Positions 1 through 64,000 of a DNA stretch of 64,000 nt are shown here, piece by piece. The notes beneath the pieces are model-generated. The model saw only the letters and a list, made by a program, of their open reading frames with translations. It did no database searches and was not told where the DNA came from. Source of the stretch: Loxodes magnus (lineage: Eukaryota; Ciliophora; Karyorelictea; Loxodida; Loxodidae); assembly GCA_946699065.1 (NCBI GenBank), contig CAMPDV010000286.1, positions 124,001 to 188,000 of the forward strand. Reading direction: 5' to 3'. Made by a program: the position numbers and the translations under genes. Every line of letters begins with the position of its first letter. The first letter of the stretch is position 1.

Positions 1-2812
1 GAGCCTTAATACTATAAATCACTGAGACGTAGTTTCTGTTCGTAAATTTAGTTCTTATTTTCTCAATTTTAGTCTTGTAACACTTGAGTCCAATAATCTT
101 GAGTAACAAATCAATAAAAAGTAAAGTGAATAGCAGGAAAAGAGCTTCAAATAAATTGGATAATAGAGTGTAGCTTTAGTAATTAAGTTAAATATAAATT
201 TATTTATCTATTTTCAATTAGTTGGAATTTAGATTTAAACCAATAAAATTATTATTACTTAGTCCATTTTATTTCTATTTATTGTCAAAGCTAGTATAAT
301 AGTAAGCGTTAAGAACTTCAGGTCGTTATACATCAACATATGCGCTCATAAGAATGAGTTGAGTTATAAAAATAGCTTAAATAAATTTAGGAGTACTTGC
401 TGAATACTTAGAGTTACTAAAAAGGCTAGTTAATAAAGAACTTAAGCTTACTAAAGAACTAGTGTAAACAAGAGCAGTAGATATATCAGAAGAATTTTGT
501 ATAAAATCTTTTTCTGAGTTTGAAATTTAGAATTCATCAAGACTCTTTTTTATATCCTTAAATTAATCTTATTTCTACTCATCTTCTTAATTTTAAGGGT
601 CAGTATTATTTTCAATCTTTTCAGGTTTCTAATAGCTCTCTAAATTGCTCTCAATGCATTCATTATTTGATAATGTAAAATTTATCTAGCACTAAGAGCA
701 TTCTATCGACTATGAAAGATTTCATGAACAAAACTAGCAGTAAGGAATTATTATTTCGCAAGATTAACAAGTTTTATTGATATTTATCTAGTCTTATTAG
801 CATTTGCTAACACAAGACGTTTCTTGAAAAAGAAAATAAGGATCGTAGCACTCCAAACATGCTCCTCTTTCGATATCGCATAATTTACAATTTTCTATCT
901 TTTACGAGCACTTTTGACAAATGGAGTTCTGAATATAGTAAGTTTGATTAGGACAACTTTCAATGCACATATTATCAAACAAAACATAAGGGTCCTAACA
1001 TTTAATACACTCAGTACCATTTATATTGCACTATTCACAATTGCTTATACTCTAATTACATAGTTAGCAACTTTAACTCTCTTCATAATAAAGATTGCTT
1101 GGACAATTTTGAACACATTTATTGCCGAATAAAAGTCAAGGCTCCAAACATTTTTTACAGATATCTCCATTTAAAATTTCTTTTTCAATATCGCAAAGTT
1201 TACAGTTTTCGATTTTTTGTGAACACTTTTGACAAATGGAGTTCTGAATATAGTAAGTTTGATTAGGACAACTCTCAATGCACATATTATCAAACAAAAC
1301 ATAAGGGTCCTAGCATTTAATACACCCAGTTCCATTTATATTGCACATTTCACAATTACTAATACTCTAATTACATAGTTAGCAACTTTAACTCTCTTCG
1401 TAATAAAGATTGCTTGGACAATTTTGAACACATTTATTGCCGAATAAAAGTCAAGGCTCCAAACATTTTGTGCAATTATCTCCGTTTGAATTGCATTCTT
1501 AGCAATTTTCTAACTTATTTTCGCATTTTTGGCAAGTAGAATTTTCAATAAAAAACGTTTCGTTCGGACAGTTCTAGATACATTTGTTTTCGAATAAGAG
1601 GAAAGACTCTTAGCATTAAAAGCACCATGATCCATTTTAATTGCATCTTTAACAGTTCTCTATTGAGGAATTACAGTTTAAGCAAATAAAATTCTCAACA
1701 AAAAAGCTATCGTTGGAGCAACTTTAAACGCATTAATTTTAGAATAAAAGTAATGGCTGTTAACACTTTGTACACAAAATCCCAGTTATATCACACGTTT
1801 CACAATTCTAGATTCGAGATTGGCATTTTAAGCAAGTTATGTTATCTTAAAAATATGTTTCGTTTGGGCATTTCTCTACACACTAACTATCGTATAACAA
1901 TCAAGGATTTTAACACTTAGAGCATATAGTTCCTTGTTAATTACACTCTTCACAATTTAAAATTGTTTTATTACAAAACTCGCAGTATTTATCATTTTCA
2001 CTTTCTTATTATGTTATAGGACATGTACTATTGCATACTTATTCTACTGATAACTTTAAATTGCATATGCATGAATCTGCCTATAAATCTAATGGGGAAT
2101 AGCATTGGATGCAATTATTAGAATTAATTCCATAACATTTGAAGCATTAGGAGTTACAAGTAATAGAACTTGATTATAGAAAGCCCTAATCAGACTAGTC
2201 TAAAATTAATTTAAAGGCATTAATATCAAATAGTTAATTCTTATAATATCTTAATGAATAAGTAGTCCCAGTAAAACTCCAAGATCAAACATTGCTTCCT
2301 TAATTTATTATAGTACTTAAAGTAAAAGGCAATAATAACCCAAAGGATTTTGATAGAGTCTAAAACTAGTTATTTATCTTTGAATGAGTTGCGAGAGCTA
2401 AAAAATCTCCTTGAGAATTAATTGCATATCCAAAAAATACCCAGATATCACTAAAAAAGAAGATGGTTAATGATTTTTTATCATAAATTAAAATGTTTTA
2501 AATTATTTAGAAAGTAGTTTGCTAATTTGTTTAATCTTAGGTCAATCCGAATTCCAGAAAATTCGAAACACCATCATGAAATTAAAGGAAAATACCATAA
2601 TTCATTACTTGGTTACTGGAGTTAAACTTTAACCAGGCTGATACGCTAAATTAAAGTCCTTGGGAATCTTAGCCATATTAAGAAAAAGTTTTAGAAGGCA
2701 ATGAGTTAGTATCTCTTTAAGTTGGAACATTTGGATCAGTAATATCAAAAAATACTAGCTAAGGTGAAACTTAAGAGATAAGGAAATAAAAAATAATTAA
2801 AGAGATTGACAT
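1..2812 (-). CDS. Copy A: LamG-like / Cys-rich repeat / multi-pass membrane protein, C-terminus beyond window
   Basis: The gene reads from an ATG at 2812-2810 with TAA/TAG as Gln and TGA as Trp. It stays in one frame for 936 codons to the window edge, so the C-terminus is missing. Residues 1-18 (MSISLIIFYFLIS...) form a signal peptide. About 30-215 resemble a LamG/ConA-like fold (FSVSAWLKF, then SDIWVFFG). About 215-610 hold CxxC-rich modules of furin/growth-factor-receptor type. After a Ser/Gln-rich linker the first membrane segments follow (FITQLILMSAY; LLFTLLFIDLLLKI). By family resemblance it is a ciliate surface protein; ligand and function are unknown. Copies C and D share this membrane half, B and E do not. 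Nothing in the visible part looks broken. The family assignment is firm, the function is not. Confidence 0.75.
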
Positions 2813-5800
2813 TTTATTTATAGATAATTATGCTTATATCAATAATAAACATAGATGTAAGCTATTTAATAATTTAACTAACTTAAATTTACATCATCAA
2901 ATTATCAAATATGGGTAGAAAATAAATCTCAAATGACTTTAATTTTAACTTTAATCTACAATAGCAATCTTTCTCTTATTTCAAGATACTATAAACATTT
3001 TTAAAATGATAAATAATAATTGAAATATTCAAGATAATTGGATAGAAGTAAAGTGCTGCATTTTAAGCAGCTCTTAAATTTATTTATTTATACTTTGAAT
3101 TTAACTATATATATCCTTTTATTTCTGCTTTAAAGTGATTTAGAAATTTATACTTCGAAAGATTTTAAAATAAAAAGATAGGGATGATGTTTTTAAATTA
3201 CATATAGTGAAGATAAATTTTAAACTATTGATAATTCAGAGAAATAAGTTTAAGTTATGCTTATTAATGAGAAGTCACTTAAAAAATTCGTTGAAGGCAA
3301 GATCTTGTAGAGTATTTACTTTATCAACTTTAATTATTTTTTAATATTTGTTGTCTTCATTGAGATTTCCTATATACACATAATTTAATCTTAGAATTTC
3401 TCAAACTTTCTTTTGAAATATAGATGATTACATGCTACACAAAATCTAAATCTTTTTGCTCTTTTATTTTTGGTATTATTAGTTAAAATAAGCTGCTTTC
3501 GATATTATTTTGTCTTGAAGTTAAAGTATAATAATTATCTATCTTGAAGATTTATTTTAAGAGTATTTCCTCAACACTTGTATATGCATAATAACTTCCC
3601 CGCCCCTTTATTTATAGAGATTTATAAGTATCTTAGTAAGCTAGAATAGAGAATAATAACTTTTTAGCATTAATTATTTTTTAATATTTTATAGCTTTTT
3701 ATTGTCATTTACTTTGTTATGTTTAGAGTTAAACTAATTCTGCTTTGCGAAAATTAATTTTTATCCTTATTGCTAACAATAAACATCTAATTTATCTCTT
3801 AAATCAATAAGGTTTATTTAGAAAATGCATAATCATTAGTGGACTTTAATTTGATGTTTCGTAAAATTTATTATTAAAGAGGGATATAAAATAAAACATT
3901 TTTATAGCTAATTTATTTTGAAAGATTGCTTTAAGAGTTATCTTAAGAGATAATTAATTTGAAGGTATTTTACTAAGAACAAGTTTATAATAAGATAGTA
4001 ATAAGAAAACTTTGAAATCCTTTCATCATTAAATGAACCCAAATCTTTCTTTCAACTTACTCTTTATATCTTTATCATTTTTTATTTAATTAAGACTGGT
4101 ATTGAGAAAGCTTCAAGTTGATATTAAAAAAAGAAGGCATGATAAATAACATGCATAAGATACATGAATGACTTAGTGGATTATAAGTTTTGTGATAAAA
4201 ATTATTAGATAGCAAAGACTTTATTTCTAATTCTTCTAGTTAAAGCATAATTCTCTTAACACAATATTAAAGTTAGAAAATAAAATCTAAAGTCTAGAAA
4301 TGTAGAAACTAAGTAATTAAGTAGTAAAAGGTTTGATTTATAACACTTGTTTTAATAAAGTTATAATCTTATTTTCTTGCTGAGTTTTAGTTTATTAAGA
4401 AGAAAGAAAATTGAAAATATTTATAAAGTTATAATTATTTTTAAATAGATAATGAATTTATACCTTACAAGTATTATATTATAATTTAAGCTTATTACAC
4501 CTATAAAGATAGATATACTTATAATTATTAAAATTATAAATGTAATGCATATAGTACTTTATTTTTATATTTAGTATATAGTTAAATTTAAAAGATTCTT
4601 TATTTTAAAGCTAACTATCTGTCTCTTAAGATTATCAAAAAATAGTAAGCTAAAGATAAAATATCTTAAATAATAAAGATATAATAATAATCTATTTTAA
4701 ATTAAATCTAATGGATTAAGCTATTTTTATAAAATATATTCTGAATTATTATTTTATTTTATTGGTATAGAATTATAATCTTATTCGTAAATCTCTCAGA
4801 GAATACTGCTGTGGAGTTTTAATAATTTATATAGATTGAATCTTAAATTTCTATTAGTCTAGCAAATAAAATCTCATATAAAAATTAACAAACTCTATAA
4901 ATTTTATAAATCCTTTAAAATAAAAATAACTAACCATTTTAGAAAAAAGAAACAAAATAATTTCATATAAAATCCTTTAACTTTTATTTTCAAGGAGTTT
5001 TATAGGTAAAAATGTTTATTCATAATATTAATCTAATCAGCTGTATATAAAGTTTATAATTATAGAATAAATCTATACTTGTTAAAGGTTTTTATGAGAT
5101 AGATATAAAATTAATTAATTAAGCATTTATTTATTTAAATTTTTAGATGCCTGATTGTTTGAAATTTCTTTTAAAATATCTTTAATTTCTTAAATAGTAA
5201 AAAGATTAAATCTGTATGATTGAAGGAGCGATTATAATTTATCTATTTGTAATAAATTTCGTTATATGCTACCAATGCAGGTTAAATAATTAAAGTCTAA
5301 TAAACATATAACTAATATATCCCATAATTTAGAATTAAAGCATAAAGTTAAAAATGTATAATAGATAAAGCTAAAGGTTATATTTACTATTTAGAGCTAT
5401 TAAATAAATTAAAATGGCTTAAGAGAAATCTTTTATTTACTTTTTAACTAAAATCTATTTATAATTATAAAGGTAAATATACCATTGTAAACCTTTAAGA
5501 CTTATATCCTTATAAAGCAAGAATAAAATATTTAAATAAAATAAATAAAGCCTTTTATCATGCTTTATTTTTACTAATTTAGAGATATCTTAATATAAAA
5601 TTTAGTTTGAACCATCTGAAGCTTAATATAAAAAAGTATAAATATAGTTGAAAATGATTATACTAGAAATAAATAGAACTAATGCATATGGAAATAAATT
5701 ACTTAGATTACTAAGATAAAATATATAAAACTATTAAACAAGTCTAAATAAGAAGTTTCTAAAAGACTAAGATTTATTATTTAATTTAGCTTTTCTCATT

Positions 5801-6250
5801 TAAGCTATTAGGTTTATTAATAAAATTGAGTATCAATTAAAATTAACTAAATTAGGGTATTAGAGCAATATTAGTTTATATATTTTAGAGTTTTAATTAA
5901 TTTATTATTATATATAGTTGAAAAGCAAGCTAAGGGGATTCCTCATGTTTTTATTAAGAAAATTAGCAAATAATTATTTTCAATTAATTGATGCAGCATA
6001 TTCTCAAATGCCTTGTAATTATGGAGATATATTAAATAATCAAATTTCCTTTTTATTTTTTGAAAGTAGATAAATCAAAGAATAAATTTCTATATATAAG
6101 AAATTAATTAAGTTTAGCTTTTGTATTTATACTTAGTAACTTTGGTGATATTTATACAACTTTTAAATTATATCTTTAATGTTTTATTTCAATCCTTTAT
6201 AAAAAGAAGCTTTGCAAAATAGATTTATTTTGTTTTATTTTTTTCAAAAT
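2813..6250. other. AT-rich spacer upstream of copy A
   Basis: No convincing coding sequence was seen on either strand. The stretch is paralogous, with small indels, to the upstream spacer of copy C (29405-32900, same orientation) and to that of copy E (50180-53324, inverted). It therefore belongs to the duplicated gene unit. The first few hundred bases before the ATG are the best conserved and presumably hold the promoter, but no defined motif was recognised. Confidence 0.6.
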
Positions 6251-8010
6251 ATAAACTATATTGCCTAAACTTTAATTATGCTTTTATTATTTATTTTTAT
6301 TTATTTTAACATTGTTAATTATTATTTTAATATGAACTATAAACAGTATAATGTCTATTTTGTTATAGAGCTTCAACTGAATCAGATATTTTTAGTTTTT
6401 TTTCTATTATGTATTTTTATTTTATTAGCGACTTTAATTTTCTCTTTATCAGTTTTTCTTTTTTCTATTCCATCTTTTACTTTTATTTTCTTACATTACT
6501 CTTTAAGTCCTATCTTTGGTTATTTTTAATTTCTTTCTTCTGTTTTAAAATCATTGGCATACAATCTTTTCCTAGCTTATTACTACGATGATTTTTCTTT
6601 TTTTAACTTCATAGAAAATGTTTATCTAAATTTTAACTTGGTAAAATAAAAATCAATTATAGTTTCATAAAAAATTAATGAAATATTAAGTTATGTATGC
6701 TATTGCTAGAGTTGTATCTAATTCATCGTTATTTTAATCCATCAAATCCTTTTTATTATATATTTTTATTCATCTAGAGCATATTTCTATTATAAGCAAA
6801 AGACAGACAAAGTGATATAACTTAAATAAAGCAACTAGAGAAGTAAATAAAAAATTATCTTAATCAGACTGCTTTACCATCTCAGATATATTCTAAATTT
6901 CAATTATTTTCTAACTATGTGGAGTAACAGTTAGTCATACATATAAAAATTGTATACATTCTCCCTATATCTTTAAAAAAATTTTCCTCTTAGGATAAGG
7001 TTTGTAAATAAGTAGAAAAAAAATCTAAAGTACTTCCAGTAAATTTATTATAGCTATTTGTGCCTCAGGATATTCAAATAAAACCATGAAGATGCATGTT
7101 AAGATAAAATGTCATACCAAGAAAAGATTATAAATAAATTAACTTGGTTCACCATTAATAGATAAAAGTTAATAATTTTTCTCTTCTCCATTTAGTAAAA
7201 TCAAAAATTTTATTCCCTTCTTATTCTTATTCTTACGTCTTGTAATTCTCTCCGAAGGCTGGAAAGAGTGAATAATAGAGGAATTACAAATCTTGTAGTA
7301 AATACAAAAGCTGATTTAAGTCCTTCTAAGTTAAAAAAAATAAGAGCTTAAGTCATTTCAACCACCAAAAGTCATTCCGTTCCAGGTCCCTTGATTCAGC
7401 CAAAGCAGTGGAAGATATAGTAATAATGGGTACTTAATTTTCCAAACATCTGATTAAATTATCCTTTTTTTCATCCCTTTATTAATGGCCTAAGTTTCAG
7501 TGAAGTTTCCTAAGTTAAGAAGCTCAAATTTGGGAATCTGCATTAATAATTAATATATAATAAATATCTAGTTTTCTCGCTTAAAAGGGAAGAAGATATT
7601 GTATTTCTTTCTTATACCAATAGTCTTTCAGTGTTTTTCGTCTTTTCTTACTCTTACTTTTTCAGCTTTTAAATCTAGAATCTCCTCTAAACATTATAAA
7701 TATTATTGGTATTTAATTTACCGTAAAAATAATGGCTTCAAATAGATAAAAAGCAAAAAATTAAAAGTAATCAAATTAGTTCTTTGGCAATCACAGTAAT
7801 CCAACTCCAGAATGAAGACACTTGGATAAAAACAGAAAAGACACTAAACCCTTCATAGTCTAATTTAAGGTACAATTGGAAAAACGGAAATAAAGATATA
7901 ATAAACGAAAAAAGTAATAACCTTGAATAAATTCTAATAAATTTCATGCTAAAAGTTATGAAATAGCATGACTAAATTATATCGCTCCCCAGAAGGAAAA
8001 ATTTACAAGA
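6250..8010 (-). pseudogene. Copy G: degenerate membrane/tail part of a B/E-type gene
   Basis: Read on the minus strand, this matches the C-terminal half of copies B and E and, more closely, fragment F at 48060-50040. Recognisable pieces are the FWSWITVIAKELI segment near 7790, the KVRVRKDEKHWK segment near 7640, the block around 7080-6900, and the Lys-rich tail ending near 6250. Single-base indels relative to F and B move the frame several times, and a SINE-like insert of about 430 bp lies inside at 7131-7560. No LamG or Cys-rich part is attached. It is best read as a decayed 3' fragment. The Leu/Phe-rich open frame on the plus strand here (6278-6529) is its antisense shadow. Confidence 0.65.
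7131..7560 (-). mobile_element. SINE-like insertion inside copy G
   Basis: The segment interrupts the gene homology at the position where B (about 14708) and E (about 55832) read straight through from TATTTATTATA into TTCTTTTCTTAG. Fragment F carries the same insert at 48481-48905 in the same orientation relative to the gene, so the insertion predates the F/G duplication. In sense it holds one copy of the element core that is doubled in the 9056-9546 element (AAGTACCCAT... followed by TCTTCC.CTGCTTTGGCT). It ends in AATTTATTTATA, like the LINE and SINE tails. The flanks give an imperfect AT-rich target duplication. Confidence 0.6.
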
Positions 8011-8282
8011 AAAAGATATGCGGTGGAGATTAATTATTATTAGATATACCATATTCTCAAAAAAGAAGAACGATACAAATGTTTGGATTTAATTGAGATT
8101 GAAGCAAGATTCTTATGATAAAGAACGGTTAAATTATCTCAAGCCTTTTGTATAAGAAGAAAATAATTATAGTGAAGAACGGAACGATCCCATGAACTTT
8201 TAAAACAATTTGCATTAACCATAATTAACCTAATAAAGGAAGACATCACATTAATAAATTATTATTATGTATAAAATATGGA

Positions 8283-8475
8283 TTTCAGACGCAGTCAGGA
8301 TAACTAGCAGGTAATCTTGTGTAGTGTATACTGTTTTGCGAGTAATTCCGCACTATATGCCGCCATGGGAAAGGGTGGACAAGCTCGAAAGAGACAAACC
8401 TAGTTTATTAGAGGGTTCTCGCTAGCAGTATGAACGTTTACTGACGAGCCTTCTAATGACTTAATTAATAATTCT
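8283..8475. other. GC-richer patch of unknown nature
   Basis: About 190 bases stand out as much richer in G+C than everything nearby. They contain several short inverted repeats, for example CAGTA...TACTG around an AACGTT core near 8431. No paralogue was found elsewhere in the window. Minus-strand translation with the deviant code is open, as any frame would be, so coding potential cannot be judged. It could be an inserted structured RNA, like the 300-bp insert at 49005-49304, or a captured gene fragment. I do not recognise it. Confidence 0.35.
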
Positions 8476-9055
8476 TATTTGGATCTTATTCAAGAAGACT
8501 GGAGCATTTGGTTCGAGATTCAAGAATAATTTTTAATAAGATGAAGCCCCATTCCCCATTTGGAGTAGCTGATATGATTCATTGAACAAGTAGAATGACA
8601 ACAAGAAGCATGAGAGTTTTCTTCTTTAATATAAATATTGAAAGAGTTGCTCATTCTATAATCATATTTATTTATAAAATATAAATAAATGCTAAGCATC
8701 ATCAAAGTATTTTATTCTTTTTTATATTTCTCAATAAATTTCTGATTTTCAATTAAAGGAATTCAATACTTTCTTTTCTAATTTTATAAAAAAGAATAAA
8801 AAATTTCAGTACCATAATGTACTATAAAAACATTAAATTAAGAACTATATATCATGATTTATTAAACATTTACCTATTTGTTTAGAATGGTTTTCTAGCT
8901 ATAAATCTTATACTTGTATTTATTCTTTCCATTATGGCAGAAATTCCATTTTGCTACTTGAAAGTACTTATTAACCTATATTCTGCTTTGGGGAGTGCAA
9001 AAAGTCTTACAAGGTTTTTGAAATGCATGGTTTCACGTTTTTATACTTTAGCAGA
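8476..9055. other. Unassigned stretch between copy G and the SINE
   Basis: This is mixed-composition sequence, less AT-rich than the spacers. Minus-strand frames give protein-like stretches: one starts at an ATG near 9027 (MHFKNLVRLFALPKAEYR...), and another lies at 8705-8520. Neither matches the gene family convincingly and no paralogue exists in the window. It may be the 5' part of the transcription unit that supplied copy G, or unrelated. Confidence 0.25.
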
Positions 9056-9077
9056 TAAATAAATAAATTTGATTATA

Positions 9078-9109
9078 GAGCGCGTAGCACTCTCATTGGT
9101 GCGCAGCTC
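9078..9109 (-). other. SINE 3' stem-loop
   Basis: On the minus strand, GAGC-T-GCG-CAC pairs with GTG-CTA-CGC-GCTC around an A-rich loop. The paired arms are the same as in the LINE 3' end, while the loop and one closing pair differ. This is the likely reverse-transcriptase recognition structure. Confidence 0.7.
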
Positions 9110-9146
9110 TTTGAAAAAAATGTTTCATAATGACAAGAATGTTTGT

Positions 9147-9230
9147 TACTGATAAAACTATCAGATACTGATAAACCTTGTTCAATACTGGTATAATTAT
9201 TCAGTACTGATAAAAATGTTCAATACTGAT
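9147..9230. repeat. Short degenerate minisatellite inside SINE 1
   Basis: There are about four units of roughly 20 bp, each containing (C)A.TACTGATAAA or TTCAATACTG(A/G)TATAAT. The same array is present at 63239-63331 in the second SINE copy, so it is part of the element. Confidence 0.7.
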
Positions 9231-9546
9231 ATAATTTAAGAATACTCGTAATCTTTAATACTTATTGGAGGTTCAAGGACATGGCAGAGTTGCTTCTCAT
9301 TGCATCACCAAAGCAAAGGACGACATGTGTCAATTATGGGTACTTAAATTCTCCACCTCTGATGAAGCTCACAAAAATAATTTCCTTTTATTTCCAGAAT
9401 TAAGAACTAAAGTAATCCAGTGCTGAAAGTCAAACTAGCAGATATCTCGAGGCCAAGCCAAAGCAGAGGAAGACATAAAGTCGATTATGGGTACTTAACT
9501 TCCCCAACCTCTGATGAAGATTATCTTGTTGCTCACCTTCGAACAA

Positions 9547-12036
9547 TGAGCAAAGCAATTTAATAAAATATATAGATAATAAACAATTTTTTTTCTTTGC
9601 CGCTAGATATTTTTAGGTCATCTGTTTAAAAGAAATTTAGTTTTCCTTTTTTAATGCAAAAGTACTCATAAATACGTGACTTATTATTTTTATATAGTGG
9701 TGAAGTTCCAATCTTAAAATTAAGTTATAACTCGTTATTTTTATATTTCTTTAAAAATTAATTAGCTTCAAACATAGAAATATATACTGTTCAGTCGAAA
9801 ATTGTTTTAGTTTTATTGTGTATTTTTTCTTTATTTTGATATTAAAATTAAATTTCCATCTCATACTATGCAAGCGAAGTTTTTATCTAAATTCAAACAT
9901 TTAAATCCTATTTAGCTACTTTTATTTTCTAAATAACGAATTACAATATCGTAATACAATAGATCTAATACTGATCCATGTGAACTTTCTGTGAAACTCA
10001 ATTGTTATATTAAAGCCTTTTAATATGTTTCCATATAAGAAATGATAAATCTAAATTTTAGTAAAATGATTCGAATGCAATTATGATCCCATTTCTTTTA
10101 AGTTATTGTTATAATAATCTTATTTCTATGGAATAAAACATTCTCTACATTAATAAAAGTAGCTATTTATTTATCTAAATTACTAAAATCTCATAAACCT
10201 TTAAAAATACATCTATTTAATGTTTATCTCTACATTATTATAAAAGAATATTATAGGAAGAGCTATAATACTTATTTAAAGCTAATTTAATTTAATTTAG
10301 CTTTTATTTATATTCAATTTAATAAAAGATAAACTAATAGAAGGGAAATAAATATAAATAATCAGTCATTACTAAAATATAAAAGTTAAATTAAATAATT
10401 ATAGAAACCTTTTTCAACTATACTTTACTAGTAAAATTAAGTTAATAAACATTTTTATATCTCCATAAATAAATAAAATTTAAGTTATGATAATTGTTAT
10501 AGAAATATATAAAATGTATAAGAATAGATTAGATAGTCCTTTTCTAAAATATTAAAAGATGATATAACTTATAAGCATAAATTAAGATATGAAGTACTAA
10601 AATAAATTATTTCATTAAGTTTATAAAAATTATCAAAGCTATTTAATTAAAGGTAAAATTGATATATCATGTTTATTTAAGTATGATGTTAAAAGTGTTG
10701 AAATTTTAAAATAAATGTGATAAACTAAAATGGGATAGAAAATATTTACTTATAACTAAAAAATAAAAATTCATTAGTTTTTTATAAAAGCAATAAGATT
10801 AACCATGCATTAAATCCCTTAGCTTTTTAATAATAGAAATCATAAAATAAGTTATTTTATTAAATAAATCCATAAAGCTTTTATGAATATAAGGTTATAT
10901 GGATTATTTTTCTAAGTTCTTAATTAAATCTTTAACGAAATAAATTAAATTATTCTAATTTTTAAGAACATTTTTTTAATTATATTCAATGCTATAGATC
11001 ATAAAATAATCTTCAGAGTTTTAGATTATAAGCTCTTTAGGTTTCTAATATTTGTAGCTTCGTTATCTTCTTTTATTTTAATTTTAAAAAATTGTAAAAT
11101 TTATACAGTTTATTATGAATTTAATGTTTCTAATATTCTTTTTTCATTTAAATTTATTGTTTGATTCAAAGCGAAACATCTTTAAATAATAATATAATTT
11201 TATAAAATTTAGCTTACTAAGATAAATATAAATCTTAACAAATAAAAGAGTAAAAAAGTTATTAAGCTCATACAAGTGTTGAAGAAATATAAATCTTAAA
11301 ACAAATATTTAAGATAAATAATTATTCAATTTAAACTTCAAACAAAAATAATATCGAAAGCAGCTATTTATAATTAATAATAGCATAATTAAAAAGAGCA
11401 AAAAGATTTAGATTTTGTGTAGCATGTAATCATCTATATTTCGGAAGAAAGTTTGAAAAGTTCTAAAATTAAATTATGTGCATATAGGAAATCTCAATCA
11501 AGATAAGAACAAAAATCTTTAAAATTATTAAAGTTGATAAAGTAAATATTTTATTATTACAATATCTTGCCTTCTACAAATTTATAAGTGGCTTTTCATT
11601 AATAAGCATAACTTAAACTTTATTTCTCTGAATTATCATTTATTTTTAATATTTATCTACACTAGTTATAATTATAAACACATCGTCCCTATTTTTTATT
11701 TTAAAAGCTTTCAAAGTATTAAACTTCTAAATCACTTTAAAGCAGAATATATATAGTTAAATTTAAAGTATAACTAAATAAATTTAAGAGCTGCTTAAAT
11801 GCAGCACAATACTTCTATCCAATTATCTTCAAGTATTATTTATCATATTATGAATTTTTATAGTATCTTGAAATAAGAGAAAGCTTGATAATGTAGATTA
11901 GAGTTAAAATTAAAGTCATTTTGGATTTATTTTCTTCCCATATTTGATAATTTGATGATGTAAAATTAAGTTATTTAAATTTATTAAATAGCTTATATCT
12001 ATGTTTATTATTGATATAAGCATATCTATAAATAAA
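9547..12036. other. AT-rich spacer upstream of copy B
   Basis: Two paralogous parts make up this spacer. Bases 9560-10480 are an inverted match to 41285-42225 and partly to 19090-19500 and 60230-60650. Bases 11140-12036 are an inverted match to the upstream flanks of A, C and D and a direct match to that of E. No gene or RNA was seen. The promoter of B should lie at its right end. Confidence 0.55.
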
Positions 12037-15000
12037 ATGTCAATCTCTTTAATTATCTTTTATTTCCTTATCTCTAGAATTTCAGCTTAATTTACATTTT
12101 TTGATATACTTGATCCAAATGTACCAACTTAAAGAGATACTAACTCAGTGCCTTCTAAAACTTTTTCTGAATATGGCTAAGATCCGTAGGGACTTCAATT
12201 TAGCGTTACAGCCTGGTTAAAATTTAGCTCCAGTAAACAAGTAAAGATTCATGGCATTTTCCTTTAATTTTATATTAATACTAATGCTTAGTATTTTGAA
12301 TTCGGTTTGACTTAAGATTAAACAAATTAGCAAACATCTTTCAAAATAATCTAAAGCATTACAATTTAAGATATAAAGTAATTAACCATCTCCTTTGTTA
12401 GTGATATCTGGGTATTTTTTGGATGTGCAATTAATTCTCAAGGAGATTTTATAGCTCTCGCAACTCATTAAAAGATAAATAACTAGTTTTAGACTCTATC
12501 AGAATCCTTTGGGTAACTATTGCTTTTTACTTCAAGTTTTTTAATAAATTAAGGAAGTATATTTTAATCTTGGAGTTTTACTGGGACTACTTATTCATTA
12601 AGATATTATAAGAATTAACTATTTGATATTAATGCCTTTAAATTAATTTTAGACTAGTCTGATTAGGGCTTTCTATAAGCAAGTTCTATTACTTGTAACT
12701 CCTAATGCTTCAAATGTTATGGAATTAATTCTAATAATTGCATCCAATGCTATTCCCCATTAGATTTATAGGCAGATACATGCATATGCAACTTAAAGTT
12801 ATCAGTAGAATAAGTATGTAATAGTACATGTCCTATAACATAATAAGACTAAGACAATAATAAATAATGCGAGTTTTGTAATAAAATCATTTTAAATTGT
12901 GAAGAGTGCAATTAACAAGGAACTATATGCTCTAAGTGTTAAAATCCTTGATTATTATAAAATAGTTAGTGTGTAGAGAAATGCATAAGCAAAACATATT
13001 TTTAAGATAGCTTAACTTGCTTAAAATGCGAATCTAGAATCTAGAATTGTGAAACGTGTGATATAACTGGAACTTTGTGTACAGAATGTTAATATCCATG
13101 ATTCTTATTCTAAAATTAATGCGTTTAAAGTTGCCCTAATGATAACTTTTATGTTGAGGATTCTATTTGTTTAAACTGTAATTCCTCAATAGAGAATTGT
13201 TAAAGATGCAATTTAAACGGATCATTGTGCTTACAATGCTGAGAATCTTTTATTTTATTCGAAAACTAGTGTATCTAGAACTGTCCGAACGAAACGTTTT
13301 TTATTGAAAATTCTACTTGCCTAAAATGCGAAAATAAAATAGAAAATTGCTAAGAATGCAATTCAAACGGAGATAATTGCACAAAATGTTTGAAACCTTG
13401 GCTTTTATTCGGCAATAAATGTGTTCAAAATTGTCCAAGTAATCTTTATTATGAAGAGGGTTAAAGTTGCTAACTATGTAATTAGAGTATAAATAATTGT
13501 GAAATGTGCAATATAAACGGCACTGAGTGTCTTAAATGTTAGGACCCTTATGTTTTGTTTGATAATATGTGCATTGAAAGTTGTCCTAATCAAACATACT
13601 ATATTCAGAACTCCATTTGTCAAAAGTGTTCATAAATGATCGAAAACTGTAAATTCTGCGATATTGAAAGAAGAACATGTTTAGAGTGCTACGATCCTTA
13701 TTTTCTTTTTCAAGAAACTTCTTGTGTTAGCAAATGCTAATAAAACTAGATAAATATCAATAAAACTTGTTAGTCTTGCGAAATAATTCCTCACTGCTAG
13801 TTTTGTTCATGAAATCTTTCATAGTCGATAGAATGCTTTTAATGCTTTCCAAATTTTACATTATCAAATAATGAATGCATTGAGAAAAATTTAGAGAACA
13901 TTTAAAAGCCTAATAAGAATGAAAATCTTACTGACTCCGAAAAAATATTTGCAGAATTAACAGCAAACTTTGCAAAGTATAGCTAACTCACAGCATTTGC
14001 GTCAGAAAATATATTAATTGCAATTACTTTAGAGCAATCTAATTTTTTCTAAGCTTTTTGGTGCGTAGCTTTCATAACTCAAATGATTATGCTTAATGCA
14101 TATATAAATGTCCCTCGTCCAGAAAATTTAAATAACTATTACTTTCAAAATCTCAACTTGAAAATACCCTTTGGACTAAATACAAATTTTTTGGATATTA
14201 AATGAACAAGCTTACCAGTAGAAAATCAGATCTGAAGAAAACTTTAATATGAAAGTTTCGCTTTCATAGCCAATGTATTGAATACTTTTATCATGCTTAC
14301 TTTCTCCATTTTCTTGAAAATTTTATTCTAATTACTAAGTTCCTGCTTCAAAAACGTTACCGTTTTTAATAAGCTTCATAATGCATATCACTATGATACT
14401 GTAATAAATTTCTACTTTGGATAGAGCATTTGCTTGAGTTTCGCTATTTTTATTCAGATTTATTATTTAGACTTCAGCTCTATATATGAAACTTTAAATA
14501 TAATGCTCTCCTTCGCTTTTATGGTAATTCATCATACAGATCATTTAAATTATAGTTATAATTGCTATTTTTAGAGGAGTTTATACATTTTACAAACTGT
14601 AAAAGTCAGAGTAAAATCAAGCAAAGAACACTGAAAGAATATCTAGTATAAGCAAAAAATATAGCATCTTCTTCCAAGATTTTTAGCCAAATAAAATAGC
14701 TATTTATTATATTCTTTTCTTAGTAAGACGTTTCATCTTAGCATGTTTCCTCATAGTTTTATTCGAATATCCTGAGGCACAAATAGCTATTATAAATTCA
14801 CTATGCGTTCTCTAGATTTTGTTTCTTCTTTTTTACAAACCTTATTAAAACCCTAAGAGGAACTATTTCGAGTGCGTAGTGGAAGTGTATCTAATAATAT
14901 TATACATGACTAACTTCTATTTCATATAATTAGAAAATAATAGAAGATTAGAATAAGTCTGGGATGATAAAGCAGTCTGATTTGGATAGTTTGTTATGTA

Positions 15001-15682
15001 CTTCTCTAGTAGCTTCATTTTCGCTCTTACGCTGTGTCTGCTTATTGTTAATATATGAAATTTCCTCTAGAGGAATAAAAATAAAATATAAGACACAAAT
15101 CAACTAAATACATTAGGGTTGATGATAGAGTAAATATAACCTTAGCAGTAGCCTAGCAAACAGAATATTTCATAAATTTTTGATGAAACCTTAATAGATT
15201 TTTAATCTAATGCTTTAAAGGTTCGAAAAAAAAATGCAAAAGCAGCAAAGGGATATCGCTTTAAAAATAAAAACAAAAGCAGTAAGCAACCAGGAAAAAA
15301 TGAATTTCAAAAGGATTTTTAATAGACAGAAAGAAACTAAGGACTTACTTAAGAGAGGTCTGAAAGAGAAATGTAAGATTACTAAAGTGAAAAGCAGAGA
15401 TAAAAAGATAAAGCTGACTAAAGAGAAAATAAAATTCGTGGATAGCATAAAAAGCATGAGAGAAAAAACCACAAAATAGCTAATTCAGGAGAAATTCTAT
15501 AACAAAATTAATATTTTACATAGTTTAAAGCTATTATTAAGAATAATTTCATAAATTTATTCAAATTTACTCAAATGATTTATAATTAAAGCATAATTAG
15601 TACTTTATTTAAGGTTCATATTTAGAAAAAGCTAATAATAAATGTTTTAAAAAGTTTTTACAAAAGTAAACTTTATAAATGA
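12037..15682 (+). CDS. Copy B: LamG-like / Cys-rich repeat / multi-pass membrane protein
   Basis: The ATG at 12037 is followed by a signal peptide (MSISLIIFYFLISRISA). A LamG/ConA-like region lies at about residues 30-215 (FSVTAWLKFSS; SDIWVFFGCA with TGG at 12409). Cys-rich modules follow at about 218-610, six of them spaced exactly 150 nt. The membrane half starts with FWCVAFITQMIMLNAY and includes LDIKWTSLPVENQIW, both Trp by TGA. To reach the conserved block YYILFLVRRFILACFL (from about 14705) the frame must move +1 between about 14590 and 14665. E needs the same shift, so a tiny intron is likelier than damage. The tail is rich in Lys, Gln and Glu. The first fitting TGA is at 15680-15682; an earlier TAA/TAG stop cannot be excluded. 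Probably a surface or membrane protein; function unknown. Confidence 0.75.
12860..13759 (+). repeat. Six 150-nt (50-residue) Cys-rich coding modules
   Basis: An aromatic codon recurs at exactly 150-nt steps: 12949 (TGA), 13099 (TGA), 13249 (TTT), 13399 (TGG), 13549 (TAT) and 13699 (TAT). Each sits in the context C-x-x-P-[WFY]-x-L-F, with CxxC motifs and an Asn-Gly/Thr-Gly turn around it. The mixture TGA/TGG/TTT/TAT at one structural position supports TGA=Trp directly. Confidence 0.85.
14611..14664 (+). other. Candidate mini-intron in copy B
   Basis: The protein requires a +1 frame change here. Two GT...AG segments of the right length modulo 3 are present: 14611-14626 (16 nt) and 14646-14664 (19 nt). 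The 19-nt one would keep the KEHWKN segment that is conserved in E and echoed in F and G. Introns of 15-16 nt are known in heterotrich ciliates. Without transcript data, programmed frameshifting or an ancestral indel remain possible. Confidence 0.45.
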
Positions 15683-18600
15683 CTGTATAAAGTAAAATAA
15701 AAATTGTTTTTATTTATAAATTCAGGCGAATTATTAGCATATAGGAATGAAATATAACCTTGGTTTCTACAATTATTGTAATTTTTATAACTTTTAGTAA
15801 CTCTATAAAATTGTCATCCTAATAATTATTAGAGAGTAAATGAATCTTTATTATTATTCCTTTTTCATATTTAGTTATTTTTTTAAATAAATTACTAAAA
15901 TAACTTTAAAAGCCTGGCAACTATTAAGTTTTATAAGATTAAGGAATTCTTTTAACTGATATCTAGCAAGATTTAAATAAATTTATAACTAAATTCCTTA
16001 AATTTGGTAATTTTTTATTTAGTTCCAACATATTAAAATTTGTATAGTCCCTCAATTATTTTAGAAAAACTTAATTAACAAAAATAAGAAAAGATGAGAT
16101 AAATATTGTAATTAATCATTTATCTAAGGAAGCTTTTATTTTAAATTTTAAGCATGCTTTTAATATTCTCTCTTAGTAATCTAAAGGATTTATTAAAAAT
16201 ACAATTATTTGCATTATTTTTAGTGTTGTCATTTTTCTATGTATTGCTTCTTTTTAATATGAGTGTTCAGATAGTCTAATTAATTTTTATATTTAGATAT
16301 ATCTAAATGAAGCTTAAATAAAATAGAAAAAAATCTTTAGTTATTTTAGAATTTATATCCTACTATTTTTTTACAAGATAATAAATATTTCAGTTTAATA
16401 ATGTTCTAGTCTATTTAATTTAAGATACTTCAATTATAATATCTCATTAATTATCTTTAGTTATTTCATAATTTAATTTCTTTTACTGTTTCAAAATTAA
16501 AGAATACATGCTTTAATTCTAATTATCTAGTTATATTAAAGTATTAATTTATTAAATCTTCTACTTTTTACGAAATTATGTAGTTCATAGATTTTTTTAA
16601 AGATAATTAGATTAAATGAAGAGTAACTCACTTTGCTATAATACCTAAAAAAGGAATTTTTTCTCTTTCGTAATCTATATTAAATTAGAATAATAGAATC
16701 TTTATCTATTTTGTTATTTTGAGATTGTCTTAATTTACATTCTTAAGAGTAATTATTTAAATAATATCCCTGTAGAATAATTATTTAAAATTGTTTCTAA
16801 TAGAGTATTTTATTAAACATACAAGCTTCTTTTAATTTAAGAAAGGGAATTAAATCTACAATACTTAATTATATTAATTATCTCATTAGAGATCAAGAAT
16901 AAAAATAGAGAAATCATAAATCAAAGCATAGTCAAAAATAAACATGAAATTAACTCTTAAATTATTTTCCTTTAATTTTATTATTTTTCATTATTTTTAT
17001 TATAGAAACTATAAATAAATTTCATATAAAAGATGTAGTTATTAATATCTCTTTCTTAAACTTAGTTTAAAATTGTTAAAAGTAACTTATATTAAGAAGT
17101 TTTTACTAAAATTATTTTATTAATACAGAGACTTTTATAATTATTTTATTTTTAATCAAAGTTGCAAGCTTAGTAAATAAACGAAGCTACTTTTCCTTTA
17201 GTATATTTTTTTATTTATACTTTTATTACTGAATTATTTATAATTAGAATAACCAATTAAAGATATTTATAAATGTAGTGTTTTCATCTATTTTTTTATA
17301 ATTAAATATTTATCTATCCTTTTATTTTCTCTTAGTTCTCTTTTATTAATCATGTAATTTTTCATCATTTTATATTTATAAATTTATTATTCATTTTACT
17401 AAAATAGGATTACACTCTCTGTACTGAAATTAAAGTTGTATTGTTTCTTATTTTCTACGTTTATTTTATAATTTTTTATATATAAATAGCCTATTTTTGC
17501 TATAAGCTTTATTTTTATTTTTTATTTTAGGTTTTACTCTTAGAAATAAATTTTTATTAGAGTATAATACTTTAATTAAAGAGTGATTTATAATTAAGAT
17601 ATTTTATTTGATTAAAAGGCCTAGTTTTATTTGATTGTCAAATAAATAGAAATAAATTGCCTTATAGAGCGAACATTAATAATAGCTTTTGGTTTTGTTT
17701 ATTAATTAATATCTTTAAATTTAAACATAATTTTATTATTTATACTAAATCTAAATTTATATAGGTTATTTATAATTAATTAATTTTATAAAGATTTGAA
17801 ATTCTTATATTTATTTATTTAAAATTATGAAAAGCTTTAATTAACTATAAACATTTAGATTTAAATTATTATTATTTTATTTTCACAAAAAAGCTATATT
17901 TCTTATTAAATTTAATTTAACCTTAAAAACTTCTATTAATTAATAATAGATTAAACCATTGCAATTTAATTTAAAATAAATCTCTAAAATAGAAAATTTC
18001 ACTAAATGCATTTAAAATTTAATTAAATCTTAATATGAATATAAGCTTTAAAGATATAAATAATGAGTAAGTTAACTTAAAAATAAAAATTATAAATAGC
18101 TTTATTTTATTATTATTTTAACTATGGTAGGTTATTTATCTAATCAAATAGCATTTTACTAATTATTATCTTCACTTTTTCTTAAAATTTTCTAAAGAAC
18201 AAATTATTTTTTAGTTTTAGTCATAAAAAGTTTTAAGTTTATAAATCTCAAAAAAGAAAAATAAAATTATAAATCTATTTAATGATAAATTTAATAATTA
18301 AGATTCAGCTAAAAAAATTAAAGTGAACGTAGATATAGTAATTCTATAAGATTTAAATAAGAAATGTAATTTTATCCTAGTTCAATCTAAATTTTTAAAG
18401 TAAATCCTTTATAAAAGTTTAAAAAACATTTTTTTTAAAACTAAATTAAAATTTTCTTACTATGCTTAAATTATTTTTATCTTTCACGAGATAAATGTAA
18501 ACAATCCAGATTTTAAAATAAATCAAATTATTTAAAGTACTTATCAAAGTGATATTGGTAATAATTATTATAAATTTTGCTTATTATATGAAGAATATAA

Positions 18601-21600
18601 AAAGTGTGATTTGAGTAACCTACTAAAACATATTTTTTAATTTAGACATAAACAAAATCTAGCAAAATATAGATAATTTAACTTACAGAATAAAAATCCA
18701 TGTTAGATTGCATGTTAACTTTTATATTTATTATATCTAAAGTTTTAAGACATAGCTTTTCATTATTCTCTGTTTAGAAATAAAATACTAAATTAATAAT
18801 AATTTTAAATATGTAATAGCTATCTATGTATTTAAGTTATTTCTTCTTTTATCTAAATATTTATTAATTATATTTAAGAAATAAACTTGAAATATTTTAA
18901 TATGAGAACCTAAATTAAAATAAAGAGAAATAAGAGGAATAATTAATTTTTAAACTAATTTGAAAACAAAAAATAATAAAATTATCCATATGCTTATATA
19001 TTAGATTAAAGAACACTATAATAAATTAACTAATTTATTAAGCATTCATAAATTCTTTATACATCTATTTAAGAAAAATATTTAAATAAACATATTATAA
19101 AAGGAAATTATAGGAAACAGCTATAATAATTATTTAAAACTACTTTATTTAATTTAGCTTTTATTTATATTCAATTTAATAAAAGATAAACTAATAGAAG
19201 GGAACTAAATATAAATAATCAGTCATTACTAAAATATAAAAGTTAAATTAAATAATTATAGAAACCTTTTTCAACTATACTTTACTAGTGAAAATTAAGT
19301 TAATAAACATTTTTATATCTCAATGAATAAATAAAATTTAAATTATGATAATTGTTATAGAAATATATAAATGTATAAGAATAGGTTAGATAATCCTTTT
19401 CTAAAATATAAAAGATTATATAATTTATAAGTATAAATTAAGATATGAAGTACTAAAATAAATTATTTCATTAAGTTTATAAAAATTATCTAAAGCTATT
19501 TAATTAAATATAAAATTGATATATCGATGTTTATTTAGATAAATTATAATCACTCCTACAATCATATAAATTTAATCTTTTTCTATTTAAGAAATTAAAG
19601 ATATTTTAAAAGAAATTTCAAGCATTTAGGCATCTTTAAATTTTAAATAAATAAATGTTTAAAATAATTAATTTTATATCTATCTCATAAAAACCTTTAA
19701 CAAGTATAGATTTATTCTAGAATTATAAACTTTATATACAGCTGATTAGATGAATATTATGAATAAATATTTTTTTTATAGGACTCTTAGAAATAAAAGT
19801 TAAATGACTTTATATGAAATAATTTTGCTTTTTTTTAAAATGATGAGATATTTTTATTTTAGGATTTATGAGTTTATAGAGTATATAAATTTTTATATGA
19901 GATTTTATTTGCTAGATTGATAGAATTTTAAGATTCAATCTATATAATCTATTAAAACTCCACAGCAGTATTCTCTGAGAGATCTACGAATAAGATTATA
20001 ATTTTAGACCAATAAAAATTAATTCAGAATATCTATTAGAAAAATAGCTTAATCCATTAGATTTAATTGAAAATAGATTATTATTATATCCTTATTATTT
20101 AAGATATTTTACATTTTAGCTTACAATTTTTATTAATCTTAAGAGACAGATAGTTAGTTTTAAATTTAAAATACAGAATCTTTAAAATTTAACTATATAC
20201 TAAATATAAAATAAAGTACTATATGCATTACATTTATAATTTTAATAATTATAAGTATATCTATCTTTATAGTTGTAATAAGCTTAAATTATAATATAAT
20301 ACTTGTAAGGTATGATTTCATTATCTATTTAAAAATAATATAACTTTATAAATATTTTCAATTTTCTTTCTTCTTAATAAACTAAATCTCAGCTAGAAAA
20401 TATGATTATAACTGTATTATAGCAAGTGTTGCAAATCATACCTTTTGCTTCTTAATTACTTGATTGCTAACATTTATAGATTTTATAATATTTACCTTCT
20501 AACTTTAGTGTTGTGTTAAGAGAATTATACTTTAATTAGAAGAATTAAAAATAAAAGTCTTTGTTATCTAATAATTTTTATTATAAGCTTATAATCCATT
20601 AAGTCATTCAAAGTATCTTAGTCATGTTATTTTTCATTCCTTCTTTTTTTTTTAATATCTACTACAGGCTTTCTAATACCAGTCTAAATTAAATAAAAAA
20701 GGATAGAGATATAAAGAGTAAGTTGAAAGAAAGTTTTTAGCTAATTTAATGATTAAAGCATTTCAAAGTTTTCTTATTACTATCTTATTTGAAATTTATT
20801 CTTAGTAAATTACCTTCAAATAATTATCTATCTCTTAAGATAACTCATAAAGCAACCTTTAAAAAATAAATTAGCTATAAAATTGTTTAGTTTGCATCAT
20901 TCTTTAATAATAAATTTTAAGAATCATCAAATTAAAGTCTATTTATGATTATGCATTTTCTTAATAAATCTTATTGATCTACCTTTGTTAGACTGCATGT
21001 AGTTTTAACTAATTGAAAATAATAGCATCTAATTAATTTAATATTTATCTAAAATGCTTTTTCTTAGTTGAAAAAATAAAGAAAAACTTAAATCTAGAAG
21101 AATAAAATTAGCAAGTTTTAGCAATGTAATTAAATCCTAAAAATAGAAGAGAGAATCCTACTTATCCTGAGTTACTTAATTAAATAAATCACTTAAATAA
21201 AAGAATTAAATTAATAATTATTAATTTAAATATAAAAATAGATATTTTATCAATTAAGCGAAATTTGGGAAAAAGTTAAAAAAATTTATTGGCAAACTTA
21301 AAAAAAGTTTTTAACAATTATTCTAATTTAACACAATAATAAAAAAGCTTAAGTAATTAAATTAAAAATATCGTGAAAAGACAAGAAATAATTTATTTTT
21401 AATTTAAGGATTTTATATTTTCACTTAGAGTAAATTAAAGGTATTTAAGAAATTCAAAACTATTAAGCAGCTTCTATTGGATAAATCTTAATAGCTTTTA
21501 ATTTAAACTATCTTTAATCATCAAAGCATCATCTTATTTAATAAATGCTAATAAAGAGAAATGATAAAGATAAAACTAATTCACTAAAATTAAATAAAAA

Positions 21601-22007
21601 TGTTTTCCTTTTGGTATATTTAAGCTATTTAATTAAATCATTTTTTAGTCAAATTTGTTTATAATGGCTAATAAAAATTATAAGTATTTCAAAATTTAAA
21701 TAAATAACTAATATAAAAGCAAATATAAATTTATTTTATTTAAAGCCAAGCCAAGCTGCAAAAAGTAAAATTATTAGTTTATATAGGACTTATAACTTGT
21801 GCTTTAATCGAAACATTTCATAATGATTCAATTTGATTTTCAATTATATTCTACATTTTTATATAGCATCCTTTCATTGTAGAGAATAAACATTATTTAA
21901 ATTTAATTATTTTCAAATTAAAAAATAGAAAAATAGGAAAAATAGAATTAAGACTGAAAAGAAAATAAGGACGTTTAAAGGTAATATATTAGTGAATTTC
22001 AAGATAT
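15683..22007. other. AT-rich spacer downstream of copy B
   Basis: No gene was seen. The whole stretch is a direct paralogue of 56812-63152 downstream of copy E, at high identity with small indels. Its first part (about 15700-18700) is also an inverted paralogue of the DNA downstream of C and D (about 24000-25830 and 35500-37330). A part around 19530-20990 repeats the upstream spacer of A/C/E in inverted form. This is duplicated flank, not independent sequence. Confidence 0.6.
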
Positions 22008-22020
22008 TTATAATAATCAA
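22004..22020. other. Empty site of SINE 2
   Basis: Here the B-flank reads GATATTTATAATAATCAAT without interruption. The E-flank carries about 500 bp of SINE between ATATTTATA and ATAATAATCAAT at 63153-63655. This is the unoccupied allele-like site for that insertion. Confidence 0.8.
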
Positions 22021-25000
22021 TATAAATAAAAAGGTATAAAAGAAGAATAAGCAAGAAAGAAGAATGCTAAAATTAGAGTGGATAAGAAAAGAAAAAGGAG
22101 GAGTAAATGCAAAAGTTTAAAAAGAAAAATTAAAGAAAATATTCTTACTCAATTTGATTTAACTTATATATGATTACTAAACTCTTGAATTGTTTAATAA
22201 AAAATTGTCGCATAATTATTTTAAATAAAATAAATAGAAAAAATGATTAAATAGATATTTCTAATATTTCAGAAAGATAGGAGAATAAATTTATTTATAG
22301 TAGTTTATTTAAATTAATTTGATAAAAATTAAATTTATATGATTTATTATTATTTTATTTATTTTAAGTTTTGCAAATTATTCTTAAAAAATAATTTAAA
22401 TCTATTTCTAATAGATTGTTTCTGCGCATATCATTAAAGCAATAACTTTAATATAACAAGAACCTTTGATGATTTTTTATCTAAAATTCATATCAATAAA
22501 TCTTTACATTGACTGGTTTTACTAAGTAGAATTTTTAATTATTTATATATATAAATTACCATGATATAAACTATTTTAAATTTAAGTTTTAGTCTCTTCC
22601 TTAATTTTTTCTTCATTATTCATTTGTATCTTATATATAATTTAAAAAATTAAATTTAAAAATTTATTATAAATTAGAATTTATCTAAAATATATAGTAG
22701 AAGCTTGTTATATTAATTATAAATTTATTATTCTAACTATATTATGCTAATTATTAAATTCATTTATCTTTATTTTTTTCTAGCATTATTTAATTTTTAT
22801 TCTCAAGACTCATAGTAAATCATTTTTTCTTTCATTTTATCAAGTATTGATATAAAAGTTTAAATTAGTAATAAATTTGTCTCCTTTCCTCGTAATCATA
22901 AATGTATAATAGTTTATTATGTATTTTTAAGATTATTCACTTGTAATTATTTTAATTTAAAAATGATATTACAACTATTTATTACAATTACTATATCAGA
23001 ATTTCAATAAATATAAATAAATTAAAATATAACTATTAAATTTAAATGTGATTTAAAAGGAATGCTTATAAATTGGTGAGAAGATATTATATTAAAGCAT
23101 ACCATGTAAAAACAAATTAGCTGATAATTATTAATGAAAATAAAGATAAAAAATAAAGCAAATTATTAATATTCATTAGATTGAAATAATTAGAAATATA
23201 TACTTTTAGATATTTGTATAACAATAGAGTGAATATCTTTAGTAAACCATATAAATTTGATATAAACTTATCTATCTTATAAAATGAGGAAAGTGAATAA
23301 ATAGATGTTGATTTTATATTGATTTATTGATATATTAAATAAAAATTAATTATAATTTATAAGAAATTTAAGTTATACTAGCTTTCAAGCTAGAAATTAT
23401 AAAAAATATATTAAATTTAATAATAGAGAATGATATATCATAACTATAATAAATTAGGGATTATTTAACTCTATAAGTCAATTTAAAAATATTTTTAAAT
23501 ATTTCAAAAAGATTTATATTTTTACAGAAGAAGGAATGAATTATCATCAAATAATCAAAAATAAAAAAATATTCAAAGTGATAATCTTAATTTATTATAG
23601 AAAGAGGATGAGATAAAAACAATATCAAATAGATAAGAGTAAAATAAGGTGTTTAATATAAATAAATTTCTTCTTTAATTATTGATTATTTGCAGAATTA
23701 AAGTTTCCTAAATTCTCAAAAATTTTCTTTATATTTGATAATTTTTGGAATTTTTTATTTTTTATTCTTTATTTCCAAAATATCTATACATATCTAAAAT
23801 TTTAATTAAATCTTGGTTATTAAATTTAATGAGATAAGTTTTACTATTTTGTCATTCATTTTTAGTTGAAATTAAAATTAAAGTTAAAGCTTAAATTTTC
23901 ATTAATCCATAAACTTAATACTTATATTAGCTTAAGAAAATGAATCAGATATAAACTTTATTACAACTATTAAAATATTAATTAAAGTAGTTATTAAAGG
24001 GAAAATAAAAGAAATAGTTGAATAAACAACTAAGATAAAAGTGGGGTAATAAATTGGAGATTTCTTTATCTATGTTTATTTTAGAAATTTATTTTAAGGT
24101 ATGTATTTATTTTAAACATTATACTCAGCTCTGATTAGATATATAAAATAAAGGCTATCTAAACTAAATTTTTTTATAAGTCTTTGAATAATTTTTTTTT
24201 AAATTTTGACTGCTTACATTTATCTCACAAAAATATAAATAGATAATTGTAGCATAGTAATAGAAAGAATTTATCTAAAATACAAATATGGCAATTATAT
24301 TTTATAATAATTTTATTTAGAATTTATTTTTAAGATTCAAGTTGAACTGGATAAACTTCAATTTCTTAATTAAATCTTATAGAATAACTAAATTTAGTTT
24401 ATTTTAAACTTTCTTCTTTATGATTTATATCTTAATTATCAAATTTGATTTTAAATATATTTATTACTTTATTTTTTCCTTTTTAGATTTAATTTTTGCT
24501 TCTTTGAGAATTACAAAACTAAAACCTTTTATGACTAAAATTTTAAAAAAATTTAAACATCTTTTGGTTTATGAAAATTATAAGAAAAGTGAAGATAATA
24601 ATTAGCAAAATGTTATTAGATTGAATAAATAATCTATCATGAATTGTAAGAATAATAAAAAAAGCTATTTATCAAATTTATTTTTAAGTTAACTTGCTCA
24701 TTATTTTATATCCTTCAAGTTTATAATCATTTATTCGTTTTATATATAGTTAGATTCTAAATATGTTTAAAATATTTACAATTAAATAATATTTATTTTA
24801 AGATAAATTTTCAATTATTTATCTATTAATTATTAAAATAAATATTAAAGGCTTTAATTTTATTTATAAAGGAAATTCTAATTTTACCTTTTTTTTTAAT
24901 TTAAAGGATATTATTAAAACCTTCTTTTTTATAGTTAGTTAAAGCTTTTTATAATCTTAATAAAATAAATTTTAGAATATCAAATCTTTAATTAATTATA

Positions 25001-25834
25001 AATAATCTCTATAATTTGGATTTAGTAAAGTAGATAAAATTAAGCTAAAATTTAAAGATATTTATTAATAAACAAAGCCTTAGGTTATTATTATTAATGT
25101 TCACTCTTTAAGATTATTTATTTAAACCTATTTGATAAAAAAATTAATTTAGGCCTTTTAATCAAATAAAATACCTTAAATATAAATCACTCTAAAACTA
25201 AAGTATAATACTCTAATAAAAAGCTATTTCTAAAAATGAAGCCTAAAATTAAAATTACAAATAAAGCTTAAAGTAAAAAAAGGTAATTATTTCTAAAAAA
25301 TTATAAAAGAAGCATAGAAAATAAGAAACAATACAGCTTTAATTTTAGTACAGAGGGTAATCCTTTTATATGAAACTTAATAATAAATTTATAAATATAA
25401 AATGATGAAAAATTGCATGATAAATAAAGAGAACTAAGAGAAAATTAAAGTTAGCTAAATATATAATTATATAGAAAAATAGATGAAAATATCACATTTA
25501 TGAATATCTTTAATTAATTATGATAATTATAATTATAATTAATTGAGTAATAAAAATATAAATAAAGAAATCTACTAAAAGAAAATTAAAAATAGCTTTG
25601 ATTATTTACTAAGCTTGCTTTATAGATTAAAAATAAAATAATTATAAAATCTCTATAATAATAAAACATTTGATAGAAAAAATTCTTAATACAAGTTACT
25701 TTCACTATTTTATACTAAGTCTAAGAAAGAGATATTAATAACTACATCTTTTATATTAAAATTATTTTATAGTTTCTATAATAAAAAATAATGAAAAATT
25801 ATAAAATTAAAGGAAAATAGTTTAAGAGTTAATT
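22021..25834. other. AT-rich spacer downstream of copy C
   Basis: No coding sequence is supported. From about 22155 it is a direct paralogue of 33535-37338 downstream of copy D. From 24621 onward the two are nearly identical at a constant offset of 11504. A 61-codon open stretch at 24420-24605 is Phe/Ile/Lys-rich, is disrupted in the D paralogue, and looks like chance. Confidence 0.6.
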
Positions 25835-27389
25835 TCAAGTTTATTTTTGGCTAGTATGCTAGGATTTATGACTTCTTGACTTTTTATTCTTGATCTGTCT
25901 TTTGTGATGTTTATGCACTTTTTATTCTTCTATATTTTCGTGAATCTAATAAATTATATCAGAATCTTCTCGTTGACTTTATATAACTGTTGTGTTATGC
26001 ATGTTCACTTTTTGTTTCGAGTCATCTTAGTTGATTAAATCTTGCTGTTGTAACTACTCATTCTTCTATTGCTACTACATTTTCTCTTATCTCCCTTTTT
26101 TCCAAGATTTATAAAAATCTATAAAAGAAAATATAAGTGATATTACTAAAGCTATTAATGTGAAAAGACAACATGTTATTGTGGTCACTACTCCTAATGT
26201 TTATGCATCTGTATTTCAATCTTAAGTATAAGTGCTATGACTATTAGCTTCGAAATAGAAGTTAAAGAAATAAATAAAAATGAGTACCATTTCTCCACTT
26301 ATCTCAACAGCATACTACAAAATATTTTTAAAAGGTTTGAAATAAACTATATAAAAGAACCAAACTAAACAATGAATAAGGTATAATATGATTTAAGCTA
26401 CTTATATCTCTACTAATATAATAGCTGCAAAAGAAACAAAAAGTCTCCTTACTAGAAAGAAAGTTTAGTAAAGTGTTTGCATCTTGTTATCCTATTTCTT
26501 TTAGTCAAAGTAAACTATATACTTTTCTTTAATCTATGCTATTTATTTCTCTGTCTTCTCCTCTTTAGTTTCCTAAAATTTATTTTTTAAACTGTAATAT
26601 TTATTAAGGACTTGAAAGCTATGAAAAATGCATGCTATTTAAATAACCTAAATATAAAAACTTACTAGTACTAGGATAGCAAGGAAGGAGTTTAAGCCAG
26701 AATAAAAATCAGAAACAGTAAAGTGATAAAGTTGTAACATAACAGCATTATTAATCTGAAGAGCCTTAATACTATAAATCACTGAGACGTAGTTTCTGTT
26801 CGTAAATTTAGTTCTTATTTTCTCTATTTTAGTCTTACAACACTTGAGTCCAATAATCTTGAGTAGTAAGTCAATAAAAAGTAAAATGAATAGCAGGAAA
26901 AGAGCTTCAAATAAATTGGATAATAGAGTGTAGCTTTAGTAATTAAGTTAAACATAAATTTATTTATCTATTTTCAATTAGTTGGAATTTAGATTTAAAC
27001 CAATAAAATTATTATTACTTAGTCCATTTTATTTCTATTTATTGTCAAAGCTAGTATAATAGTAAGCGTTAAGAACTTCAGGTCGTTATACATCAACATA
27101 TACGCTCATAAGAATGAGTTGAGTTATAAAAATAGCTTATAAAAATTTAGGAGTACTTGCTGAATACTTAGAGTTACTAAAAAGGCTAGTTAAAAAAGAA
27201 CTTAAACTTACTAAAGCACTAGTGTAAACAAGAGCAGTAGATATATCAGAAGAATTTTGTATAAAATCTTTTTCTGAGTTTGAAATTTAGAAGTCATCAA
27301 GACTCTTTTTTATATCCTTAAATTAATCTTATTTCTATTCCTCTTCTTAATTTTAAGGGTCAGTATTATTTTCAATCTTTTCAGGTTTC
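24621..27389. repeat. Near-identical block, C unit (pairs with 36125-38893)
   Basis: About 2.77 kb covering spacer and the C-terminal third of copy C is repeated at offset +11504. I could spot only a few substitutions (for example near 26320 and near 26866). Sequence on both sides is still homologous but clearly more diverged, with indels. This pattern fits a recent gene-conversion tract better than a whole-unit duplication. Confidence 0.8.
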
Positions 27390-29404
27390 TAATAGCTCTC
27401 TAAATTTTTCTCAATGCATTCATTATTTGATAATGTAAAATTTATATAGCACGAAGAACATTCTATCGACTATGAAAGATTTCATGAACAAAACTAGCAG
27501 TGAGGAATTATTTCGCAAGATTAACAAGTTTTATTGATATTTATCTAGTCTTATTAGCATTTTTTAACACAAAAAGTTTCTTGAAAAAGAAAATAGGGAT
27601 CGTAGCACTCTAAACATGCTCCTCTTTCGACATCGCAAAATTTACAGTTTTCGATTTTTTGTGAACACTTTTGACAAATGGAGTTCTGAATATAATAAGT
27701 TTGATTAGGACAACTCTCAATGCACATATTATCAAACAAAACATAAGGGTCCTAGCATTTAAGACACTCGGTACCGTTTATATTGCACATTTCACAATTA
27801 CTTATACTCTAATTACATAGTTAGCAACTTTAACTCTCTTCATAATAAAGATTGCTTGGACAATTTTAAACACACTTATTGCCGAATAGAAGCCAAGGTT
27901 CCAAGCATTTTGTGCAGATATCTCCATTTGAGTTACATTCTTAGCAATTTTCTAACTTATTTTCGCATTTTTGGCAAGTAGAATTTTCAATAAAAAACGT
28001 TTCGTTCGGACAAATTTGAACGCATTAATTTTAGAATAAGATTCATGGATATTAACACTTTGTACACAAAATCCCAGTTATATCACACGTTTCACAATTC
28101 TAGATTCTAGATTCGCATTTGAAGCAAGTTTAGTTACTTTAAAAAAATGTTTCGTTAGGGCATTTCTAGATACACTAGTTTTCGAATAAGATAAAAGGTT
28201 CTTAGCATTTAAAGCACAATGATCCATTTAAATTGCATCTTTAACAGTTCTCTATTGAGGAATTACAGTTTATGCAAATAAAATCCTCAACATAAAAGCT
28301 ATCGTTAGGGCAACTTTAAACGCATTAATTCTAGAATAAGAATCATGGATATTAACATTTTGTACACAAAGTCCCAGTTATATCACACGTTTCACAATTC
28401 TAGATTCTAGATTCACATTTGAAGCAAACTTAGTTACTTTAAAAAAATGTTTCGTTTGGGCATTTCTCTACACACTAACTATTGTATAATAATCAAGGAT
28501 TTTAACACTTAGAGCATACAGTTCCTTGCTAATTACACTCTTCACAATTTAAAATGGTTTTATTACAAAACTCGCATTTTTTATCATTTTTATTGTCTTA
28601 TTATGTTATAGGACATGTACTATTGCATATTTATTCTACTGATAACTTTAAATTGCATATGCATGAATCCGCTGAAAAATCTCATGAGGAGTAGCATTGG
28701 ATGCAATTATTAGAATTAGATCCATAACATTTGAAACATTAAGAATTACAAGTAATAGAATTTGCGGATAGAAAACCCGAGTCAGACTAATCTAAAATTA
28801 ATTTAAAGGCATTAATATCAAATAGTTAATTCTTATAATATCTTAATGAATAAGTAGTCCCAGTAAAACTCCAAGTCTTAATATAACTTCCTTAATTTAT
28901 TATAGTGCTTGAATTAAAAGGCAATAGTTATCCTAAAGATTATGATAGAGTCTAAAACTAGTTATTTATCTTTGAATGAGTAGCAGTAGCTAAAAAATCT
29001 CCTTGAGAATTAATTGCACATCCAAAAAATACTCAAATATCACTAACAAACATCATATCCAATTAGAAAGAAGTAATTCCTCCGATATTTTGATTTATTC
29101 TGAAAGCAGTTTGCTAATTTGTTTAGTTTTACATCAAAGCTAATTCTAGAAAATTCGAAACACCATCATAAAATTGAATGAAATTACCATGAATCTATAC
29201 TTGTTTACTGGAGCTAAATTTTAACCAGGCTGATACGCTAAATTAAAGTCCTTGGGGATCTTAGCCATATTCAGCAAAAGTTTTAGATGGCAATGAGTTA
29301 GTATCTCTTTAAGTTGGAACATTTGGATCAAGTATATCAAAAAATGTTAACTAAGGTGAAACTTAAGAGATAAGGAAATAAAAGATAATTAAAGAGATTG
29401 ACAT
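25835..29404 (-). CDS. Copy C: LamG-like / Cys-rich repeat / multi-pass membrane protein, complete
   Basis: One uninterrupted frame of 1189 codons runs from the ATG (29404-29402) to a TGA at 25837-25835, with TAA/TAG as Gln and rarer internal TGA as Trp (for example 26218-26216 in QDWNTDA). Order: signal peptide; LamG-like region with SDIWVFFGCA (Trp by TGA); Cys-rich array with one 300-nt internal duplication; Ser/Gln linker; at least six hydrophobic segments, including FITQLILMSAY, LLFTLLFIDLLLK, FLAILVLVSFYIQV, YQTFFLVRRLFVSFAAIIL and CCLFTLIALVISLIFSF. After FLVRR comes YFKPFKNILQYAVEISGE, a layout seen in many ciliate furin-repeat membrane proteins (from memory). The tail is Gln/Lys/His-rich. 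This is the best complete member and a model for the others. Function unknown; surface protein likely. Confidence 0.8.
28021..28450 (-). repeat. 300-nt internal duplication in the Cys-rich array of copy C
   Basis: The segment starting at 28021 recurs at 28321 almost unchanged, a period of exactly 300 nt or two 50-residue modules. The frame is kept. D lacks the extra unit, which largely explains why D is 52 residues shorter. Confidence 0.8.
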
Positions 29405-32400
29405 TTTATTTATAAATAATTACGCTTATATCAATAATAAACATAGATGTAAGCTATTTAATAAATTTAACTAACTTAAATTTACATCATCAATTTATCA
29501 AATATGGGTAGAAAATAAATCTCAAATGACTTTAATTTTAACTTTAATCTACAATAGCAAGCTTTCTCAAGATATTATAACAACTCTTAATATGAAAAAT
29601 AACACTTGAAGTAATCAAGATAATTGGATAAAAGTATAGTGCTGCATATAAGCAGTTCTTAAATTTATTTGTTATACTTTGAATTTAACTATATATATCC
29701 TTTTATTTCTGTTTTAAAGTGATTTAGAAGTTTAATACTTCCAAATATTTTAAAATAAAAAAATAGGGATGATGTGTTTGTAATTACATTTTGTGTAGAT
29801 AAATTTTAAATTAATGATAACTCAGAAAAATAAGTTTAAGTTATGCTTATTAATGAGAAAAGAAATCACTTATAAAATTTGTTGAAGGCAAGATCTTGTA
29901 ATAATAGAGTATTTACTTTATCAACTTTAATTTTTTTTAATATAAATTGTCTTCATTGAGATTTCCTATATGCACATAATTTAATTTTAGAACTTCTCAA
30001 ACTTTCTTTCTAAATATAGATGATTACATACTACAAAAATTCTAAATCTTTTTTTCTCTTTTTAATTATGCTGTTATTAGTTATAAATAGCTGCTTTTGA
30101 TATTATTTTGTCTTGAAGTTAAAGTATAATAATTATTAATCTTAAAGATTTATTTTAAGAATTATATATTCAACACTTGTATATGCATAATAACTTTTTT
30201 ACTCTTTTGATTGTAGAGATTTATAAGTATCTTAGTAAGCTAAAATAGAGAATAATAACTTTTTAGCATTAATTATTTTTTAATATTTTATAGCTTTTTG
30301 TTGTCATTTACTTTGCTATGTTTAGAATTAAATTAATTCTGCTTTGCGAAGATTAATTTTTATCCTTATTGCTAACAGTAAACATCTAATTTATCTCTTA
30401 AATCAATAAGGTTTATTTAGAAAATGCATAATCATTTGTGGACTTTAATTTGATGCTTCGTAAAATTTATTAAAGAATGATATAAACTAAACATTTGTAT
30501 AGCTAATTTATTTTTTAAAGGTTGCTTTAAGAATTATCTTAAGAGATAGATAATTATTTGAAGGTAATTTACTAAGAACAAATTTCAAATAAGATAGTAA
30601 TAAGAAAACTTTGAAATGCTTTCATCATTTAATTAGCCAAAAACTTTCTTTCAACTTACTCTTTATATCTTTATCCTTTTTTATTTAATTTAAACTGGTA
30701 TTGAGAAAGCCTGTAGTTGATATTTGAAAAAATAAAACCATGATAAATAAAATGATTAAGATACTTTGAATGACTTAGTGGATTATAAGCTTTGTGATAA
30801 AAATTATTAGATAACAAATACTTTTATTTCTAATTCTTCTAGTTAAAGTATAATTCTCTTAATACAAAATAAAGTTAGAAAATAAAAATTCTAAACAAAA
30901 TATTCACAAGTCTATAAATGTTAGCAATCAAGTAATTATTTAGCAAAAGGTATGATTTGCAACACTTGTTATAATAAAGCTATAATCTTATTTTCTGGCT
31001 GAGATTTAGTTAATTAAGAGGAAAGAAAATTGAAAATATTTATAAAGTTATAATTATTTTTAAATAGATAATGAATTTATACCTTACAAGTATTATATTA
31101 TAATTTAAGCTTATTACAACTATAAAGATAGATATACTTATATTTTTAAAGGAATAATGAAATCATACCTTACAAGTATTATATTATAATTTAAGTTTAT
31201 TACACCTATAAAGATAGATATACTTATAATTATTAAAATTATAAATGTAAGTCATATAGTACTTTATTTTTATATTTAGTATATAGTTAAATTTTAAAGA
31301 TTCTGTATTTTAAATTTAAAACTAACTATCTGTCTCTTTAGATTAATAAAATTGTAAGCTAAAAGGTAAAATATCTTAAATAATAAAGATATAATAATAA
31401 TCTATTTTCAATTAAATCTAATGGATTAAGCTATTTTTCTAAAATATATTCTTAATTATTATTTTATTTTATTGGTCTAGAAATATAATCTTACTCGTAG
31501 ATCTCTTAGAGAATACTGCTGTGGAGTTTTAATAATTTATATAGATCGAATCTTAAATTTCTATCAGTCTCGAAAATAAAATTCCATATATAAGATAACA
31601 AACTCTATGAATCTCATAAATCCTATAAAATAAAAATAACTAACCATTTTAGAAAAAAGATAAAAAAAGTATAAAATGCTTTAACTTTTCTTTTCTAAGA
31701 ATTTTATAAAAAAATATTTATTCATAGTATTAATCTAATCAGCTGTATATAAAGTTTATAATTATAGAATAAATCTATACTTGTTAAAGGTTTTTATGGA
31801 GATAGATATAAAAATCTATTATTTTTATATAGTTATTTATTTAAATTTAAAGATGCCTGATTGTTTGAAATTTCTTTTAAAATATCTTTAATTTCTTAAA
31901 TAGTAAAAAGATTAAATCTGTATAATTGAAGGAGCGATTATAATTTATCTATTTGTAATAAATTTCGTTATATGCTACCAATGTAGGTTAAATAATTAAA
32001 GTCTAATAAACTTATAACTAATATATCTCATAATTAGAATTAAAGCATAAAGTTAAAAATGTATAATAGATAAAGCTAAAGGTTATATTTACTATTTAGA
32101 GCTATTAAATAAATTAAAATGGCTTAAGAGAAATCTTTTATTTACTTTTTAACTAAAATCTATTTATAATTATAAAGGTAAATATACCATTGTTAAATTT
32201 TAAGATAGATGTTCTTATAAAACAAAAATAAGGTATGTAGATTAAAATAACTAAAGCCTTTTATCATGCTTTATTTTTACTTATTTAGAGATATCTTAAT
32301 ATAAAATTTAGTTTGAACTATCTGAAGCTTAATAGAAAAAAGTATAAATGCAATTGAAAATGATTAATACTAAAAATAAATAGAACTAATGCATAAGGAA

Positions 32401-33530
32401 ATAAATTACTTAGATTACTAAGATAAAATATATAAAACTATTAAGCAAGTCTAATTAAGAAGTTTCTAAAAGACTAAGATTTATTATTTAATTTAGCTTT
32501 TTTATTTAAGCTATTAGGTTTATTAATAAAGTTGAGTATAAATTAAAATTAACTAAATTAGGGTATTAGAGCAATATTAGTTTATATATTTTAGAGGTTT
32601 AATTAATTAATTATTATATATAGTTGAAAAGCAAGCTAAGAGGATTCCTCATGTTTTTATTAGGAAAATTAGCAAATAATTATTTTCAAATTAATTGATG
32701 CAGCATATTCTCAAATGCCTTGTAATTATGGAGATATATTAAATAATAAAGTTTCCTTTTTATTTTTTGAAAGTAGATAAATCAAAGAATAAATTTCTAT
32801 ATATAAGAGATTAATTAAGTTTAACTTTTGTATTTATACTTAGTAACTTTGGTGATATTTATACAAATTTTAAATTATATCTTTAATGCTTTATTTCAAT
32901 CCTTTATAAAAAGAAGCTTTGTAAAATAGAATTTTTTTGTTTTATTTTTTTGTTTATTTTATCAATATTAATTATTTTTAATTTTTTTTGTTTTATCTTC
33001 ATTGAGATTTCCTATATACACATAATTTAATTATAGAACTTTTCAAACTTTCTTCCGAAATATAGATGATTACAAACTACACAAATTCTAAATCCTTTTT
33101 GCTCTTTTATTTTTTGGTATTATTAGTTAAAAATAGCTGCTTTTGATATTATTTTGGCTTTAAGTTTAAGTTTAATAATTATTTATCTTAAAGGTTTGTT
33201 TTAAGATTTATATTTCTTCAACACTTATATATGCATAATAACTTTTTTTCTCTTTATTTGTACGACTTTAAAAATTAAAATTTAAAAAGCAGATAAATAA
33301 GCTGTAAATAATGAAAACCTAAAGAGTTCATATTCTAAAGCTCTTAAGACGATTTTATGCTCTTTAGCGTTGAAGAAATTAAAATAAATTAATTTATTTC
33401 ACTATGGTTTTATTAAGAACTGTAGAAAAAGAATTGATATAACCTTGTGTTCATAAAAGCTTTATGGGTATATTTAATAAAATAAATTATTTTATGGTTT
33501 CTATTACTACAAAGCTAAGAGTTTTAATAC
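29405..33530. other. AT-rich spacer upstream of copy C
   Basis: Paralogous to 2813-6150 (direct) and to 50180-53324 (inverted) up to about 32930. From 33300 to 33530 there is a short patch related in inverted form to about 10850-11100. No genes or RNAs were recognised. Confidence 0.55.
31055..31226. repeat. 86-bp tandem duplication
   Basis: ACCTTACAAGTATTATATTA occurs at 31081 and again at 31167, with about 86 bp duplicated head to tail. The paralogous spacers of A (near 4460) and E (near 51640) have one unit, so the duplication is private to the C unit. Confidence 0.8.
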
Positions 33531-36500
33531 ATAACTTATATTTGATTACTAAACTCTTGAATTGCTTTATATAAAATTGTCGCAAAATTATTTTAAATGA
33601 AGCAACTAGAAAAAGAATGATTAAATAGATATTTCTAATCTTTCAGAAAGATAGAAGAATAAATTTACTTATAGTAGTTTATTTAAATTCATTTAATAAA
33701 GATTACATTTATATGGTTTATTATTATTTTGTTTATTTTAAGTTTTGCAAATTATTCTTAAAAAATAATCTAAATCTATTTTTAATAGACTGTTGCTTCT
33801 CATATCAATAATAAATAGCCTTAATTTAACAAGAACTTTCAATTAATTTTTTATCTAAATTTGATCTAATAAAATCTTTACATTGACTGATTTTACTAAG
33901 TAGAACTTTTAATTATTTTTATATATAAACTACCATGATATAAAATATTTAAAATTTAAGTTTTAATCTCTTTCTAAATTTTTTCTTCATTAATCATTTG
34001 CATCATATATAATTTAAAAAATTTATTTTAAATTAGAATTTATCTAAAATATAGTAGAAGCCTGTTGTATTAATTATAAATTTGTTATTCTAACTATATT
34101 ATGCTAATTATTTAATTCATTTATCTCAAATTTTATCTAACTTTATTTCAATTTTATTCTCAAGACTCATCGCTAATTTTTTTTTATCAAGTATTGATAT
34201 AAAAGTTTAATTCTGGAACTTTAAGATATCTAATGTTGCTTCGCTAGTAGCCAACTAGTAATATGCATAGCAGTTACAACTTGAATCAGCGCAAGTTTTA
34301 ACGCCAATAAATCTTCTTCATGATTTCTAGCCTTCTGTCCAATTACTTCCTCTACCTTCTAAATTAGTAATAAATTTATCTTCTTTCCATGTAATCATAA
34401 ATGTATAATAGTTTATTATGTATTTTTAAGATTATTCACTTGTAATTCTTTTAATTTAAATTGATATTATCAAATTTAATTCAATTACTATATCAGAATT
34501 TCAATAAGATAAAGAAATTAAATTATAACTATTAAATTTAAATGTAATTTAAAGGGAAATGCTTATAAATTGGCGAGAAGATATTATATTAAAGCATACC
34601 ATGTAAAAATAAATTAGCTGATAATTATTAATGAAAATAAAGATAAAAATAAAGCAATAAAGCAAATTATTAATATTCATTAGATTTAAATAATTAGAAA
34701 TATATACTTTTAGATATTTGTATAACAATAGAATGAATATATTTAGTAAACCATATAAATTTGATATAAACTTATCTATCTTATAAAATGAGGAAAGTGA
34801 ATAAATAGAAGTTGATTTTATTTTGATTTATTGATATTATAAATAAAAATTAATTATAATTTATAAGAAATTTAAGTTATCCTAGCTTTCAAGCTAGAAA
34901 TTATAAAAAATATATTAAATTTAATAATAGAGAATGATATATCATAACTATAATAAATTAGTGCTTATTTAACTCTATTAGCTAATTTAAAAAATATTTT
35001 TAACTATCTCAAAAAGATTTATATTTTGCAAAGAAGGGATTAATTATCATCAAATCATCTAAAATAAAAAATGATTAAAGTGATAATCTAATTTATTATA
35101 GAAAAAGGATGAGATAGAAACTATATAAAATAGATAAGAGTAAAATAAGGTGCTTATTAAAAATAAATATCTACTTTAACTATTGATTATTTCCCTAATT
35201 AATTGAATAATTAAAGTTTCCTAACTTCACAAAAATTTTCTTAATATTTGATAAATTTTGGAATCTATTATTTTTCACTTCCAAATTATCAATCTATACA
35301 TATCTAAAATTTTAGTTAAATCTTAGCCATTAAATTTAATGAGATAAATTTTTCTATCTTGTCATTCAATTTTAGTTGAAATTAAAATTAAAGTTGTAGC
35401 TTAAATTTTCATTAATCTCTTTTATAGTTATAAACTTAATACTTATATTAGCTTAAGAAAATGAATCAGATATAAAACTTTACTACAACTATAAAAATAT
35501 TAATTAAAGTAGTTATTAAAAGGAAAATTAAAGAAATAATTAAACTAAGCAACTAAATTAAAAAAAGGTAATAATTGGAGATTTCTACATTTATGCTTAT
35601 TTTAGAAATTTTATTTTAAGGTAGGTATTTGTTTTAAGCATTATACACAACTCAATTATATATACTCAATAAAGGCTATCTAAACTTAATTTTTATATAA
35701 GTCTTTAATAATTTATTTCATTTTAAAATCTGGACTGCTTACATTTATCTCGTGAAAATTTTAAAAGATAATTGTAGTAAAGTAATAAAATTTCAATTTC
35801 GGCTAAAATAAAATAAAGCCAACAATTTTTTTAACTTTTAATTAGGATTTACTTTAAAGGCTAAGATTGAGCTAGGATAAACTTCAATTTATTATTTAAA
35901 TCTTATAGAATTACTAAAATTTAGTTTATTTTAAAATATCTTCATTCTGAGTTATGTCTTAATTATCAAATTTGATTTTAAATATATTTAAAATTTGATT
36001 TTTGCTTCTTTGAGAATTACAAAACTAAAACCTTTTATGACTAAAAATTAAAAAATTTGAACATCTTTTGGTTTTAGAAAATTATAAGAAAAGTGAAGAT
36101 AATAATTAGCAAAATGCTATAAGATTGAATAAATAATCTATCATGAATTGTAAGAATAATAAAAAAAGCTATTTATCAAATTTATTTTTAAGTTAACTTG
36201 CTCATTATTTTATATCCTTCAAGTTTATAATCATTTATTCGTTTTATATATAGTTAGATTCTAAATATGTTTAAAATATTTACAATTAAATAATATTTAT
36301 TTTAAGATAAATTTTCAATTATTTATCTATTAATTATTAAAATAAATATTAAAGGCTTTAATTTTATTTATAAAGGAAATTCTAATTTTACCTTTTTTTT
36401 TAATTTAAAGGATATTATTAAAACCTTCTTTTTTATAGTTAGTTAAAGCTTTTTATAATCTTAATAAAATAAATTTTAGAATATCAAATCTTTAATTAAT

Positions 36501-37338
36501 TATAAATAATCTCTATAATTTGGATTTAGTAAAGTAGATAAAATTAAGCTAAAATTTAAAGATATTTATTAATAAACAAAGCCTTAGGTTATTATTATTA
36601 ATGTTCACTCTTTAAGATTATTTATTTAAACCTATTTGATAAAAAAATTAATTTAGGCCTTTTAATCAAATAAAATACCTTAAATATAAATCACTCTAAA
36701 ACTAAAGTATAATACTCTAATAAAAAGCTATTTCTAAAAATGAAGCCTAAAATTAAAATTACAAATAAAGCTTAAAGTAAAAAAAGGTAATTATTTCTAA
36801 AAAATTATAAAAGAAGCATAGAAAATAAGAAACAATACAGCTTTAATTTTAGTACAGAGGGTAATCCTTTTATATGAAACTTAATAATAAATTTATAAAT
36901 ATAAAATGATGAAAAATTGCATGATAAATAAAGAGAACTAAGAGAAAATTAAAGTTAGCTAAATATATAATTATATAGAAAAATAGATGAAAATATCACA
37001 TTTATGAATATCTTTAATTAATTATGATAATTATAATTATAATTAATTGAGTAATAAAAATATAAATAAAGAAATCTACTAAAAGAAAATTAAAAATAGC
37101 TTTGATTATTTACTAAGCTTGCTTTATAGATTAAAAATAAAATAATTATAAAATCTCTATAATAATAAAACATTTGATAGAAAAAATTCTTAATACAAGT
37201 TACTTTCACTATTTTATACTAAGTCTAAGAAAGAGATATTAATAACTACATCTTTTATATTAAAATTATTTTATAGTTTCTATAATAAAAAATAATGAAA
37301 AATTATAAAATTAAAGGAAAATAGTTTAAGAGTTAATT
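33531..37338. other. AT-rich spacer downstream of copy D
   Basis: Direct paralogue of 22155-25834. It differs mainly by indels up to 36124, is nearly identical beyond that, and carries one extra insert at 34209-34360. No coding sequence is supported. Confidence 0.6.
34209..34360 (-). other. 152-bp insert resembling a captured coding fragment
   Basis: Relative to the paralogous spacer at about 22859, where the flanks are continuous, about 152 bp of clearly higher G+C are inserted. On the minus strand they read as a helical, Leu/Ala/Glu-rich peptide (VEEVIGQKARNHEEDLLALK..., with TGG Trp) of some 45 residues and no TGA. The family is not recognised. It may be a piece of a host exon or a retroposed transcript fragment. 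Confidence 0.5.
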
Positions 37339-38893
37339 TCAAGTTTATTTTTGGCTAGTATGCTAGGATTTATGACTTCTTGACTTTTTATTCTTGATCT
37401 GTCTTTTGTGATGTTTATGCACTTTTTATTCTTCTATATTTTCGTGAATCTAATAAATTATATCAGAATCTTCTCGTTGACTTTATATAACTGTTGTGTT
37501 ATGCATGTTCACTTTTTGTTTCGAGTCATCTTAGTTGATTAAATCTTGCTGTTGTAACTACTCATTCTTCTATTGCTACTACATTTTCTCTTATCTCCCT
37601 TTTTTCCAAGATTTATAAAAATCTATAAAAGAAAATATAAGTGATATTACTAAAGCTATTAATGTGAAAAGACAACATGTTATTGTGGTCACTACTCCTA
37701 ATGTTTATGCATCTGTATTTCAATCTTAAGTATAAGTGCTATGACTATTAGCTTCGAAATAGAAGTTAAAGAAATAAATAAAAATGAGTACCATTTCTCC
37801 ACTTATCTCAACAGCATACTACGAAATATTTTTAAAAGGTTTGAAATAAACTATATAAAAGAACCAAACTAAACAATGAATAAGGTATAATATGATTTAA
37901 GCTACTTATATCTCTACTAATATAATAGCTGCAAAAGAAACAAAAAGTCTCCTTACTAGAAAGAAAGTTTAGTAAAGTGTTTGCATCTTGTTATCCTATT
38001 TCTTTTAGTCAAAGTAAACTATATACTTTTCTTTAATCTATGCTATTTATTTCTCTGTCTTCTCCTCTTTAGTTTCCTAAAATTTATTTTTTAAACTGTA
38101 ATATTTATTAAGGACTTGAAAGCTATGAAAAATGCATGCTATTTAAATAACCTAAATATAAAAACTTACTAGTACTAGGATAGCAAGGAAGGAGTTTAAG
38201 CCAGAATAAAAATCAGAAACAGTAAAGTGATAAAGTTGTAACATAACAGCATTATTAATCTGAAGAGCCTTAATACTATAAATCACTGAGACGTAGTTTC
38301 TGTTCGTAAATTTAGTTCTTATTTTCTCTATTTTAGTCTTACAACACTTGAGTCCAATAATCTTGAGTAATAAATCAATAAAAAGTAAAATGAATAGCAG
38401 GAAAAGAGCTTCAAATAAATTGGATAATAGAGTGTAGCTTTAGTAATTAAGTTAAACATAAATTTATTTATCTATTTTCAATTAGTTGGAATTTAGATTT
38501 AAACCAATAAAATTATTATTACTTAGTCCATTTTATTTCTATTTATTGTCAAAGCTAGTATAATAGTAAGCGTTAAGAACTTCAGGTCGTTATACATCAA
38601 CATATACGCTCATAAGAATGAGTTGAGTTATAAAAATAGCTTATAAAAATTTAGGAGTACTTGCTGAATACTTAGAGTTACTAAAAAGGCTAGTTAAAAA
38701 AGAACTTAAACTTACTAAAGCACTAGTGTAAACAAGAGCAGTAGATATATCAGAAGAATTTTGTATAAAATCTTTTTCTGAGTTTGAAATTTAGAAGTCA
38801 TCAAGACTCTTTTTTATATCCTTAAATTAATCTTATTTCTATTCCTCTTCTTAATTTTAAGGGTCAGTATTATTTTCAATCTTTTCAGGTTTC
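36125..38893. repeat. Near-identical block, D unit (pairs with 24621-27389)
   Basis: Partner of the block at 24621-27389 at constant offset 11504. The right boundary lies in the linker of the gene: after TTTCAGGTTTC the D copy departs, while C still agrees with A. Confidence 0.8.
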
Positions 38894-40752
38894 GAATTAT
38901 TCTCTTATTTTTTCTCAATGCATTCATTATTTGATAATGTAAAATTTATCTAGCACTAAGAACATTCTATCGACTATGAAAGATTTCATGAACAAAACTA
39001 GCAGTGAGGAATTATTTCGCAAGATTAACAAGTTTTATTGATATTTATCTAGTCTTACTAGCATTTTTTAACACAAAAAATTTCTTGAAAAAGAAAATAG
39101 GGATCGTAGCACTCTAAACATGCTCCTCTTTCGACATCGCAAAATTTACAGTTTTCGATTTTTTGTGAACACTTTTGACAAATGGAGTTTTGAATATAGT
39201 AAGTTTGATTAGGACAACTTTCAATGCACATATTATCAAACAAAACATAAGGGTCCTAACATTTAAGACATTCAGTACCATTTATATTGCACATTTCACA
39301 ATTACTTATACTCTAATTACATAGTTAGCAACTTTAACTCTCTTCATAATAAAGATTGCTTGAACAATTCTAAACACATTTATTGTCAAATAGAAGCCAA
39401 GGTTCCAAGCATTTTGTGCAATTATCTCCGTTTGAATTGCATTCTGAGCAATTTTCTAACTTATTTTCGCATTTTAGGCAAGTAGAATTTTCAATAAAAA
39501 ACGTTTCGTTAGGACAGTTACACTAGTTTTTGAATAAGATAAAAGATTCTTTGCATTGAAAACACTATGATCCATTTAAATTGCATCTTAAGCAATTCTC
39601 TATTGAGAAATTACAGTTTAAGCAAATAAAATTATTAACATAAAAGTTATCGTTAGGGCAACTTTAAACGCATTAATTCTAGAATAAGAATCATGGATAT
39701 TAACACTTTTTACACAAAATCCCAGTTATATCACACGTTTCACAATTCTAGATTCTAGATTCGCATTTAAAGCAAGTTTAGTTATCTTAAAAATATGTTG
39801 CGTTTGTGCATTTCTCTACACACTAACTATTGTATAATAATCAAGGATTTTAACACTTAGAGCATATAGTTCCTTGCTAATTACACTCTTCGCAATTTAA
39901 AATGGTTTTATTACAAAACTCGCATTATTTATTATTGTCTTAGTCTTATTATGTTATAGGACATGTACTATTACATACTTATTCTACTGATAACTTTAAA
40001 TTGCATATGCATGAATCTGCTGAAAAATCTCCTGATGAATAGCATTAGATACAATTATTAGAATTAGGTCCAAAGCATTTGGAGCATTAAGAGTTACAAG
40101 TAATAGAACTTGATTATAGAAAGCCCTAATCAAACTACTCTAAAATATACTGAAAGTCGATAATACGTAAATATTAATTCTTATAATATCTTAATGAATA
40201 AGTAGTCCCAGTAAAACTCCAAGATCAAACATTGCTTCCTTAATTTATTATAGTACTTGAAGTAAAAGGCAATAGTTACCCAAAGAGATCTGATAGAGTC
40301 TAAAACTAGTTATTTATCTTTGAATGAGTTGCAACAGCAAAAAAGCTTCCTTGAGTATTAATTGCGAATCCAAAGATTACTCAAATATCACTAACAATGG
40401 AGATGGTTAATTATTTTACAGTTCAAATTTAAATGTTTTAAATTATTTAGAAAGTAGTTTGCTAATTTGTTTAGTCTTATATCAAACCGAGTTCTAGATA
40501 ATTATAACTACCATCATGAAATTGAAGGAAAATACCATAATTCATTACTTGTTTACTGGAGTTAAATTTTAACCAGGCTGTAACGCTAAATTAAAGTCCC
40601 TGCGGATTTTAGCCATATTAAGAAAAAGTTTTAGAAGGCAATGAGTTAGTATCTCTTCAAGTTGGGACATTTGGATTAATAATATCAAAAAATGCTAGCT
40701 AAGGCGAAACTTAAGAGATAAGGAAATAAAAGATAATTAAAGAGATTGACAT
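37339..40752 (-). CDS. Copy D: LamG-like / Cys-rich repeat / multi-pass membrane protein, complete
   Basis: ATG at 40752-40750 and TGA at 37341-37339 are in phase, giving 1137 codons. The C-terminal third is almost the same as copy C. The LamG-like region resembles A and B more in places, and the Cys-rich array is shorter than in C because one module is missing near 39520. The internal fragment reading MFDNMCIESCPNQTYYIQNS is shared with C and E. Head-to-tail arrangement with C (period about 11.4 kb) shows a tandem duplication of the whole unit. Role as for copy C. Confidence 0.78.
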
Positions 40753-42230
40753 TTTATTTATAAATAGTTATGGTTATATCAATAATAAACATAGATGTAA
40801 GCTATTTAATAAATTAAACTAACTTAAATTTACATAATCAATTTATCAAATATGGGCAGATAATAAATCTCAAATGACTTTAATTTTAGCTCTAATCTAA
40901 AATAGCAATTTTTCTCAAGATACTACAACAACTCTTAATATGAAAAATAATACTTGAAGTAACCAAGATAATTGGATAGAAGTATAGGGCTGTATTTAAT
41001 CAGTTCTTTAATTTATTTGTTATACTTTAAATTTAACTATTTATATCCTTTTATTTCAAATTTAAAGTGAGTTAGAAGTTTAATACTTTGAAAGCTTTTA
41101 AAAAATAAAATAGGGATGATGTGTTTACAATTCATTAAGTTTAGATAAATTTTAAATTAATGATAATTCAGAGAAATAAGTTTAAGTTATGTTAAATAAT
41201 GAGAAAAGAAGCCACTTATAAAATTTGTTGTAGGCAAGATCTTTTAATAATAATTTGTTTGTTTTATCAACTTTAATTATTAAAAAGGTTTCTATAATTG
41301 TTTCATTTAACTTTTATATTTTAGTAATGACTGATTATTTATATTTATTTCCCTTCTATTAGTTTATCTTTTATTAAATTGAAATTAAATAAAAGTTAAA
41401 TTAAATTAAAGTAGCTTTAAATAAGTATTATAGCTCTTCCTATAATATTCTTTTATAATAATGTAGAGATAAACATTAAATAGATGTATTTTTAAAGGTT
41501 TATGAGATTTTAGTAATTTAGTACAATTTTTAAAAAGACAGTTGAATAAAAAAATAATATAGGTATAACCAAAAATTTCTAATTATTATTAAGTATATTT
41601 AGATTATTCTTTTAATTTAGATAAATAAATAGCTACTTTTATTAATGTAGAGAAAATGTTTTATTCCATAGAAATAAGATTATTATAACAATAACTTAAA
41701 AGAAATGGGATCATAATTGCATTCGAATCATTTTACTAAAATTTAGATTTATCATTTCTTATATGGAAACATATTAAAAAGCTTTAATATAACGATTGAG
41801 TTTCACAGAAAGTTCACATGGATCAGTATTAGATCTATTGTATTACGATATTGTAATTCATTATTTAGAAAATAAAATGGTTAGATAGGATTTAAATGTT
41901 TGAATTTAGATAAAAACTTCGCTTGCATAATATGAGATGGAAATTTAATTTTAATATCAAAATAAAGAAAAAATACACAATAATTATAAATAAAACTAAA
42001 CAAATTTTCGACAAACAAAATATATTTCTATGTTTGAAGCTAATTAATTTTTAAAGAAATATAAAAATAACGAGCTATAACTTAATTTTAAGATTGGAAC
42101 TTCACCACTATATAAAAATAATAAGTCACGTATTTATGAGTACTTTTGCATTAAAAAAGGAAAACTAAATTTCTTTTAAACAGATGACCTAAAAATATCT
42201 AGTGGCAAAGAAAAAAAAATTGTATTATCT
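40753..42230. other. AT-rich spacer between copy D and the LINE
   Basis: Bases 40753-41280 are the conserved upstream flank of the gene family. Bases 41285-42225 are an inverted paralogue of 9560-10480. Sequence homology ends where the LINE begins, near TATTATCT at 42224-42231. In the 9.5-kb region the SINE begins at the same paralogous position. Confidence 0.6.
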
Positions 42231-42468
42231 GAAATATTAAAAAATGGTTAGCTTCAAGAAGGGTTTTTATACCACCTCCTCAGAGTAGGAGAGAAAACCT
42301 GAAGCACTTTCATTTACCACGTCTTAGCTTCAATTATTCCAACCTTCTTTATTATGCATGGAAATCAGACTAATAATGCAAGACCTCAGACTACGCAGGA
42401 CCAAACTAACTGACCGAACGAACACGAAATAATAGAACGAATAATAGAAAAAAAATAGCAATATATCC

Positions 42469-43347
42469 ATGATTGGTCGGACTTTACTAAAAGGAGGAGC
42501 ACAAAATAAGAAAGGAATGTGGCAAAAAAAGAAAACAACCTAAGTAATAATTTAACAAAATAATGAACAACTCATTTCAGCCAACGTCCCTGAAGAGTAA
42601 ATGTAAAGGGTCTACTAAAATGCCTATGATGATTTATCAGAAATGGTGGCCGCAATTTACTTTAACCATTACTTGGAAAACACTGATTTAGTAGAGAAAA
42701 AGGCCAAAGACTAAGAAGTTATACAAGTGTTTAGAAATCAAATATGGAAGGATTACGGACAAGCAGTGGCGAAGTTCATAGTGAAATAAAACGGAATTGT
42801 ATACGTGGTATTTAACAATGAAGAAAGATACTAACATTTCACTTAATTCAGGGAATGAACGTTCAAAGGAGTTAGAATTCCTATCTAAGCTAGAAACTAA
42901 TTGGAATATTTTGACATTCATAACTACCAAATTTACTTCACAATCAACGAATACTCAAATATGAAGGAAGTAATGGAAATAACAAGATAATATGGAAAAT
43001 CAAGAGGAGAGATATAGCATACATATCCAAACACAACAATGCTAACAGGGAGCAATGTAGTCTACCTAGATTTAAAGGATGTAGACGAAGCAAAGAGGAT
43101 ACCAGAAGTAATAGATTTGAATGAAAAAAAAATGAGAAAATAACACCCAGTAAATTTTATCTGCTGCCTATGTAAAGTGAAAGGGCACACAGACCAGCAA
43201 TGCAAAATGATAGAAGTAGCAAAAAGGAAAAAGTTACATACAAGAGAATTAGAGATGCTTGAAGGAGAAGTTATTTTAACAATAAACAAACCAGATTTTG
43301 AAGCAAATCAAGCAATAAGAGGATAATTGGAGAAGAAGAATAAATGA
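42469..43347 (+). CDS. LINE ORF1 protein (CCHC zinc knuckle)
   Basis: The frame is open from an ATG at 42469 (alternative ATG at 42517, MWQKKKTT...). It encodes about 292 residues with one internal Trp by TGA at 42856 (FREWTFKG). The centre (EMVAAIYFNHYLEN; KFIVKQNGIVYVVFN) looks like a folded RNA-binding region, and a perfect C-x2-C-x4-H-x4-C knuckle lies at 43162-43203. A Lys-rich stretch follows. The last codon before ORF2 is TGA at 43345-43347, overlapping the ORF2 ATG by three bases (ATGA). Such gag-like ORF1 proteins bind the element RNA as a particle. The stop assignment is inferred, because TGA can also be Trp. Confidence 0.7.
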
Positions 43348-46300
43348 TTATAGAGGAATCAAGGGAAGAAGAGAAGGAAATAAAATGAGGAGAATAGAAA
43401 AATAATTAAAACAACTAAACAATTAAATAATAAAAAGTTTTTTATGCTTAAAGAATAAATAAAAATTATTTTTCATCAAAATGGAATTGGACATATGTAA
43501 GACAGAGGGATAGAGAAATGTTAAAATAATTAAATAAAATAGAAAACAATCAACTAAATAATAAGATATACCATAAAGCAAATTAGAGAAAAGGATAGGA
43601 TAGGTGATGGTAAAAACGCTAAACCCTAACAAAAGAAATAGGAAATAAACAAAATAGTATAATGGAGTATGTCAGGAAAAACGTAAATAAAGGATAAAAG
43701 CAAAAAGAAATTGAACAAACTCAAGAAGAAAAAGAATAAGATGCAAGATAAAAGTGAGAAGAAAGAAGTAAATTGAAGCAAACTTCAATGAGAATGTACT
43801 ATGCTAAGAAACCGAAAAACAAAAATGAATAATTATCCGACTTCAACTAATAGGAAAAGGAAAAAGAAGAAGATTAGAATAGATAAGAAGAAGGAAAAGG
43901 TAGATAATAAGATGAAAAAGATAAAAGAGGGAAAAGAACTAATAAAGAAAATAATATGGAAGCATAGAATGATAGATAAGAAGAAGAAAAGGTGGAGAAG
44001 GAAGATGAATAAAAAGAAGAATAAGGTGAAGAGGAAGTAGAGGGAATGAGTGTAAAAAAAGATTAAGAATAAGTCATAAAAATAGGGACAGCAAATGTTA
44101 GGGGAGTAAGAAGAGCAAAAGAGGTACTAGCCAAATTCATGGCTCAAAAAAGTATCCACATAATGGCAATATAAGAAATTTAGATTGAAGACTAAAAAGA
44201 TATGTGTAAAATAGCAGGATATAAAAACTTAATAAATGTGGGATCAAAAAAAGGAAAAGGAGTAGCATTCTATATTAGAAACGACATATGTAAGGAGATC
44301 AGAGAGATATAGAATGAAGTAAACCAAATGACGCTCTTTGGAGGAGCGAGAGTAATGGCAATAGAAATAATGAAATAATTAGCAGTAATAAATGTCTACG
44401 CTCCTGTTGCAAATAACAACGAACAGTATGAGCCTTTCTATAATTTAGTGAATGAATTTAAACTATAAGCAATAGAAAAAGGACTTAATATAATGATAAT
44501 AGGAGACTGAAATGCGCACATAGAAAAATGACTGCCAAAGAAAACAAACTCAGCAGGAAAGAGAATGACACAGTTTATGGAACAGAATAATTTAATATGC
44601 CTAGACCCAACTGAAATAGGTACCTTTATTCACTAAAACAATGAGTATAAAATAGATTACTTTTTAATCGAAGAGAGTATGAGAGAAAAGGTGTTAAAGA
44701 GTGATTTTTATTACTCATACGTAATAGGTGACCATAGGCCTGATATTATATAGGTAAAGATGGGTAAAGAAGTAAGAAAGCCATAAAAGATAGCAAAAAT
44801 AAACTACCTACTATTAAAGAAAAAAGAGATATAAGAAAAATTTGAAAGATTTATACAAGAAAATCTCTAAGAAGAAGAAATTGATAACCTAAACGGCACA
44901 TAGACTTATAAATAATGAAAGAAAAAGATATAAGAAAGAGTTTAAATAGTATGTGGAAAATTTAAAACATAAAACTCTAAGATATATAAATATTCAGAAA
45001 CAACAAAATAGTGTAATAAAATCTTTAGAAAATGCAGCAAACAATTAAAATAAAGGGTAAAGAACAGAGAACAAATAAATGAAAATCAATAAATTGAGAA
45101 TCAAAGAGAATACCAAAGAGTAAGATAAGAATACATTTAATCAAGTAAAAAAGATAAAAGAAACTAACTAAACCTATTTATGGACAATGTAAATAAAAGA
45201 AGTTTAACAGATGTGTGGAAGAAACTAAAAAACTTACTTAATAGAAAAAATAATTAATGAGTACCCTTATTAAAAGAAGATGTTAATACTTTCAGGGATG
45301 AATGATAGAAACTGTATGAAGATGGCGATAATACGTTACCAACTAAATTCTTAAACAAGAGATAAATAGTGGTAAACGAATATGAAATTTGAGAAATCAT
45401 CAACTAATTGGCGAAATGAAAAGCAGCAGGACCTGATGAAATACAAGTAGGTACAATATTAGCAGGCGGGAAAAAACTAACAGAAGTAACATGTAAAATG
45501 ATAGTTAAGATGATTTAAGAGGGAGTAATACCTTAAGAGATGAAATAATAATACACAATATTAATATACAGAAAAGGAGGACAGATGAACCCAATGAATT
45601 ATAGACCAATCTCTTTACTGAATCATGCTTTAAAAATAGTAGATGCATGAATTTTCTAGCAACTATAAGGATATCTGCATAATGATGAAAGCGAATATTA
45701 ATATGGCTTTAAAAAAGGAAAATCATGCTCACTATAAATTTTCAACCTAAGAACAATATAGGAATGATCAATACGGAACAAAAAAGATGTTTTCGTAATA
45801 TTTGTTGATATTAAGAAAGCGTACGACTCGGTGCAAAGAAAAGATATATCATAAATCCTAAACGATCCAAAAGTACCGGAATAGATAATTAAACTCCTAG
45901 CAAACTTCTACTGTGAAGAAGAAATTAAACTTAAAATCAATGAATAAATAGCAAAATCATTCGCGACAAATAAAGGACTAAAACAGGGAAGCATAACGTT
46001 GCCAAGACTATTTAACTTAATAATAGCAAGACTTCTCCATAGCTTGGAAGATTAAAAGCTAGGAATTACGATAGACTTTAAAAACTAAGAGGGATGAACA
46101 CAAGAAATATATGCAGGATGTTTTGCATATGCAGATGACCTAGCCTTAATAAGTGAATGAGAATAATTAGAGGAAGTAATCAAAAATTTAACCTCATGGG
46201 CAGAAAAATACAAACTGGAAATTGCAGATAAAACAAAATGAATGATATGAAAAGCAGCAGAAAATAGAAACTGAGAAAATATAGGCAATACTATTGAGGT

Positions 46301-47676
46301 GGGAAATTTAAGAATCGAAAGAGTAACGTTCTTTTAGTACCTAGAGCATATAATAGAAGAGACCATCAGCTTTGAAAAGCACATGGAGAACAGACTAGAA
46401 GCAGCATAAAAGATGTAAACATGAATACTGGGTAAAATAACAATGAATAAGGGATTAACACCATATAATGCAGGAAAAATGATAAAAACGTTCGTAAGCT
46501 CAGTATTCAGCTATGGGACAGAAGTTATCCCATATTGTCAATAATTTGTAGTTAAATAAGTGATGGAACAATTAGAAATAATATAGAGAAGATCTTTACG
46601 AGCAATCATAGATGCCCCTTTCTAAGTGTAAAATGAGATGCTAGAATACGAGTTACAGTTTATGAAATTTAAACATTACCTATGGCAGAAAACGCTGAGA
46701 TTAAGAGGCAGACTAATAGGTAACTAAGGAAAAACAGTAGATGGATTAATGTTCGACCTAAGTAAAGAAGAGAACTTTATTTTTGAACAATACTGCACGA
46801 CAATAAAATTAGAATTAAAAATTGAAGACAAAAATATATTTATAGATGATGGTAATAATAATCAAAAAGGGAAGAAAAACATTAATCGTGCAATTTGAGA
46901 ACATAGAGTATACATAGAAGATAGAGAAAGAATGGAGTAAATGATAACAACTCTACAGTATAGAAAAACATGATTTGATGAATATGTAGTAGGACCACCC
47001 AACTACCTGAGATACAATAAAAATAGAAAAGAAGAAATATGCTACATATTTAGAATAAGAACGAGATGTAATGGGAGCCAGGATTGTTTAAAAGAAAGAC
47101 ACCTAGTTGCGACAAGCAAATGCCCTTTCTGTAATGATGCAAGAGAAAACGAAAGGCATATCATAGAAAAATGCTCAGAATACAAAGAAAGCAGATAAAT
47201 ATGTATTAGAAAGTTAAGAACAATAGGAGTAGAAAGACAAGGAATGGAACTATTTGATATAATATGAGGTACGGCAAAATTTGAAAAATTCATTAGAACC
47301 TAAGAAGAGTAAAAAAGAGCTAAAACTGACTTGATAATAAAAGATTATATCAAAAACATATTAGAAAAAAGAAAAAAAGGTTACTTAGAAAAGAAAATTG
47401 AATGAAAAAAAGAAATAGGAAAATATTATAGAGCAGGAAAAGGATAATTTTATGAGTTTATAAAAGCTTGATTAAGAAGAAAATAATTAGAAACGAAAAT
47501 TAGCAAAGTATGTAAAAAAAATAATGGAAACTTGTAACAAAGAATCAATAAAAGGAAGATAGATAGAAGACAGAAGAACAAGAGATATTGAAGAAGAAAA
47601 TGATGAAGATATGGAACTAATAAGAGAAGAATTTTTATTACCTGAAGGCTTACTCGGAGAAATAGACATGTATTGA
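43344..47676 (+). CDS. LINE ORF2 protein: endonuclease, reverse transcriptase, C-terminal Cys/His motif
   Basis: Starts at ATG 43344 inside ATGA. The first 230 residues are acidic and coiled-coil-like (Glu/Lys/Gln). An APE-type endonuclease begins near 44085 (IGTANVRG; AIQEIQIED; GDWNAH with Trp by TGA at 44508). The reverse transcriptase carries MNYRPISLL near 45594, VDIKKAYDSV near 45800, GLKQGSI near 45975 and the catalytic YADD at 46128-46139. KTKWMIWK has TGA at 46239 and 46248. Further on is C-x2-C-x8-H-x4-C from 47121. The last part (RDIEEENDEDMELIREEF... to TGA at 47674-47676) lies in the +1 frame after AAAAAAAA near 47512. Either one A was gained or the ribosome slips. Roughly 1440 residues, normal for the class. 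No RNase H domain was seen. Confidence 0.82.
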
Positions 47677-47689
47677 AACATTTATTAAA

Positions 47690-47745
47690 GAGCTGCGCAC
47701 CAACGAGGTGCTACGCGCTCTATAATCAAATTTATTTATTTATAT
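47690..47745 (+). other. LINE 3' stem-loop and TTTA-repeat tail
   Basis: GAGC-T-GCG-CACC pairs with GGTG-CTA-CGC-GCTC around AACGA (47690-47720). TATAATC and then ATTTATTTATTTAT follow. The same structure ends both SINE-like elements, so it is the presumed template site for target-primed reverse transcription. Confidence 0.8.
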
Positions 47746-48010
47746 ATTTTTTTATTCATCTAGAGCATATTTCTATTATAAGAAAAAGACAGACAAAGCG
47801 ATATAACTTAAATAAAGCAACTAAAGAAGTAAATAACAAATTATCTTAATCAGACTGCTTTACCATCTCAGATATATTCTAAATTTCAATTATTTTCTAA
47901 CTATGTGGAGTAACAGTTACTCATACATATAAAAATTGTATAAATTCCCACTATACCTTAAAAAAAATTTCCTTTTAGGATAAGGTTTAAAATTAAGTAG
48001 AATAAAATCT
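47746..48010. repeat. Left arm of a 265-bp inverted repeat
   Basis: This is an inverted copy of 49325-49595, with nearly every base matching over the region containing ACAGTTACTCATACAT. It carries, in minus orientation, part of the membrane/tail coding region of the family. The arms enclose about 1.3 kb of fragment F. It directly abuts the LINE tail. Confidence 0.75.
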
Positions 48011-48480
48011 ATAATACCTGTATTTTTTTTTCTTGTAGCAGAAAGGATTTTATAAAATCTACTGTTCAGCAACCAAAGAATCATGTTTGGAATTTATTAG
48101 AATTTTTCAAGGTTATTACTTTTTTCGATTTATTATATCTTGATTTCCATTTTTCCAATTATACTTTAAATTATACTATGAGGGGTTTTGTAATTTTTCT
48201 GTTTTTATCCAAGAGTCTTCATTCTGGAGATGGATTACTTTGATTGCCAAAGAACTAATTCGGTTACTTTTAATTTTTCACTTTTTATCTCTTTGAAGAC
48301 ATTATTTTTACGGTAAATTAAATTCTAATAATATTTATAATTTTTAGAGGAGATTCTAAATTTAAAAGCTGAAAAAGTAAGAGTAAGAAAAGACGAAAAA
48401 CACTGAAAGACTATTGGTATAAGTAAGAAATAAAACATCTTCTTCCTGATTTTAAAGCGAAAATACTAGATATTTATTAT

Positions 48481-48905
48481 ATATTAATTATTAATGCAGA
48501 TTCCCAAATTTGAGCTTGCTTAACTTAGGAACCTTCACTGAAACTTAGGCCATTAATAAAGGGATGAAAAAAGGATAGTTTAATCAGATGTTTGGGAAAT
48601 TAAGTACCCATTATTACTATATCTTCCACTGCTTTGGCTGATTCATGGGACCTGGAACGGAATGACTTTTGGTGGTCGAAATGACTTAAGCTCTTACTTT
48701 TTTAACTTAGAAGGACTTAAATCAGCTGTTGTATTTACTACAAGATTTGGAATTCCTCTATTATCCACTCATTCCAGCCTTCGGATAGAATTACAAGACA
48801 TAAGAATAAGAATAAGAAGGGAATCAAATTTTTGATTTTATTAATTTAGAAGATAAAAATTAATAACTTATATCTAATAATGGTGAACCAATTTAATTTA
48901 TTTAT
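48481..48905 (+). mobile_element. SINE-like insertion inside copy F
   Basis: Same element and position as 7131-7560. Sense core AAATTAAGTACCCATTATTA lies near 48598, CTTCCACTGCTTTGGCT near 48625, and the tail is AATTTAATTTATTTATA at the right end. B and E lack it and show the empty site. Only one core unit is present, against two in the 9-kb and 63-kb elements, and no GC-rich 3' stem-loop was found, so it is a related but distinct family or an older variant. Confidence 0.6.
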
Positions 48906-49004
48906 ATTCTTTTCTTGGTATGGCGTTTTATCTTAACATGCATCTTCAGGGTTTTATTTGAATATCCTGAGGTATAAATAGCTACAATAAATTTACTATG
49001 AGTA

Positions 49005-49304
49005 TAATTAAAAAGATGATGGGAGCTGAGATTGACCTTCTGAATCATACTTTCTGGTTTTATGGCTAGGAACAAGTTCCTTTCCTGTCGCTGAGAAAGT
49101 CCCTGGTCAAAGTACCTTTCAAGGGAACGCATTCCTCTTGACTATCCACTCCTGGTAGGGGCTTGAAGCCTGGCTGCCCATAGCGATGGAGCTCCCTGGC
49201 AGCTGCTTTTCGAAAGCAACAGGATATCCCCGTTATCCCATGAAGGGAGTGTTGGGGTCGTTAAACTGCAAGAAGTTGCAGTCCAAAACTCTTTAAGTTG
49301 AAAT
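49005..49304. mobile_element. 300-bp GC-rich insert with 17-bp target duplication; retroposed structured RNA?
   Basis: Exactly 300 bp of roughly balanced base composition are flanked by TAAATTTACTATGAGTA at 48988-49004 and 49305-49321. In B, E and G the sequence is continuous at this point. The insert can form several hairpins: CTGCAA...TTGCAG near 49266, GGATA...TATCC-like near 49222, TTGCTTTCGAAAAGCAG on the minus strand near 49210, and CTCCCT with AGGGAG. A 17-bp duplication is typical of LINE-driven integration. The parent RNA is not identified. GAGAAAGTCCCTGG near 49092 resembles the CR-I element of eukaryotic RNase MRP/P RNA, which is only a lead. The minus-strand open frame 48902-49132 spans gene, duplication and insert and is not a gene. 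Confidence 0.65.
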
Positions 49305-49324
49305 TAAATTTACTATGAGTAATA

Positions 49325-49595
49325 TAGATTTTATTTCTACTTATTTATAAACCTTATCCTAAAAGGAAATTTTTTTTAAGGTATAGTGGGAATGTATACA
49401 ATTTTTATATGTATGAGTAACTGTTACTCCACATAGTTAGAAAATAATTGAAACTTAGAATATATCTGAGATGGTAAAGCAGTCTGATTAAGATAATTTG
49501 TTATTTACTTCTTTAGTTGCTTTATTTAAGTTATATCGCTTTGTCTGTCTTTTTCTTATAATAGAAATATGCTCTAGATGAATAAAAAAATATAT
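49325..49595. repeat. Right arm of the 265-bp inverted repeat
   Basis: Plus-orientation arm matching 47746-48010 in reverse complement. It is a normal part of the F gene fragment, so the left arm is the extra, inverted copy. Confidence 0.75.
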
Positions 49596-50040
49596 AAATA
49601 AAAATGATTGGATGGATTAAAATAAAGGTGAATTAGATACAACTCTAGCAATAGCATACATAACTTAATATTTCATTAATTTTTTATGAAACTATAATAG
49701 ACTTTTATTTTAGCAAGTTAAATTTAGATAAAAAATTTATAAGGAGTGAATATACATTTTTAAAAAAGAAAAACCATGGTAGTAACAAGCTAGGAAAAGA
49801 TAGTATGCCAATGATTTTTAAACAGAAGAAAGAAACTAAAGACAAACTAAAGATGGGAATGAAAGAGAAATGTAAGAAATAAAAGTAAAAGATAGAACAG
49901 AAAAGGTAAAGCTGATAAAGAGGAAATAAAAGTCGTTAATAAAAGAAAAATTGATAAGAGAAAAAACCTAAAAATATCTAATTCAGTAGAAGTTCTTAGC
50001 AAAATAGACATTTTACTGTTTATAGTTCATATTAAAATAA

Positions 50041-53000
50041 CCACTAACAATGTATTAAAGTAAATAAAATTAGATAATAAAAGCATAATTAAAGTTTAAG
50101 CAATATAGTTTATATTTTGAAAAAATTCAAGCAAGAAACATCTATTTTACAAAGCTTCTTTTTATAAAGGATTGAAATAAAACATTAAAGATATAATTTA
50201 AAAGTTGTATAAATATTGCTAAAGTTACTAAGTATTAATTAAACCTCTAAAATATATAAATTAATATTGCTCTAATACCCTAATTTAATTAATTTTAATT
50301 GATACTCAACTTTATTAATAAACCTAATAGCTTAAATAAAAAACCTAAATTAAATAATAAATCTTAGTCTTTTAGAAATTTCTTAATTAGACTTGTTTAA
50401 TAGTTTTATATATTTTATCTTAGTAATATAAGTAATTTATTTCCATATGCATTAGTTCTATTTATTTTTAGTATCAATTATTTTCAACTATATTTATACT
50501 TTTTTATATTAAGCTTCAGATAGTTCAAACTTAAATTTAAATTAAGATATCTCTAAGTAATTAAAAATAAACCATGACAAAGGCTTTATTTATTTTAATC
50601 TACATACCTTATTTTTGTTTTATAAGGACATCTATCTTAAAATTTAACAATGGTATATATACCTTTATAATTATAAATAGATTTTAGTTAAAAAGTAAAT
50701 AAAAGATTTCTCTTAAGCCATTTTAATTTGTTTATAGCTCTAAATAGTAAATATAACCTTTAGCTTTATTTATTATACATTTTTAACTTTATGCTTTAAT
50801 TCTAAATTATGAGATATATTAGTTATAAGTTTATTAGGCTTTAATTATTTAACTACATTGGTAGTATATAACGAAATTTATTACAAATAGATAAATTATA
50901 ATCGCTCCTTCTTCATATAGATTTAATCTTTTTTTATTTAAGAAATTAAAGATATTTTAAAAGAATTTCAAACAATCAGGCATCTTTAAATTTAAATAAA
51001 TAAATGTTTAAAATAATTAATTTTATATCCATCTCATAAAAACCTTTAACAAGTATAGATTTATTCTAGAATTATAAACTTTATATACAGCTGATTAGAT
51101 TAATATTATGAATAAATATTTTTCTATAAAATTCTTAGAAAATAAAAGTTAAAGCATTTTATACTTTTTTTATCTTTTTTCTAAAATGGTTAGTTGCTTT
51201 TATTTTATAGGATTTATGAGATTTATAGAGTTTGTTATTTTATATTTGGAATTTTATTTTCTAGATTGATAGAATTTTAAGATCCAATCTATGTAATCTA
51301 TTAAAATTCCACAGCAGTATTCTCTGAGAGATCTACGAATAAGATTATATTTCTAGACCAATAAAATAAAATAATAATTCAGAATATCTTTTAGAAAAAT
51401 AGCTTAATCCATTAAATTTAATTGAAAATAGATTATTATTATATCTTTATTATTTAAGATATTTTATCTTTAGCTTACAATTTTTTGATAATCTTAAGAG
51501 ACAGATAGTTAGCTTTAAAATACATAATCTTTAAATTTAACCATATACTAAATATAAAATAAAGTACTATATGCATTACATTTATAATTTTAATAATTAT
51601 AAGTATATCTATCTTTATAGGTGTAATAAGCTTAAATTATAATATAATACTTGTAAGGTATAAATTCATTATCTATTTAAAAATAATTATAACTATATAA
51701 ATATTTTCAATTTTCTTTCTTCTTAATAAACTAAATCTCAGCCAGAAAATAAGATTATAGCTTTATTATAACAAGTGATGTAAATCATACATTTTGCTAC
51801 TTAATTACTTAGTTTCTACATTTCTAGACTTTAGATTTTATTTTCTAACTTTAATATTGTATTAAGAGAATTATACTTTAACTAGAAGAATTAAAAATAA
51901 AAATCTTGTTTATCTAATAATTTTAATCACAAAACTTGTAATCCACTAAGTCATTCATGTATCTTATTCATGTTATTTATCGTGTTTTCTTTTTTTTTTT
52001 ATATCAACTTGATGCTTTCTAATATCAGTTTAAATTAAATAAAAAAGGATAGAGATATAAAGAGTAAGTTGGAAGAAAGTTTTTGGTTTATTGAATGATT
52101 AAAGCATTTTTCAAAGTTTCTTATTATTATCTTATTATAAACTTGTTCTTAGTAAATTACCTTCAAATTAATTATCTATCTCTTAAGATAACTCTTAAAA
52201 CAGCCTTTAAAAAATGAATTAGCTATAAAAATGTTTAGTTTATATCATTCTTTAATAGTAAATTTGTAAGAAGCATCTAATTAAAGTCCACTAATGATTA
52301 TGCATTTTCTAAATAAACCTTATTGATCTAAGAGATAAATTAGATGTTTATTATGCAGCAAATAAGGAGAAAAATTAATTTTCACAAAGCAGAATTAGTT
52401 TAAGTCTAAGTATAGCAAAAAACTATAATAGGAAGCTATAAAATAATAAAAAAATAATAAATGCTAAAAATTTGTTATTCTCTATTTTAGCTTACTAAGA
52501 TACTTATAAATCTCTACAAATAAAAGAGAAAAAAGTTATTATGAATATACAAGTGTTGAGGAAATATAATTCTGAAAATAAATCTTTAAGATAAATAATT
52601 ATTATACTTTAAAGACAAAATAATATCAAAAGTAGCTACTTATAACTAATAATAGAATAATTAAAAAGAGAAAAAAAGATTTAGATTTTTTGTAGTATAT
52701 AATCATCTATATTTCGGAAGAAAGTTTGAAAAGTTCTAAGATTAAATTATGTGTATATAGGAAATCTCAATGAAGAAAAAAATATTAAAAAATAATTAAA
52801 GTTGATAAAACAAACAAATTATTATTAAAAGATCTTGCCTACAACAAATTTTATAAGTGGCTTCTTTTCTCATTATTTAACATAACCAAAACCCTTTTCT
52901 CTGAATTATCATTAATTTAAAATTTATCTACACTAGATGTAATTATAAACACTACATTCCTATTTTTTATTTTAAAGCTTTCGAATTATTAAATTTCTAG

Positions 53001-53324
53001 TTCACTTTGAAGCAGAAATAAAAGGATATATATATAGTTAAATTAAAAGCATAACAAAATAAATTTAAGAACTGCTTAAAATGCAAGCACTATATTTCTA
53101 TCCAATTATCTTGATTACTTCAAGTATTATTTATCATTTTAACAATTGTTATAGTATCATGAGAAAGCTTACTATTGAAGATTAGAGTTAAAATTAAAGT
53201 CATTTGAGATTTATTTTCTACCCATATTTGATAAATTGATTATGTAAATTTAAGTTAGTTAAATTTATTAAATAGCTTATATCTATGTTTATTATTGATA
53301 TAAGCGTAATTATCTATAAATAAA
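50041..53324. other. AT-rich spacer upstream of copy E
   Basis: Inverted paralogue of 2813-6150 and 29405-32930. No genes were seen. Sequence next to the ATG is well conserved with the other copies and presumably contains the promoter. Confidence 0.55.
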
Positions 53325-56300
53325 ATGTCAATCTCTTTAATTATTTTTTATTTCCTTATCTCTTAAGTTTCATCTTATTTTACATTTTTTGATATACTTG
53401 ATTCAAATGTTCCAACTTAAAGAGATACTAACTCATTGCCTTCTAAAACTTTTTCTTAATATGGCTAAGATCCGCAGGGACTTTAATTTAGCGTATCAGC
53501 CTGGTTAAAATTTAACTCCAGTAAACAAGTAATGAATTATGGTTATTTCCTTTAATTTTATGATGATATTTAGAATTATCTAGAATTCGGTTTGTTATAA
53601 AACTAAACAAATTAGCAAACTGCTTTCAAAATAAATCAAAATATCGGAGGAATTACTTCTTTCTAATTGGATATGATGTTTGTTAGTGATATCTGAGTAT
53701 TTTTTGGATGTGCAATTAATTCTCAAGGAGATTTTTTAGCTGCTGCAACTCATTCAAAGATAAATAACTAGTTTTAGACTCTATCAGAATCCTTAGGATA
53801 ACTATTGCCTTTTATTTCAAATACTATAATAAATTAAGGAAGTTTTATTTATGTTTGCAGTTTTACTGGGACTATTTATTCATTAAGATATTATAAGAAT
53901 TAATATTTACGTATTATCGACTTTCAGTACATTTTAGACTAGTCTGATTAGGGCTTTCTATAATCAAGTTCTATTACTTGTAATTCCTAATGCTTCAAAT
54001 GTTATGGAATTAATTCTAATAATTGTATCCAATGCTATTCCACAGGAGATTTTTCAGCAGATTCATGTATATGCAATTTAAAGTTATCAGTAGAATAAGA
54101 ATGCAATAGTACATGTCCTATAACATAATAAGACTAAGACAATAATAAATAATGCGAGTTTTGTAACAAAACCATTTTAAATTGCAAAGAGTGTAATCAG
54201 GAAGGAACTATATGCTCTAAGTGTTAAAATCCTTGATTATTATACAATAGTTAGTGTGTAGAGAAATGCCCTAACGAAACATTTTTTTAAAGTAACTAAG
54301 TTTGCTTCAAATGTGAATCTAGAATCTAGAAATGTGGAGCGTGCGATATAACTGGAACTTTGTGTACAAAGTGTTAAAATCCTTTTCTTTTATTCGAAAA
54401 CTAGTGTATCTAAAACTGTCCTAACGAAACGTTTTTTATTGAAAATTCTACTTGCCAAAAATGCGAAAATAAGTTAGAAAATTGCTCAGAATGCAATTCA
54501 AACGGAGATAATTGCACAAAATGCTTGGAACCTTGGCTTCTATTTGACAATAAATGTGCTTAGAATTGTCCAAGCAATCTTTATTATGAAAAGAGTTAAA
54601 GTTGCTAACTATGTAATTAGAGTATAAGTAATTGTGAAATGTGCAATATAAACGGTACTGAGTGTCTTAAATGTTAGGACCCTTATGTTTTGTTTGATAA
54701 TATGTGCATTGAAAGTTGTCCTAATCAAACTTACTATGTTCAGAACTCCATTTGTCAAAAGTGTTCACAAAAGATCGAAAACTGCAAATTGTGCGATATC
54801 GAAAGAGGAGCATGTTTAGAGTGCTACGATCCTTATTTTCTTTTTCAAGAAAATTCTTGTGTTAGTAAATGCTAATATGACTAGATAAATATCAATAAAA
54901 CTTGTTAATCTTGCGAAATAATTCCTCACTGCTAGTTTTGTTCATGAAATATTTCATAGTCGATAGAATGCTCTTAGTGCTTTCCAAATTTTACATTATC
55001 AAATAATGAATGCATTCTGAAAAATTTGAAACCTAATAAAAATGAAAATCTTACTGACTCTGAAAAAAAATTTGCTGAATTAACAGCAAACTTTGTAAAG
55101 TATAGCTAATTAACAGTATTTGTGTCAGAAAATGTAGTAATTATAAGTACTCTAGAACATCCTAATTACTTTTAATCTTTTTGGTGTGTAGCTTTCATAA
55201 CTCAAATGATTATGCTTAATGCATATATAAATGTCCCTCGTCCAGAAAATTTGAGTAATTATTACTTTCAAAATTTCAACTTGAAAATACCCTTTGGACT
55301 AAATACAAATTTCTTAGACATTAAATGAACAGGTTTACCAGTAGAAAATCAGATCTGAAGAAAACTTTAATATGAAAGTTTCGCTTTCATAGCCAATGCT
55401 TTGAATGCTTCTATTGTCCTTATTTTCTCCATCTTTTTGAATATTGTATTCTGAGTGTTAAAATCCTGCTTTAAGAACATAGCCATCTTTAATAAACTTT
55501 ACAATTCATTTCACTATGAAACTGTAATAAACTTCTACTTTGGATAGAGTATATGTTTGAGTTTCGCTATTTTTATACAAGTTTATTATTTAGATTTCAG
55601 TTCAATATATGGAACGCTAAATTTACTTTTGGCCTTCATTTTTATGGTAATTTATCATATAGATAATTTAAATACTAATTATAGTTTTAAGCTTTAAAGG
55701 AGTTTATACATTTTACAAACTGTAAAAGTCAGAGTAAAATCAAGCAAAGAACACTGAAAGAATATCTAGTATAACCAAAAAATATAGCATCTTCTTCCAA
55801 GATTTTTAGGCAAATAAAATAGCTATTTATTATATTCTTTTCTTAGTAAGACGTTTCATCTTAGCAAGCTTCCTCATAGTTTTATTCGAATATCCTGAGG
55901 CACAAATAGCTATTATAAATTTACTATGCGTTCTCTAGATTTTGTTTCTACTTTTTTTCAAACCTTATTAAAACCCTAAGAGGAACTATTTCGAGTGCGT
56001 AGTGGAAGTGTATCTAATAATATTATACATGACTAACTGCTATTTCATATAATTAGAAAATAATAGAAGATTAGAATAAGTCTGGGATGATAAAGCAGTC
56101 TGATTTGGATAGTTTGTCATGTACTTCTCTAGTAGCTTCATTTTCGCTCTTACGCTGTGTCTGCTTATTGTTAATATATGAAATTTCCTCTAGAGGAATA
56201 AAAATAAAATATAAGACACAAAACATTTAAATCCATTAGGATTAATGATGAGTTAACCTTAGCAGTAGCCTAACAAACAGAATATTTCATAAATTTTTGA

Positions 56301-56811
56301 TGAAACCATAATAGATTTTCAATCTAATGCTTTAAAAGCTCGATAAAAAGATTCAAAAGTAACAAAGGCATATCGCTTTAAAAATAAAAACAAAAGCAGT
56401 AAGCAACCAGGAAAAAATGAATTTCAAAAGGATTTTTAAAAGACAGAAAGAAACTAAGGATTTACTTAAGAGAGGTCTGAGAGAGAAATGTAAGATTACT
56501 AAAGTGAAAAGCAGAGATAAAAAGATAAAGCTGACTAAAGAGAAAATAAAATTCGTAAATAACATAAAAGGCATGAGAGAGAAAACCACAAAATAGCTAG
56601 TTCAGGGGAAATTCTATAACAAAATTAATATTTTACATAGTTTAAAGCTATTATTAAGAATAATTTCATAAATTTATTTAAATTTACTCAAATGATTTAT
56701 AAAGTAAAGCAAGATTAGTGCTTTATTTAAGGTTCATATTTAGAAAAGGTTAATAATAAATGTTTTAAAAAGTTTTTTACAAGAGTAAACTTTATAAATG
56801 ACTGTATAAAG
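53325..56811 (+). CDS. Copy E: LamG-like / Cys-rich repeat / multi-pass membrane protein
   Basis: ATG at 53325, with the same domain order as B: signal peptide, LamG-like region (Trp of SDIWVFFGCA is TGA at 53694, where B has TGG), and Cys-rich modules including MFDNMCIESCPNQTYYVQNS at 54690. The membrane half has FWCVAFITQMIMLNAY, LDIKWTGLPVENQIW and, after a +1 change between about 55734 and 55787, ILFLVRRF. The polar Lys/Gln tail ends at the first fitting TGA, 56809-56811. The LamG-like half is a mosaic: one stretch agrees with C (GGITSFQLDMM near 53650), another with D (near 53905), while the membrane half is B-like. Likely surface protein, function unknown. Confidence 0.74.
55734..55787 (+). 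other. Candidate mini-intron in copy E
   Basis: The same +1 requirement as in B applies. GT...AG candidates are 55734-55749 (16 nt) and 55769-55787 (19 nt), at the same positions as in B. Their persistence in a diverged paralogue argues that the feature is functional rather than a fresh indel. Confidence 0.45.
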
Positions 56812-59800
56812 TAAAATAAAAATTGTTTTTATTTATAAATTCAGGCGAATTACGAGCATATAGGAATTAAATATAACCTTGGTTTCTACAATTATTGTAA
56901 TTTTTTATAACTTTTAGTAAATCTATAAAATTGTCATCCTAATAATTATTAGAGAGTAAATGAATCTTTATTATTATTCCCTTTTCATATTTAGTTATTT
57001 TTTTAAATAAATTACTAAAATAATTTTAAAAGCCTGGCATCTATTAAGTTATATAAGATTAAGGAATTCTTTTAACTGATATTTAGCAAGATTTAAATAA
57101 ATCTATAGCTAAAATCCTTAAATTTGGTAATTTTTTATTTAGTTCCAACATATTAAAATTTGTATAGTCCCTCAATTATTTTAGAAAAACTTAATTAACA
57201 AAAATAAGAAAATATGAGATAAATATTGTAATTAATCATTTATCTAAGGAAGCTTTTATTTTAAATTTTAAGCATGCTTTTAATATTCTCTCTTAGTAAT
57301 CTAAAGGATTTATTAAAAATACAATTATTTGCATTATTTTTAGTGTTGTCATTTTTCTATGTATTGCTTCTTTTTAATATGAGTGTTCAGATAGTCTAAT
57401 TAATTTTTATATTTAGATATATCTAAATAAACCTTAAATAAAATAGAAAAAATTCTTTAGTTATTTTAGAATTTATATCCTACTATTTTTTACAAGATAA
57501 TAATTATTTCAGTTTAATAATGTTCTAGTCTATTTAATTTAAGATACTTCAATTATAATATCTCATTAATTATCTTTAGTTATTTCATAATTTAATTTCC
57601 TTTACTGTTTCAAAATTAAAGAATACATGCTTTAATTCTAATTATCTAGTTATATTAAAGTATTAATTTATTAAATCTTCTACTTTTTACGAAATTATGT
57701 AGTTCATAGATTTTTTTAAAGATAATTAAATTAAATGAAGAGTAACTCACTTTGCTATAATACCTAAAAGTTATATGTTTCTTTTTCAAAGACTACATAA
57801 ATTAGAATAATAGAATCTTGATCTATTTTGTTATTTTGAGATTGTCTTAATTTAATTTCTTAAGAGTAATTATTTAAATAATATCCCTGTAGAATAATTA
57901 TTTAAAATTGTTTATAATAGAGTATTTTATTAAACATACAAGCTTCTTTTAATTTAAGAAAGGGAATTAAATCTACAATACTTAATTTTATTAATTATCT
58001 CATTAGAGATCAAGAATAAAAATAGAAAAATCATAAATCCAAGCATAGTCAAAAATAAACATGAAATTAACTCTTAAATTATTTTCCTTTAATTTTATTA
58101 TTTTTCTTAAATTTTTATTATAGAAACTATAAAATAAATTTCATATAAAAGATGTAGTTATTAATATCTCTTTCTTACACTTAGTTTAAAATTGTTAAAA
58201 GTAACTTATATCAAGAAGTTTTTACTATAAATTATTTTATTAATACAGAGATTTTTATAATTCTTTTAGTTTTAATCTAAGTTGCAAGCTTAGTAAATAA
58301 ACGAAGCTACTTTTCCTTTAATAGATTTTTTTATTTATACTTTTATTCTCAATTATTTATAATTAGCAAAACCAATTAAAATATTTATAAATGTGATGTT
58401 TTCATCTATTTTCTCTATAATTAAATATTTATCTATCCTTTTATTTTCTCTTAGTTCTCTTTTATTAATCATGTAATTTTTCATCATTTTATATCTATAA
58501 ATTTATTATTAATTTTACTAAAATAGGATTACACTCTCTGTACTGAAATAAAAACTGTATTGCTTCTTATTTTCTATGTTTCTTATATAATTTTTTAGAT
58601 ATAAATAGTCTATTTTTGCTATAAGCTTTATTTTTATTTTTTATTTTAGGTTTCACTCTTAGAAATAACTTTTTATTAGAGCATAATACTTTAGTTAAAG
58701 AGTGATTTATAATTAAGATATTTTATTTGATTAAAAGGCCTAAATTTATTTGATTGTCAAATAAATAGAAATAAATAGCCTTATAGAGCGAACATTAATA
58801 ATAGCTTATGGTTTTGTTTATTAATTAAAATTTTAAATTTAAACATAATTTTATTATTTATACTAAATCTAAATTTATATAGGTTATTTATAATTAATTA
58901 ATTTTATAAATATTTGAAATTCTTAAATTTATTTATTAAAATAATGAAAAGCTTTAATTAACTATAAACATTTAGATTTAAATTATTATTATTTTATTTT
59001 CACAAAAAAGTTATATTTCTTATTAAATTTAATTTAAGCTTAAAAGCTTCTATTAATTAATAATAGAGTAAACCATTGCAATTTAATTTAAAATAAATCG
59101 CTAAAATAGAAAAGTTTCACTAAATGCATTTCAAATTTAATTAAATCTTAATATGAATATAAGCTTTAAGGATATAAATAATTAGTAAGTTAACTTAAAA
59201 ATAAAAATTATAAATAGCTTTATTTTATTATTCTTTTAGCCATGATAAATTATTTGTCTAATCTAATAGCATTTTCTAATTATTATCTTCACTTTTTCTT
59301 AAAATTTTCTAAAGAAAATTTTTTTTTAGTTTTAGTCATAAAAAGTTTTAAGTTTATAAATCTCAAAAAAGAAAAATCAAATAAAAAAAGAAAAATTAAA
59401 TAATAAATCTATTTAATGGTAAATTTGATAATTAAGATTCAGCTAAAAAAAGAAAAATTAAAATAAACGTAATTATAGTAATTATATGAGATTTAAATAA
59501 GAAATGTAATTTTATCCTAGTTCAATCTGAGTTTTTAAAGTAAATCCTTTATAAAAGTTTAAAAAACATTTTTTTTTAAAACTAAATAAAAATTTTCTTA
59601 CTATGCTTAAATTATTTTTCACGAGATAAATGTAAATAATCTAGATTTTAAAATAAATCAAATTATTTAAAGTACTTATCAAAGTGATATTGGTAATAAT
59701 TACTATAAATTTTGCTTATTATATGAAGAATATAATAAAAATGGTTTTAAGTAACCTACTAAAACTTATTTTTTAAATGATGACATAAACAAAATCTAGC

Positions 59801-62800
59801 AAAATATAGATAATTTAACTTACAGAATAAAATCCATGTTAGATTGCATGTTAACTTTTATATTTATTATATTTAAAGTTTTAAGACATAGCTTTTCATT
59901 ATTCTCTGTTTAGAAATAAAATACTAAATTAATAATTATTTTAAATATGTAATAGCTATCTATGTATTTAAGTTATTTCTTCTTTTATCTAAATATTTAT
60001 TAATTATATTTAAGAAATAAATTTGAAATATTTTAATATGAGAACCTAAATTAAAATAAAGAGAAATAAGAGGAATAATTAATTTTTAAACTAATTTGAA
60101 AACAAAAAATAATAAAATTATCCATATGCTTATATATTAGATTAAAGAACACTATAATAAATTAACTAATTTATTAAGCATTCATAAATTCTTTATACAT
60201 CTATTTAAGAAAAATATTTAAATAAACATATTATAAAAGGAAATTATAGGAAAGAGCTATAATAATTATTTAAAACTACTTTATTTAATTTAGCTTTTAT
60301 TTTATATTCAATTTAATAAAAGATAAACTAATAGAAGGGAGCTAAATATAGATAATCAGTCATTACTAAAATATAAAAGTTAAATTAAATAATTATTGAA
60401 ACCTTTTTCAACTATGACTTAATAATAAAAATTAAGTTAATAAACATTTTTATATCTCCATAAATAAATAAAATTTAAATTATGATAATTGTTATAGAAA
60501 TATATAAATGTATAAGAATAGATTAGGTATCCTTTTCTAAAATATAAAAGATTATATAATTTATAAGTATAAATTAAGATATGAAGTATTAAAATAAATT
60601 ATTTCATTAAGTTTATAAAAATATCTAAAGCTATTTAATTAAAAGATAAAATTGATATATCGATGTTTATTTAGATAAATTATAATCGCTCCTTCAATCA
60701 TATAGATTTAATCTTTTTCTATTTAAGAATTAAAAATATTTTAAAAGGAATTTCAAAAAATTATGTATCTTAAAATTTAAATAAATAACTATATAAAAAG
60801 AAAATATTTTTATTACTATCTCCATAAAAAACCCTTAATAAGCATAAATTTATTCTAGGACTTATAAGCTTTAAATACAGCTGATTAATATTAATATTTA
60901 AAATAAGTATTTTTTTATATGACTCTTAGAAATAAAAGTTAAATGACTTTATATGAAATTATTATTTTTTTTTTTTTAAATGATGAGATATTTTTATTTT
61001 ATAGGATTTATGAGCTTCATAGAGTATATAAATTTTTATATTAGATTTTATTTGTTTGATTAATATAAATTTAAGATTTAAATTTATATAAATTATTAAA
61101 ATTCCACAGCAGTATTCTCTAAGAGATCTACGAATAAGATTATATTTCTAGACCAATAAAATAAAATATTAATTCAGAATATCTTTTAGAAAAATAGCTT
61201 AAAAAATTAAATTTAATTGAAAATAGATTATTATTTTATCCTTATTATTTGAGATATTTTACCTTTTAGCTTACAATTTTTATTAATCTTAAGAGACAGA
61301 TAGTTAGTTTTAAATTTAAAATACAGAATCTTTAAAATTTAACTATATACTAAATATAAAAATAAAGTACTATATGCATTACATTTATAATTTTAATAAT
61401 TATAAGTATATCTATCTTTATAGTTGTAATAAGCTTAAATTATAATATAATACTTGTAAGGTATAAATTCATTATCTCTTTAAAAATAATTATAACTTTA
61501 TAAATATTTTCAATTTTCTTTCCTCTTAATAAACTCAATCTCAGCTAGAAAATAAGATTATACTGTATTATAGCAAGTATTGCAAATCATACATTTTGCT
61601 ACTTAATTACTTGATTGCTAACATTTATAGATTTTATAATATTTACCCTCTAACTTTAGTATTGTGTTAAGAGAATTATACTTTAACTAGAAGAATTAAA
61701 AACACAAGTATTTTATATCTAATAATTTTTATCACAAAGCTTATAATCCAGTAAGTCATTCAAAGTACCTTATTCATGTTATTTATCGTGTTTTCTTTTT
61801 TTTAAATATCATCTTAGGCTTTCTAATATCAGTCTAAATTAAATAAAAAAGGATAGAGATATAAAAAGTATGTTGAAAGAAAGATTTTGGCTAATTTAAT
61901 GATTAAAACATTTCAAAGTTTTCTTATTACTATCTTATTTGAAACTTGTTCTTAGTAAAATACCTTCAAATAATTATTTATCTATTAAGATAACTCTTAA
62001 AGCAACCTTTAAAAAATAAATTAGCTATAAAAATGTTTAGTTTGCATCTTTCTTTAATAATAAATTTTAAGAATCATCAAATTAAAGTCCCCAAATGATT
62101 ATGCATTTTCTTAATCATATCTTATTGATCTACCTTTGTTAGATTGCATGTAGTTTTAACTAATTGAAAATAATAGCATCTAATTAATTTGATATTTATC
62201 TAAAATGCTTTTTCTTAGTTGAAAAATAAAGAAAAACTTAAATCTAGAAGAATAAAATTAGCAAGTTTTAGCAATGTAATTAAATCCTAAAAATAGAAGA
62301 GAGAATCCTACTTATCCTGAGTTACTTAATTAAATAAATCACTTAAATAAAAGAATTAAATTAATAATTATTAATTTAAATATAAAAATAGATATTTTAT
62401 CAATTAAGCGAAATTTGGGAAAAAGTTTAACAAATTTATTGGCAAACTTAAAAAAAAGTTTTTAACAATTATTCTAATTTAACACAATAATAAAAAAGCT
62501 TAAGTAATTAAATTAAAAATATCGTGAAAAGACAAGAAATAATTTATTTTTAATTTAAGGATTTTATATTTTCACTTAGAGTAAATTAAAGGTATTTAAG
62601 AAATTCAAAACTATTAAGCAGCTTCTAATTGGTTAAATCTTAATAGCTTTTAATTTAAACTATCTTTAATCATCAAAGCATCATCTTATTTGATAAATGC
62701 TAATAAAGAGGAATGATAAAGATGAAACTAACTCACTAAAATTAAATAAAAATGTTTTCCTTTTGGTATATTTAAGCTATTTAATTAAGTCATTTTTTAG

Positions 62801-63152
62801 TCAAATTTGTTTATAATGGCTAATAAAAATTATAAGTATTTCAAAATTTAAATAAATAACTAATATAAAAGCAAATATAGATTTATTTTATTTAAAGCAA
62901 AACCAAGCTGCAAAAAGTAAAATTATTAGTTTATATAGGACTTATAACTTGTGCTTTAATCGAAACATTTCATAATGATTCAATTTGATTTTCAATTATA
63001 TTCTACATTTTTATATATTGTAGAGAATAAACATTATTTAAATTTAAATATTTTCAAATTAAAAAATAGAAAAATAGGAAAAATAGAATTTAGACTGAAA
63101 AGAAAATAAGGTCGTTTAAAGGTAATATACTAATGAATTTCAAAATATTTAT
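56812..63152. other. AT-rich spacer downstream of copy E
   Basis: Direct paralogue of 15683-22007 throughout, with small indels and a few replaced patches (for example near 57770 and 59390). No coding sequence or RNA gene was seen. Confidence 0.6.
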
Positions 63153-63655
63153 AAATAAATAAATTTTATTATAGAGCGCGTAGCACTCTCATTGGTGCGC
63201 AGCTCTTTAAAAAATGTTTCATACTGACAAGAATATTTGTTACTGATAAAATTATCAGATATTGATAAACCTTGCTCAATACTTGTATAATTATTCAGTA
63301 CTGATAAAATGTTCAATACTGATATAATTTCAGAATACTCGTATCTTTAATACTTGTTGAAGGTCCAAGGACATGGCAGGATTGCTTCTCATTGCATCAC
63401 CAAAGCAGAGGACGACATGTGTCAATTATGGGTACTTAAATTCCCCACCTCTGATGAAGCTCGCAATATTATTTCTTTTTATTTCCCCAATTAAGAACTA
63501 AAGTAAGTCAGTGCTGAAAGTTGATTTAGAAGATGTCTCGAGGCCAAGCCAAAGCAGAGGAAGACATAAAGTCGATTATGGGTACTTAACTTCCCCAACC
63601 TCTGATGAAGATGACCTTGTTGTTCACCTTCGAACAACTATTTAAAAATAAAATA
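63153..63655 (-). mobile_element. SINE-like element 2 (shares LINE 3' end)
   Basis: Second copy of the 9056-9546 element, highly similar and in the same orientation. Two core units lie at about 63625-63535 and 63465-63380, the minisatellite at 63331-63239, and the stem-loop at about 63205-63174, with a TTTATTTAT tail at the left end. The paralogous flank of copy B at about 22012 lacks it, fixing both ends to within a few bases. Near its 5' end GTTGTTC and GAACAAC form a 7-bp hairpin (63620-63639). Confidence 0.8.
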
Positions 63656-64000
63656 TATAATAATCAATATAAATAAAAAGGTATAGAAGAAGAATAAGCA
63701 AGAAAGAAGAATGCTAAAATTAGAGTGGATAAGAAAAGAGAAAGGAGGAGTAAATGCAAAGGTTTAAAAAAGAAAAATTAAAGAAAATATTCTTACTCAA
63801 TTTGATTTGACTTATATATGATTACTAAACTCTTGAATTGTTTAATAAAAAATTGTCGCATAATCATTTTAAATAAAATAAACAGAAAAAATGATTAAAT
63901 AGATATTTCTAATATTTCAGAAAGATAGGAGAATAAATTTATTCACAATAGTTTATTTAAATTAATTTAATAAAAATTAAATTTATTTGATTTATTATTA
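63656..64000. other. AT-rich spacer after SINE 2
   Basis: Continues the paralogy with 22016-22360. No gene was seen. Confidence 0.6.

Follow-up and report, generated by a model that had tools for sequence, protein, structure and literature searches.

The LINE family characterized here in Loxodes magnus appears to carry a Gag-like domain, a linker, an endonuclease (EN) and a reverse transcriptase (RT) in one reading frame, which would probably yield a single polyprotein of about 1,811 residues; from sequence comparison among copies, the probability of this reading was put at roughly 70%. The presence of LINEs in L. magnus was already known, and the one-frame layout is probably the new part. 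The best explanation of the data is a young LINE family that is native to a karyorelict ciliate and uses the ambiguous code of its host. All positions refer to the window, i.e., the whole 64-kb stretch of DNA that was analysed, and all features of the element lie on its forward (+) strand.

Identification and distribution of the element

The element is an APE-type non-LTR retrotransposon, as judged by its RT, the EN located N-terminal to the RT, the lack of LTRs and the dispersed copies. BLASTn analysis of the copies placed the copy in the window at 42234–~47745, as against the span of 43344–47676 given in an initial annotation. Full-length copies have the span 42234–47745 in common, and their flanks diverge outside it, which was seen by BLASTn and in the edge sequences of 20 copies. 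Inspection of the printed ends of 20 copies revealed distinct 5' and 3' ends and no LTRs. Rfam and tRNA scans of the 64-kb window produced no match, and a pattern search for viral contigs likewise matched no DNA.

The copy search covered 705,730,643 bases of the L. magnus genome and located the LINE at 34 or more places distributed over 31 contigs, including 5'-cut copies such as L019 and L026, which match only from 43161 and 43239, respectively. The view of the initial annotation that a LINE reading all three stops as sense had long resided in such a host was upheld; the objection of contamination, which it had also raised, fails because of this spread. The family present in the window was designated A, and two further families, C and B, were approximately 70% and 65% identical to it. 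The RT of both further families also contained internal TGA, TAG and TAA codons (C105, C321).

A total of 45 loci were fetched, and 23 of them formed the family A alignment. The excluded loci were copies taken as duplicates from their identical flanks (L005, L006, L008, L016, L017 and L024, of which L024 was checked), copies that were partial, split or almost complete (L019, L026, L027, L028 and L030–L034, among which L028 lacks the first 42 nt only), and members of other families (L036–L038 and L042–L045).

Domain architecture

In window coordinates, the family frame extends from an ATG at 42244–42246 to a TGA at 47674–47676 (~1,811 codons). The first ATG, which lies some 10 nt inside the element, is the probable start of the single frame, and frame-specific constraint was detected over 42244–42600; ATA replaces this ATG in L007, L008 and L010. 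With TGA read as Trp and TAA/TAG as Gln, the region of 42244–43313 encodes a Gag-like (ORF1-type) domain, with dN/dS values against L039 and L041 of 0.18–0.50 in the core and 0.35–0.40 in the 5' part, and with 51% and 33% identity to families C and B, respectively. A zinc knuckle of the form C-X2-C-X4-H-X4-C could be read from the translation at 43162–43203; its Pfam match to zf-CCHC_3 was weak (E 0.035) and occurred in one of three family members. No Pfam match of the Gag-like domain exceeded the threshold: Translin (E 0.0081) fell under its cut-off, and so did RBD_ZCCHC3_2nd, which was seen in two of three members with a best E of 0.054. A profile search against the PDB returned non-significant E values of 0.07–0.22 to four chains of a Tra2-type splicing factor, which are RRM domains.

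The K/E/Q-rich linker (43314–44084) lies in the EN-RT frame, has a protein match to L036 of family C and contains in-frame TGA codons at 43386, 43605 and 43755. It is followed by the APE-type EN (44085–44741), which carries the GDWNAH motif with TGA as Trp at 44508 and matched PF14529 (Exo_endo_phos_2, E 6.7e-12) and PF03372 (Exo_endo_phos, E 5e-7). The RT (45591–46247), with YADD at 46128–46139, matched PF00078 (RVT_1, E 1.6e-29), and comparison of EN-RT with the PDB revealed L1 ORF2p chains (best E 7.9e-22) as well as R2. These matches, obtained with TAA/TAG read as Gln and TGA as Trp, bear out the initial annotation. A C-X2-C-X8-H-X4-C motif is present toward the C-terminus (47121–47174).

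The terminal codon at 47674–47676 is TGA in 23/23 copies and forms the in-frame end of L022. Downstream, a hairpin at 47689–47721 (RNA fold z −4.2; 1/200 shuffles as good) precedes a (TTTA)n-type tail, which occupies 47727–47745 and varies in length among the printed copy ends. The hairpin sequence was found in 20/20 printed 3' ends, of which those of L004, L010 and L018 show single changes, and its fold was weaker in L041 (z −1.5; 18/200 shuffles as good). It is a candidate recognition signal for the RT.

Genetic code of the element

In the published code of L. magnus (NCBI code 27), all three standard stop codons are sense codons and UGA is also the sole stop, which acts only close to the mRNA 3' end, with a depletion of the reassigned codons directly before it; 3'-UTRs have a mean length of 53 nt and a median of 41 nt. 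Translation of the 64-kb window with table 11 gave no ORF of at least 100 aa. The initial annotation had presented as a surprise that the LINE had adopted a code with all stops reassigned; it is no surprise because the code is the host's own.

The internal codons of L022 comprise 26 TGA against 8 TGG and 105 TAA/TAG against 46 CAA/CAG. Among the 23 copies, TAA deviates most often to CAA (30/87) and CAA most often to TAA (21/42). TAA and TAG are therefore Gln in the LINE, as in code 27. Most TGA codons in the conserved EN-RT region are retained in 21–23 of the 23 copies; TGA is a sense codon inside the LINE. The catalytic motifs GDWNAH and KTKWMIWK do contain TGA where the translation gives Trp, as the initial annotation had noted. 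The EN Pfam score was highest when TGA was read as Trp (45.8, compared to 35.0 for Cys and 33.9 for Arg), while RVT_1 scored slightly higher with Cys (107.3) and Arg (106.7) than with Trp (103.5). Deviations of TGA led to TGG in 4/21 cells and to CGA, TAA and TTA in 5 each, and TGG changed to TGA in 5/14. For the host, Trp is the published sense of UGA.

A contaminant, or an element that was recently transferred horizontally out of a standard-code host and is forcibly read through, is highly improbable. No point in its favour was found; the 34 or more places on 31 contigs speak against contamination, and the excess of TGA and TAA/TAG codons in L022 together with the TAA–CAA exchange among copies speaks against a standard-code origin. 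Moreover, full-length LINEs have already been reported in L. magnus with their best matches in Blepharisma (2024, sections of PMC11441545 cited here).

The terminal TGA stands about 67 nt before the 3' end of the element. Counted from the translation of L022, the nearest upstream TAG, TAA and TGA lie 38, 54 and 74 codons away, respectively; in L039 a TAA is nearer. The proposal of the initial annotation that context separates Trp from stop is compatible with this terminal TGA and argues against 43345, which is 4.3 kb further upstream, as a stop. TGA is indeed present at all four of its supposed terminators (43345, 47674, 25837 and 37341), of which two lie on the minus strand, but 43345 is no terminator of the family.

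Frameshifts in the copy of the window

The two-ORF layout of the initial annotation could be traced to two one-base losses private to the window copy, at 43313–43314 and 47447–47448. Both bases are present in 22/22 other aligned copies. In a wider check of 38 fetched family copies including duplicates, the base at 47447 was present in 36/36 others, one copy not reaching the site, and that at 43313 in 36/37 others, the exception having a larger deletion beside the site. When the family length is restored, the Gag-like frame continues into the EN-RT frame. The window copy, in which TGA 47674 is out of frame with EN-RT, is dead because of its two frameshifts. The TGA at 43345–43347 lies outside the family coding frame, in which it overlaps a Met codon at 43344 (ATG-A); it was rejected as an ORF1 terminator, being a frameshift artefact of the base loss near 43313.

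Reading frame across the Gag/EN junction

Every frame is open under code 27, where no codon is an unconditional stop, so the openness of a frame has no value as proof here and was rejected as evidence. Since open frames are not evidence for genes in code-27 genomes, ORF borders need selection and the comparison of copies.

In L022, a single frame is kept over 1,811 codons between the ATG and the terminal TGA. In the comparisons of L002 with L039 and with L041, the most variable codon position agreed between the ORF1 segments and nearly all EN-RT segments. When 19 near copies were compared with L039/L041, dN/dS in the joined frame was 0.18/0.25 for ORF1, 0.19/0.31 for EN and 0.15/0.25 for RT, as against 0.65–1.88 in the other two frames of these regions. 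The linkers of family A and L036 aligned with a score of 291 in the joined frame (z 16.7; 0/200 shuffles), above the other matched frames (166, z 5.4; 134, z 6.2). The base-level junction alignment covered 23 copies of family A and 5 of family B. In family B, L045 is in frame from Gag to EN, and the extra base of L037 is missing in the four others. In the family alignment, Gag and EN are shown to share the frame across their junction.

Several measurements ran against the joined frame. Within the family, its dN/dS in the linker (0.50–0.64) was not below that of another frame (0.44–0.51). Near copies alone (2–3% apart) did not reveal the codon phase, with an ORF1 dN/dS of 0.76 in the joined frame versus 0.39 and 0.56 in the others. 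Between L039 and L041, the ORF1 segments peaked at another codon position, and ORF1 dN/dS was 0.50 in the joined frame versus 0.48 in another frame. Phase counts in family A, which took many but not all of the listed rows (one omitted pair that was checked, on C472, is out of phase), gave 9/24 in phase and 11/24 off by −1 or +2 between Gag and EN, and 15/43 and 20/43, respectively, between Gag and RT; 9/23 aligned copies were in phase. The control inside EN-RT gave 7/14. The phase counts are noisy, and many copies are frameshifted: 14/23 aligned A copies carry frameshifting indels at the junction, with recurrences near 43438 and 44101, and in 14/23 copies a base is missing near 47513 through which the frame reaches the terminal TGA.

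For family B, spacing was counted in 37 pairs whose Gag match reaches the knuckle (that of C54 ends 13 residues short), with 16 in phase and 15 off by −1 or +2. Six rows on C473 and C2272 are apparent segmental duplicates, and without them 16/31 copies were in phase. The commonest spacing, 1212 (10/37 rows), is a multiple of three; the second commonest, 1211 (8 rows), is not. Another 16 rows of lower identity or without the knuckle were set aside, and 4 of them were in phase: 2 of the 7 lower-identity rows reaching the knuckle, the remaining 5 being divided 1 to 4 between the other phases, and 2 of the 9 whose match stops short of it. The family B linker had no match to the A or C linker.

The off-by-one copies would represent the real state if Gag and EN-RT lay in different frames and were expressed by programmed frameshifting or internal re-initiation, which is unlikely on balance. 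Copies off by −1 or +2 are the largest class in A and the second in B (10/31), yet the commonest B spacing is divisible by three and the A and C linkers are best matched in the joined frame. One-base losses recur near 43438 in L023, L035 and L041, with a two-base loss in L039, and near 44101 in L002 and L035, but these recurring losses fall in homopolymer runs of 6 and 4, and other A losses occur at separate sites (43313, 43895). Between knuckle and EN, four copies belonging to a lower-identity family are out of phase, although arithmetic on coordinates places the first half of their Gag in phase with EN. L036 also has TGA at the place aligned to 43345, where, however, the TGA overlaps the joined-frame Met codon. 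As a precedent, such expression has been proposed for Paramecium Groups 1–2, according to the sections of PMC5405496 used here.

No less unlikely is a pair of cistrons in the same frame, in which a linker TGA stops some ribosomes while the rest read Trp. In Paramecium Group 3, as described in those sections of PMC5405496, ORF1 and ORF2 share a frame and read-through has been proposed, and the linker TGAs are well conserved: those at 43605 and 43755 occur in 23/23 copies and that at 43386 in 22/23. However, these TGAs number only three, and their conservation barely exceeds that of the other codons of the linker (0.986 versus 0.942). They are also some 4 kb away from the 3' end, a distance at which UGA is Trp under the published rule. 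The codon at 43755 is TGA in L036 too, but the linker match to L036 continues past it.

An L1-like layout of two ORFs thus does not appear to apply, given the private frameshifts, the constraint on one frame and the linker match, while the contrary counts leave room for doubt.

Proposed expression of the element

If the single frame is correct, translation of the whole element would produce one polyprotein consisting of the Gag-like part with its zinc knuckle, a flexible linker, EN, RT and the C-terminal zinc motif. The 26 internal UGA codons of L022, being far from the mRNA 3' end, would be read as Trp, and the last UGA, close to the 3' end of the element, would end translation, assuming that the 3'-end rule applies to LINE RNA. 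Because Gag and EN-RT would be joined in one frame, a mid-message stop would be unneeded. The ambiguous code may have favoured the joining of the two frames. Target-primed copying by the RT probably starts at the 3' hairpin and UUUA repeats.

If the joined frame is confirmed, position-dependent stops would constrain message layout, and elements that have two ORFs elsewhere would have to join their frames. Such code-driven layout would extend to ciliates with a code of this kind (Loxodes, Parduczia, Condylostoma) versus relatives with true stops (Blepharisma, Paramecium). In a stronger and quite improbable form, a UGA that stops only near poly(A) cannot end a mid-message cistron, so that these hosts would hold only monocistronic LINEs and the linker UGAs would act as a conditional switch: early polyadenylation in the AT-rich linker would turn UGA from Trp to stop and give Gag alone, and full RNA would give Gag-Pol.

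Comparison with known systems

The element resembles the published L. magnus LINEs in full length (5–6 kb), RVT_1 and Exo_endo_phos_2 domains, host and code 27, and in their low divergence with about 3,000 copies per family; this comparison is by description, and the sections of PMC11441545 cited here contain no description of ORF number, Gag-like domain, frame or terminal UGA for these LINEs. The phrase 'open reading frame' is absent from the main text of Seah, and the cited sections of Swart 2016 (PMC4967479) do not mention 'polycistronic', 'bicistronic' or 'transposon'. A literature search in one library found no description of the ORF layout of Loxodes LINEs, which is no proof of absence.

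In the sections of PMC5405496 used here, the Paramecium non-LTR Groups 1–3 are likewise APE-RT LINEs of a ciliate; their upstream ORF1 ends in a zinc finger, their 3' repeats are short and variable, and in Group 3 the two ORFs share a frame. In Paramecium, however, the ORFs are parted by a stop, for which read-through was proposed, or by a +1 shift, whereas the Loxodes linker reads on and a separating stop was not seen.

The EN and RT domains and their order are those of L1-type LINEs. The latter have a two-ORF layout, and the R2 endonuclease is restriction-like. Unlike L1-type elements, the Loxodes LINE probably combines the Gag-like part and EN-RT in one frame, and its 3' end consists of a hairpin and TTTA repeats. 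As far as the R2 account drawn on here extends, it shares with R2-type elements the single ORF and RT similarity, and it differs from them in having an APE endonuclease before the RT and a Gag-like domain.

Extent and Domain Organization of the LINE

Comparison between copies using blastn placed the bounds of the window LINE at 42234–~47745, and the span of 43344–47676 proposed in the initial annotation was not borne out. A search of the genome assembly (705,730,643 bases, 7,843 contigs) revealed at least 34 places on 31 contigs matching this element (family A), mostly with 97–98% identity. Translation of the upstream part revealed an ORF1-type (Gag-like) domain with a C-X2-C-X4-H-X4-C knuckle. 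Both an APE endonuclease (EN) and a reverse transcriptase (RT) were also present, and the best PDB match was L1 ORF2p. The 3' end carried a hairpin (fold z of -4.2 in the window copy and -1.5 in copy L041), followed by TTTA repeats that varied among copies. TTA-rich sequence could be observed upstream of many copies (42180–42234 for the window copy), and the LINE may have an insertion preference for TTA/TTTA repeats.

A Probable Joined Frame for Gag and EN-RT

The initial annotation ended ORF1 at TGA 43345. Alignment of 23 copies revealed that the window copy alone was one base short near 43313 and near 47447, and a wider check of 38 fetched copies agreed with both losses. At the family length, a single frame runs from ATG 42244 through the knuckle, the linker (43314–44084) and EN-RT to TGA 47674; TGA 43345 is out of this frame and was rejected as the ORF1 terminator.

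Codon constraint was evaluated using the diverged copies L039 and L041, which share 88.4% and 87.6% identity with the window copy, respectively. When the copy L002 was compared with either, variation peaked at one codon position throughout ORF1, and almost all windows of EN-RT peaked at that position too; the linker and the 3' end gave an unsteady signal. Between L039 and L041, the ORF1 windows peaked at a different codon position. Comparison of 19 near copies with L039 and L041 gave dN/dS values of 0.15–0.31 in the joined frame for ORF1, EN, and RT, against 0.65–1.88 in the other two frames. L039 against L041 alone gave a weaker result: RT reached 0.39 and ORF1 0.50, and one of the other frames gave 0.48 for ORF1. 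When only near copies were compared, the joined frame was not favoured in ORF1, with a dN/dS of 0.76 compared to 0.39 and 0.56 in the others.

Counts within family A ran contrary to the joined frame. Of 24 Gag-EN pairs, 9 had spacing in phase and 11 deviated by -1 or +2; the corresponding numbers for Gag-RT were 15 and 20 of 43. The control spacing inside EN-RT was in phase in 7/14. Gag-RT length was in phase in nine of the 23 aligned copies, five of them equal in length, and four aligned copies were one base below that common length. Frameshifting indels occurred at the junction in 14/23 copies. Recurrent 1-base losses were located within single-base runs near 43438 (L023, L035, L041) and 44101 (L002, L035), and further junction indels were single occurrences. 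From these alignments, we read the off-phase copies as putative decay of an in-phase base state, with run-length errors possible; this is the weakest point of the joined-frame case.

Within the family, linker dN/dS singled out no frame. The linker was also compared with L036 of family C (identity to the window LINE of 69.8% for EN-RT, and of 64.4% for a portion of ORF1), where the protein match was far best in the joined frame (score 291, z 16.7, 0/200 shuffles). The remaining two matched frames scored 166 (z 5.4) and 134 (z 6.2), the underlying DNA similarity being common to all. L036 itself shifts frame twice, once around the knuckle and once close to the C-terminus. The family B linker had no match to the A or C linkers.

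Phase in Family B

Family B copy L037 was 65% identical in RT to the window LINE and gave a first impression of Gag and EN in different frames; its extra base was absent from four other B copies. Of these, L045 kept one frame across the Gag domain and EN, and L042, L043, and L044 had other indels. Based on coordinates with two array-like contigs excluded, B Gag-EN spacing was in phase in 16/31, off by -1 or +2 in 10/31, and the other way in 5/31 (P = 0.027 for at least 16/31 at one-third chance, assuming independent copies, an assumption that does not hold fully). Including both contigs (n = 37), the counts were 16, 15, and 6, respectively. The commonest spacings were 1212 (10), 1211 (8), and 1209 (6). 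Rows left out of the B count fared worse, with 4/16 in phase. Four of those 16 (C826, C618, C245, C1013) formed one family with the Gag match split in two; coordinate arithmetic placed the first half in phase with EN and the second out of phase, as if one shift had been cancelled by another.

C473 and C2272 held several B copies with one common Gag-EN spacing. LINE matches were evenly spaced by 2,532 bases on C5131 and C20 and by ~18.4 kb on C17, which suggests arrays holding LINE pieces, or assembly repeats.

Codon Usage and the Terminal TGA

Copy L022, which keeps the joined frame, contained 26 internal TGA and 8 TGG codons, together with 82 TAA, 23 TAG, 36 CAA, and 10 CAG; its RT motif is CADD, and it is not put forward as a working copy. 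The commonest change at TAA was CAA, and that at CAA was TAA. Changes of TGA to TGG (4) were no commoner than those to CGA, TAA, and TTA (5 each), and EN scored highest with TGA as W, while RVT_1 did not. Thus, of the earlier claim that TGA is Trp in the LINE, the sense reading is clear here, and the Trp identity is taken chiefly from the code published for the host.

The terminal TGA (47674) was present in 23/23 copies, ~67 nt upstream of the element end, and 14/23 copies were without the base near 47513 that sets the frame to it. An A-run at 47505–47520, affecting this frame, varied in length by one base (longer form in 9/23); the difference could be mutation or assembly error.

Other Features

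No ORF of at least 100 aa was found under table 11 within the 64-kb window (C286:124001–188000). Five repeated gene-like segments, in both orientations and with internal repeats of ~150 nt, were located at 345–2541 (minus), 12300–13940 (plus), 25835–29500 (minus; Furin-like_2, E 2.4e-7), 37339–40998 (minus), and 53677–55020 (plus); the first, fourth, and fifth had no Pfam match in the frame chosen. Genes C and D terminate in TGA, as initially annotated, at 25835–25837 and 37339–37341, both on the minus strand. L038 (C910) was a quite different EN-RT element with GDFNALIP and FADD. Visual inspection revealed no obvious Gag-like domain upstream of it, and blastn did not match it to the window LINE.

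Proposed Expression and Comparison with Known LINEs

One message would probably yield one polyprotein, with internal UGAs decoded as Trp and the last UGA acting as stop through its closeness to the RNA end. Such a stop UGA rule is described for the host Loxodes magnus (Seah et al. 2024, PMC11441545), and the Condylostoma stop rule has been modelled with poly(A)-binding protein (PMC4967479); we infer that the rule acts on LINE RNA. The genomic 3' end carries TTTA repeats, not poly(A), and the RNA may or may not bear a poly(A) tail. Reverse transcription would probably begin at the 3' hairpin and UUUA tail.

For Paramecium LINEs with ORF1, a +1 shift or re-initiation between ORF1 and ORF2 has been proposed in Groups 1–2 and stop read-through in Group 3 (PMC5405496). 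In contrast, the L. magnus LINE appears to have Gag and EN-RT joined. The genetic code as the cause of this joining is offered as a hypothesis, since single-ORF elements, of which R2 is one, occur elsewhere too; what is new is this joined arrangement in a host where no codon acts as a stop irrespective of position.
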